In this document: positions 1-64,000 of the stretch, one piece after another
Numbering within the stretch: the stretch's first letter is position 1
Layout: every line of letters starts with the position of its first letter
DNA from: Polytrichum commune
Taxonomy: Eukaryota > Streptophyta > Polytrichopsida > Polytrichales > Polytrichaceae
Length of the DNA stretch: 64,000 bases
Direction of reading: 5' to 3'
Assembly: GCA_950295325.1 (NCBI GenBank)
Contig: OX485806.1
Location: forward strand, 40,238,001 to 40,302,000
Translations under genes and position numbers: made by a program
Notes under the pieces: generated by a model
Told to the model about the DNA's origin: nothing
Database searches by the model: none
Seen by the model: the letters and a program-made list of their open reading frames with translations, nothing else

Positions 1-144
1 ACTTAAGTATAAACATGTTTGAGTACGCCGCCGGTTAAGTGCGCAAATTTTTTGACAGAAATTAGGGTTCATACTTTATTGTTTGAGAATTTCATGCGTA
101 ATTATTGTCACAAATGCATAATTTTTTACGCTTGACATTCAATG

Positions 145-408
145 TCAATTTGTTAACATTTTGCTGAAACGTCTCAAACGATCATCATAGTTCATCGTAT
201 ATTTGTTCAGCTTCCGTTTGAACATTGGAGCAAAGCAATTGATCGTCAATGTCGAGGATAGTGTTGTGTAGAGCTTTAAAGCCTTTGAAGTTGGTAGCAC
301 TTTCAAATTTAGCAAATTTCTCGACACGCTAGATTTTCGGATGGTGCCTTCATTGACTTCATACTCCCATCCCAATACCCACTTGCTCAACGCGTTTGAC
401 TTGCTCAA
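145..408 (-). CDS. unrecognised ORF fragment
   Basis: An 87-codon ORF that may continue upstream, because the reading frame stays open for a few codons before its first Met. The protein is basic and ends RRFSKMLTN, with no motif I can name. Its composition (WVLGWEYEVNE, LTINCF) looks like real coding sequence rather than a chance frame. With transposons all around, a piece of a mobile-element protein is the likeliest origin. No promoter, partner exon or neighbouring gene was found. This is an inference only. Confidence 0.25.
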   Translation of the reverse strand: MSKSNALSKWVLGWEYEVNEGTIRKSSVSRNLLNLKVLPTSKALKLYTTLSSTLTINCFAPMFKRKLNKYTMNYDDRLRRFSKMLTN

Positions 409-543
409 CTCTGCAATGATTTCACATCATTGGGCTTCGGTCAAGCGGTTGCCTTATGTTTCATCCATTTCCTATTGCGATTCATTGAATCACAAAGTCT
501 AGAAAGCGATATGAGTAAAGTACGCACCTACCATCTAAGGGCC

Positions 544-1535
544 AAGTTCCATGTGTTGGTGCCGGTTCATTTTTTAAGTGGGTGAGAAACATGTGACATC
601 ATCCAAAAAAATGGGTGATGTCACCCATTTAATGGAGGGGTACTTCTATGTGGGGTGCCGGTTTATTTTGATTTCCTACTTTCTTACCAAATTTGGTGAA
701 TAATAAGATGTCACACTTAGTGAAGGTGACCGGTTGTGAGGGTCATCATAACTTTTGATATTTGACTTGACAAGAATTCCCATACATTTATTGAATGAAT
801 TCAAAATTATGTGTTCTTGGTGTCCATAGGTTGATACGGATGTCATCTATGGGAATATATAAATATTTTTATTTTTCACTTTTAGTTGAAATCATGACAA
901 TACATTGTTCATAAGTGATTTTTTTATACATTTGAATTTTTTTATATTTTTTATATATATTTATTAAACCCAACATTTACAGTCAAATTGCATTTTTTTG
1001 TATGCATTTTTTGGTATTAAGATCGAAATTCTTGAAAATATCATGAGATACATGTTCCCATGACTTCACGATGAGAACTCCAACGATATAACATACAATC
1101 AATTTCTATCTCTTCTTTCCTTTTCATTTCTTCTCACAACAAGGCTTTGAGTGTACAAAGAGTGCATGATGCAAGAGCAAGGAGCTCTAAGAGTACCCCA
1201 ATAGAAAGGACTTGAAGAACAACATGGCCTTTAGTACCCAAGGTGACCGGCCGATCCGGTCACCAGAGCTCTCTAACCGGCACATGTCCTTCTTTTGACT
1301 ATAAGGACCGCCGATCCGGTCACCAGAGCTCTCTAACCGACACATGTCCTTCTTTTGACTATAAGGACCGGCGGTCCTTTGGCACCGGTCCTTGCACAAC
1401 GTACAATGTGGGACACCCATCCATGGGGGGTACCGGTCCTTGGGTGAGGGGAGATGGGCACATGGAACCACCCTTTTCCCACCCGCCCACCCATTTATTT
1501 TTCAAAAAATGAACTGGAACATGTGCATGGAACCT
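544..1535. repeat. candidate inverted-repeat element
   Basis: The left arm at 544-575 (AGTTCCATG ... GGTTCATTTTTT) reappears inverted at 1504-1535 (AAAAAATGAAC ... CATGGAACCT), roughly three quarters identical over 32 bases. A second CATGGAACCT lies at 1552-1561. Just inside the left arm, GTGACATCATCC and GGGTGATGTCAC form a near-perfect hairpin. No clear target duplication was found, so the superfamily is unassigned. The interior is AT-rich on the left and GC-rich on the right, with no convincing gene. Confidence 0.4.
1253..1372. repeat. 60-bp direct repeat, two copies
   Basis: GATCCGGTCACCAGAGC begins at 1253 and again at 1313. The two 60-bp units differ at very few positions. Each also contains GGACCG/CGGTCC-type inverted segments. 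The overlapping ORFs here exist because the unit is a multiple of three and has no stop, so they are not called as genes. Confidence 0.85.
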
Positions 1536-1775
1536 CGCCCAACAACCAATACATGGAACCTCGCGCAAGAACGCCTCCGGTTCAAAGTGCGTACTTAAGC
1601 ACGAGATTACTGTAGTACGGAAGAATTGACTTGAAGATAGCTTTGGGCTCACTCCACTTTCCTGCAAAATCATTGGAAGAAGCATGACACACGGGGTAGT
1701 TCATGGAAAATGATTCCATGGAGGAAACATTGGGGGCAACTTCTTCCCTTTATCAGTCACAAAGGCCCTCCAGAA

Positions 1776-1898
1776 TCTAGGAACACTGTAGATGTTACCA
1801 CTGGTGGTCAATATGACACATCTACCAGCACCCTAGATATTGGGACAGAGGTCACAGACATTTAGTGCCACTCCGTGTCGTAACAGACACTATATATA
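1776..1898 (+). promoter_or_regulatory. promoter region of MDR copy 1 with conserved dyad
   Basis: A TATA box (TATATATA, 1891-1898) lies about 850 bp before the start codon, so a 5'-UTR intron is likely; CATGCAG at 2731-2737 would be its acceptor. Upstream is a dyad: left arm 1776-1795 (TCTAGG...GTAGATGT), right arm 1818-1837 (ACATCTAC...CCTAGA). The outer 6 and inner 8 positions of each arm pair perfectly. The same dyad precedes the TATA box in copies 2, 3 and the promoter-only copy, which supports it as a regulatory element of this family. Confidence 0.6.
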
Positions 1899-2747
1899 AC
1901 CCGACAGCTACATACCAGGATTCAAATCTGCTGCTCTCTTAGTGATCAATTTACCAGTGAGCAGATTGCAAAAACTTTGCAGATAGGGAAGAACGCTGTT
2001 GTTGCTGGAGGTATTTGTTTCAGAACAGCGAGCAATTTCTGGTTGCCAGGTTTTTTTTCTCCAAAGATGATTTCAAACAAGTTTGGGTTCAATCAGCAAA
2101 ATTTAGCTGCAATAGATTTTCAGGTGAATTATTGCATGCTCAGGTGTCTGGTCTTGTAAATTGGATGTAGAAGTCATTGAGTTTCATGAAGTTTTTCATG
2201 CAAAGGTCGACTGAGAAGTTGTGGGCATGAGTCTCATGATGTACGTAACTGCTCCCTTTGCAAGCTCCATGGAAGTAGTAGACCAATAAGATGTAGGAGT
2301 TATGTAGGAGTCACGAGGGCACTTCCAACAGACAACTTTGAACCCTGCACTGTATCGGGAACTTGCAAATCACGCAAACTGACATTTCAAAGTTTTAGGA
2401 TCAAAGTTGAGATGCAAAAGTTGGAGGAGGTCATTAGGAAGAATTTATTTTTTCTCAAGTGATCACATGTGCCTTCTAAATTGTGCTCATTATCATTGAA
2501 CCGAAAATGATGGATTTTATATTTTACGTACACATATGTCCAACCTCATTGTAACATGCGTCTATGGGGCACTCATTCTTGACTACAAACCTTGCTATAT
2601 ATCACTCAAACATAGGTGTTTGATTATTTAATTATGTATTTTGAGACAAATGAAACATGGTTTTATTTCATTGCCAAAAACTAAACAAGGCCAATCAAGA
2701 ACTGTTAGTTCTTATAATTTGTGTATAGTGCATGCAGGTTAAGAATA

Positions 2748-4866
2748 ATGGCAAGAGCAATTGTCTTCAACGGCATAAATTTTGAATTGGTGAAAAAAGA
2801 AGTGCCCAAGCCAAGACCTGGGCATGTGGTAGTGCGAATCACCATAAGGCCACTCCTTTACGCAGATGTCTATTTTCATCATCAAGTATTTCAGGCAAAT
2901 GGGAAGCCAATTGTCCCCGGGTATGAGGGATTCGGAATCGTCCACTTGGTATTATTATTAACCCACTTTTGCACGTAATCGTTGAAATGGCATGAATTTT
3001 AAGGATGTTGATGTGTATGAAGTTCATGGCTATGGACTACATGATTGGTGCGCGAGTGGAGGATGAGTTGGAATTTTACAGCTCATTAGTCGGTATGTTC
3101 ATAGATCGAAATTGGAGATTATGGTTGGAATGATTAATGCGTGGATTAAAAAGGATAGGTAAGTTGCTAGAAATAGATGAAAACACACAAGATTGTTGTG
3201 TGTTTTGAGGAGTTGTTTACAATATGACTTGAAGGCTATGGACTATGTAAGTGGTGAGAAGAGTGAACGACTTGGTGCAATAGCATTGAGCTAGACATCC
3301 ACCTACTCAAGTTGGTTATAGGCAAGGGTAGATCACTCTAAGGCATTTTTGTGCACCACGTGCGGCTGGGGTTTTTTTTTGTTTTGGGGCTATTTACCTT
3401 CAAGGGCTGAATTAAAGCCTCCTTATAATTACTTAAATTTCAAAAATGGCCCATTTGTTTGCACCCTTCCATTACTTATATTGTCCAAGTCACTACAATT
3501 TTTTGTACTCTATATTCCTTTGAAGTAATTTTGGACAAACGGAAATCCCAATTATCATCCATCCCCGTGAGTCCTAAACCCATTTACATACCATACTAAA
3601 CATACCTTCTAGGATCCTTATCTTCGGCCCCTATATTAATTTTACAAAGAAATAATGGCCCACGTTTTATGTCCATCTAACTTACTTATAATGGGATTGT
3701 CTACATTTAATGGCCCCTTCATTATTTGGAATTCCTTTATAATTTTTATTTCAAATGATTTAAATCCTCTCTATATTATGCCGCACGTCGTTTTTAAAAT
3801 GCACTAAGTGATCTACCCGTGGTTATAAGACATAACCCATATGCCCATGGACCACAATTAGAGGCCATGATTCACATGCTCCTTACGTGGACAACAAACA
3901 CCATGGAATTGCTAGAAGTGCCCTCCGCTTGGATGAGCTACCAATTATGGCTTCAATGAGGGAAATCAAAATATTTGGGGGTGTGGTGGGGAGAAGGGCT
4001 AAGATGCAATGACTGAGACTAGGAATATTGATTTCAACTTGAAGGCGAATTTGGAATTGCATGTGTAATGGGAGTGTAATGCTATGCAGATAGGGGAAGG
4101 GGTGACGAAATTAAAGGTGGGTCAACGAGTCACACCCTTCTTGCACCATAGCACCCAACTCGGAGAGGGCTCATGGCAGGAGTATGTGGAGATCCTTGAG
4201 GGCGCTGCATGGCTAGTCCCGGACTCCGTGACTGATGAAGCCGCCTCACAATTTGTGATCAACCCTTGGACGGCGTATGGACTCATCGAGGACTTGCAAA
4301 TGCCAAAAGGCGAATACTTGTTGCAGACCGTTGCCGCCTCGGTGGTCGGTCGCCTTGTGATCCAAATGGCGAAGCATTATTGGGGCATCAAGACAATCAA
4401 CGTGGTGCGCCGGGTAGAGCAAAAGGCAGAGTTGAAAGCCCTCGGAGCGGATGAGGTCATCTTGTCAAGTGATGAAGACGTGGTTTCCCGGGTGAAGGAA
4501 ATCACGCACGGGAAGCTCGCGTATGGGGCCATTGATTCAATTGGCGGCGAGTTCACAAAAACAGTTGGCTCGTGCGTGAGGTCTGGGGGCACTGTATTTG
4601 CGTACGGGACGTTGGGCCGCACTTACGATGCAACGGTGGGGATATTCGACCTTTTTCGGGGTGTGAAACTCTTGGGATGGAATCTCTACGATTCCATCGA
4701 CGAGGAAAAGAGGCGAACCATATATATTCGTGAGGTTGGGAAGCTGATGGAGGAGAAAGTCGTGGAACCGTTGAGTGGGGAGAGATTCGACCTTGCAGAC
4801 ATCGAGGAAGCATTGAAGGGCTTAGAGGAATACACTAGTGGTGGCAAAGTCCTGCTCACAGGCTGA
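2748..4866 (+). CDS. MDR-family NAD(P)H oxidoreductase (enoyl reductase/quinone oxidoreductase-like), copy 1
   Basis: Two exons, 2748-2948 (67 codons) and 4090-4866, joined in phase 0 by GT/AG at 2949-4089, give about 325 aa. This is normal for zinc-free medium-chain reductases that reduce enoyl thioesters or quinones with NADPH. Exon 1 holds the N-terminal catalytic fold (MARAIVFNG, VPGYEGFG). Exon 2 holds GEGVTKLKVGQRV, GEGSWQEYV, the Rossmann segment and the C-terminal GGKVLLTG. The start is the ATG matching the family N-terminus. Zinc-ligand cysteines are absent. The nucleotide loop at residues 148-154 reads VAASVVG where copy 3 has AAGSILG, so cofactor binding may be impaired. The intron contains a 499-bp MITE. 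Substrate and compartment cannot be told from sequence; no clear transit peptide is seen. Confidence 0.75.
3323..3821. mobile_element. hAT-like MITE in intron of MDR copy 1
   Basis: Terminal inverted repeats CAAGGGTAGATCACT and AGTGATCTACCCGTG bound 499 bp, flanked by an 8-bp duplication (GTTATAGG at 3315-3322, GTTATAAG at 3822-3829, one mismatch). The empty site survives in the paralogous introns: copies 2 and 3 run straight through the equivalent bases. This proves an insertion after the gene duplicated. The 8-bp TSD suggests the hAT superfamily. No transposase is encoded. Confidence 0.85.
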
Positions 4867-5635
4867 GTGCCTTGATAGATAGATTTGAATTGCGGTTCCT
4901 TAGGATGCAAGCATAAATGAAGAGTCTCTTTGCCGCGGATCACTATGTCCTTTTGGTGGTGATAGGGGTTGAGTATGGAAAGGAGTCAACACTATATTCA
5001 TTAATCGGAGACTTTGGGAACTCAAGTCTCAAAATAAATTGGACTCATAGTTTCGGATGCGAATATTGTGAACGTAGGGAACATAGGGAACAATGGCAAC
5101 ATAATGTTTTGGAAATCCATATGCGATGAGTATATATGTCTCTAAATATAGTAATTCTCTAAATGATAATCAAAACTACGCCAAACATGATATTTCAATG
5201 ACACAAATTCACAATTATTTTGTCTTGTCGGTTTTGTATTGAACAAAACTGATCGAATCCATAAATAACCATTTTTTAATAATTATAAACTCTTGGATGC
5301 GTATCCCAAACATAAAGGTCTTATTGAAATGGCACATCCCAAACCTAAAAATACTTAAAATAATTTGATAGTGTTAATAAGAATTTGCAAATTAACATCT
5401 AGAATATATCATTTGGATTCCACATCCATAAAAAAAAAACATATAAAAAACATTTGATAACGCATGGGAAGTTGGTTTTCAAATCCGTAAACTAATACAA
5501 TCATGCAATATAATTATAATATAGAAATTTTCTGTAAAGTATGTCTAATACAATATTCGACCCCAATGTCATATATTTCATGAAAAAAAAAATACATGAT
5601 ATTTCAAATAACTTTGGTCCCGACCTACGTCAATA
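4867..5635. other. AT-rich intergenic stretch
   Basis: Downstream of MDR copy 1. Its first 40 bases resemble the 3' flank of copies 2 and 3 and probably belong to the 3' UTR. The rest is AT-rich with poly-A runs. I see no gene, TIR or tandem array. Confidence 0.6.
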
Positions 5636-8600
5636 TCATTTTCCATCTTCAGCTTCAGCTTCATTTCCATTCTCAACATCGTTTTTTGCGGCAGCAATAC
5701 GTGCCAAATTGTCTTTGACAAAATATATATGTTTTGGGGGAATGGTCATTGTCTCCGATTTGGAACCTTTGCATGGCTTCCAAGCACAAAGTATGGTATA
5801 TGTGTTTATCCAAACTAGTTTGTACACCATGTCCATTGTCCACTTAAAACTCTTTTTGGTGTCCCAACCTAAATATGTGTGGAACACATTTTGATCTTTG
5901 GTGTCTAGACGGCAATATTCCACCTTAATTTGACGAAAATTTGGCCTAGTTGGAACAAAGTTTGGTGATGACAATGCTTTCACCAACCAAATCGGTTTAG
6001 GGTGCTCCTCATCTCCAAGACGTATGAGGACCATATAACCTTTGTAGCAATCAACAACCAAACGAAATGATGGAGCCGGATGATTACAAACAGGGCCAAC
6101 GTAATGGTTGTCCGCAGCGAACTCTTCACAGACATCTCCATTGTTGAAGAACATGGCCTCAGACTCCATGATTGTCATTCGGCTTTGTAGCCAAAATCCT
6201 TAAGTCAAACATGATCGTGTATCGGCATTGGTGCCAACTATGCTAAGCAAATGTGATCCCAATACACAATCAATGGTTCGTGGGTATCCCGAACACGTCT
6301 TGTGATGTCTTCCTCACACAATTCTTTCTAGTATTGAATGAATCCGGATATACATTTGATGATTTCCGGTCCATTCCTCATGGGGTTGGGTGTGCAAGGC
6401 TTCGGCTCCCCATTGGGTAGCATACATTTGCCATCTTTGTCTTGGCACCTGACGAGTATCCCTTCCTCTGGACCACAATTCGGTGAAGTGCTCAAAACCT
6501 TGCATTGCATGGCCGGCATACCAACATCATGCATATAGAATTGGAATTGTTGAGCCTTAGTATGGCCTACTAAGCCGTCACCTCCTTTAAGAATGAATGG
6601 TTTGATAAGCGTTTTAAAACCACATACTTCCTCAATCAAATACGGAATGACTGGCACATTATCCAAATCCATGTACGATTTCATGAGAAGAGGAATTGTC
6701 GAAAAATCCTCCTTGTGCAACTTCATACTCCAATGTCCAAATGAAGCATCAATGTCATCGTGCGTATGACCAACCATAAAAAAAAACACAAAAACTTGCA
6801 TAAAAATGGCCTTGGCTATGAGCAAAGACCAAAAACAAAACACGTATCGACATTTGTTGTCTTTGGCACAATTATCAAGTTGCACGTGTAGAGTTGGAGG
6901 CAAAGGTTTAGTAAGAACGGGTTGTTCATGCAGTTCTTGCAATGAAGATAGACAGAGTTCCTTCCCCTCTAGCACTGCCTCATAAATCGGTGTTGTTCCA
7001 CATCCCACAAAAAGAACACGAGAGGATGATGTTGGCGGTCTCTTAAGCTCCCGTAGAAGTTTCGCAAAAAACCCTACTGTATGGTTGGCGTCGCCAGGAT
7101 AGAAGTCCAAGCCATAATGTGCATACTTGATGTCCACATGGCCATGTACAATCATACCTGAGTTTAGATAAACATGTTTAGACATACAAATGAGATGTAC
7201 ATTCCAAAATCATCCATGGGAACAAATTCAATTTTCCCACAAGCAAGCAACAAACAAGAAACCACACTTACGGATGTGCACCCGTAACACATACAGATGT
7301 GTATGTGGGTACGTGTGAGCCAAATTTTTGGTCATTTCAGTTCAACTATAGGCTTATAGTTTAATTCAGATGGAGTCATCCAATAGGATGAATATAGTTA
7401 AACCATAGGAGGAAGTTATAACTATGGTCACGGCCATAGGAGGCCTTAGGTAGTTATAGTAACTATCGTCTTCTCCTCGCCTCTGTAAGAGGGTTGGCGA
7501 GGAAGGACAAACCAAGCATTTCTTAGATATTTTGAGCGCATCGCTGAAGCTAATAGTTATGTCTCCCTTAGTCCCGTACTCGGGCGAGGATCATAGTTAA
7601 ACTATCTTCTGTGTAAGAATTAGTGATCGCTGTAGTGATTGCAGGACACTGTTTTCCATTGAAGCTAATTGTTATTTTGAATTTGTGAATCGATCGAATG
7701 ACCGCAGCCTCGTCGAACTATCTTATTACTTTTAAGTGTATGAATGTGAAATTGGATAACTATATTCTGTGAATGCGATACCGATTGACTGGAGACGAGA
7801 TTGTGAGAGAAATTGAGTGTGTGGGATCGGGAGAGTGAGGATGTGAAGAGTTGATACAGAGAAAGCAGGGTGGACAGTGAGTTGAACAAATTGTGGAATT
7901 GAAGAGATTATAAGATTGAGAGATGTATGAGGAATTGTTGAGTGATTATGGAAGCGAAGATGCGTATTGCAAAGCAATGAATATTGTGTAACTATTGTCT
8001 GAGAGTGAATCGAATGTGGAATCCTGAATAGGGTCGAGCACAATGAAATTGTTAGCCAAGAGGGTATAAAGATTGAGTGTACGAACAAACTATTATCTGA
8101 CTGAAATGTGTACCAGTCCGAGAGATAGAAATGGAGGAATAGGAATATATAAGAGGGGAGATCGAATTAAGTTATGAACAGAGAGATTAATCGAACTAGG
8201 AGCGCATGTAAAACCTTTGGCCGAAGCAGGTGATAGTGAGTGAAAGAAGGTTGAAGAGATGATTACCTCAAGACAGTGCAGAGTCCTTGAGTAATCAGGA
8301 GAGGGTTAAGTGAACTGGAAACCTTCTGCAAAGTGGAACTATTGTCTCCCTGTGAGAGGGCGCGTCGAGGGTGACAGAGAGGAAGAGAGAAAGTCGAACT
8401 ATTGTCAGGCAGAGACGCGAAGCGTTACTGGGCGACGATCAGACTCCAAGAGAGAGAGAGAGGAGCCGGGAGCTAACCTAGGTTAAGCGTGACTATGGAC
8501 TATAGTTGAGATTAACTATAGGCTGTGTGGAGCCGTAAGGCCAAGTGTCAGAGTAAGAGAGGGCCTACTGAGGATAGTTGAGGCCTAAGAGAGGCACTGA

Positions 8601-10572
8601 GAGGCCAAGAGTCAGTCTATTGTGTAAAATGATTGACTATTGTTGTCAACCTGCAAGAGGCTTGGTGAGGGAAATGAACATAGTTCAGCCTTAAGAAGAT
8701 TATAGTGAAATCTTGAGTGTAGGCTATTAGTGTTGTAATTAAGAAGAATGGAATTTAAGAGGGATCTCAATCAACCGAGGTGATGAGAAATTACTTCTGA
8801 TTGGTTGATTAGAGAAATCAGTAAGGATTGCAAGAGAGATCAAGTGTAAGAGGGATAGAATTAACTTTGGTTCATAAATGCTACCTAGGCATAAGTTAAT
8901 CTAATCTTAATTAAGTTTTAATTGATAATTAGTCAAGAGGAGAGATCTTTGAGTATGGAATGCGATTTAATCCTATCAACTATTGTCTTGTGTGTTACCA
9001 TGGTTGTTGTTGTTGCAGGTTGTGCAGGGTGACCAAGACTATAGCTTGACTGATAATCGTTAATTGCATAAGTTGTGAGTAATGATTAAATCTGGAATTA
9101 ATGAATGAACAATTGTTCTGTATTGGAATTAACATTGACCAAGTAATAAAGGAGTTGTTTTGAATTGAAGATGCATTGGCCAATGGTTATCAAAGACAAT
9201 TGTGTTACTCAAAGACTATTGTTCTCTCTTGACTATTGTTCTACAAAATCTCATGACGAGATGGTTACTACTGAGACTGACACACATACCCCACTGAATG
9301 AGACACAGTGAGGGGAAACCAAGAGAGAGAAGGAGAGTAAAAGATATACCATTCATGTTCTAGAGTGAATATAGCAAACCTTTGGTCTGATTAATGAACT
9401 ATGAAGTGACAAATGCCTGTAATAGACACCAGTTAAGTCTTCCTTGAGAGTCTGTACCCTGGGTTTTGGGTTATTTAAGTGAGAGCAAAAACTAACTACA
9501 GTACGTAAAAAACAATGTGAAAGATTAATGAACCTATGACAACTATTGGGAGCTTAAAATATTCATGGTAGCCTTTATTTTCCACGCATAACAAGGGCAC
9601 GCGGTGTTCGCATGGTCCATTTTGTCATGAATGATCGTCAAAATCTCGTTCGGCCTCATTATCGATAGTACACAATTCTTATAGTAGTCTTGACGGTGTG
9701 CCTCCTGGTTGTTGACATGCTCAATGTATTTCCATTGATGTTTATTGAGCGACTTAGTCCCTATTGGATGTGCGTCTCGAAGGCCTTTGTATTTCTCCAA
9801 AGGAATACACCTAGCAAACTTGTCCCTAGGGTTCTTCGTAATGTATTCTGTGAATTGTTGATTCTTGATCACACTCAATTTTGACAACAAAATTGGGCCA
9901 CATCCCTTTTTTTGCTAGCTTCATTAACGTCCATTAGAATGTTCTTCCATTTCGTCCCTATAGGCAAAACCATCTTAACAACCTTTTTCCCCAACGCCAG
10001 AGTCCGTGTCTTGTGTGGCATCGCATTCGCTAATGGCATAATGATGGTTGATATTGTTGCAACTACTTGGAGTGTTGCCTCCCTAGGCTTCTTTGTGCCA
10101 AAGTTTCCATGGAACCGAGAACGCCGTCCTTGAGATGAGTAGTTCCGGAACCTATAAAAACCAGCCTTTGAGACTACAGGTATAATGTACCATGCCATGC
10201 AATACACTTCTATATTTTCCAAGGTCACCACCTTACAACCTTCGGCATCAAAGTGCATGTTGCGATGAACCTCAAGTTTCTTTGCAAATCGCATACAAAA
10301 GTCCGCAAGCCACATCTCTTGTCTCAAAGATTTCATTTTGTCACGTGGAAATAATTGGCAACACTTCTTCGCACAACAATCTTTTGTTGCCACGGACCTA
10401 ATAGGTGTTTCTCCCAATGTTTGATCTCAACGACGTTATGTGGGTTCACGAGGCACACGAACGGAATCATATCTCTGATGACCTTTTCTAGGACATGTTG
10501 TGACCAACAAAGTTTCTTGTATTTCCTCATAATGGCGGGAATGATTCCACAAGTTGACACCATCATGAAGAA
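5636..10572 (-). pseudogene. DUF7869-like transposase, interrupted
   Basis: Read right to left, the coding blocks are 10572-10333 (MVSTCGIIP), 10417-9875 (CCAKKCCQLFPRDK, a cysteine-rich segment), 9890-9543 (NNQEAHRQDYY, IHDKMDHANTACPC), 7176-6328 and 6178-5636. The 285-aa ORF in the fourth block carries QLDN at residues 102-105 and GHTHDDID at 139-146. From recollection these are the hallmark motifs of the DUF7869 family, probably DDE-type transposases of a DNA transposon common in early land plants and aquatic animals. The assignment rests on those motifs, not on a search. Frameshifts and stops separate several blocks. One solo LTR splits the centre (7314-9500) and another cuts the N-terminal part (10573-13463). 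A short intron ending at 7177 would restore VTG-MIVHGH. The gene is inactive. Confidence 0.72.
7314..9500 (+). mobile_element. solo LTR-like insertion P, TSD GTACG
   Basis: The insertion starts TGTGAGCC and ends ACTACA (TG...CA). A perfect 5-bp duplication GTACG flanks it (7309-7313 and 9501-9505). It lies inside the transposase gene. It contains no gag or pol. The interior is unusual: ACTATTGT/ACTATAG-type octamers recur about twenty times (for example near 7344, 7988, 8337, 8398, 8505, 8637, 8978, 9039, 9211, 9231). Its start resembles the main LTR family of this window but its 3' end does not, so it may be a separate family. Orientation is assumed from the start motif. Confidence 0.68.
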
Positions 10573-11798
10573 TGTGAGCTTTAAACCCCCACCTTTAAGC
10601 ATCCTAGTCCAGGGGGGAGTCCAAGGCTAACATGTATTCCACTGATGTAGATGTGTGCACTAGTGTCTTCTCACCTCTTGAGTCAATAATGCATGGGTCA
10701 ACCGCCTTCTTTATTATTTCCGGCATTAAGTATTCATAAATACTCAAGCCTTCATTCCACACAATTCCAAACCCATTTACAAGCACAACTAAAAATCACC
10801 TACATAATTAGTTGAACTTCTACAATTCTCACCCCTAATCACCCTATAAGTCTTCTATCCTACTCACTCACCTCGGTCCTAATCCTTAACTCCTCCTCCC
10901 TTCACTAGGCTAATCAACCCTTAATTAGGTCCTGAGGCTAATTTGGCCCCTAATCCCTCCCTAATCACCCCCTGCCGTGAATGGTCACCGTGGGGCAATT
11001 TGTCCTAAGCCGACCTATGGACTCTAGACGTCACTCCCTGGTTTCTACAGTCGTCTCCAGCAGACCTCGCCTCGGCTGCTAGCCGTAACTCCCACTGTCC
11101 CTGGACAGACCAGTGACTCCCCCATTTCGGCACTGCCTCAGAGGCGGCATCCTTCCCTGTTTGAATTCTAACCTGGCCGATACTGAATCCAACTGCAAAC
11201 TCCTCCCTTGTTCCTCATAATCTTGACTGACTAGTGGTTCGGAAGTGTTTTCAAACCCAGAGCTCCCAAATGTTTTTCCTTCAACCTTTGAGCAACCCTG
11301 GCCGGGTCGCATCCACTTGAATCCCCTTCAGAGCGCAATGCCCTGCTCCTTCACCCTTGCAGGCTATCAACTCGGTTGTGCGCTCTCCTGCATTGCTCAA
11401 CTTCGGAATTCAATCCCAGCAGCCACTCCCCTCACATTCAGTATTTCCAGACGTCGCTGGGGCACCTTCCCCAATCCAGCAACCTTGTCTGGGCCGGCGT
11501 AACAATCCAGCAACCGAACCAATAAACATGACGAAGAAGGAGGCGGGCCTGCACCACCGCCGACGCCATCCTTGACCCCTGAGAGAAAACGAGAGAGAGA
11601 GGCTGCTGGAGCCCCCCCCTCCCCCCCGACTGCTAACAGCAGTTGCACCCGGAAATCTCTAGGGTCCACAGTGACCCCCTCCTTAATTGGACAGCCACAA
11701 AGCCCACTTCGGTCGATAAGACTAGTACCTAACCAAACATTCAAGCCTAAAAATTAATTAGCCCTTTACTAACCACTTTCCTAGTTCCAACTAACACT

Positions 11799-13298
11799 CA
11801 CGGGGAGGTCACTTAGTGCATTTTAAAAACGACGTGCGGCATAATATAGGGAGGATTAAAATCAATTGACATAAAAATTATAAAAGAATTCCAAATAATG
11901 AAGGGTCCATTAAAAGTACATAAGCCCATTACAAGTAAAATAGATAGGTATAAAATATGGGCCATTCCCTTTTAGTAAAAATAATATAGGGGCTGAAAAT
12001 AAGGATCTTAGGATGTATGTTTAGTAGAATCAATTTCGTACGCATGCCTCATGAGGGATGGATGAAAAATTACTCATCATTCACCCAAAAATGAATGAAA
12101 TTGGAAGCCTCAGTACAGGGAACCGGAAATTTTTTGCCAACCGTAGAAGTTGATGGGCATTCCATTTACAAGTCAACGTTTGTCTCGCAACTCAATGGTA
12201 ATGTTTTTCTATCCAAAGATAGATTAGCAAGAATTAAACATAGTATTCATTTCAACAACCATGATAATTGTCTCCAAGCAAGATCTTCATGTGGATCAAG
12301 TTTGTTATTTATAGGATCTAATTGTGGGGTGCATTTTGTCCAACGGAGCACAACAATGCTATTGTCAACTGTAAAATCCGCTGCCAAACGAAAAAGGGGA
12401 CGTTCAATGACTGATGTTAAAGCTGGAAATGCTACTAACATATTGAACGGAGTAGATTCCAGTTCATGGTGGGTGGGTAGGGTGCAGGCTATGCGGCGGC
12501 GTAATGGGAAACAATTTGGAATACTTAGGCAAGCGGTTGACCTCCTTGCTCGAACGGAGGAATCAGGGAGGAGAAATCCTAATAATCCCCACATCGAAGT
12601 AATGTTGCAATATTATAGAAAATATCCAAGCCGTAATAAATTTAAGTATGATCACACGGATAGCAAATGGATTGATGTAGATTGCATTATATCTACGGTA
12701 ACCATAAGCTACAATTCTACAAATGAGGTGTACACTCTTGATAGGAATGATTCAGAGCAACTGTCCAAGTTTGTGACAGAACGAACTATATAAGATTCAT
12801 GACCAAGCTTAAAGTGTTTCACACTATATGGTTTTGGTCTTCACTAGCATGTAAAGTGATTTTGAATAAAGGATTTTTATGGAGCGGGTGTTGTGTTTGT
12901 GAACACACACACAATCTTGTTGTGTTTGTAAACACACACTCAATCATGTTGTGTTCCATCCTAAGTCTTTTTTTTGTATTTTCACTTTAAGTTTTTGTAC
13001 TTGGTTTTTGCAATGGTACGTAATTTATATATTTTTTTGTTGTCATGCTTTTCCCATCACTTTTGCATTGCATACATTCTTAAATTCAGTTATTTTAATT
13101 AAAAGGAATATAGACTACAAAAAATTTCAATGACATGGGCATTATAAGTAATGGTAGGGTACAAAAAAATAGGTCATTTTAGAATATTATGTAATTATAG
13201 GGAGCTTTTAATTCGTGCCTTGGAGGTAAATAGCCCCTAAACAAATACCCCTCCGCCGCACGTGGTACACAAAAATCCTATTGAGTGACCTCCCCGTG
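11799..13298. mobile_element. 1.5-kb hAT-like element inside LTR H
   Basis: The TIRs are CACGGGGAGGTCACT (11799) and GAGTGACCTCCCCGTG (ending 13298), with a perfect 8-bp TSD CTAACACT on both sides (11791-11798, 13299-13306). Subterminal sequence (ACGACGTGCGGCATAATATAGG) matches the MITE at 3323-3821 and the element at 32280-34940, so all belong to one family. It encodes no recognisable transposase but carries a 232-codon ORF. Confidence 0.87.
12095..12793 (+). CDS. unrecognised 232-aa ORF carried by the hAT-like element
   Basis: The longest open frame in this region lies wholly inside the 1.5-kb TIR element. I do not recognise the family. The protein has no signal peptide or membrane segment. 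It has a basic patch (AAKRKRGRS, about residues 95-103), a WWVGRVQAMRRR segment near 128-139, and a C-terminal half rich in aromatic and charged residues (KFKYDHTDSKWIDVDCI, VYTLDRND). Such composition and the lack of stops over 700 bp suggest a once-functional domain. Because related elements nearby lack it, it may be a captured host gene fragment, or a remnant of the element's own protein. Start codon choice is uncertain. It is probably not expressed as a normal gene. Confidence 0.45.
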   Translation: MKLEASVQGTGNFLPTVEVDGHSIYKSTFVSQLNGNVFLSKDRLARIKHSIHFNNHDNCLQARSSCGSSLLFIGSNCGVHFVQRSTTMLLSTVKSAAKRKRGRSMTDVKAGNATNILNGVDSSSWWVGRVQAMRRRNGKQFGILRQAVDLLARTEESGRRNPNNPHIEVMLQYYRKYPSRNKFKYDHTDSKWIDVDCIISTVTISYNSTNEVYTLDRNDSEQLSKFVTERTI

Positions 13299-13463
13299 CT
13301 AACACTAAAGTTCTAACATCCTAACCCACACTTTTAATTTAAGTTCAATTCCTAGAATATCACTCTTTTTATGTTTTGAATTGTTTGATAAAAATCCAAA
13401 TCTAAATGCATAATATCAGTAGAAGAGGTTAAAAACACCTGTGGGCACCATGTTGGGCTCACA

Positions 13464-13620
13464 AAGAACACTTCAGAACGGCCATTGATGAAGAGAGAAT
13501 TTCCAACCTGAAGGCACTTCCAATGGATGTAAAGAATTCAAAATGCACACCCCAACATCTTCCTTCCCAAGGGGATTTGCATCAATACAATCCTTAGGAT
13601 CCGAGTTCCTACAACACCAT
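13464..13620 (-). pseudogene. N-terminal piece of the split transposase
   Basis: On the minus strand this reads VGNSLFINGRSEVFF up to the LTR boundary. With one copy of the AAGAA duplication removed, it continues in frame into MMVSTCGIIPAIMRKYK on the other side of LTR H. It is therefore the upstream part of the same gene. A stop and loss of frame lie further upstream, and the true N-terminus was not found. Confidence 0.5.
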
Positions 13621-13899
13621 CGGCCACGGGAACGCCACAACCATTGACTAGGACAACAACAAGATCAGGTTATAGCCGCGGGTCCGAGATCTACAGAGCC
13701 ATGAAGGCCATTAAAGCAAAAGAAAAATAAACAACCACAAATGTTATCACAAAAATAAAAGTAGTGTCTCGTATTGACGATCCAAACTTATAGGTCATAT
13801 CAATATACATTTACATGTCAAATGTATGGCTTGGTGATCGATTATATTTCAAGGACTTTGGTCTAATATTGGATATTCCATTGGTATTTTGTATTTCAA

Positions 13900-15480
13900 T
13901 CGGGTACACGGATTAAAGCATCGAGTGCCCAATCAAACATTCCCACTGAATTTGTGCCAATGGCTGTGTTTTGCTGTTATACAAAAGTCGCAGATGCAAG
14001 ATTATGACAACTATATGCGTTGGTTGTTGAGGTCTTGCAGGCTTTAGTTTAGGATAAGTTGTCCAAAGCTTGGAATTTGTTGTTGTACCTATAGCTTGAT
14101 TGTATTCATCATCTAATTACACATACATCACAATCCATCAAGCAGGCAAGAAATATATACATATTGAGGCTCATTTTATACTTGGGGCAAGATTGAAGGT
14201 CAGCTTTTACTCCAAAAAATTGGTCCAATAAGACCACACAATTTCATCAAATCTAATCAATGAGGTTTATACTAGGGATGGGTCCGAACACTTACTCATT
14301 CCATGTGGCATCTTGGGTGGCACAATTTTAACGTCAAACCTTCAGGTTGGCTTGAAACAATTGGGCCTCATCACTTTACATATGACAAGGTTTGGCCCAA
14401 TAAAGTTGATAAAGTCGGGCCAGATTGAGGGTTGAATGCACATGAATCGGGCTAGTGCTTTAAAACACTATTGTTTTTTATATGTCAGTTTTTAGAAGCA
14501 TTTGTTCTAGAGTTGCTTTCACATCATAAGCATGTTTAAGACTATATATTCTAAGAAATTATATATATGAGTTTCAATACCTAGGACGTTTGGAGGAGTT
14601 AACCTAGATGCTCATCTAAGGTGGAGATACTTGCAAACTACAATTTAACATATTGTCTAACCCAACAATCTTGTAATATGCTATAATTCCCTTTAGGCCA
14701 TCAAAGGGCCCAAACTGATATAACGCTTTGGGCCTTATCATATTCATCTTGGGATTATGTTGGGTCGTGCATGCATAACATTCTTGAGTAGCCCAATGTA
14801 GATGGAGTAATTCGTATGTACTCATGATAGTAACATTAGAATGATTCCACATGGGCGCACATCTTCAATTGAATTTTGAAAGATAGGAGAAGGCTTCATG
14901 TCCGAAGATATGCAACAATTACTCGGTGTTGAGTAAATGAGAGCTTGCGAGTGGACTATGCTTGCAAATCATTCCAACATATTATCAGGAACTTGATTCT
15001 TAGAAACTTATTCTCAAAGCGTCCTTACAAGTCCAAAAGCTTCCGAAAGCTTTCTCGGGCTATATGGGCCTCTCCATGCACGAAAATGGGTTTTTAAGGA
15101 ATATACCTTTTTTGGAGATTAATTATATCAAAAGAGATCTTATTTTAAATTAACTATCTATCAACTGCACTTTGTAAATTGGTGGTTACTTTTTAATGTC
15201 ATTCAAGTTTAGGATTCAATTACGTTGTACATGGTTTGGGTGTGCTCAGTTCCAGATACATATAACTAAATTGATGGTCAATGTCCGATATGGCTATATT
15301 TTTATTTTCTCCTTGCCATAAGATAATGTACTAAATATATCAAGCCCTTAGGAAAAAATGATTCAAGATTTGACAAGGACTCGTAGAAATTCTATGTATA
15401 GGTTGTACTTTGAACCCGCTAAAAATTCAAAGGTTAAGAATATTATGTTGGATATGTGTGGGTTTGTACCCAGGGGGGTG
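13900..15480 (-). repeat. dispersed repeat R1, copy a
   Basis: Inverted relative to copies at 36955-38050 and 52190-54060. Shared blocks include GAGCATCTAGGTTAACTCC, GGCCCAAAGCG and TGCATGCACGACCC. No protein of known family is encoded, and the 78-aa frame at 14616-14852 is not conserved as coding. Its ends are approximate and I found no TIR or TSD. It may be an LTR or an internal part of a retroelement. A short AT-rich stretch follows, to 15860. Confidence 0.6.
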
Positions 15481-15893
15481 CAATGAAATTCCATACTTGT
15501 ACCAATCAGGTGTATAGAACGGGTATTAATTATGACTATGGGTTACAAAATATACATAGAGCTAGGTTTTTTTTTTCCTAGCAATGTAATTATATTAACT
15601 TGCCCATTTCAAAATATTGGAATTCATCATGAAATTACGACAAAGACACACATATACAGGAGATTATAGATAGTTAAGATGAATTATTGAAATATATTCA
15701 CCTATAAATATTGGAAGTCGATTTATTGCAAGCTTTCTCTTGTTTACATATGTTTTTGCTCGTTTAACTTTCTATTTTACTTTTGCATGGTATATGCACT
15801 TCTTAATATTTCTTAACAAGAAATACCTGCTGCAACTTCCTACCTGTTCAACTTACAAGGGCCCTCAAAACTTCACATCACGTCTCTCCAGTA

Positions 15894-16012
15894 TCTAGGA
15901 AACTTGTAGATGTAACGCTGGTGAAATAGTTACATCTACCACAACCCTAGATATTGGGACGGAGATCTTGAACTTAAGGCCCACTCTAAGTCCTTATGTA
16001 TGTATATAAATA
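15894..16012 (+). promoter_or_regulatory. promoter region of MDR copy 2
   Basis: The dyad is kept: TCTAGG...GTAGATGT at 15894-15913 and ACATCTACC...CCTAGA at 15932-15951, followed by TATATAAATA at about 16003. The surrounding sequence aligns with the copy 1 promoter, including GGGAC before the TATA box and the GTTGTTGCTGGAG segment after it. Confidence 0.5.
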
Positions 16013-16833
16013 TATATCCAAGTGGAACCCAAAAGCTAACTAGGTTTCAAATCCACTGCTCTCTCAGTGATCAAATTGTGAAAACTTTGCAGATAAGGGA
16101 AGCTGTTGTTGCTGGAGTTTTCTTTCTTTATTTCTTTCTTTCTTTCTTTTTTAAAATAAAAATTTAATACCAGATCAGCAAGGATATATTTTTTCCCGTT
16201 CAACAGTTTTGGCCCAGTCGACTGTTTTGTCTAGATACTGCGACGATTAATTGCAAGCAAGCTTAGTTACGTAGGAAATGTTCAGGGGAACCATTGTTAC
16301 TAGGCTAAATTACCTGGTCTTGGAAGTAGAAGTTTGAGTTTCATGAGGTTTCTTAAGCCAACTTGTGGGTAGTCCACATCAAGTAGACGTATGTTATTTG
16401 GATTCATTTCCTTGTGCACCCACTTCTTGTAGAATATGAAATATGCAATGAGTGCGAGATGATTAGCAAATCCAAATCACGCCCATAGCGATTTGCGTCA
16501 TTATTTTTGGAACTCATGTGAATATCGTTTACTATCAAAATGAAGGTTCTTGTGCTTATCATGCGCCCAGTCATTTAGGTCCCCCCAATCATGTTGCATG
16601 TTAAGCCTAGAATGGTCAGCAGATTTTGAACATGTAATCTAATCTCTTTTTCACACATGTCGTTTGGGTGTCCGTTTTTACATTCACACTTAATCACATG
16701 CCACTCAAATATAGATGTCCAGATTATTGCTATGTTCGATATAGGCACGTCTACCTTACCTCAATCAATATGTCACGAGTTCACCTTAGTGGTGTTCATA
16801 GAATTTCAATCCAGTGCATGAAGGTTAAAAGTA

Positions 16834-18629
16834 ATAGCAAGAGCAATTGTCTAGAATGGCACAAATTTGAAGCTAATGGAAAAAGAAGTGCCTGAGCCGA
16901 CACATGGGCATGTGGTAGTGCAAACCACCATAAGGCCAATCCTCCTTGTGGACCTCTATTTTTCTCATCAAGTATGTCGGGAAGTTTTGCAACCAATTGT
17001 CCCTGGGTATGCGAGATTTGAAATTGTCCACTTGGTACAATTTTTAACTTATAGTTGCATGAAATCATTGAAATAGCTTGAATTTTTGAGGATGTTGATG
17101 TGTATAAAGTTCTTGGCTATGGGACCTAAATGATCAGCGAGAGGAGAGTGGAGGATGAGCTGCAATTTTACAACTCATTAGACCTCCACCTACTCAATTT
17201 AATTATGGGGCATAATCAATATGTTCATAGATTGAAACTAGAGGTTATGGTTGGAATGATTTATGTGTGGACTAAAAAGCATAGGGGAATTGTAAGAAAT
17301 GGATGAAAACACATGAGATTGTTTTGGATTTTGAAGAGTTTTTAATAGTATTATTTCATGGCTATGGACTACATAAGTGATGAGAGAAGAGTGAACAACT
17401 TGGTGCAATAGCATTAAGCTAGACGTCCACCTACTCAAGTTATTTATGGGACATAACCCATATGCCGATGGACCACAATTGGAGGCTACGATTCATATGC
17501 TCCTTGCGTGAAAAACAAACATAGTAGAATTGCTAGAAGTGTTGTCCACTTGAATGAGCTACCAGTTATGGCTTCAATGAGGGAAATCAAAATAATTGGG
17601 GTTGTGGTGGGGAGAAGGGCTAAGATGCGACGAGCGAGGGATACATATAATCTTCACCTTGAACTTGGTGTTGGGTACATCAACTCAATCTTTCCAATAG
17701 CTCAAAGGAAGAGTGATTCATGCCTTACCTGGAACTCTAGATTGACGTTTGTTACATTGGTATACTAATTATAATGCGTTCCCTTGGCTAGGAAATATTG
17801 ATTTCAACTTGAAGGCAAATTTGGACTTGCATATGTGTAATGAGCAGGTTATGCTATGCAGATAGGGGAAGAAGTGACAAAATTAAAGTTCAGGCAACCA
17901 TTCTTGCACCATGGCGCCGAACACAAAGAAGGCGCATGGTAGGACTATGTGGAGGCCCCTGAGAACGCCGCATGGCTAATCCTGACCTTGGTGATTGATG
18001 AAGCTGCCTCCCAATTTGTGATCAACCCCTGGACAGCGTATGGGCTCATTGAGGACTTGCAAGTGACAAAAAGCGAATACCTCTTGCAATTTGTCGCCGG
18101 CTTGGGAGTAGGCCGACATGTGATCCAAATGGCAAAACATTAGTGGGGCATCAAGGCAATCAACGTGGTGCGTTGGGCACAGCAAAAGTCAGAGCTAGAG
18201 GCCCTTGGGGTGGACAAGGTCATCTTATCGAGCAATGAAGACTTGGTTTCCTGGGTAAAGAAAATCACGCACGGGACGCTCATGTACGGGGCCATAGATC
18301 CAATTGGCGGCAAGTTCACGAAAACAATTGGCTCGTGCGTGAGGTCTGGGGGCAATGCAATTTTGTAGGGGTCCTTGGCCGGCACTCTCAACACAATGGT
18401 GGGGTTGTTGGACCTTGTCCAGGGTGTGAAACTCTTAGGATGGAGTCTCAACAATTACATCGAGGAGGAAAAGAGGTGAACTGCATTAACTCAAGAGGTG
18501 GGGAAGCTGATGGCAGAGAATGTCCTGGAGCCGTTGAGTAGAGAGAGATTTGATCTCGCAGACATAGAGGAAGCATTGAACTGCTCAGAGAAAAATGCTC
18601 GTGGTGGCAAAGTTCTGCTTACAGGGTGA
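16834..18629 (+). pseudogene. MDR oxidoreductase copy 2, pseudogene
   Basis: The exon 1 homologue (16834-17034, exactly 201 bp as in the other copies) begins ATA instead of ATG and has TAG at the seventh codon. The exon 2 homologue (17862-18629) keeps the AG acceptor but has lost bases in the GQRVTPF region, has TAG in place of TAC/TAT at MAKHY, and is frameshifted after GSCVRSGG. The C-terminal GGKVLLTG is still readable. The Rossmann segment is degraded (QFVAGLGVGR). Its 3' flank resembles that of copy 1. No functional reductase can be made. Confidence 0.88.
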
Positions 18630-19579
18630 ATGCCCTGATAGATAGATGTAACTCTCAGCTTCCTGAAGAAACAAGCACAAATGAGGAGCCTAAAGGAGTC
18701 TTGAAGAGTTGTGAAGAGGGTTAATATCTGTAAGCAAGTGAAGGTAGGGTTGTTGGAAGAGCCCAGAACCATGTAAAGTGTTTCTTTTTCAAGTACTTTT
18801 GTGTCTGCTGCAACACAATCACAACCAATGCCCGTCAAGCAGTTGGAAATAAGTTCATGTAGCAGTTAACAAGGGCTCTGTATATATAACCTATACAGCC
18901 TTGGAGGCAAAATTCCCCTGACAAGCTCAGAGTCTATAGTGTGAAGCAGTGGAGACATGTACGAAGGTTACGTGTAGCAAGGGACCGTACGTGAATGGAA
19001 GACACCGGAACCCCATGAAGTGTGTGTCTCCAAGCACTTTATATCTGTTGCACAATTTGTACCTAATCCAAACAAGCAATTGAAGAATGCTGAGAAGAGC
19101 TATGTAACCTCTAGAGCCTGCTCTTGGAGAAAGCCACTGGCAATTTGAAAAGATATATGGAAATGAAATGTCACGGTTTGTAAGATATGGAGTTTTTCCA
19201 ACTTTTGATCGCATACAAAAACTACACTTTCATTGAAACAATAAAATTGGTATCAAAGTTCTCATGTCACCTCTCGTGTCTATCAACTGGAGCCTATTAA
19301 AAAATTCAACTGCCAAATCAGACATTCTTGTTGGACTAGAGCCAGTGAATGCATTTTCTCTTTAGACAACTGTCGCAGATGCAGGATACGACATTTATGT
19401 TCATTGGCTGAACACTGGAAGGCCAATGAGATTTGAGTTCTTCATTTGCTAACCATCTGAAGTGCGAGGACAACTGGACTTAGAATAGAGGTAAGGTAGA
19501 ATAGGGGTAAGAATAGAGGTAAGGTAGATGTGCACATTAAATGGTCTGATCTTAAATGGACACGATTTGGATTTGCTAA
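18630..19579. other. 3' flank of MDR copy 2, weakly repeated
   Basis: Two diverged direct repeats are visible (about 18760-18890 and 19005-19120), sharing CATGTAAAGTGT/CATGAAGTGTGT, CAAGCACTT/CAAGTACTT and CAAGCAGTTG/CAAGCAATTG segments. No gene is recognised. Confidence 0.45.
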
Positions 19580-22132
19580 TCATCTCACTCTGCACAAAAG
19601 AGCTCGAAGCTGGGCAGCCTCTGCCGCCATGTCTTCAAAGGTTCGGTCCTTCCGCTCTTTATCCAGATTCAGCTTCTCTGCCAGCTGCTTCTCCTTTTCA
19701 TCAATCTGTACAATCAAAGCCCCAAACCACAAAGTGTTCAGAAAAATAGGCACCCATAGAAAGGAACTATGGGAGATCTCTATAAAGCACACAATACCAG
19801 AAGATAAGTTGATCTGGGTAATTTCAAATTGGTCACACACTTCAGGACTTCATTGGTATATGGTAATCCATTCGCAAGCCGACACAATTAGGAAAAAGCG
19901 ATATCGGGAACTTACCACATCATAGATTTCATCATTATTTTCAAAATCACCTCCCTTTCTTGGAAGAATATGCACATGGACATGTGGCACAGTTTGTCCT
20001 GCTTGCGGGCCATCCTGAAAGCATTTATGTTTACAAGAATTAGAGACAAAAGTTACTGAACAATTTGTTGATCTTCGACAAACCAAGACCCGGAGCTTAT
20101 TATGAGCTTCAATAACACATTTAAAAGAGGACACTGTCAATCACACTCGAAGCGCTTTTTCAAAACAAAACAAATAGGTAGACAGAAAAGTTGACACCAA
20201 TAAGATTACCAGAAGATAAAGGTCGTCCATACCTGAATAGCAAATGTTAAGGATGTGGCTTTATAAAAGGGCTCAATCTTTTCGCCAATGCGCTTTGCAG
20301 TGACCCACAAGTCAGCAGTCTCCTCAGGAGTCAGGTCCAGAAACCGATGAACTACCCTCCGAGGGCTCACCAGAACATGTTTAATTTGTGGTTAAGGTAT
20401 ATTTCACATGCAAGTTTTACACTGCACAAAAGATTGGTATACATATTTGAAACCTGCTGCTGGGTCATTCTACAGTTGATCTCCGTTTGACAACAAATAT
20501 ACCCCCCCTGACAACCTCGTTCCCAAGGCCTAAACCTGGATCCCATGGGAACTCCAAGGTCAAGCCCCCTAAGGCCAAAATAGTGCTCAAATGGGAGACC
20601 TTCCTAGCACTATTTATAGTGCACCCTACCATTGTGGTCCACCTAATCGTAGTGGGCATAATCCAAGTGAACCACATAATTCTTTTGACCAACCACATGG
20701 GAACCTAGGAGCTTGCCCTTAGGGGTAGATAGATAGGTGCAGGTTGGCTTGTCCACACCTGTATTTGAAACCCTCGTAGCACCAGTCATGGTTGTCTAGA
20801 TTTATTGCCACTGGAGGGGTAGCTTGAACCCAAGGCCATAACCTAGATCACATGAGAATTTTGAGGCTATGCTGCCTAAGGCCATAATAGTGCTCAGATG
20901 GGAGACCTTCGTAGCACTTGATTTCCAATACACCCTACCAACTATGGTCCACCCAATCATAGTGATAGTAAATAGGTTTCCACATAGGTTAACCAACCAT
21001 GTGGAAACCTTGGGGCTTGTCCTTGGGAGAGATTAGGTTGGCTTGTCCACACCCATTGTTCACCTTTCATAGGAGGCCATAGTCTTCCAAGTTCTAATTC
21101 TCGCGATGTCCGTTTCAAAATTACATACAGAATTGGATTATCTCGAAGATGAAGCAACACCATAATTCACGCCATTGGCAACATCAAAGTCATCTCTTTC
21201 TTCCTCTCACTACATTCATGTTCCCATTCATCCACAAGCTTTTCTAGCATCCTACTAAGGCTTTTAGAGAATCATGATTAATCTATGCTACAACCTTACG
21301 TGTTAGAAGGATATGACCTGCAAATCAACACAAACACACAAGATTGCATTAAATAATGCCTCATCACTTGTTGGGCAATGGAAGAAAACCACCAACTACA
21401 GTTTTAGAGTGCTTAGAAGGGAGGGACCCATCTCTAAAGTCCATACTTGGATTCCCATAAATGACATGCCACTCAGTTCGCCATTGCTAACCCTCCTCTA
21501 TGTGTGATAATTAATATGCAATAACTCGTGACACATCTATTGCTGGCTGCCTTCTTTGTACAAATTTTCGGGTAAAGGCCTAATTGAAGTCTTCTGCAAC
21601 TTTGAAATCCTAAAAAATAGGAAAACAAGGTGAAATAATGCCATCAAGGACTTTACCAGGAACAACAGGCTTCAGATTGACAAATCCATATGAATGCTCC
21701 GTGATTAAAAACACCTCTGAGGGGTCGATCTTGAATTTCCCAAAGTAAAACACCTCGTCTGTCTGCCACCCAAAAAGTGTACATTTTAGCTCATCGTGAT
21801 GGCAGAAACAAATTCTGTGTCAGAAAATTATGGAGACAAGAAAAGTGGGAAATATGATAAAAACGACGTAAGATGGTTGTTGAATGAAGTAGAGACTAAG
21901 ACAAAGTTCACTTTCTGATATGATATTGTGATACAATACATTCCTCAGCACACTGGATGCTTCAGGTTGGTTTTTTGATATCATGATAGATTATCCTAGC
22001 AGATGGAAGCCTCTAAATTTTTTTGGAGAGGTTTAAATTTCATTCAAGAGCTGCAATATCAAGCAAAAGATTTGGAGAACCCAGGGTAAATACCTGTACA
22101 GACACCTTATGTGATGTATCATGGGAGGACAT
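19580..22132 (-). CDS. FHIT: Fhit-type HIT-family dinucleoside polyphosphate hydrolase
   Basis: Five coding exons on the minus strand: 22132-22094 ([13 protein letters not shown]), 21762-21657 ([23 protein letters not shown]), about 20379-20233 ([28 protein letters not shown]), 20014-19916 ([19 protein letters not shown]) and 19705-19580 ([11 protein letters not shown], stop). Together about 172 aa, usual for Fhit. HVHVHIL is the HIT catalytic triad motif; family members cleave Ap3A-like dinucleotides to mono- and dinucleotides. Donors and acceptors are canonical except before exon 3. The base triplet before CATGTT should supply AG plus two bases but reads TAAA, so exon 3 has no usable acceptor. 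The first exon is chosen for its in-frame ATG and CAG|GTATTT donor. The gene is either a recent pseudogene or has an exon boundary I cannot see. Confidence 0.72.
20521..21058. repeat. tandemly duplicated module in Fhit intron
   Basis: Two units about 308 bp apart (20521-20765 and 20828-21058) share CCCAAGGCC, GCCTAAGGCCA, AATAGTGCTCA, ATGGGAGACCTTC, CACCCTACCA and GGCTTGTCCACACC. They are clearly diverged. I do not recognise the family. No A/B box pair convincing enough for a SINE was found. Confidence 0.7.
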
Positions 22133-24200
22133 CCTTATCCTGCCCTTACGAGAGCCTTGTTCCATTGCAAGCAAACGTAACAGCAGATACAGAGTTAGGA
22201 TATGGATGTTAGGTCAGTTAAATTGAAGGTTTCCAACATGAAGGTTTGCGATCTCGTTCCCTTTCTACTAGATCTCAAGGAACATAAAAGCTTTCATGCA
22301 TTCTTCAAATTAATATTGCACAATATTCTCTTACATGGATTTCGATGCTTGCATCAAAGTTTCTTTGATTCACGGTCCCCCGGAACACTCTTATGAAACT
22401 CATTATAATGTTATGTGAAAAGACAAAAGATCTACCTTTTTAATTACAAAACGTCAGCCGATCACTCACCGAGTAGAAAAGATGAGCTTCTGCAAGAATC
22501 TTGCCCAATTTGAAAATATGAATGCTGCAAGACCGGCCGAATCAGATGTTTACAAGCCAGGGCTGGTGGCCTTGTCCAGTTTGCACAAAGCCCGAGCATG
22601 AGTTTCTGAGCTGACAAAAAACAAAGAGAGACAGAGTCAAACAACAAGTTCTACAAGGAGTTCCCGAAAGTTAATATCCTCAATTTGCGATGTAAATGAT
22701 TAACCTCATTCACTGGAAATTCTAAATCTTTCAAGAATTCATACTGGAAATAGGGAGGAATGTGTAGTCACCACATTGCTCTCTTCTACACTTCCATAAT
22801 CGTTAAGTATGACAGAAAGCTCACAGGGGCAAAAGATAGGGTTACACATAACCTCACGTTTCAATAATTGGATTTCACCTCATGGGTTTGAAATGTTATA
22901 CTTATGTCATTCTCTTTCTCCCAAAACATGGACTACTCCCCACTCCAGAACCTCATCCTCCGAACGCCCAAAAGAAATCTTTGAGTGTTGCCTAACCCCC
23001 AATTCTTGTTAACTGAGAGACCAGGTGTCAATCCAAGTACACACTCTCCATAAATTTTTGAAGAAAGACAGTGAGAAGAGTGAGAGAATGAGTGAAGAAT
23101 CAGAAATTTGGCACAAATCCCTGCGCCTGCCATCATGTGAGAAGAAACAAACCCACGAAAAAGAAGCATATGCTAATTTATGCTCAACACAAGCGCATGA
23201 TGTGTTTGTGTTTGTGTTTGTGTTCAGTGTACCTACTTGATTCTTTTCTTAATTGAATCCGGAGCATGAGTTTCGCGGTGATTCCAAAGAGTTGAAAGTG
23301 AACCCTACTTGAACTCGCTCTTCCTCCCGCTTGAGCTCCCTTCTAGTGTTTTCTTTCCTACACTCTTCTTTCGTTTTCAATTTCTGTCTCTCTTGAGCTC
23401 CCTCTCTCTCTGTCTTTCTCAATCTATGATTCACATGATCATTGTATTTGGAAAATGATGTTAAAAGTGTCACTTTAAAGCACTGACCTCTAATATATTG
23501 TTAGGTTTGAAATTTTAAAAAAATGTGTGCTCTTTCAAAGTGAAAGGGAATTTCAATGCAACTACATGCTTCATTTGAATTATGTGCAAAAGTTATAAAG
23601 GTTTAGAGGTTTTTTAGCAGATGACTCAAAACCAACATGGGAGTATGATGTTCAGGCGGTGCCAAGGAAGTGGACTTTTTATTGGAATTCTAAATGATGT
23701 GCGTGAGTGACTATGAAATAAAACCCCCCATACACAAGAAGTTTAAGGAGATACAAAAAAAAATGTAAACATATTGATGGTATGCTAGATAATGAACTCA
23801 ATTTTTTATACTAAGGTTTTCAACTCTATGTGATAAAATTCCTCCACTACATACACAAAATAAATAGCTCATGAAACAAATAGGCCTTTATTACATATAC
23901 AATCCACTTTCACTTTCCAAAAAGGAATTTATAAAAGATTGTTTTCCTCTATAGTATGCAACTGATACAAATATGACCCTAGAACATATGTCATTGAAAC
24001 TAGCGCAATAATAGCATTCAAATACTTTACTATCATATATTCAATTAAGTTGTAGGTCCACTTTGATTCATTTGACATTCGATACCAACATAACCCGATC
24101 TCCATATGCAAAGGGTGGGCCATTAGGTCAAGTGATGCTTCATATTCTACCCATCTATCACCAAATATTTAGCACATTATATAAACCCTTCCAATATACT
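22133..24200. other. upstream flank of Fhit gene, no gene seen
   Basis: This should contain the Fhit promoter, but no TATA box could be assigned. A CTCCC/CTCTCT-rich tract lies at 23330-23420. A (TTTGTG)n-like run is at 23200-23222. No conserved ORF is present. Confidence 0.5.
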
Positions 24201-24201
24201 C

Positions 24202-24230
24202 CCTCCGTCTCAAAATTATTGTCCTACTCC
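24202..24230. mobile_element. Stowaway-like MITE terminus
   Basis: CTCCCTCCGTCTCAAAATT follows a TA dinucleotide. This is the well-known terminal sequence of plant Stowaway (Tc1/mariner) MITEs. I did not find the matching inverted end downstream, so only one terminus is supported. Confidence 0.45.
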
Positions 24231-24540
24231 CCGGAGTTTAATATCCCAAAATGCACAAAATGTTTGTCCGACATGCAATTTTGCCTAAAAGTAAAACTTC
24301 TTTCTTCAAATCTAACCCAAAGGTTGATATGAATGTTTTTTTTTTATATCAACCACATAGCCATATGTATGTGCAATAGCTTAAAGTGTTGCTTTAAGCA
24401 CCCTCTACCTTAGATGGTGCTACAAATGTCACTTTAAGCATTGAGCATTGATAGCAATAGATGTGAAAAGTCTTAAATGTTTATCTTTAGTAAATGAAAG
24501 GGACTTCCAATGCAACAATTGAATTTTGCTTACCACAATT

Positions 24541-24892
24541 CACTACAAGGATCACGAGTCATTAGCATTGGTTTTTGCCCATTTGAGGTAGATTTGAAGG
24601 TATCCAAATCTATTACACCAATAGATTTGGATACTATAGTACTTTTACCACTCTGTCTATTTATAGAAAAATACTTATTACTGTTTCTATTTTTATTCGG
24701 AAATCCCGGATTTAAAGGGAAAATCTACATTTTCCATATTATTTTTTATATTTTTAAAGTACAATTTGCAAAAAATATGACTTTCCCCAACAAAGAGTTT
24801 AATTAGAGCCAATGAGGAAAAGGTACCATGGTACATAAAATCTACATCAAGTGACTGAAAACTAGTACTTACAACCCATGTTCCTTGTAGTG
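24541..24892. mobile_element. CACTA-like fold-back sequence
   Basis: The segment begins CACTACAAGG and ends CCTTGTAGTG. Arms converge on a core palindrome (CCAAATCTATT...AATAGATTTGG near 24605-24645). The terminal CACTA and fold-back form fit a non-autonomous CACTA element. However, flanking sequence on both sides is shared, inverted, with 35800-36240, so it may be part of a larger repeat rather than a separate insertion. Confidence 0.5.
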
Positions 24893-26530
24893 CTTGTAAG
24901 GGTTCAAAGTTTAATTGCACTTTTATTGATGTATTACCCAAAACTAAATAGGAACTTGTTAAGGTGATGGACGTTTTCATAACCAGAATGTTTTTTTTTT
25001 AATATTCGTAATTTTATGAAAGATTTGAGGATGTTGGTTTTCGGTCTAATTACATGGTGAGGCCTGTAATAGGTAGAGAAGGAGCTCATCTTGTAGTCAA
25101 GGGATGACAAGGGGCCAAAATGACACCATGCCTTTCTTAGTAGTCCTCATGACACATTTGAATGATATGCTTTGACACTAATTTTTGAATTACGTAGAGA
25201 TGTAAGTCAACCCCTACTTTATCGAAAGCAATTGATAGTAGTAATGTAGTGTTTAAAAGGACATGATCAAATAATTAAAAGGAAACACCTCCTTGCTCAA
25301 TAAAGCATATGCAAACTTCTCATTGAGAAGGGTTGTCACAATAGACACAACATGGCATATTTTATGTCACACATCACGTGATTTGTAACATGATGGATCA
25401 TTGGTCGACGTGATTTGCGACATGCCATTGAACCTTACCAAAAGTTTTTTGTAAATAGATAAGGTAAGTGTGCCTAAAGTGGACACTTCCAGCATTCCAG
25501 CACATGTAGAAGTTTGGCTATTCAAGAAAACTTACGTGAACGCATTAGCAAATCCAAATGAGGAACGTGAGAGTTGGTTTTGCAAATTCTGATATGACAA
25601 CAAATATTTTATGAATTCTTGTAGTGGTGCTCATAGATTTGTTTTTAAAATGGTTGTTTTTCATATATGTACATTTCAGACTTGAATATGTACTTATATG
25701 CTAGAAACCATTTAAGATCACAATCCACTTTAACACTACACACCTTAGTTGTAAATCGCACTATGCTAAATTATCGAACGCAAGTGATAATAATAAAATG
25801 GTTGGATTTGGACATAACATAACCACACAAAAAACAAACCCTTGCCCAATAAAGCATATGTCAATGAAATTCTCTATATATATAAGGGTTGTCACGACAG
25901 CCAAGACATGGAATAAGATAGAAAAACCGAAAAATGGTGAATGACCACAATTGGTGCACTAGACTAGGGGTAGAATGATTCTTGTGTGGACCCCAAATGG
26001 CTAATTGTAAAAGTGGTGGCCCGAAGAGGATGCAGTGATAGGTGGGATGCATTGATTGGCCAGATAAGTGTTGTTTCACACCACTTGCAGTCACTTTTGG
26101 GTACCATTAGTTAACCATTTTGAGTGCATTCGTATGGAGAGTAGGATATTTTGATGTTCATATTAGGGAGACTCTAGTTTACAAATAGGGAATTTGACTT
26201 ACTTGCCTCTTTGAAAAATGTAACTAATTCTTAACAAGAAATAAAAGTATGAAACAACTGGCATTCCTCATCATTTCCTCTATTCCATCTCCGAAAATAT
26301 CACACAATTTTCAAGCCACTCTTTCTAGTCAAATCAACTTATTTTCACCATTTTCCATACATCTGCCTTAGTATATGTCATGCATCATGTCACTTGTGAC
26401 ATGACACAACACACCATCAGCTGATGTGATGTGCAACGGGCGTCAAACGCTACTTGAAAGTTTAGTTTTTTTTAGTTTTTTTTTTCCCAATGTCCCAAAT
26501 TTTGTGCTTAGAACTTGCACCGCCAAGGTG
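24893..26530. other. AT-rich intergenic repeats, no gene
   Basis: Scattered degenerate copies of CACGTGATTTG/GACATG motifs occur (25370-25430, 26370-26430), along with a poly-T run. No protein-coding exon, TIR pair or promoter was recognised. Confidence 0.5.
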
Positions 26531-27271
26531 TGTCAAGACTACACTAAATTTTTCCTTTAGTGCCACCAATTCTATTTGTCTTCGTCAATACTAATTGTAA
26601 ACTGCCTGTGTAGTGTCACCAACACTAAATGTAAACCTCACATTATCTGTCAATCTTTGTAAGAAAATTTTGGGCAAGAAAGATATACAACGTTGCAATT
26701 ATCGTCACTTACTAAGTGATTTTCATCCAAATTTCAATCACCCATGACGAATATTTCATGACAGATTTGTTAGGATGCAAAATATGCCAAACTCTGTTTC
26801 AAATAATGGGCATGGATTTTCCATCCAAATTTTAATCATCCATGACAACACTTGTAAACTTACAAATAAAGAGTGTCATTAGGAAAGTTAACACAGTGAC
26901 ATAAAATACCATATGACACTACACTAAATATTGTATTTAGTGTCACCAATTCTATTTGTCTTGCTCAAATACTAATTGCAAACCGCCCGTGTAGTGTCAC
27001 CAACACTAAATGTGAGCCTAACGTGATTTGTCATTCCTTATAAAGAATTTGGGGCATTAAAGATTCACAATGTTGCAATTCACTGCCACTTACGGAGCAA
27101 TTTTTCATCCAAATGTCAATCATCCATGACAATATTAGGATGCACAGTACACGAAGATTTTGTTTTATTAATCGGCACGGAATTTATCCAAATCACCCAT
27201 GACAGTAATTGTATACTTATTTATAAGAAAGCGTCATTAGAGAAGTTACCACAGTGACCTAAAATACCATG
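26531..27271. repeat. tandem duplication of about 370 bp downstream of the peroxidase
   Basis: Unit 1 (26531-26913) and unit 2 (26914-27271) share TTTAGTGCCACC/TTTAGTGTCACC, CACCAACACTAAATG, CCATGACA and CACAGTGAC in order. A third start (GTGACACTCAATACAATATT) lies at 27271-27300, directly before the peroxidase stop codon. Short inverted TAGTG/CACTA segments recur. Confidence 0.8.
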
Positions 27272-27319
27272 TGACACTCAATACAATATTTAGTGTGCCA
27301 GTAGCTAGCAAGTGTCCGA

Positions 27320-30968
<3,649 letters not shown>

Positions 30969-32279
30969 AAATTCCCAAGTCACTATCTCAGTGCAAAATT
31001 TATCGTAAGTCTATCTATCAGGTGCAGAAATTGATTGAAATTGTGGCAGGCAAACACACATTGAGCAGCTTGAATAACTTAGAGACGACTTCCTACTGAA
31101 GTTTCTTGCACATCAATGGATGTTGTATCAACTGAAGCTCCAGGAGCCTTTAAAATGGGAATTTGCATCATGGTTGGCGGCCATCCCAGTAGTACTCTGT
31201 AAATCACCTGGGGCTTGTGTTTGCCATTTGGTACCTTGACAAACCGTCAAGTACAAATTTTGTAGTCAACCTTAAAATATGGTGACAAGTCCACTGACTT
31301 AGTACTCGACCAACCCAAGGCCAACTAACTGTGTCCTCAACTATAACAATTTAATGCAATCGGATCATTTAGCAAACAAATTTGAATTAGTTGTGAGTTT
31401 TTTTTTTGTTTTTTTTTTTTTTATTGAGATGCATTTTAATAGCTTCAGCTTCATCCTTAAACGCTCAAACAACCCAAAATGGGTTGCCATCCAATATTCT
31501 ACTAGGGTTTGTGATTCACTAGGTGGCAATCTGCATGGATGGAAAGGTATCTACTAGTGGAGGGTGGTGCCCACTACCATATGGACCAAAATAACATCAA
31601 AAAACCTCATACTCTCAGCATGTAGGATTTTTGTTAGGTTGGCATTGCTTGTTTTGGGAAGCGGTTTTATGTGTTGTTCAAACGTAGGAGCCAAATTTAG
31701 TAGCCAATATCTTTCACATATAATTCCCAATTTGGGTGGGAATTTTTTTTCTTAGGACAAGGTGATAGGTGTGCACAACTTGACCACTTGGATTTGGATT
31801 AAACTAAGTGCACATGTTCTTGCTCTATGAGAAAGGGGAAATCTCACAATATGACATCACGTGGCCCCTCCAACATTGAGGGTGATGACCTTCATCCAAA
31901 CCAAATTTCTGAGAGTAGCTCATTTGTCATCCACATACCATATTATAACAAAGTTGACAACTTATTGAAATTTGTGGCATGACCGAAATGATCATGAAAC
32001 AAACAAAAAAATCAAAGTGTTCTCTAGTTGTCCCCATGATGAAGACCATGTTCATATGTTAACCTGACCTAGAAAATGTGGTCCGGTTGACTTCAAATTT
32101 CTCCGTATGAATATATAGTAGTCTAGTGCACATCTATACATTTGGATTTGAAGAACATTGAGTCTATTTTGCTACATAATAGAAAATTTTAGTGTCCAAG
32201 AGGTGCACCTTTCATAACACATATGAGTATACGTGAGTGTAAAATAGGGGTGTTAATTTGAATTTTTTCATATGACGTA
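30969..32279. other. peroxidase upstream flank, no gene seen
   Basis: This should hold the peroxidase promoter. I could not assign a TATA box with confidence. A poly-T tract lies at 31400-31425. No ORF of note. Confidence 0.5.
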
Positions 32280-33022
32280 TCCGGGTAGGTCATTTTGTGC
32301 ATTTTCAAAACAACATGTGATCTAATATAGGGAGGATTAGATTTATTTGACATGACATTTATAAAAGACTTCCACATAATTTAGGACATGTGAAACTTGT
32401 ATAATCCCATTACAAGTAAAGTAGATACACTTTAAATGTGGACCATTCCAAAAAAAATTAATAACATAGGGTTTCAAGATAAAGGCCTTAGGATTTATGT
32501 CGAGTAGGCTTCGTTTTGCATGCATTCTTCATGATATTGGATGAAAATTGCAACATCATATGTCCAAAAGGGATGGAAATTCCTAGTGTCCATTGCTAAT
32601 TGTCTTCCTCATCCTACACTCCTAATTGCCAACATGTTCTAGGATTTCTATTCCACTTTGTTGAGACTGGTGTTTTTTGGTTTTATCAGGGTTTACGAAA
32701 CAAGGGAATCATAAAGCAATATATAGGTTGACACCGCATTGTCGCTTGGGGCTAGATTGACATGGAGTGGGTATTGTCTTTATGAACACTCGTTTGGTGT
32801 TGTAATGTTTCTACCCTAAGCCTAATTTGGTAATGCATGATGGTAATGTAATATCATACCCTAAAACTGTAGACTTGTAAGCCTTTTAAGTAGTTTTTAA
32901 ATTGTGCCTAACTTGCTTGTTGCATTTTCCATTCATGTTATACTTTTGGAATGCTTTGCTTCATGTTGTTATAGTTGTATGTTGTGTCTTTCTGAAGTGT
33001 TGCACTTGTATGGTTTTGCTTA

Positions 33023-34650
33023 TGTGAGCCCAAAATGGTGCCCACATGTGGTGATTAACTCTTCGAAACCGATTTTAGTTTGACTTTGATGTGTTATGAT
33101 TATTCACAAAACATAAAAAGAGTGAAGTGTGGTTTGGATTTAAGTTTAGGCTTTAGAATGTGTTGGGTGGTTATTTCAAGGGTTAAGTTCAATAGGATAA
33201 TGCCTTGATTATGTGAGTAGGGGGTAAGGTGAAGCAAGGTGAGCTCCGCGGGTTAAATGCCCACTTTTGGATCCACCTTGTTAGTTTAGGAAGAAGGAAG
33301 CTTGGTGGATGGGGATTAGTCCCTACTTTAGAGGTGAAGGTTAAGGGATTGTGATTGGAGGTGCTAATCCTCTCACCCTATCCTCACCTCTCTCTCCCTC
33401 TCTCCCTCTCTCCCTCTTTGCTACTTAAGGTGTTTTCTCTCTCATTTACAACTCTCTCCATCAAGCGCTCTCAAGGGAGCAAGCTCTTAAGAGCTTGAGC
33501 CACGTGTGTGGGTTATTAGTTTTTAGTGAGGTTAATTAGTTAAGCTCTCTCTCTCAATGCCTCCCAAGTGAGTGAGCTCTTAGAGTTTAAGATTGCACGT
33601 GTTGATTAGTTAGTAGTTAGTGAAATTAGTGTGTTAGATTAGTTCATTAGGAGCAAAGAAAAGGAAAGAGTAAGAAAAACTTAGAAAACATTTGTTAGTG
33701 AATGAAGGGGTTTGTATTAAGGAGCAACTAGTAGGTGGGTTACCCATTCGGGTATTGGAGGCCGTGGCCAGATTGCAGCTGGGCTGCTGGTTACTTAGAC
33801 AGCCCGAGGCCGTGGCCAACTGCAGCTGGGCTGCTGGTTTACTTAGGCAGCCCAAGGCCGTGGCCAACTGCAGCTGGGCTGCTGGTTACTGAGACAGCCT
33901 AAGGCCGTGGCCAACTGCAGCTGGGCTGCTGGTTACTTAGGCAGCTGGAGGCCGTGGCCAACTGCAGTTGGGCTGCTGGTTTACTTAGGCAGCTAGAGGC
34001 CGTGGCCAACTGCAGCTGGGCTGCTGGTTTACTTAGGCAGCCCGAGGCCATGGCTAACTGCAGCTGGGCTGCTGGTTTACTTAGGCAGACCGAGGCCGTG
34101 GCCAGATTGCAGCTGCGAGGCTTAGCAACAAACCACCAATATGATATCTAGGGGTTAGCAAGGCTACGCCCAATTAGTGGGTGTTAGCACATAAAAAACT
34201 AGATTACATTAGACCATTTTAGGGGTGGCTAAGTAGTTAGACCCATTAGGCTAGTTTGTGCTACGTGTGGGTTTGTATGAGTGTGTTTAGCCGTTGAGTA
34301 AAGTGTTTTTCAACACTTGAACCTCCCGGTCAAAATAACTCACTTGCATTATTAATGGAGAATGTGGAAGACTCTTGCAATGACAAGAAAAAAGAAGTGA
34401 AGGTTAAACGAGCGAGAGGAATGTCCTTAAGGGCATGTGTGGCTAAAGCCGCTGGGTGGACTCTTGAGAAGGCCAACTCTAGTACAAGCCAAGAGGCTAA
34501 CATTAATAAAGCACAATGAGTGGAAACAATATGTGTTCTTTTGGACATAAAAATTACTTTGCACATGGTTCAAGGTTGTAAGAGATACATGTGATTCTCA
34601 AAGCCATCACCCGGACTAGGACGCTTAAGGGTGGTGGATTTGGCCTCACA
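33023..34650 (+). mobile_element. solo LTR A
   Basis: TGTGAGCCCAAAATGGTGCC at the start and GGATTTGGCCTCACA at the end. A TA-poor promoter-like stretch with CTACTTAAGG is near 33420, after a CTCCCTCTCTCCCTCT tract. The 3' end has the family hairpin CACCC...GGGTG (about 34608-34633). No matching 5-bp TSD is seen (GCTTA, GCGAT), suggesting a boundary mutation or a recombinant between two insertions. The first 700 bp are nearly identical to LTR B. Confidence 0.72.
33760..34118. repeat. 47-bp minisatellite in LTR A, eight units
   Basis: Units begin GGCCGTGGCCAACTGCAGC and continue through GGGCTGCTGG and ACTTAGGCAGCC. Seven units are near full length and the last is cut short. Unit length is 47-48 bp, with mostly single-base differences. 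Confidence 0.95.
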
Positions 34651-34940
34651 GCGATGGTATGAATAATCATGCCTTTTTGTTGCCATGTTTTTTTGCACCA
34701 CTTTTTCAATCTGTATACTTTTGAATTGTTATTATCTTAATTATAAGGAATATAGAATACCAAAATATACAATAACCTTGGCAATATAACTAATGGTAGG
34801 GTGGAATAAAATAGGTCATTATAGAGAATTAAGTAATCATAGGGAGCTTCTAAATCATGCCATGGAGGTAAGTAACCCTCACACAAATAGCCCTTAACTA
34901 CACATGGTGCACAAAACTCCTCTAGAGTGACCTACTCAAT

Positions 34941-35960
34941 ACTACGTATACATATGCTACACAAATATAAATCTCAGTTATGTACATGAATGGAGGACCT
35001 TTATAGAATATATAGCATTTGTACTTGTGGTAGGGTCACTAGATTTTATGGGATAAGTGTATAATATTGGATGAAACTAGGATTACTAATTTTCTCATTT
35101 CCTTATCTCATCCATGTATGTATGGAGGAGATAATATTAGGGTTTTGAAAGGGGTAGTTGAGTAGAAAACAAGGCCACTTCTTGCTTAGGGTTGCAAGAG
35201 AACAACCGGTGCTTCTTTGTGGGGCTTCTTTCTGGTTGATGCCTTCATTAGATCATGGGCAACATCGAAATTGCAAAGGTGTTGATTCCCAAGTAGGTTT
35301 TCTCTCAATCATTTCCACATCATTAGTAAACCTCCAATGTGTGCAACTATTTGGATCAAGCATTTAGGGATCGCAATTGTTGCAAGTTCTAGGATCAACC
35401 ATGGAGATTGGTTTATTGTGCTATAAAAAAGGAAGCAAAAATAAGTGGACTTTTAATTAGATGGATCAATTGATGGTATATTTAAAAACAATAATTGCAT
35501 TAGCTTCTATAACATTTATTGTAGACTTAGATGCTTATGGGTCACATTTGAGGGATGAAAAGTTCTTTAATGACTTCATTATTGAATGCTAGGGTTTTAC
35601 ATTATAGATATGATAGGGGTTCGTTATTATACAAAAGTATATTTGTATACTTATATTAATGACTATATATGATTGTGATTTTTTTTGGTATTCATTTGGC
35701 CCTTGGATTTTTATCATTGAAATTGTATGTATATTGCACCCTCCAGACTAAAACCAACATGCCACCCAAAACCAACACCTTCAAATCTTTAACAATTTTG
35801 ACAAATATTAACTAATGCATATTGATTATGAAAATGTCCACCACCTTAACAAGCTCCCATTCAGTTTTGGGTCATCTACCAATAAGGATTAGGATAGTGG
35901 CTCATACTAGGGGATAGCGAGTGTTTATTGACACAAGACTCTACTTTGAACCCTTATGAC
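34941..35960. other. intergenic, no gene seen
   Basis: AT-rich sequence. From about 35800 it aligns, inverted, with 24890-24990, so it is part of that dispersed repeat. No gene recognised. Confidence 0.5.
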
Positions 35961-36111
35961 CACTATAAGGTTCACAGGTCGGTAGCATGGGTTTTCGGTC
36001 ACTCGATGTAGATTTTAGATATTCAAATATATTGGCATAATAGATTTGAATATCTAAAATTTACCTCAAGTGACGGAAAACTAGTTCTAATGTCCTGTGA
36101 TCCTTGTAGTG
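35961..36111. mobile_element. short CACTA-like fold-back sequence
   Basis: It runs from CACTATAAGG to CCTTGTAGTG, 151 bp. The arms fold on TTTAGATATTCAAAT and ATTTGAATATCTAAA around 36015-36060. Same family as 24541-24892 but with a much shorter interior. Because flanks are also shared between the two sites, independent insertion is not proven. Confidence 0.5.
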
Positions 36112-36341
36112 AACTGTTGCATACGAAATTCAAATAGAACGTACTTTAGTGCGTTAGAAATCCCTTTCATTTAGTAAGACTTTCTACATCTAAAGTTATC
36201 CATTCTCAGTGATTAAAGTGAATTTTTTAGCACCACTTATCTTGTACACAGAATTATCACATGATGGTAGAGAGAGAGAGAGATTTACAGTTTAGTTGTG
36301 TGTGATGTATTGTCATTAAGTGTTATAAGATGGTTATTCTG

Positions 36342-36587
36342 GGCCGGGGATTCGTGGCACTCAAGTAAAATCATCCGTGCGGATGAAAAAAACACAAGAA
36401 TCATCTAAATGGCTATTTTTGGACAAATTGATTCCGGAAATAGAGTCAAAGGCCCCGAATTAGTGTAGTGACGTCACATTCGAATGAATCGGCCCTCAAC
36501 CCCATAGGGGGGTTTTTTTTATTGGAGCCACTTCATCCACGATATCTTGGATGGATGATTTTACTTGAGTGCCACGAATCCCCAGCC
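36342..36587. mobile_element. Mutator-like MITE, 9-bp TSD
   Basis: Long TIRs of about 34 bp (GGCCGGGGATTCGTGGCACT ... and its inverse ending CCACGAATCCCCAGCC) bound 246 bp. A perfect 9-bp duplication GTTATTCTG flanks it (36333-36341, 36588-36596). A 9-bp TSD with long TIRs is the Mutator pattern. One terminus of a second copy (GAGTGCCATGAATCCCCGGCC-like) is seen near 51670-51690. Confidence 0.9.
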
Positions 36588-36954
36588 GTTATTCTGTTCG
36601 TGTACATGTATCCTGTAATCACAATGGTGACTGCAATGTATGTAAGTTAGCTCAGCCATGTAAGTGAGTTTCAAAAATTTCTCCTTGAAGTAATAAATTA
36701 TAGTTTTCTCATTCATTGCGAAGTTGTTTGAAACACAATCTTGCACACACGTGCATATATAGATATACATGAGAAACAATCGAGACATGAGACTACTTAA
36801 GGACATGCTTTTCAAATTTAGAACAAAGAAAACACAAATATATATTCAGTGTGACTTAATAAAGCGATTCGGACGGGCAACACTAACCAATTTGGCACAA
36901 ATACATGTCATCACAATAAGAAATTGGACCAAATATTAAACCATTTGTATTTAT

Positions 36955-38050
36955 TTTGAGATTTTTCAAAGTCTCCGATTAACGAATATAATGATAATTG
37001 TTGCATATCTTTGGACATGAAGCCTTCTCTTATCTTTCAAAATTCAATTGAAGACGTGCGCCCATGTGGAATAATTCTAATGTTACTATCCGGATTACAT
37101 AAGAATTACTCCATCTGCATGGGGACTTATACATAGGCTACTCAAGAATGTTATGCATGCACGACCCAACATAATCCCAAGATGAATAAGATAAGGCCCA
37201 AAGCGTTATATCAGTTTGGGCCCTTTGATGGACCACAAGGAATTGTAGTATATTACTAGATTGTTGGTATAGATGATATGTTAAATTATAGTATGCAAGT
37301 ATCTCCACCTTAGATGAGCATCTAGGTTAACTCCTCCAAACGTCTTAGGTATTGAAACTCATATGCATGTTTTCTTAGAATATATATAGTCTTAAACATG
37401 CTTACGATGTGAAAGCAACTCCAGAACAAATGCTTCTTAGAACTGACATATCAATAATAATAGTGTTTTAAAGCACTAGCTCGATTCATGTGCATTTAGC
37501 CCTCAATATGGCCCGACTTTATGAATTTTATAAGGCTCAACCTTGTCATATGTAAAGTGATGAGGCCCAATTGTTTCAAGCCAACCTGAAGCTTTGATGT
37601 CAAAATTGTGCCACCCAAGATAACACATGGAATGAGTAAGTGTTTGGACCCAACCCTAGTATAAACCTCATTGACCGGATTTGATGAAACAATGTTGTCT
37701 TATTGGACCAAGTTTGTAGAGTTTAAGCCGACCCTCAATCTTGCCCCAAGTATAAAATGGGCCTTAATATGTATATATTTCTTTGTTTGCTTGATGATAC
37801 TGTTATGTAAGTGTAATTAGATGATGAATACAATCAAGCCATGGGTATAACAACAAACTCCAAGCTTTGGACAACTTATCCTAAACCAAAGCTTGCAAGA
37901 CCTTCAACAACCAATGCACATAGACGTCATACTCCTGTATCTGCAATTTTTTTATAACAACAAAACGCAGCCATTGGCAAAAAAATCAATGGGAATCTCT
38001 GATTGGGCACTCGATTCTTTAATCTGTAGACCCGATTCATAGACAACAAG
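36955..38050 (+). repeat. dispersed repeat R1, copy b, internally deleted
   Basis: Aligns with copy c at 52190-54060. Between ACGAATATA (about 37000) and TTGTTGCATATC it lacks about 600 bp present in the other two copies. No coding sequence is recognised. Confidence 0.65.
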
Positions 38051-39045
38051 GGGAGTGACAAGAAATTTGATATAATTTTGAGGGTGCCAATCAAGCCTAG
38101 TCAGTTTTTATGCGAGAATGAAAATTGAAAAGTTGGAAAACCTCCATGAAATTCCATCTTGATGTATCCTTTCAAAGCGTAACTTGAAGTGGCCTTCTTT
38201 AATAGCATGTTGTACCTTCAAGGTTTCATACCCTTTAGAACTGCTTGGCTATTTTACAACACCTTGTTTATATTACCTACAAAATTGTGCAATAAATTGT
38301 AAGTACTTGGAAAGCACACACTTCACAATTCTACCTTCACTTCCTACAAGTTACATCTCTTCACTGATTTACACTATAGACTCCCAGCTTATACAAAAAA
38401 ATTTGGCCTCAAAGGTTGTGTGAGGCCAAATCCACCACCCTTAAGCGTCCTAGTCCAGGTGATGACTTTGAGAATCACACTTATCTATTACAACATTGAA
38501 CCATGTGCAAGGTAATTTTCATGTCCAAATGAACATGTATTGTCTCACTCATTGTACTTTATTAATGTTGGCCTCTTGGCTTGTGCTAGAGTTGGCTTTC
38601 TCAAGAGTCCAACCCGCGGCCGTGGCCACACATGCCTTTAAAGACATCCCCCTCGCAACCTTTGGCCTAACCTCCTTTGTCTCGTCATCGCGGGGGTCAT
38701 CCACCTTCTCCATTAATAATGCAAGTGATTTATTTGCCCAATAAGATGCGAGTGTTCAAAAACATTGTTCTTACTAGTCCACCCCAATTACATTTACTAG
38801 CAAGCCACACCTCACACTACCTAGCCTAATAAGTCTAAAACTTACATATGCACTAGAATAATCTAAAATGCATAACTTGCCCTATGCTTAGTTTTAATGA
38901 TAATGTTCGATTTGGGCTAAGCTTTAGGCCCCTAAACCCATTCCTCGGTAACCCAGCTTAAACCAACCATCCAGGTTCCCTTAAAGTTGACCTTCGCTTT
39001 CACCACTTCAATGAGCTGGTCTCGGCCCTTTCGGCTACTGAGATA

Positions 39046-39797
39046 ACGAGCCTTGGGAGGCCCCTGGACTAGCAGTCCCGGCAGCAGTTGAGCCTGGGAG
39101 GCCCTGGACTAAGCAATCCCGGCAGCAGTTGAGCCTTGGGAGGCCCCTGGACTAGCAGTCCCGGCAGCAGTTGAGCCTTGGGAGGCCCCTGGACTAAGCA
39201 GTCCCGGCAACAGTTGAGCCTTGGGAGGCCCCTGGACTAGTAGTCCCGGCAGCCACGGGTAGATCACTCCATTGTCAAGTTGAACATCACGTGCGACCAA
39301 AAAAAATCTTCTTTTGGTAAGTTGCACCACCAAAATGGGTCAAAATTTTATCAAATTTTTTTCATGAGTAGATATACACAGTACCTATGACATACTTAAA
39401 AATAGTAACGAAATTTGATGATTTGTTTTTTTTCATAAAACATACCGTTTCTAACTAGAATGACACAGAATTGAACTAAAAAAATTACTAAAAAAAATAA
39501 AGATGACTAAAAATTTCAGAAAACTATTCAAAAGTTACTATCAATGGTTATGTATATGTAGAAAAAAAATCATAAATTTTAAAATTATATATGGCATGTA
39601 ATATAGGGGTAGCAAACTTTGTCCGCACGTGGTGTTCAATTTGACAAGGAGTGATCTACCCGTGCCGGCAGCAGTTGAGCCTGGGAGGCCCTGGACTAAG
39701 CAGTCCCGGCAGCAGTTGAGCCTGGGAGGCCCTGGACTAAGCAGTCCCGGCAGCAATTGAGCCTTGGGAGGCCCCTGGACCAGCAGTCCCGGCAGCA
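39046..39797. repeat. 41-bp minisatellite in LTR B, split by a MITE
   Basis: Units contain GGAGGCCCCTGGACTAGC, AGTCCCGGCAGCAGTTGAG and CCTTG, 38-42 bp long. About five units lie at 39046-39253 and about three to four at 39665-39797. The MITE at 39254-39664 separates them. Confidence 0.9.
39254..39664. mobile_element. hAT-like MITE in LTR B
   Basis: A 411-bp element with TIRs CACGGGTAGATCACTCC and GGAGTGATCTACCCGTG, perfect 17-bp inverses. The TSD is a perfect 8 bp, CCGGCAGC (39246-39253, 39665-39672). Same family as 3323-3821. Non-coding. Confidence 0.92.
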
Positions 39798-40650
39798 GTT
39801 GATGAAATCAACACCAAACTAATTTCAACTCTAGTGCTTAATCAATTGCTCATCTAAGCCTCTTAACTAATGAATGCACACCTCCCACTAAATTAATCCA
39901 ATCTAACCACTACTCATGAGCTTAGTCCAATGACTCTAAGCTTCCCCTACTCATAAGAGGGATTAACTTCCTAACTTCACTATAACTAACTAATCCACAC
40001 ATAAGCCTCAAACTCTAAGAGCTCGCTCCCCTTGAGAGGATTTGAGAGGGAGAGCTTAACTACTTAACTTCACTAAAACTAATGACCCACACACGTGGCT
40101 CAAGCTCTTAAGAGCTTGCTCCCTTGAGAGCGCTTGATGGAGAGAGAGGCAAATGAGAGAAAAAACACCTTAAGTAGCAAAGAGGGAGAGAGGGAGAGAG
40201 GGAGAGAGAGGTGAGGATAGGGTGAGAGGATTAGCACCTCCAATCACAATCCTTTAACCCTCTCCTCCAAAGTAGGGACTAATCCCCATCCATCAAGCTT
40301 CCTTCTTCCTAAACTACCAAGGTGGATCCAAAAGTGGGCATTTAACCCGCGGAGCTCACCTTGCTTCACCTTACCCACTACTCACATAATCAAGGCATCC
40401 TCTTATTGAAATCAAACCTTGAAATAACTACACCACACATTCTAATGCCTAAACTTAAATCCACACCACACTTCACTCTTTTTATGTTTTGTGAATAATC
40501 ATAACACATCAAAGTCAAACTAAAATTGGTTTCGAAGAGTTAATCACCACATGTGGGCACCATTTTGGGCTCACAGGTTGTATTGTTATTCCCATATTAC
40601 CTTAAACTGCCCCACCATTTCTCAATTGCTTTCACTATCTATCAAGTCAC

Positions 40651-42263
40651 TCAGCCTGTGAGCAGAACTTTGCCACCACGAGTGTTTTTCTTTGAGCACT
40701 TCAATGCTTCCTCGATGTCTGCAAGATCAAATCTCTCCCCACTCAACGGCTCCACAACTTTCTCCTCCATCAACCTCCCGACCTCACGAGTAAATATGGT
40801 TTGCCTGTTTTGTTCCTCGATGTAATTGCTGAGATTCCATCCCAAGAGTTTCACACCCCGGTAAAGGTCCAACATCCCCATCGTTGCGTCGAAAGTGCCG
40901 CCCAAGGACCCGTATGCAAATACAGTGCCCCCAGACCTCACGCACGAGCCAACCGTTTTCGTGAACTCGCCGCCAATTGGATCGATGGCCCCATACGCGA
41001 GCTTCCCGTGCCTGATTTCCTTCACCCAGGAAACCACATCTTCATCACTCGACAAGATGACCTCATCCGCTCCAAGGGCTTTCAACTCTGCCTTTTGCTC
41101 TGCCCGGCGCACCACATTGATCGTCTTGATGCCCCAGTAATGCTTTGCCATTTGGATCACATGGCGGCCGAGTATCGAGCCGGCAGCGGTCTGCAAGAGG
41201 TATTCGCCTTTTGGCACCTGCAAGTCCTCAAAGAGCCCGTACGCCGTCCAAGGGTTGATCACGAATTGTGAGGCAGCTTCGTCAGTCACGGAGTCCGGGA
41301 CTAGCCATGCAGCGTCCTCAGAGATCTCCACATAGTCCTGCCATGAGCCCTCTCCGAGTTGGGCGCCATGGTGCAAGAAGGGTGTGACCCGTTGACCCAC
41401 CTTTAATTTCGTCACCCCTTCCCCTATTTGCATAGCATTACACGTCCATTACACATGCAATTCCAAATTTGCCTTCAAGTTAAAATCAATATTTCTAGTC
41501 TCAGTCATTGCATCTTAGCCTCTCTCTCCACCACACCCCCAATTATTTTGATTTCCCTCATTGAAGCCATAACTGGTAGCTCATCCAAGCGGAGGGCACT
41601 TCTAGCAATTCCATGGTGTTTGTTATCTACGCAAGGAGCATGGGAATCATGGCCTCTAATTCTGGTACATGGGCATATGGGTTTTGTCCTATAACCAACT
41701 TGAGTAGGTGGATGTCTAGCTCAATGCTATTGCACCAAGTCGATCACTCTTCTCACCACTTACATAAACCATAGCCTTCTAGTCATATTGTAAACAACTC
41801 CTCAAAACACACAACAATCTTGTGTGTTTTCATCTATTTCTAGCAACTTACCTATCCTTTTTAATCCACACATTAATCATTCCAACCATAATCTCCAATT
41901 TCGATCTATGAACATACCAACTAGTGAGCTGTAAAATTCCCACTCATCCTCCACATCCTCACCAATCATGTAGTCCATAGCCATGAACTTCATACACATC
42001 AACATCCTCAAAAATTCATGCCATTTCAACGATTATGTGCAAAAGTGGGTTGATAAAAATACCGAGTTGACGATTCCGAATCCCTCATACCCAGGGATAA
42101 TTGGCTTCCCATTTGCTTGAAATACGTGATTACCCAAAATGAGGTCCACGTAAAGGAGTGGCCTTATGGTCATTCGCACTACCACATGCTCAGGTCTTGG
42201 TTTGGGCACTTCTTTTTTCACCAACTCAAAATTTGCGCCGTTGAAGACAATTGCTCTTCCCAT
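40651..42263 (-). pseudogene. MDR oxidoreductase copy 3, splice-acceptor lesion
   Basis: Exon 1 (42263-42063, 67 codons, donor GTATTT) and exon 2 (41427-40651) are both fully open and encode about 325 aa closely similar to copy 1. The nucleotide loop AAGSILG at residues 148-154 is normal for the family. The acceptor, however, reads ATGCAA|ATAGGGG where copies 1 and 2 read ATGCAG|ATAGGGG. The next AG, four bases downstream, would shift frame and hit TGA within four codons. The intron (635 bp) lacks the MITE of copy 1. The gene looks very recently disabled. An alternative start at the in-frame ATGCAAATA just before exon 2 would give a truncated protein lacking the N-terminal lobe. Confidence 0.7.
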
Positions 42264-43124
42264 TATTCTTAACCTACATGCACTATACGCAAATTATTAG
42301 AACTAACAGTTCTTAATTGGCCTTGTTTAGTTTTTGGCAATGAAATAAAACCATATTTCATTTGTCTCAAAATACATAATTAAATAATCAGACACCTATG
42401 TTTGAGTGATACATAGCAAGGCTTTTAGTCAAGAATGAGTGCCCCCATAGATGCATGTTACAATGTGTGCTCAAATATAAGATCCACCATTCTCGATTCA
42501 ATGATAATGGGCACAATTTGGGAAGCACATGTGATCACTTAAGAAAAAATAAATTCTTCCTAATGACCTCCTCTAACTTTTGCATCTCAATTTCAATCCT
42601 AAAACCTTCAAATGTCAGTTTGCGTGATTTGCAAGTTCCCCATACGATGCAGGGTTCAAAGTTGTCTGTTGGAAGTGGCCTCATGACTCCTACATAACTC
42701 GTACATCTATTGGTCTACTACTTCCATGGAGCTTGCAAAGGGAGCAGTTACGTACATCATGAGACTCATGCCCACAATCAATCGGCATTTTGATTCCTGC
42801 CCACAACTTCTCAGTCGTCCTTTGCATGAAAAACTTCATGAAACTCAATGACTTCTACATCCAATTTACAAGACCAGACACCTGAGCATGCAATAATTCA
42901 CCTGAAAATCTATTGCAGCTAAATTTTGCTGATTGAACCCAAACTTGTTTGAAATCATCTTTGGAGAAAAAATACCTGGCAACCAGAAATTGCTCGCTGT
43001 TCTGAAACAAATACCTCCAGCAACAACAGCGTTCTTCCCTATCTGCAAAGTTTTTGCAATCTGCTCACTGGTAATTGATCACTGAGAGAGCAGCAGATTT
43101 GAATCCTGGTATGTAGCTGTCGGG

Positions 43125-43255
43125 TTATATATAGTGTATGTTACGACTCAGAGTGGCCCTAAATGTCAGTGACCTCTGTCCCAACATCTAGGGATTCGGT
43201 AGATGTGTCATTTTGACCACCAGTAGTACCATCTACAGTGTCCCTAGATTCTGGA
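43125..43255 (-). promoter_or_regulatory. promoter region of MDR copy 3
   Basis: The TATA box is at about 43125-43133 (minus strand). The dyad lies upstream: TCTAGG...GTAGATGT at about 43198-43217 and ATCTAC...CCTAGA at about 43240-43258. The region from here to the start codon mirrors 1620-2747 nearly base for base. Confidence 0.6.
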
Positions 43256-43799
43256 GGGCCTTTGTGATTGATAAAGTTCTGAAGTTGAAGAAGTTGCCCC
43301 CCATGTTTCCTTCATGGCATCATTTCTCATGAACTGCCCTGTGTCATACTTCTTCGCACGATTTTGCAGGAATGTGGAGTGAGCAAGCCCAAAGCTATCT
43401 TCAAGTCAATTCTTCTGTACTTAGGGTTTTTGTGATGATTATGTCCATATCATATTCTTAAACCCAGAGAAACCAGCATTATAGCAATATTCTTAACTCT
43501 AAGAGGCTCAGAGTACAAGAACCTATCAGAACTATTAGCTTTCAAGACCCTGAATTGGTCTGAGTTACTCGAGGTCATTTGAGATGAATCAGCAGCAAGC
43601 TATAGGGTCAAGTTCTAATGTTGGGTAAATGGGAGAAATGTTCATATACAATAACAATCCCCTCTCTGCATATGTACACAATCTTTATGCATCCTCACCA
43701 AAGTCCTAAAATCATCCTTTGAATGGCGACCTGTTGAAACTTTATACCGCATAAGCTTAACTCCTATGAAGTATTCGCATAACACATGTCTACCCTAGG

Positions 43800-44815
43800 G
43801 CCTACATCTATGGAGTCTACTACATCCATGGAGCTTGCAAAGGGAGCAGTTACATCATGAGACGCAAGCCCACAATCAATCGATGTTTTGATTCCAGACA
43901 ACTTCCCACAGTCGTGCTTTGCATTAAAAACTCAATGACTTCTACATCCAACTTACAGGGCCAGATACTTCAGCATGCAATGTGGGGAGGCTATAAGAGA
44001 GCAGCAGATTTGAATCCTCCAACTTACAAGGTCAGATATTTCAGCATGCAATGTGGGGAGGCTATAAGGGGCGCTCCAAACTATGGCCGAAGGTCGAGAG
44101 GCCGTCAATTTCCACCAATTAAATTGCAAGAAACCAAGAGTTTGGCCTCTCGACCCTTCACACTATGGCCAAAGTCCAAAGGCTGTCGTAATTTTAAATG
44201 ATTACTTTTTGAAGAAGGTGCGGACTCTCAAAGGAAGTTTGGGTCGGACGGGAATGAAAACCCAAATTATGGTCGAGAGGCCATCAATTTTTTTCCATTA
44301 AAAATTTAATCATTGACAAGATCTTGGGCGTTAGATTGGAGGGGTTATTTTGAGCAAAGAATAAAGTGGGATGCTCTCTTGGGTTTGGACTTTGGGCTTG
44401 GCCTTCGGAGGCTTCACACTATGCCCGGCCGAAGGCTCCACTTACTATATTTTATTGGCTATTTTCAATCCATTTCTTTGGACTCTTAACAAAGTTTGGC
44501 CACTCAATCCCACGGCCTCTCGACTTGGACGGCCACAGTGTGAAGCGGCCCTAAGAGAGCAACAAATATGAATCTTGGTATGTAGTTGTCGGGTTATATA
44601 TACTGTATGTTTGGATTCGGAGTGGCCCTAAATGTCAGTAACCTCTATCCCAATATCTAGGGTTTTGGTAGATGTATCATTTTGACCACCAATGGTACCA
44701 TCTACATGGTTCCTAGATTCTGGAGGGCCTTTGTGATTGATAACGGGAAGAAGTTGCCCCCGATGTTTCCTCCATGGCATCATTTCTCATGAATAGCCCA
44801 ATGTCATACTTCTTC
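43800..44815 (-). repeat. promoter-only fourth copy of the MDR 5' region
   Basis: Sequence matching the MDR leader and promoter recurs at 43800-44067 and 44552-44815 (TATA about 44594, dyad about 44655-44715), without coding exons. It includes a 75-bp tandem duplication (ATGTGGGGAGGCTATAAG at 43980 and 44050). It is interrupted by the MITE at 44068-44551. Confidence 0.62.
44068..44551. mobile_element. Harbinger/Tourist-like MITE, TSD TAA
   Basis: Imperfect TIRs GGGGCGCTCCAAACTATGG and (inverse) GGGCCGCTTCACACTGTGG bound 484 bp, with TAA on both sides (44065-44067, 44552-44554). The empty site GGCTATAAGAGAGCAGC is present in the tandem partner at about 43990. TAA duplication and GGG-rich ends fit PIF/Harbinger MITEs. 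Non-coding, though internal GGTCGAGAGGCCGT segments repeat. Confidence 0.87.
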
Positions 44816-45769
44816 CCATTAGTCTTTATATTTAATTCATTTGTGTGTGTGTGTGTGTGTGTGTTGCGGGGGCGGGGGGGGGGGTCATTGGTGAAAATCA
44901 TAGAAATACTGTACAATAAAAAAGAGTGTCTAATATATTCATTGTAGATATATATTACAAAAAACGTACATATAATATAGGGGTTTTAAACTAATGAAAC
45001 ATGTTTACATGTTAAATACCATCACATATAATGGCCTCTTTTATCTTGTTAATACATGTAAAATAGCATGGAAACAATTACTAGGGGTAGGGGTTCTGGG
45101 GTAGTGTATGTGCTAGTGGATGAATACAAGTAAGTTTTTGTTGAAAAAACATGGATGGATGACTTTGCAGGCTGGTTGGCTTGAACGCTACTGAACAAAC
45201 GTATCCAACGTGGAGTTAATGTTCTTTACCTACGTGCTGGGAGGGAAAATTTCAGCGCATTGTTTGAATTGCAATTTTTTTTAAAAAATTATTTGGCAAT
45301 ATAAGTAAAATAAGGTAGTTTTAAATGATTCCCCCGAAAATTTATAATTATTGGTGGGTTGTATAAAATACAAGAATTTACCTTTATTTTGAAAAACACC
45401 ATACTTTATAATCATTTTTTAAGGTAAATAGCCCCCCTGATAAATAGGTCATGAACACACGTGTATGCATTAGTATAAGAGGAAATGACCCCCTTGAGGT
45501 TAGTCTTTATGTTTGATATGTTTTTGTGTGTGTGTGTGGGGGGGGGGGGGCTCCCGGAATCGAGAGGGTGGAGGGGGATGATTTCATGTGGGCCATTTCA
45601 GAAAGCTTTTGGTTGTTATTCTTTATGTTTGATTTATTTCTGCGTTTGTATGTGTTGGGGGGGTGTTGAATGTGGGTGGTCTTGGAACCGAGAGGGTGGT
45701 AGGTCTTAAAGTTGTGTTTCATGTGTTCAAGCATCACAGTTTATGGTTTTATTCAATTATAGAGCTTCA
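44816..45769. other. simple-sequence-rich spacer
   Basis: (TG)n at about 44843-44864 runs into a G-rich run at 44867-44884. A second (GT)n-G12 pair is at 45525-45550 and a further GGGGGG at 45657. The 45500-45700 segment is a loose two-copy repeat (TTTATGTTTGAT). No gene. Confidence 0.6.
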
Positions 45770-48363
45770 ATGGAGGACCAAGATGTCCAAATGGAGCCTC
45801 TCGTGGTAGAGGTTTCAATTTTTTGTGATTGCTTACAAGAATTGGTGATTGATTTGATACATCCATGCCTCTTGAAGTTTATTATGGTAGAAGGTTAATG
45901 ACAAGTTTGACGCCATGTTCAAAAAACACTCTGACTTTGCTCACCTTGCGGGCAAGATGTTCTACGTGTGGGAGAGAACCATCGGTTGACAGCTTGGTGG
46001 AGGCACATTAACAAGCATAACTTGTTGGACAAAAATTGACACATCTCCATGGATTGCATTGTCGTGGACTCGAGAAATTACACCGCCGTTCTCCTTAATG
46101 TCATGAATAACATCAATTGGTAAGTTGTAGTCTTTTTGTTTGTTTTTTTAAATAATTTACCTTGTCTTTGTTTAGGTTCATGGAGCACGACCACATTAAG
46201 GACAACCTCCCCGCCAAATTATTTTGCATCTGGACATTTGGGAAAATGAAGCTTGAGGAGTTCAAAAACCTCATTTCCGTCGCCGACTACAAGATATGCA
46301 AATCTAAGATGGAGAAGAATTATACCTGGTATCCCCTCACATTGGACGTCTTCATCAAATTCTTGTACAAGGTAATTTTCCTCTTCATTCTCTTTGATAT
46401 TTCTTCTTTCCATTTATTGTGATTTTCTTATATTTTCTTATGTTTGTTTTAGATAGAGTTATCAAATTCGGTAGATACCGTAGCAAGGTTGTACCAAGAA
46501 GCCACTCCCAAGGCTTGCATATCTGCTCCTAAGATTTAAGCCACTATGACAAAAACTCATGATAGTTTCATCAAAAACATTCGATCTCGGAACTTTAAGA
46601 AGTTCATTTCCATCGCCCACAAGGACAACGGCAAAGACTTTTTCACAAGATGCCTCTTCTACCTTTGTGTTTTTATTTTTCTTTTCATTTTCTTGTAATT
46701 TTTTTTGTACATGATTTTCATTTTCTTACATTACACTCTTCTGTGTTGTAGATTGACCATCACTTCTCCACCTTCCTCATGATAGATATGACAATCGAGA
46801 AACTCCAAAAAGTGGCCACCACACATGTGGATGCCTCCTTCAAGGTCAAGAAGCTTCGGTGATGAGACACCCCCGCTGAGGTCAGAAATAAGAACAAATC
46901 TCCCTCTACTCTTTTTTTCAAAGAGAAAGTCATTGATGACTAGCTCAACAAAGTTTTTTTGGGGACATAAGTATATTTACACCTTCTCTTTGTCTATTTG
47001 TTCCCTTCTATTCTTTCTCATTTCTAACTATCGGTTTCTCTTATCATAGTTGGAGAAGGGGGTTGAGGCTAAGATTGCATTATTTGAAAATGAGTGCTCC
47101 ATCAACATCGATTGGATTTCTATAGAGGATATTTTGCAACCCACTAATTATATCGAGCATAGGAGACTCATTTTGTGAGACTAGGCTTTCCGGGTGTATT
47201 TTGACGACAAGGAAGCTTTGAAGTTTACTAAGAGACAAAATCTCATGGAGTTTGAGAAAGGTTCCAAAGTTATCAAGCGCGTCGCTTACCGGTAATATCT
47301 TTCCCCGTTGTATAGTCTATACTCTTTCCATTTAGTTTCCTAAATAACATTGCATTTCCTTTTTTTGATGTTTTTCATTTGGTAGGTACATCCACCGTAA
47401 GCTTGTTGTAAAGAATGTTTTGCATTTGTCGTCCTTACTGACTTTCCTTGTAGATTGGGTCAATGAGAACTCAAGTCTTTATATGTACACAAACATGCAG
47501 CTTGTAAAATTTCCACTCGTGCACTTGGTGGCTAGTGGTTGGTACTTGGATTCGTGCTTAAGGTGGAAGAACCCTTTTACAACAACCTCATTCGCTCTAC
47601 CCTTGAGGTGATTGAATTGGAGGAAGAGCCGGAAGAAAATGATAATCCAACTCCTTTTGCTAATAAGAAAGAGGTTGCTCCGGTGAAAGGCAAGGACAAG
47701 AGGGTTGCCACTCATGCTTCTACTCAAGTGTCCACTCATTCTTTCACCAAGGTCTTAATTCAACGCATTGTTGCTCTAGCCACCACTGTTGTAGGAAGTC
47801 CAACCGCCACTCTTTCTGTTCCTACCCCCAATGATGTTGCCGCTCCTTCTCATCGTGGTGCCACCATTTCATCGGTGCCTCGCAAGTGGAAGGCCGTCGC
47901 ACCGGATATATTTGCCACCTCCTCGGAGAGGCCATTTACTATCTTTTTTATTAAAGATGTCGACATGGGGGAACCCATGGAAGATCTTATGAGGACCAAG
48001 ATTTTCCTTCAGCCTACCACCACATCTAAGAATTCCTAACCAAGGTTTGTGTGGCGTTCTTTTGGTTTCTCCATTCATTCTATGGGATTTAATATCTATT
48101 TTCTCATTTATTTTTCTTTGGGATTTTGCTTTGCAGGTTGGAACGGGCTGTACTCGACCAAATGCCAAGCCAAAGGTTCATATGGACATTGATTTTTTTT
48201 TTGCAGACGTGCCCGAGAACCTAGGAATGCCGAGGATCTCGACCTCCTCCTTGGATGTTCTTACGTGGAACAAAATATTATGTTTGTCTTTGCAAACACC
48301 AACCTCCATGATGATGGCGTCATTGTCTTTGCGTACGCCAGTGATCATGATATCTCCATGTTA
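45770..48363 (+). pseudogene. unrecognised decayed multi-exon gene
   Basis: From ATG at 45770 (MEDQDVQMEPLV) a series of coding-like blocks is joined by short introns with good signals: ...NNIN W|GTAAG (46118) to TTTAG|G (46173), LYK|GTAATTTT (46371) to TTTTAG (46452), AYR|GTAATATC (47292) to GGTAG|GTACATCC (47385). Blocks include FMEHDHIKDNLPAKLF, SVADYKICKSKME, FSTFLMIDMTIEKLQK and EFEKGSKVIKRVAYR. The C-terminal 166-codon frame (47539-48039) is acidic, then Ser/Thr/Pro/Ala-rich. Several blocks contain stops (for example after SAPKI and after KVKKLR), so it is probably dead. I do not recognise the family. An old transposon-carried gene is plausible. Confidence 0.42.
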
Positions 48364-48446
48364 ATTCATAATTAAAAACACACTGAGGATTTCTACGTTG
48401 CCGAAGATTGGTTTGGCATGAATGACCTCAATCTCTAGTTGTCTAC

Positions 48447-48756
48447 TATGAGCCCAAAATCGGGCCCACACAAGTTCTTAAACCTTAAAATCCACTAAAA
48501 CTTAGGCTTTGATTTTCATCAAATGTTCAAAAACATAAAAAGAATGAGCTTTGAATTTGGAAGTTGAATTAAGCATTAGACTAGGACTTTAGCACTTAAT
48601 TGCTAGTAAGGGAGTAGCTCAAGGTAGAATGTAGTAACCAGGCTTAGGTGTTGGGGTGTTGGGGTGTTCGTTGTGGGCAAGGGCCATGTTCGTAATGGGA
48701 GGAGGCCCTTACCCAACGGTGGGTAAGGCTCTAGATTTCCGGATCCAAGGATGAGG

Positions 48757-48800
<44 letters not shown>

Positions 48801-50088
48801 ACCAGGGCAGTCTCGGAAGGGGGGCATGGAACATTGAACTGCTGCGGCGAGGGGGAAGGGAAGGATCACCAAATTCAATGTGAGTTCCAGAGTTTGAATG
48901 TGCAGATTGAAGGTTGGGTATGCTTCAGGGAACAGGGGCGTTCGATGGGTGTAAGTGCCTTTGAGCTCTCAGGCAGGGTGAGGCCACATTAGGCGCTTAG
49001 TTGGATTGAAGGCGCTTTGGTTCACGAGGAACACAGGGAGTTGGTACAGACGGCATTGTCGCATTTCGGCTCAAGGTACTCTGAGGGCAGTGGATGGGCA
49101 CCTCAGGTCAATCCCAACTGCAAAGTTCAAAATGTGGAAGTAACAAGGGCAGCTAGGCGCAGCCAAGGGACTGGATGAAGCCACTGGAGAGGGTGGTCAC
49201 ACTCCGAATGGTTGCAAGTGCAATTAATTGGTGAGTGGTTTTGTGTGGCCTGAATATTACATTCAGGTGCAGAAGGGGAGATGCGGTTCTTCCGAGTGTG
49301 AGTGCTATGTAAGCAAGGAAGGCTGAAATGGAGGCCAGAGGCACGCCTGAATTGTTTGGCAGACTTTGATGAATTTCTGTCACATTCACTGAGACCCAAG
49401 AGAGGCATGATTTCTTGGGTGGGTACTGTGTAGCTTGAGAATGATCCAGGTTGAACCGGCAGTCGGAGTGGCGAATCTGGTGAGGCCACCAGCAGGCTCT
49501 CACAAATTGGAAGTGCCTTAGCCGAGAGCAGCTGCCGGAAGGGCACAATAGGAAGGACCTCCGAACCATGAGCTTCCACTGCCGTAAGGGGAACAAGGAG
49601 ACACTTTGATGTTGCCACGTGGCTGCAGCGACTCGGCAACTAACACGGGTGGAGAGAACTCAGCAGGAAGGAAAAACAGGGGAGGCTCAATCTGGTTGAG
49701 AGGGAGAAGGTGATTAGGCCAGTGGGAGTTAAGTAGGTTAAACCATTAATTAGGGATAACCAAGGAACTTGGTAGATTAGCATCAAGGAAGTAAGGGGAG
49801 CATCGGATAATCGGCCAAGCGAGCCACACGTGATTAGCACTAATTAGGGGGTAGAAGGTAGTTTGGAAAAAATAGATAGTTAATGTTGTAGGTTGGAAAC
49901 CATACATAAGGGGAGTGTTTCTAAACACTTGTGACCTTGTGGGCTTGAATAAAAAGTTGTGTGTTAATGTTAAAACATGGGTGCATCAGAGCTCATCTTG
50001 GAGTGACGATCAGAGTTAAGCAAGTAAGTGTGAGCCTCATGCTCCCACCCGGACTACAACACATAAGGGTGGAGGTTTAAGGCTGACA
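48447..50088 (+). mobile_element. solo LTR C
   Basis: Start TATGAGCCCAAAATCGGGCC (the usual TGTGAG with one change), end TTTAAGGCTGACA. It carries ACATAAAAAGAATGA near 48533 as in other copies, a (CT)n tract at 48757-48797 and a GC-rich centre. The 3' end has CACCCGGACTACAACAC...AAGGGTGG. No TSD recognised. ORFs of 147-170 codons at 49127-49639 are overlapping frames of the GC-rich centre and are not called. Confidence 0.72.
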
Positions 50089-50193
50089 CTGGCCTTCTTT
50101 CACGATCGAGCGTTTGTGAATTATGCCCCTCACCACTTCTGGCTTTCATTCACGAACGAGCGTTCGCAAATGTAGCCTTGCACTCTTGTGCTC
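50089..50193. repeat. 52-bp direct repeat between two LTRs
   Basis: Two units, GGCCTTCTTTCACGATCGAGC... and GGCTTTCATTCACGAACGAGC..., about 52 bp apart. The second contains a perfect CGAACG-AG-CGTTCG hairpin. It does not resemble a tRNA primer-binding site, so the flanking LTRs are probably independent insertions. Confidence 0.5.
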
Positions 50194-51000
50194 TGTGAGC
50201 CCAATATGGTGCCCACATGTGTTCTTAATCCTTAGAACTCATTAGAATGTGGGTTGGATTTCTTATTAATTATATAAAAGCATAAAAAGAGTGAAAATTA
50301 ATGTTTGAATAGAATTAGGAGGTTAGCTAAAGCATTGGTGCTTGGGGGATGGTAGGATGGGCTGGAATTAATTAAAAGGGTTATAATGGGTTAGGCCTTG
50401 GGCATTCGAAGCTTGGACTTGCAACTCGGTTTTATTGGCTAAAGTAGAATTGAGTAGTGTTTGTTTTAGGGGGGGGGGCACTGGAGACCCTAGAGGAATC
50501 CGGGGCTCGGGTTTAGCAGGTAGTTGGGTTCAGCGGCTCTCTGTCTCTCTCTCTCTCACAGTAGGAAACAAGGTCTCAGGAGAACGGCAGGGATGACCAC
50601 CGAAAAACACCGAAGAATGAGAGCATGTCTGGCCACTCCGGATGGGGGAAGTCACTAAGTGGCTACAGGGGCTAAGGGCAGCCACAGCAAGGCTTCGGAA
50701 GAAGGGCTAACGAAATGCTGCACAAAAACTCCTGAGAACAAACTAAATCACATCCAGCAAGAGAAAGGGAAGGTATGTCGGGCTTCAATCGGAAGCCTGG
50801 CTGGAATGCCGGTTCCCAAGTTCGGTCTACCGGTTCCCAAGTTCGGCGGCCAAGGCGGAGGACAACAGTTCCTCAAGGTCCTTAGGTCCAGACTATGGCG
50901 CGGCGTCCCCCGGCTGCAGGGGACACCCCACGGGTGGTAGCCAACTCCAGAGAACACCCCCTCGTTGATGACAGCCCCGCCAAGAGCATTTTGAACCCCC
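50194..51000 (+). mobile_element. LTR D, 3'-truncated
   Basis: Begins TGTGAGCCCAATATGGTGCC at 50194, with GCATAAAAAGAGTGA at about 50280 and a G-run followed by CCTAGAG, as in LTR I. The normal 3' end (CACCCGGACTA...TGACA) was not found; similarity fades around 50.8-51.0 kb. CAGGTTCCCAAGTTCGG-type units recur near 50805-50840. Confidence 0.5.
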
Positions 51001-52189
51001 CGGGCAACGTCATTTTCCCCGACCCATGGACCGGCGATAGAAATGACACATTTTCGGTCCACACGCTAGTGCCTTACCTTAGAGGATTTTGTAATGTTTT
51101 TGACCTCCAAGTTAATTACGTGCTTCATTGATGGTTTCACTTCCGGAATGAAATCCCAATCAATTGCTTATTTACCAATTGGAAGTGCACATATATATTG
51201 GATTTTAGACCTTGAAGGTGAAGTGCACTCAATATGGAATTTGTAGTCAAGTGGCCTTCAAGAATGCAAGGGCAATGTTTTTTTTTGAAGTTGGGCGGGA
51301 TGGGCAACAATTCTTGATCGGGTTCAAAAACTTCTTTAGAGGGTTGCCCTAGCCCAAATTTGACACCCCCGAAAGTTCGTGAGGGGGTATTTCATGTCCG
51401 CCCATATTAATTTCTAAAAAATTGCCAGCCTAGTAATCATAGGTTGGCAACGTATGATGCAACCACTTGTTTTTATATAAGACATTTTAATTTTATCTAA
51501 CCCCCTTCGTATTATTGCCTTAAGTATTAGATTAGACTAGGATTATTTAGAACTATTAAAACTCGGTATTTTTGAAACCCTTGAGACAAGGAGCCGACGA
51601 TGTGAGGTAGTGTCTAAAGTGGTTCATCTCATCCACAAAGATGAATGAACTCTCACTAATGAAAATACATGAGTGCCATGAATCCCCGGCCCTCCGGAGA
51701 AGTGCAAGACGTTCCCTCTCACAAACGCCCTCATATTCTACTTACAATACCACCTCGTACAATTTGGGAGCGCGTCCGGAAATATGGAAGAACGACACAT
51801 ATTCCGGTCCAGTCAACAAACAAGGATGCAGTCGTGGGCCTGAGATTTTTAGAGCCATGGAGGCCGCCAAAAACAAGGACATAGACACAAAAAAAAATTT
51901 AAAAAATAGTGGGACTAGAAACGTTTATTTCAAACGTAAATATGTGTAGTGGTAGAACGTAGTGCTTGGTTCTCTATTATATCTGAATTTCTCCAAGACA
52001 TTGATGGTATTTCCATTATATTTGTATTTCAAGCCCATTTAATAGATTCAATTTGCAATCGTTGTCCTCATACTCCCTTCCATCAGCATCGATTTCTCAT
52101 TTCATACACAAATGTTCTCATGTATGCTTCATATTTGTTTCCACTTTCATGCACTTATGTCCGATAATTATATGCAAAACCTTATATAT
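51001..52189. other. repeat-derived spacer with ORF remnant
   Basis: A 102-codon frame at 51641-51949 (SRGPEIFRAMEAAKNKD near its end) resembles 13660-13720 (SRGSEIYRAMKAIKAKE), so both derive from one repeated coding sequence that I cannot name. One Mutator-MITE-like terminus lies at about 51670-51690. Confidence 0.45.
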
Positions 52190-54060
52190 GGGATTTTTAT
52201 GTTGTCATTATTGGTCCAAATTTGAAAATTGCGGCCTTAAAAAGTCTCAAAATCATCAAAAAATCTCCAATTACCGAATATAGTGATTTGGGTCCAAACC
52301 CACACATACCCAACATAATATTCTTAACCTTCGATTTTTTAGGGGGTTCAAAGTGTAACCTATACATAGAATTTCTACTAGTCTTTGTCAAATCTTGAAT
52401 CATATTTTCCTAAGGGCTTGATATATTTAGTGCATTATCTTATGGCAAGGAGAAAATAAAAATATAGCCATATCGGACATTGACCATCAATGTAGTTATA
52501 TGAATTTGGAACTGAGCACACCCAAACCATGTACTTGGTAATTGAATCCTAAACTTGAATGACATTAAAAGGTAACCACCAATTTACAAATGTAGTTGAT
52601 AGATAGTTAATTTTAAATAAGATCTCTTTTGACATAATTAATCTCCAAAAATGGTATATTCCTTAAAAACACATTTTGGAAGCTTTGGGAGTTGTAAGAA
52701 TGCACGAAAATGTGTTTTTAAGTCCCAAAGCTTCCAAAATGATGTAGGGCTTCTTGGAAGCTTTGGGACTTGTAAGGATGCTTTAAGAATAAGTTTCTAA
52801 GAATGAAGTTCCTGATAATATGTTGGAATGATTTGCAAGCATAGTCCAGTGGCAAGCTCTCATGTACTCAACACCGAGTAATTGTTGCATATCTTCGGAC
52901 ATGAAGCCTTCTCCTATCTTTCAAAATTCAATTGAAGATGTAAGCCCATGTGGAATCATTCTAATGTTACTATCCGGATTACATAAGAATCACTCCATCT
53001 ACATTGCGCTACTCAAGAATGTTATGCATGCACGACCCAACATCATCCCAAGATGAATAAGATAAGGCCCAAAGTGTTATACTAGTTTGGGCCCTTTCAT
53101 GGCCCAAAGGGAATTGTAGCATATAACAAGATTATTGGGTTAGACAATATGTTAAATTGTAGTTTACAAGTATCTCCACCTTAGATGAGCATCGAGGTTA
53201 ACTCCTCCAAAAATCCTAGGTATTGAAACTCATATATAACTTCTTAGAATATACAGTCTTAAACATGCTTATGATGTGAAAGAAACTCTAGAACAAATGC
53301 TTCTTAGAATTGGTTTAGCAACTCCAAACCAAGTTATAATTACGAGTGCTACAGAGAGTTGTCACCTCGGGTTGCAGAGTCTACAATATAAGGTGTAACT
53401 TAGACTTTGTTGGTCCTCACCCCCAACGAACATATCAATAATAATAGTGATTTAAAGAACCAACACGATCATGTGCATTAAGCCCTCAATCCAACCCGAC
53501 TTTATCAATTTTTATTGGGCCCGACCTTGTCATATGCAAAGAGAAGAGGCCTAATTTTAGGTCCCAATGATCTTGAAGGGAAAATGTAGTGAAGAAAATT
53601 AACTTTCCATGGACCAAAGGTAGAGATCTTCATTATCTAACAAATGAATCCAATCTGACTCATGTTGAGGGTTTTGGACCGAGAAAAACTCGTCCCCCTT
53701 TTTTCAAGCCAGCCCAAAGGTTTGACATCAAAATTCTGCCACCCAGGATGCCATATGAAACGGGTGTTCGGGCGCAACCCTAGTATAAAGCCCATTGACC
53801 AAATTTGATGAAACTATATGATCCTATTAGACTAAATTTTTCAAGTTTAAGTTGATCCCCAATCCAGCCGCAACTATATATAAAGTGGGCCATAATATGT
53901 ATGTATATAAATATTTTTTTGTCTACTTGATGATATTGTTATGTATGTGTAATTTGATGACCAATGACATTAAGCCATGGGTATAACAACAAATTCCAAG
54001 CTTTGGATGACTTATCCTAAAGTAATGCTTGCAGGACCTTCACCAGCCAATGCACATAAA
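52190..54060 (+). repeat. dispersed repeat R1, copy c (fullest)
   Basis: Contains all blocks of copies a and b, in the same order as copy b. A local inverted/direct duplication, AGCTTTGGGA(G/C)TTGTAAG, occurs at 52680-52780. No TIR, TSD or protein is recognised. Confidence 0.65.
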
Positions 54061-54779
54061 GCTTGTGCACATGAGCGCCTTGTGAGCCCAAAAGGGTGCC
54101 CACATTTAGTCTTAGACCCTTGAAACGTTAGTTGATGCACTTTGAAGTAGCATGTTACTTCACAAAAATATAAAAAGAGTGAAATGTTAGTCTTAGAAGT
54201 ACCATGTTGTAAGAGGCTAGGATGTGAGTTGTTATTGTGTTTTTACCTTCGGAAGGATTTGAGTGAATGAGGATAGGTAAGGAGAACTTGGATTGAATAG
54301 TTAGTGAGTAGGCTAGTACAAATGGATGGAGACAACCAAAGTGACTCAAGAGGCAAGTGCATTCGAATTGGGATGAATGGAGGATCACATGGAGCGCACA
54401 AGTGGACCACCTCATCATGGCCACTTAATGGGGAAGGTCCAAGGAAGAATGCAAGGTGGAGGATAAGCAAATTCTCAAAGCACCAATCAAATCACGAGTT
54501 AAGCATCGTGGTTTGAATTAAGTGGTGAGCGACGATTTGGGAAGGTAAGGGGAGAAAGTTATGGCGGCGGAAAGCGAAGGAGGCTAAGTTTGGGTTGAAG
54601 CATCCCAAGTTTGGTAAAGTGTGGTAGGTAGAAAGCCAAGGCTAGTTAAATGTTCGAATTAGGATCCTTGTTGATCATTTGAGGGAGGAAGGCTTAGAAG
54701 ATAGGATTGGCGCCTACTAAGTAGGAGGAAATCTCAAGGGCTTATCGTGAGCCTTGAGGGTGCTCACCCCCTCAAGCTT

Positions 54780-54791
54780 ACTATATAATCC
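54780..54791 (+). promoter_or_regulatory. probable LTR promoter TATA box
   Basis: CTATATAATCCC is identical in LTR E and LTR F (58740-58751) and present inverted as TTATATAATGAG-like sequence in LTR G (about 57005-57020). The next 60 bases are also conserved. This is the usual U3/R arrangement; the transcription start is not determined. Confidence 0.5.
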
Positions 54792-55297
54792 CTCATTCTT
54801 CCCTCACTCATCCTCTCTTTCCTTTGTGCTCCAAGGCACCCCACGAGTTATAAGTGTGGGTGTGGGAAGCCATATTGGAGCACATGTGTGTGCTTAGTTT
54901 TTAGTTTGAGAGCCAAGGCTTGTTAGCCTTGAAGAGGGCTTGACCTCTTGGTAGAATTAGTGTTGACGTGAAGGATTTTAAAGTTAATTCATGATTCCAA
55001 TTTGTGGTACTTAAAGTTCATGTTTTGAATACATGTGGTTGCAAGTTCCATGTTTAAGAGTTGAGCACTTGATGTTGTGATGAGTGCAAAAATATACTTG
55101 TGTGGATTAGTTAGTCTTAGTGAAGTTAGGAAATTCTCTCTCCCCCTCTCCTCTCTAGGATTTTAGGATTTTAGGATTAGAGAAGAATTGTGTGATTAGA
55201 AAGGGGTTGTTAGTAGAATTAGGGAAATTAGGTAGGAAGATTAGTTAAGGGCTTGAATAATTAGTGAGGTAGTTGGAGATTACAACTACAAAGTTGT

Positions 55298-55618
55298 GGG
55301 TTCATGAAGGAGCTGGGTTTATGAAGGAGCTGGGTTTGTTTAGTTAGAAAGTAAAGAGCTGGGTTTATGAAGGACTTGGGTTTGTTTAGTTAGAAGCTAA
55401 GGAGCTGGGTTCATGAAGGAGCTGGGTTTATGAAGGAGCTGGGTTTGTTTAGTTAGAAGCTAAGGAGCTGGGTTCATGAAGGAGCTGGGTTTATGAAGGA
55501 GCTGGGTTTGTTTAGTTAGAAGCTAAGAAACTGGGTTTATGAAGGAGCTGGGTTTATGAAGGAGCTAGGTTTATGTAATTAGAAAGTAAAGAGATGGGTT
55601 CATGAAGGAGCTTAGTAG
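55298..55618. repeat. compound minisatellite in LTR E
   Basis: A higher-order unit of about 63 bp alternates GGAGCTGGGTTTATGAA with TTTGTTTAGTTAGAAGCTA. The short unit AGGAGCTGGGTTTATGA (about 20 bp) repeats within it. About five long units, the last ones diverged. Confidence 0.87.
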
Positions 55619-56166
55619 ATAGCCTACCTAATTAGCTCATAGACAAGTAGTTAGTTACATTATGCTAGTTAGTGTTATGTGTGGCTTTCACAAGTAAATG
55701 TATTTGAGATTGACTATAGAGAATAGTGTTTTTTTTAACACTTGCATCCTCTCTTTAAAAATAAACCACGTGCACAACTTAATGGAGAATGTGGAGCACT
55801 CTCGCGATGGCAAGACAAAGGAAGCAAAGACCAAAGTTAAATCCAAGACCACTTGAAGGGTGAACCTTGCACTATGGACTCATCCAAGTCCAAATCCAAT
55901 ACCGCGGAGGAATGTGAGCCCAAACCCACTACTCGGACTACGGACGCTTAAGGGTGGGGGGTTTGGCCTCACACGCCTACCAGCCAGTTAGCCAGGCGGT
56001 GGGCGATGGATTTCATCCGGTTGTGGATGGTGGCCCTCCTTCCGCCGGCTGTGAGAGGCGAAGCGGACCGTCTGCCCCAACCCGGAAGGGACAGATCCAC
56101 CTCCATAAGCCACAGCTAATTCCACCATTCATTATGGGAAATTTCCCCGGGAATTACCTTAACCGG

Positions 56167-57180
56167 TGTCACCCAAAGTTCCTCACCCTTGATTTCGTCC
56201 TAGTCCGAGTGCGGAATTTGGGACTAACATGTAATTACCCCCTTGCACCTGTTGTCCTAGCCTCCTTTGTCTCGCCATCTTTCGTTAGGGGTTCTCCACC
56301 CTCTCCATTGATTGTGCACTTGATTTATTTTAACCAAAAGAGTGCGAGTGTTTAAAAACACTTACCTCAATGGTCAATCACCAATACATTCAAAAGTTAC
56401 ATACACCCCTTCCTACCTAATGAATCCAACACTTTAAATCTAAACATCATAAGTCTAGAAACTATAAGAGTGAATATTATAAATCCAAATACTATAATTC
56501 CAATACTAAAAATCTAGATGCTAGAGCTAGGCACTTGTTTATGGATGCATTGAGTCTAAACCATATCTAATAATGTAAGGCTAATCTTCAAGACTAATTG
56601 ATCTTGACTCTTCACCTTATAACCTCGCACACCTACGTGTCTCTCTCTTACTCCACACACACACAAGCTTACCTACTTCAATAATGTAATTTTGTAAATC
56701 CAACAAAACTAAATGCTCCAATGTTTTACAAACATAACTTTGTAAGTCTAAATAATTATAGATGTGGATAATATAAATCCAAGCATTACAATTTGAAGAC
56801 TATAATTTAAACTCTAAACTCTTCCAAACTACACTACTCCTAACAACAAGTCAAACATACTTAAAGGCCAACTAGTCTTGGCTCTTCACCTTAAAATCAT
56901 GTACACACACGTGTTCCTATCTTGCTTCCCACACACCTACATTTATAACCCGTAAGGTGCCAAGGAGCACGAAGGAAAGAGGAAGAGAGAGGAAAGAATG
57001 AGGGCTTATATAATGAGTTGAAAGGGAGTAGGTGAGCATCCTCAAGATAAGCCTTCGTAATCCTCCCCTACTTTGTAGGCTCCCATCTTATCTTCTAAAT
57101 TTTTGTCCCTCATTTCTTATTTTCCACTTTCTATTCACTAACGCATATTAAGGGTTTAGTGAGGTACTTCACTTACAAGT
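56167..57180 (-). mobile_element. LTR G, reverse, 5'-truncated
   Basis: The left end TGTCACCCAAAG with CTCACCCTTGATTTCGTCC is the inverse of LTR F's 3' end. The inverted promoter block (GAGGGCTTATATAATGAG) is near 57000. The family 5' end (GGGCTCACA) is missing; similarity stops just before the Myb/SANT-like ORF at 57200. No gene. Confidence 0.62.
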
Positions 57181-57334
57181 TAGGGTTTTTATTTGTACCA
57201 TGGAGGAAGGGTTAGGATTTTTAGGGACCATGGTACTTGCATCACCTCTAGTTTTGGGCACTCTAGGACCTTCAAATGATGGGCACGTTGTGGGTTTAGG
57301 GTCACCACCTCTTTTGGCAAGGACGTGGATCCAT

Positions 57335-58398
57335 TACTAGTAGAAATTTTGTGTCTGGATCAACAAAAAATCAACAGAAAGGCGTTGGTCGCGGTTGTTA
57401 CTTAGGACGAGTTGGCCTGGACACAATGTAACACAATTTTGTTGATTTTTTCTATTGATCTGGTCACAAAAATATTTTAAAAAAATTATTATATATATAT
57501 ATATATATATATATCATTAAAAATCATATATGGATGGTTGGTAGGTCCCCACCTTCTAACCCCTCCCAAGTAACCCTCAACCTATACCTCACCTACAAGA
57601 ATAGACTATCTACCACTCACCTAGGTGGCAAGGCCAAGGGTGGCGGCCAAGGGGTTCAAACCTTGCAACCTAGCAACACCCAAACATGTGCCTTAACCAC
57701 TAAGTCATCACATCACACATGATATACATGGAGTGCTTCAAACATTTATAGACTAAGGCCACTATTTTTTCTTTACTACCTACTACTTACTGTATATAAT
57801 ATACTGCCTTCCTTTGACTATGTACTGTCTAATTTTAATGTCTAATTTTACTGTATGATATTTACTGTGTAATATTTATTTTCAAATATTTATTTTCAAA
57901 TATTTACTATTTATCATTTATTTTTTATTTCCCACTATTTGTTGTTTTCTGCCCATTAATTACAATTTACTGTCTATTATTTATTTTTACTTTATATAAT
58001 TTATAAATTATAGATTATTTTTTACTATTTATGATATGCTATTATTATTTATTTTTATAGTATATCATTTACTAGTTACCGTCTACTATTATGATTTTAT
58101 AATAATATTTATTTCCCTTCGAATTCGTAATTATTTCCACACACATACATTTACAAGTCCATAAGTTGAATCCATAAATTGCCTAACATTAAAATATTCT
58201 AGAATATTCTTTAAAAAATCCAGGTTTACTAAAATTTTATTGATTTGGTTATTGTACTATTCATATAAATATAAAGTAGGCAGCAAACTATTGATTTTTA
58301 CAAAAAGTTCAAAAATCAGTGAAATCGGTCATTGCAGTGCCCGAATCAACATAGATATGTTGATTTTCTATTGGTTTGGTCATGATTTTCTAGTAGTG
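57335..58398. mobile_element. CACTA-like non-autonomous element, TSD CAT
   Basis: The left end TACTAGTAGAAATTTTG and right end (inverse) CACTACTAGAAAATCATG share TIR sequence with two mismatches in the first 12 bases. The 3-bp duplication CAT lies at 57332-57334 and 60078-60080, the right one displaced by LTR F. The interior has a (TA)n at 57490-57512, an AT-rich centre, and inverted AACATATC/GGTCA-type blocks near both ends (ATCAACAAAAAATC...; GATTTTCTATTGG). No transposase. Confidence 0.67.
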
Positions 58399-58399
58399 C

Positions 58400-60073
58400 T
58401 GTGAGCCCAAATTGATGCCCACATTGGTTGTTAACACTTGTAAAACATTACAAGTGGTGTTTTGGTGATTTATGATTATTCACAAAAATATAAAAAGAGT
58501 GAAGCTTGAAGAAAGTTTAGTTTGAAGCATTAGGCTTTTGTGGAGTGGATGTAAGTAGGAGAAGGACAAACCTTGGTAAAGTGTGGTAGGTAGAAAGCCA
58601 AGGTTAGTTAAATGTTTGAATTAGGATCCTTGTTGATCATTTGAGAGATCAAGGCTTAGGAGATAGGATTAGAGCCTACAAAGTAGGAGGAGATCTCGAG
58701 GGCTTATCGTGAGCCTTGAGGGTGCTCACCCCCTCAAACTCACTATATAATCCCTCATTCTTCCCTCACTCATCCTCTCTTCCCTTCGTGCTCCAAGGCA
58801 CCCCACGTGTTATAAGTGTGGGTGTGTTGGAAGCAAGATTGGAGCACATGTGTGTGCTTAGTTTTTAGTTGGAGAACCAAAGTTAGTTGGCCTTGAAGAG
58901 GGCTTGACCTCTTGTTAGAATTATTTTTGGTGTGAATAATTTTAAGATATTTTATGGCTTCAAGTTATAGTACTTGAGTTCATATTTCTTGGGTATTTCT
59001 TAAGTAGTCTAGGTTGTAAGGGACATAACTTCCGAGCAGAAGAAGACACTTCGTTGAAATTTAGAGGGTTAGTAAACAACTTGTTTATATGAACATGGTC
59101 AAAATCTGAGGATGTTTGGAGTACTAAAGCAGCAGTTATGACATTCTGAATTTTGCCTACATTTTCGAGCTGAAATGGGCATAACTCCTGGACAGAGGCT
59201 TGAAAATGCATGAAATTTTGAGGGATGCTTTGTTCTTAGGTTTCCTAGTTGTGGTACAAATTTCAAGTCATTCCAAATAGATGAGAAGGAGATATATCAT
59301 TCTGAAGTGTTTTGAAGAGTTGCAGACTAAAAAGGCCATAACGTTTTGGCAGAAAATGAAAATAGTTTGAAATTTCAGGGGATCATAAAAAATTAGTTTT
59401 TGTGATTGCTCCCAAAATTTGAAGTTCTTTGGAGCCTGTGAGAGGAAGTTATGAAATTCTGAAATCTGGGTAGACTGACACACTAAAATGGTTATAACTG
59501 TCGGACAGAAAATGGGATAGGCTCACAAATTGGTGAGATGTTTTTTGCTTTGTCTCCCTAGTTACAGAGAGAATTTCAGGACATTCCGAGAAGTAATGGG
59601 AAAGTTACACTATTAGCTAGTAAAGTCTAGGGGAACAAAGAAAGTTTGCTTGGTTCCATTAGGGATAACCATTAGTTCATTAAACCAATATAGTGGTTGA
59701 AGCGTGAGGAGAAAAGTACAATAAGTGACAAGTATTTATCAAAACTTAAACTTGTGTAATTCATGAAATCAATAAGCGAGAACTCATGTAGTAGTGTGGA
59801 GTCGACGGCAAGGACTCCCTTCACAAGAGGGATATCTTTGAAGGCATGCGTAGCCAAAGCGGCCGGGTGGACTTTAGAGAAGTACAAGGATGTGACATTA
59901 CCCGAGATTAAGGAGTGTAAGAAAACATAATATAGACTTGGCTAAGTTGTGTATATTCCAACGATAGATTGGAATCATACATTGTGTTATAAAGAGAGAA
60001 ATCTCTACATGTCATTATAAACTTCTCTATTCGGGCTAGGACGAAATTGAAGGGTGGAGACTTTTTGGTGACA
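58400..60073 (+). mobile_element. solo LTR F, TSD AGTGC
   Basis: TGTGAGCCCAAATTGATGCC to TTTTTGGTGACA, with perfect AGTGC duplications at 58395-58399 and 60074-60078. The left duplication is made of the last bases of the CACTA-like terminus. The TATA block is at 58740. Downstream is a decayed tandem array rather than a sharp minisatellite. Confidence 0.88.
59025..59615. repeat. decayed array of about 155-bp units in LTR F
   Basis: Four diverged units start at about 59028, 59173, 59336 and 59491. Each begins with a CATAAC/TATAAC(T)-CC-GGCAGA-type box, then has GAAATTT..GGG and ATTCTGAA or ATTCCGAG before the next unit. Identity is low but order is kept. Confidence 0.65.
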
Positions 60074-60718
60074 AGTGCATGGAGCTACCAAATATCTAAT
60101 AGAGTTGGTAAAGAAGTGTATTGAGAATTATGGCACAACAGTTTTAAAGCAACAACTGTGGGAGATGATCAGAGAGCAAGTTGTCAAAGATCATCCGAGC
60201 AAGGCACGACAAACTTGGACTCAAATTCGGGACAAGTGAGACAAACTCAAGTGACATTACCACAAGGAGAAAAAAAAAATGTTACGAATGACAATGCGGG
60301 TTCGTAATGGATTTGGTTCAAAATGATTGACAAGGTTTTTTCAGGCACGGCTAAGACTGACAAGATGCCTGGTGGTATGGACAATGGTCATAATGAAGAT
60401 GTGGAGGACTGACCTCCAAATCAACAGGAAGAAGGAACACATGAGGTCTCAGAGGAGGAACCAGAGTCCCCTAGAAGTAAAGCCTCTAATTTGCATGGAG
60501 TCAAAGGGCAACCTGTGAAAATGAGGAAGTTAGCTAGTGATATGGTAGCCTCTTTGGATCGTTTCTGTGAGTCCACTTGTAGAATCGAGGAGTTGAAGTT
60601 GGAGGCCGCTATCAAACTACATGAGGACAATAGGAAGTTAAAGTTAAATTGACACAGGCATCACGAAAGATGATGGCAAACATTTTTGCCAATATGCTTC
60701 AAGACTTAAAGAAGTAGT

Positions 60719-62330
60719 TCTAGCAATGTAGCAATTGGATGTCTTGAATTGCCTATTGTTTATCTTTATTATGCAATATAATAATATTATTGTCCCTCTT
60801 TACTCTAACAAGTTTCGAAAACACAAATACAATTGTATGGTCAACATGTCGTCTTCTCATTTACATGACAAATGGCGAAAGGTTGTTGTATTGTCAACGG
60901 AGTATGAAAATATGAGTAATATGAAATTACAAGTATATACAATGGATTTAAGCAATATACATGGTATAAAATAATAACTCATAAATCCAAATGAATACAA
61001 AGATTTGCAATAGGTCTTAAAATAAAAGTCTAAACATTTTTGTTGTTGTTTACCTAATATTTACTTCCCTCCTACCTAACTTTACCTAATAACCAAAGTC
61101 TTCCATAAACATCGGACGACGCACCTGGCTATCCCAATGCATTGAGTACTATCATATGATACCTAACTTATACCTTACATATTAAATAGTTTGTGGTCGA
61201 TGAGTTTCTTGCACTATTTAATTAACGTGACTTGTTGGTGAGCAAACATTTATCTATAAGGTAGATGTACCTAGTAATTTGGTTTCTTATTTTAATTGAA
61301 CTTATTTTTGAGTGATTTGTGGTTAGGTTTGCCTTCAGGAACCTATATCCAAAAAAATGTTTACATAAAATAAGTCTAAGTGCCCAAAATATGATAACCA
61401 CTTTAGGCTCAGCAGTCAATATAATCGGGGAGGCCCTCTATGGCCATTTAATGAGCGGTGCATGTGAGGGAGGCCCTCTATTTCCACCTTAGTAAAGAAT
61501 AAAATAAGCATGTGAGCCTTGAAAGCACGATAACTATGGCTATGACTTCGATTTGGATTTGCCAACCATCATGTTTGATTGACGTGTTTCATATCCTAAG
61601 AGAAGTGCGCTAGTTGGAGTAATACTATAAAGCCCTTCTAACCTATTTAAAAAGGTTTAACACATCGGATAGATAACATACCAACCACACATAATGCATC
61701 ATAATAAGGACATTCCTTGGACGTTATTAGACGAATGGGCTCACAATTGAAATCGGTGAATATGATAATGTTACTATACTTGTCTTTTTTTTTCTCAAAC
61801 CACAAATAGTTAATTATATAACTTTCTTGCATATGATTGTTTTGTAGTGTATTACATGATTTGTTCAACTTCATCATTTGTTTAAAATAGCATAACACAA
61901 CTGGAACATATGTGTGTTGATTAGAGATTACATTTATTTCCCGACAAGAGTATGCAATGTACACGATTCGTAGTACACCTATCGCAACCCTTGCTAGCCC
62001 CCTTAACAATCTTGCCAATTTTCATTTCTAGCAAAGGTTACGAACGCTAACCCTTCGCATTCCGCCATGCTAATGGTTAGCTCTTCCTACCCCGAACCTT
62101 ATAATTCATAAGAGGGGAACCAACCCTCCTACTTTGCTTTCGGGACTCACCCCCTTAATCAGTAACCAATCCTTAGATGTGGACTTCCATTCATGGAAGT
62201 CCAATCTTATGTTGATCATCGCGTTGCTGGAACAACACTACAACAACCCGAGTATACTAGGCAACTATGGCCTCACAATGGGCCAAAGCCCATGGAGGCC
62301 GTGCCGTTCGGCCTCGGGTGGGTGAGGCCA
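60719..62330. other. intergenic, no gene assigned
   Basis: AT-rich to about 62000. GAGGGAGGCCCTCTAT appears twice around 61425-61480. A 123-codon minus-strand frame (61647-62018) has no family I recognise. The last 300 bp are GC-richer and supply the target (CACCA) of LTR I. Confidence 0.5.
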
Positions 62331-62335
62331 CACCA

Positions 62336-63992
62336 TGTGAGCCCAAAATCATGTGCCACATATGTTTTTAAGCTAGGAAGTTATTAAAAATTAGGATTGG
62401 ATTCTTCATTGATTGTTTCTAAAATATAAAAAGAATGAAACCTTAAACGTAGGCTAAGTTGAGTTTAAACGATTGGCGGGGGAGTTACCATGGGGCTTAG
62501 GGGGTTAGAAGAGTTTATGTGGGAATTAATTAGATATGGATTAATCTTTGAGTAGTAGGGACATGACTTAGGCTTGCACCCGTCTTGGGTTGTTTGATTA
62601 AGCCAAGTCACTGTTCATTTAAGCTTAATGCTATGCTGTTTAGAAAAGGGGGGGGGGGTCTGTTCAACCGGATCGCCCTAGAGATTCTCGGGACAGAGAA
62701 GGGTGGCCAGGGAAGACCGTAGCTCGGGATTTAGTCTCTCTCTCCAACTGGCGGTGAAGGGGGCTGCCTCAACCAAGGCGAGGTCCTGCGGGGACCAACC
62801 AACCATCTCCTGATTTTGTTGGTAGGTACGAGTGAGGGGGATGCCGAAGGAGGGGAGGACTGGTGTGGCCACCAGCCTGGGATTAGGAAAACGGGGTTGA
62901 CATTCGAATGCCAGAGACAGCTGCCGACTGCAATGAAACTTCAGCAGGCAAGGAGGTGAGAGGTGTGGATTCTCCACAAGGGCAATGGAAGCGGGTAATG
63001 AGAGTGGAAGGCCGCCGCAAGGTCGCAACAGGCTCAACCGGGAAGCGGTGGAATTCGCCATTACAACCAAGCCAGAAGACAGGAGGCTTAGAGTTGAATC
63101 CTGAAGGGAGCTGGAGGCATTCGAGGACAATGTAGTATGTCTCACTTCACAACGAACAAGGGAGGAGAGGAGGTAATATAATCCGCAATCAAAGGTCCAA
63201 AAATTGATGTTGTAGGGAGTGTGAAAATTCAAGGGCCAATTTGAAGGTCTGTTCCGGCATTGGCCGAGCACCCAGGAAGTGTTGCCTTTTCGGCGGAGGC
63301 GGTTTGGATGCGGAGGGGATTGTTGGCACTGCATGGGATTCATCCATGTTGATACCAGAGGGAGTTAGCGCCGAGGCAGTAGAATTTGATCGAACTCCAA
63401 AGGGCCGAGTGGGTCTGAAGCAAGACTTGCACACAAGCGGCCACCGCGGCTGGATGGCCTGTGGGCTTCCTGCGCTGAGGACTGAAGCAACTGCAGCCGT
63501 GATTACTGGACTTAGGCACCTGGCAGGGGAGACCACCGAGGGTCCAGCAAGGTCAAGCTTGGGTTTAAGGTTACTCAAACAGGGTTAGGCCGTAAGCCCA
63601 GTAATTAAGGGGTAGGGGTGGCCAAGATTTGGGGTAGTGGTTAGCGGCTTGTTAGACAGTTACTAGGGCATAAGCTAGGAGTTAGGGACTGATAAGAGCC
63701 AGCCATTGTGATAAGTGTTATCATCTCTTGGCTATTGGGTTGGATTAGGGCAGTACTTAGCCACAGTGTGTGTGATTGTTGTTTATTGATTTAAGAATGA
63801 CCATGAGGGAGCTAAGTGTTTTTAAATACTTGGATCCTAGGGGCATTGAATAAAGAATTGAGTTTCGTATAATTGTATTGGGCCAAGGCAAGAGGCCAAG
63901 CCGCAAGGACTCAGTGGTGTGAAACGGATACATGTGAGCCTGAGGCCCTCACCTGGACTACAACGCACAAGGGTGGGGGTTTAGGGCTGACA
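62336..63992 (+). mobile_element. solo LTR I, TSD CACCA
   Basis: TGTGAGCCCAAAATCATGTG to TTTAGGGCTGACA, with perfect CACCA at 62331-62335 and 63993-63997. It shares AATATAAAAAGAATGA, the G-run, CCTAGAG and the 3' CACCTGGACTACAACGC...AAGGGTGGGGG with LTRs C, D and H, forming a GC-rich subfamily ending TGACA. A 221-codon minus ORF (62678-63343) overlaps a plus ORF and is not called a gene. Confidence 0.88.
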
Positions 63993-64000
63993 CACCACCT

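Follow-up and report, generated by a model that had tools for sequence, protein, structure and literature searches.

Minisatellite arrays within the LTRs of a Ty3/gypsy retrotransposon family of Polytrichum commune change faster than their flanks

The LTRs of a retrotransposon family in Polytrichum commune contain a tandem array as a resident part, and the structure of this array changes far faster than the flanking sequence. The family was analysed in a stretch of 64,000 nucleotides (the window) and surveyed across the 408-Mb genome that contains it, using the A/B-clade copies A, B and L022–L050, 29 of these 31 (L022–L050) being selected by similarity to bases 1–480 of A. An array was present in all 31 copies read, within LTR positions ~640–1530, and 33 arrays, which are GC-rich, were grouped into 14 unit classes. 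A sequence-only reading of the window had called for such a classification and had allowed that the other copies might share a single ancestral array; the 14 classes show that they do not. The candidates came from loose first looks in this one genome, numbering 1313 by 5' end (40 scored) and 1739 by frame (150 scored). Copy number varies in the two subfamilies checked, A-type (12 loci) and B-type (8 loci including B), but each retains a unit class of its own.

The LTR copies of the window and their features are collected in Table 1. Identical 5-bp target duplications mark B, C, E, F and J as solo LTRs. The 5-mers flanking A (GCTTA/GCGAT) constitute no target duplication, and I likewise has none. 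C, I and J are complete copies of more distant subfamilies and have no TRF array of their own, the 29-bp TRF array of C being located in its insertion. Neither the Rfam scan nor the tRNA scan gave a match in the window.

Table 1. Positions of LTR copies and their internal features in the window.
Feature	Position	Strand	Description
LTR A	33023..34650	+	lone LTR copy, 1628 bp, TGTGAG...CTCACA; no matching 5-bp target duplication
A array	33758..34115	+	7.5 units of 48 bp; TRF
A short reading frame	34355..34519	+	54 aa, MENVEDSC...INKAQ
LTR B	38419..40575	-	solo LTR of 2157 bp, flanked on each side by the target duplication CAACC (element strand)
B array, 3'-proximal part	39048..39253	-	4.9 units of 42 bp; TRF
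Insertion inside B array	39254..39664	.	411 bp, terminal inverted repeats, MITE-like
B array, 5'-proximal part	39665..39802	-	3.3 units of 41 bp; TRF
B short reading frame	38549..38713	-	54 aa
LTR E	54081..55973	+	solo LTR, related subfamily; target duplication CGCCT
E array	55297..55612	+	17/46/63-bp units; TRF
LTR F	58400..60073	+	solo LTR; target duplication AGTGC
F decayed tandem repeat	59000..59650 (nominal limits)	+	period ~156 bp
F short reading frame	59763..59930	+	55 aa; core RGISLKACVAKAAGWTLEK
LTR J	62336..63992	+	solo LTR without TRF array; target duplication CACCA
A-unit relative within J	63489..63523	+	single copy; nhmmer E 2.3e-4, one-unit profile
LTR C	10573..13463	-	solo LTR without own TRF array; target duplication TTCTT; ~1.5-kb insertion inside
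LTR I	48447..50088	+	no target duplication; sole tandem array is (CT)20
LTR D	50194..51990 (right limit nominal)	+	5' end only; 3' end not found
LTR G	56150..57140 (nominal limits)	-	partial 3' piece

A and B had been described as nearly identical at the front, and alignment revealed 607 common bp on the 5' side, where 563 of 608 columns match (92.6%), together with 423 aligned columns of 80.6% identity on the 3' side. Their arrays differ at one interval, as first noted, and have 48-bp units in A and 42-bp units in B; the third repeat noted in E has 17/46/63-bp units. The decayed ~155-bp array proposed for F is real, with similarity at offsets 156/157 and 313; 0–1 of 200 mononucleotide shuffles matched the score in five of six block pairs, the sixth (offset 469) was at chance level, and TRF reports no array in F. 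The common flanks said to surround the arrays nearly abut them when A is compared with L042, but not when A is compared with B, where ~130 bp ahead of the A array and ~120 bp behind it do not align. To call the arrays of A and B unrelated was too strong, a complete lack of relationship being ruled out by the alignment of their units on the sense strand.

Full-length relatives demonstrated that the family consists of Ty3/gypsy LTR retrotransposons, and ruled out elements other than LTRs. These copies have target duplications and LTRs that are 99.9–100% identical. The elements named E1–E7 are of a subfamily with 35-bp units. Pfam analysis of L065 (E1) identified RVT_1, RT_RNaseH, Integrase_H2C2 and rve, and Retrotrans_gag was detected in L066 (E2) with an E of 1e-4, just under the curated cut-off. 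The domain order is reverse transcriptase, RNase H, integrase, with gag upstream; this order is that of Ty3/gypsy and excludes membership of a Tnt1-like Ty1/copia group. E1, E2, E3, E5 and E6 begin and end with TGTGAG...CTCACA between identical 5-bp flanks, while E4 and E7 are incomplete, lacking in the data the 5' and the 3' flank, respectively, and hence readable target duplications. Of 30 single copies whose two ends could be read, 22 also have identical 5-bp flanks. In E1–E3 the 5' LTR is followed by TAAT and then TGGTGCGTCCGCCGGGAG, with one base different in E3; this putative primer site begins with TGG, as expected, and no tRNA was matched to it. By eye, the 120 bases that lead up to the 3' LTR of E1–E3, which end in ...TTCATCCCCCGATGGTCGCCAATTA, contain no purine run bordering the LTR. 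A second, archaeal-type RNase H was not found in the pieces searched, which cover part of the internal region, and in E1 the 149-aa frame at the C-terminus of the integrase gave no match to a chromovirus chromodomain at E up to 1.

Comparison of five young elements revealed 1–6 substitutions in ~1169 flank bases, with arrays that differ in all ten comparisons; these rearrangements and the 14 unit classes bear out the earlier suggestion that the repeat is replaced quickly. Between the two LTRs of one element, array length was equal in 5 of 7 pairs. The LTRs of E4 contain 21.9 and 11.9 copies with zero flank substitutions in 1039 aligned bases, and those of E7 differ by one unit with 2 flank substitutions. 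Since these two of seven pairs differ within an element, array change is not confined to replication. One insertion is present twice, as L010 and L011 with 110 kb between them, and the array of one has a 48-bp unit more than that of the other; arrays sometimes change after insertion as well. When the pairs counted are those separated by no more than 2 flank substitutions, arrays differ in all 3 comparisons between elements and in 2 of the 7 within them, numbers so few that change at replication and change after insertion are separated only weakly.

The first ~480 bp of the LTR recombine independently and have a history unlike that of the rest. Nine B-type copies (seven found by the frame, L035 found by its 5' end, and B) differ by 3.07% in bases 1–481 and by 0.59% from there to the array; these copies were mostly chosen by means other than the 5' end, and the third segment of the B-type LTR holds the frame used to choose the seven. 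Within L022–L050, selection by bases 1–480 of A inflates the contrast between 5' and 3' parts. Changepoint analysis gave 29 of 81 pairs above a threshold that we set, without a permutation control; 16 of the 29 lie at 420–480 and 7 at 300–360, upstream of the presumed start site, and the left side is more divergent in all 29. L049 and L051 are mosaics. Separate mobility of the near-identical 5' half had been missed in the sequence-only reading.

That reading had also missed a conserved short frame of 54–75 codons, located downstream of the array in the 32 A/B-clade copies read and intact in A and in all 12 A-type copies fetched. To judge from a pN/pS of 0.12, the core of this frame is under purifying constraint. 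Searches of Pfam and PDB with the frame gave only chance-level matches. Because the core is absent, by reading, from C, D, E, G, I and J, the frame and the LTR do not always occur together. The arrays themselves were rejected as coding sequence, with unit lengths, such as 28, 32, 35, 43 and 44, that are not multiples of three. ATG is scarce in them, which is suggestive only.

The LTR is modular, with a promoter side of U3-like character (bases 1 to ~480), the GC-rich minisatellite, in the A/B clade the frame, and the LTR end following one another. The features are probably best explained by an array that is transcribed with the element and rebuilt as the RNA is reverse-transcribed, together with exchange of the promoter half by template switching. 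With the borders of U3, R and U5 as presumed here, the array would belong to the transcribed part, probably R. Reverse transcriptase copying or jumping among repeats could add and remove units during element replication. Unit classes would diverge because repeated loss and gain can spread an altered unit through an array. A template switch near the U3/R border would combine the U3 of one co-packaged RNA with the half of a second RNA that carries array and frame, and so produce near-identical front halves with different arrays. The breakpoints at 300–360, upstream of the presumed start site, count against this scheme.

A rival explanation is that each subfamily received unrelated satellites, by insertion at one hotspot or by capture from elsewhere. 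A search for an A-unit 19-mer gave 46 occurrences at 13 places (0 for a reversed-pattern control), and each of the 12 places beyond the window proved to be an LTR of this family, which rules out the A array as a dispersed satellite. The units of A can be aligned with those of B in sense orientation, J holds a single-copy relative of the A unit (63489–63593 against a two-unit profile of the A repeat, nhmmer E 2.9e-5), and L026 (54-bp units) and L023 (39-bp units) have nearly the same flanks and, by eye, a unit stretch common to both. Origin from foreign satellites is highly improbable on these grounds. A need for some GC-rich array, allowed for in the first reading of the sequence, is a possibility of some weight, though a doubtful one; selection would then act on the presence of the array, whatever its sequence, and the array would work as an enhancer, a leader structure or a packaging signal. 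All 31 A/B-clade copies read have an array, but C, I and J do without TRF arrays, and the sense excess may merely reflect common descent. A strong common RNA fold was rejected, the arrays of 13 classes not being consistently more stable than shuffles (sense z −3.9 to 1.5).

It is unlikely that most array change takes place in the chromosome once an element has inserted, through replication slippage, unequal exchange or conversion between dispersed LTRs, with no special part for the replication cycle. The copy-number differences within E4 and E7, and the one-unit difference that arose between L010 and L011 after duplication of one insertion, are as such processes would predict; against them stand the five LTR pairs of equal array length, the rearranged arrays of elements 1–2 flank substitutions apart, and the single unit class kept at many A-type and B-type sites. 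Remaking of the array in reverse transcription is the reading that we prefer. In a bolder form, which we hold as a tentative and rather unlikely extension, an R-region tandem-repeat cassette would be rewritten in nearly every replication cycle, with a 54–75-aa LTR microprotein, or a peptide-sensing upstream frame, conserved behind it. The array would then serve as a fast-changing leader, for example against sequence-specific small-RNA silencing, and the promoter and microprotein halves would be reassorted by strand transfer between co-packaged RNAs.

The closest known system is the hypervariable 3' UTR tandem repeats of Tat-lineage Ty3/gypsy elements such as Ogre (Macas et al. 2009; PMC7004042, PMC9659126), related plant LTR retrotransposons in which repeats at one place likewise vary in monomer sequence and length. 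In Tat/Ogre elements the array follows gag-pol, in the 3' UTR, whereas the present array is internal to the LTR and so occurs in the two LTRs of an element as well as in solo LTRs; a conserved LTR frame, present here, is not mentioned in the excerpts of PMC7004042 and PMC9659126. Soybean Gmr9/GmOgre, also a Ty3/gypsy element with embedded minisatellites, has five minisatellite families with copy-number variation, for which reverse transcriptase slippage was considered (PMC3305785); they are located between 3' UTR and LTR (PMC9659126) in an element of >21 kb, and not within the LTR as here. Tandem repeats in or derived from LTRs are already known, including the mouse MaLR minisatellites Ms6-hm and Hm-2, LTR-derived satellites of potato, and CRM1/CRM4 (PMC9659126); the excerpt names one or few repeats per element, in contrast to the many unit classes at one LTR position here. 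Tobacco Tnt1 has tandem repeats in U3 with 'quasispecies' variability (PMC3601003) and, like the present family, subfamilies whose LTRs are different in one part. Tnt1 is a Ty1/copia element; here the first ~480 bp are uniform and the array follows. The variable part of Tnt1 is the U3 with its promoter. In ERV9 and similar animal LTRs, a U3 tandem repeat of one unit type varies in copy number; the present arrays share this variation and, unlike ERV9, comprise many unit classes in one clade.

An LTR-encoded reading frame with a constrained core is unusual, and this family offers one whose core, by its substitution pattern, is under purifying constraint. The origin of hypervariable tandem arrays in retrotransposons has been described as unresolved (PMC7004042). 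With the array in the LTR, each full-length element has two copies, expected to be identical or nearly so at birth, so that changes at replication and later changes can be separated by counting. The many loose candidates in one genome and the recent insertions are material for such counting.

The LTR family is represented in the window (contig C4) by nine copies (A, B, C, D, E, F, G, I and J), with a 5' end of TGTGAGCCCAAAATGGTGCCCACA and a 3' end of ...GGGTGGTGGATTTGGCCTCACA, or variants of either (...GGTGACA at the 3' terminus of F). Seven of these (A, B, C, E, F, I and J) are complete, and B, C, E, F and J are flanked by identical 5-bp target duplications, which were sought at both flanks of A and I and not found. 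Between subfamilies, alignment is mostly limited to ~105 bp at the start and ~60 bp at the end of the LTR, with more extensive similarity in some pairs (E/F, 417 columns at 89%; A/E, 182 columns at 73%).

Alignment of A with B yielded a 5' block of 608 columns at 92.6% and a second block of 423 columns at 80.6%, while A bases 608-1214 and their B counterpart, where both arrays sit, are unalignable. The A array comprises 7.5 units of 48 bp each, and the B array 42-bp units split by an insertion. LTR E carries a unit of its own, and F a decayed repeat of ~156 bp, for which five of six block comparisons beat at least 199 of 200 shuffles and one does not. The sequence-only reading had described differing arrays in one interval behind near-identical front parts of A and B, a third repeat in E and a decayed array in F; this observation is real, strong and mostly as described. 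An older duplication of ~93 bp, probably common to A and B, lies immediately upstream of the array region, at 446-613 in LTR B and at the equivalent place in A.

Features of the window
Feature	Position	Strand	Remark
LTR A	33023-34650	+	
LTR B	40575-38419	-	
LTR E	54081-55973	+	
LTR F	58400-60073	+	
Short frame of A	34355-34519	+	
Short frame of B	38713-38549	-	
Short frame of F	59763-59930	+	
Insertion in B array	39254-39664		411 bp; imperfect terminal inverted repeats, ~45 bp
A-type unit profile match in array-less J	63489-63523		E 2.3e-4
Insert interrupting LTR C	about 11804-13289		~1.5 kb; GGGGAGGTCACT inverted ends
Open frame in LTR C insert	12095-12793		232 aa; no Pfam match
Gene region, three related copies	1614-4927, 15886-18691, 40635-43421	both	70-91% alike
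Frame in gene-region copy 1614-4927	4069-4866		matches zinc-binding dehydrogenase
Open frame	6328-7209	-	Pfam DUF7869, E 2.8e-37
Further dispersed repeat	13889-15472, 36995-38046, 52289-54058	both	76-89% alike

That reading had also called the A and B repeats unrelated, which fits only part of the evidence. The consensus units align in register on the sense strand (AACTGCAGCTGGG-CTGCTGGT versus AACTGCTGCCGGGACTGCTAGT), with a local score reached by 2/500 dinucleotide shuffles for one B consensus and 8/500 for the other, and a global rotated score reached by 2/500 and 46/500; the antisense comparison was at chance level. Scores against whole elements were 44 for the A unit in B (maximum of 30 shuffles, 30) and 52 for the B unit in A (shuffle maximum 40), a test that is not perfectly clean because the A unit also outscored every one of 30 shuffles on the antisense strand of both B and A (34 and 38). 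The A unit scored 40 against J (shuffle maximum 32), and the E unit a borderline 36 against A (shuffle maximum 34). The A-type unit profile that matches J reached no better than E 0.5 in B. Taken together, these comparisons suggest that the A and B units are probably distantly related, falling short of proof.

The A-type and B-type subfamilies each keep a stable unit class, with variation in copy number. All 12 loci found by the A unit in the 407.8-Mb genome are A-type LTRs, two of them 5'-truncated and one interrupted (L017 and L025 denote a single copy), and all eight found by the B frame, B itself included, are B-type, with about 4-9 units. Two A-unit arrays differing by 48 bp, or one unit, belong to copies 110 kb apart with flanks and target duplication in common (L010 and L011, contig C1), reflecting either a segmental duplication whose array changed afterwards or an artefact of assembly.

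A short frame of 54-75 codons 3' of the array is present in 32/32 copies (31 and full-length element E2, with A and B included), 28 recognized by script rule, L037, L038 and L047 by reading the frames, and L027 truncated where the retrieved sequence stops. A stricter core pattern (G first) was found in 27/33 copies with window F added, the six misses being L027 and five with R at that place. Judged from its substitutions, the core is under strong purifying constraint: pN/pS is 0.118 over 18 distinct cores, variable sites by codon position number 5/7/16, and across 19 codons A and F differ at 12 nucleotides but 2 amino acids (random placement, P 0.0002). In the window, E and G retain no more than the start of the frame or remnants of it, and no such frame was observed in C, D, I or J. 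Searches against Pfam and PDB revealed no relatives above chance. One group of copies has an in-frame N-terminal duplication (74 aa).

Seven same-orientation pairs of short-frame matches 8.7-9.8 kb apart, from 150 scored of 1739 candidates, marked the full-length Ty3/gypsy elements E1-E7, a 35-bp-unit subfamily. Both LTR ends are present in E1, E2, E3, E5 and E6, each of which is flanked by identical 5-bp target duplications; E4 (downstream flank covered) and E7 (upstream flank covered) are candidate single elements. Internal pieces of E1 and E2, one from each, encode RT, RNase H, integrase and a gag-like domain, spread over several separately searched frames. No chromodomain was matched at the integrase end of E1, and no polypurine run borders the 3' LTR in E1-E3. 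The internal region opens with TAATTGG (L060, L061 and L063, after the 5' LTR) and closes with CCAATTA (L059, L062 and L064, before the 3' LTR), the two sequences matching in inverted orientation next to the primer site.

Within each of E1, E2, E3, E5 and E6, the two LTR arrays are equal in length with 0 or 1 substitution, and the flanks differ by 0-2. Between these five, 1-6 of about 1169 flank bases are substituted, and arrays differ in 10/10 comparisons, one of equal length with 23 mismatches. The E1 array contains a 141-bp higher-order block (2.8 copies, 100% match). The LTR arrays of E7 differ by one 35-bp unit (flanks by 2 substitutions) and those of E4 by ten units, with 0 flank substitutions in 1039 aligned bases.

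Divergence also varies along the LTR. Among nine B-type copies (seven found by frame, L035 by its 5' end, and B), it is 3.07% over bases 1-481, 0.59% between 481 and the array, and 1.17% downstream of the array, the first segment being the most divergent in 32/36 pairs. For the A-type set of ten (A plus nine identified through the unit; L009, L014 and L016 excluded as interrupted or truncated), the values were 3.41, 2.59 and 1.52%, with segment 1 highest in 27/45 pairs and discordance exemplified by L015/L020 (1.3%, then 5.2%). A candidate two-rate changepoint was detected in 29/81 pairs, which share copies and are non-independent (16 at 420-480, 7 at 300-360, 6 elsewhere; gain over 6 as a provisional threshold). 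L051 has a B-type body with a different first ~480 bp, and L049 has its switch about halfway along the post-array stretch. The profile of 31 copies falls similarly after 480, 28 of them having been chosen by that very stretch.

By eye, the uniform half ends shortly past ~400, the site of a CT-rich tract and TACTTAAG; directly before the short frame, near 1311, there is an AAATAA motif. Transcription starting at ~400-480 would place the array within R, where reverse transcription would allow misaligned first-strand transfer, slippage among repeats and intermolecular transfer. By analogy with the standard retroviral cycle, from which we infer these steps, misaligned transfer and slippage could change the array in one cycle, normally identically in both LTRs, and intermolecular transfer could join a new U3 to another R-U5. 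Hypervariable tandem arrays in retrotransposons are already known; the arrays described here are a variant placed in the LTR.
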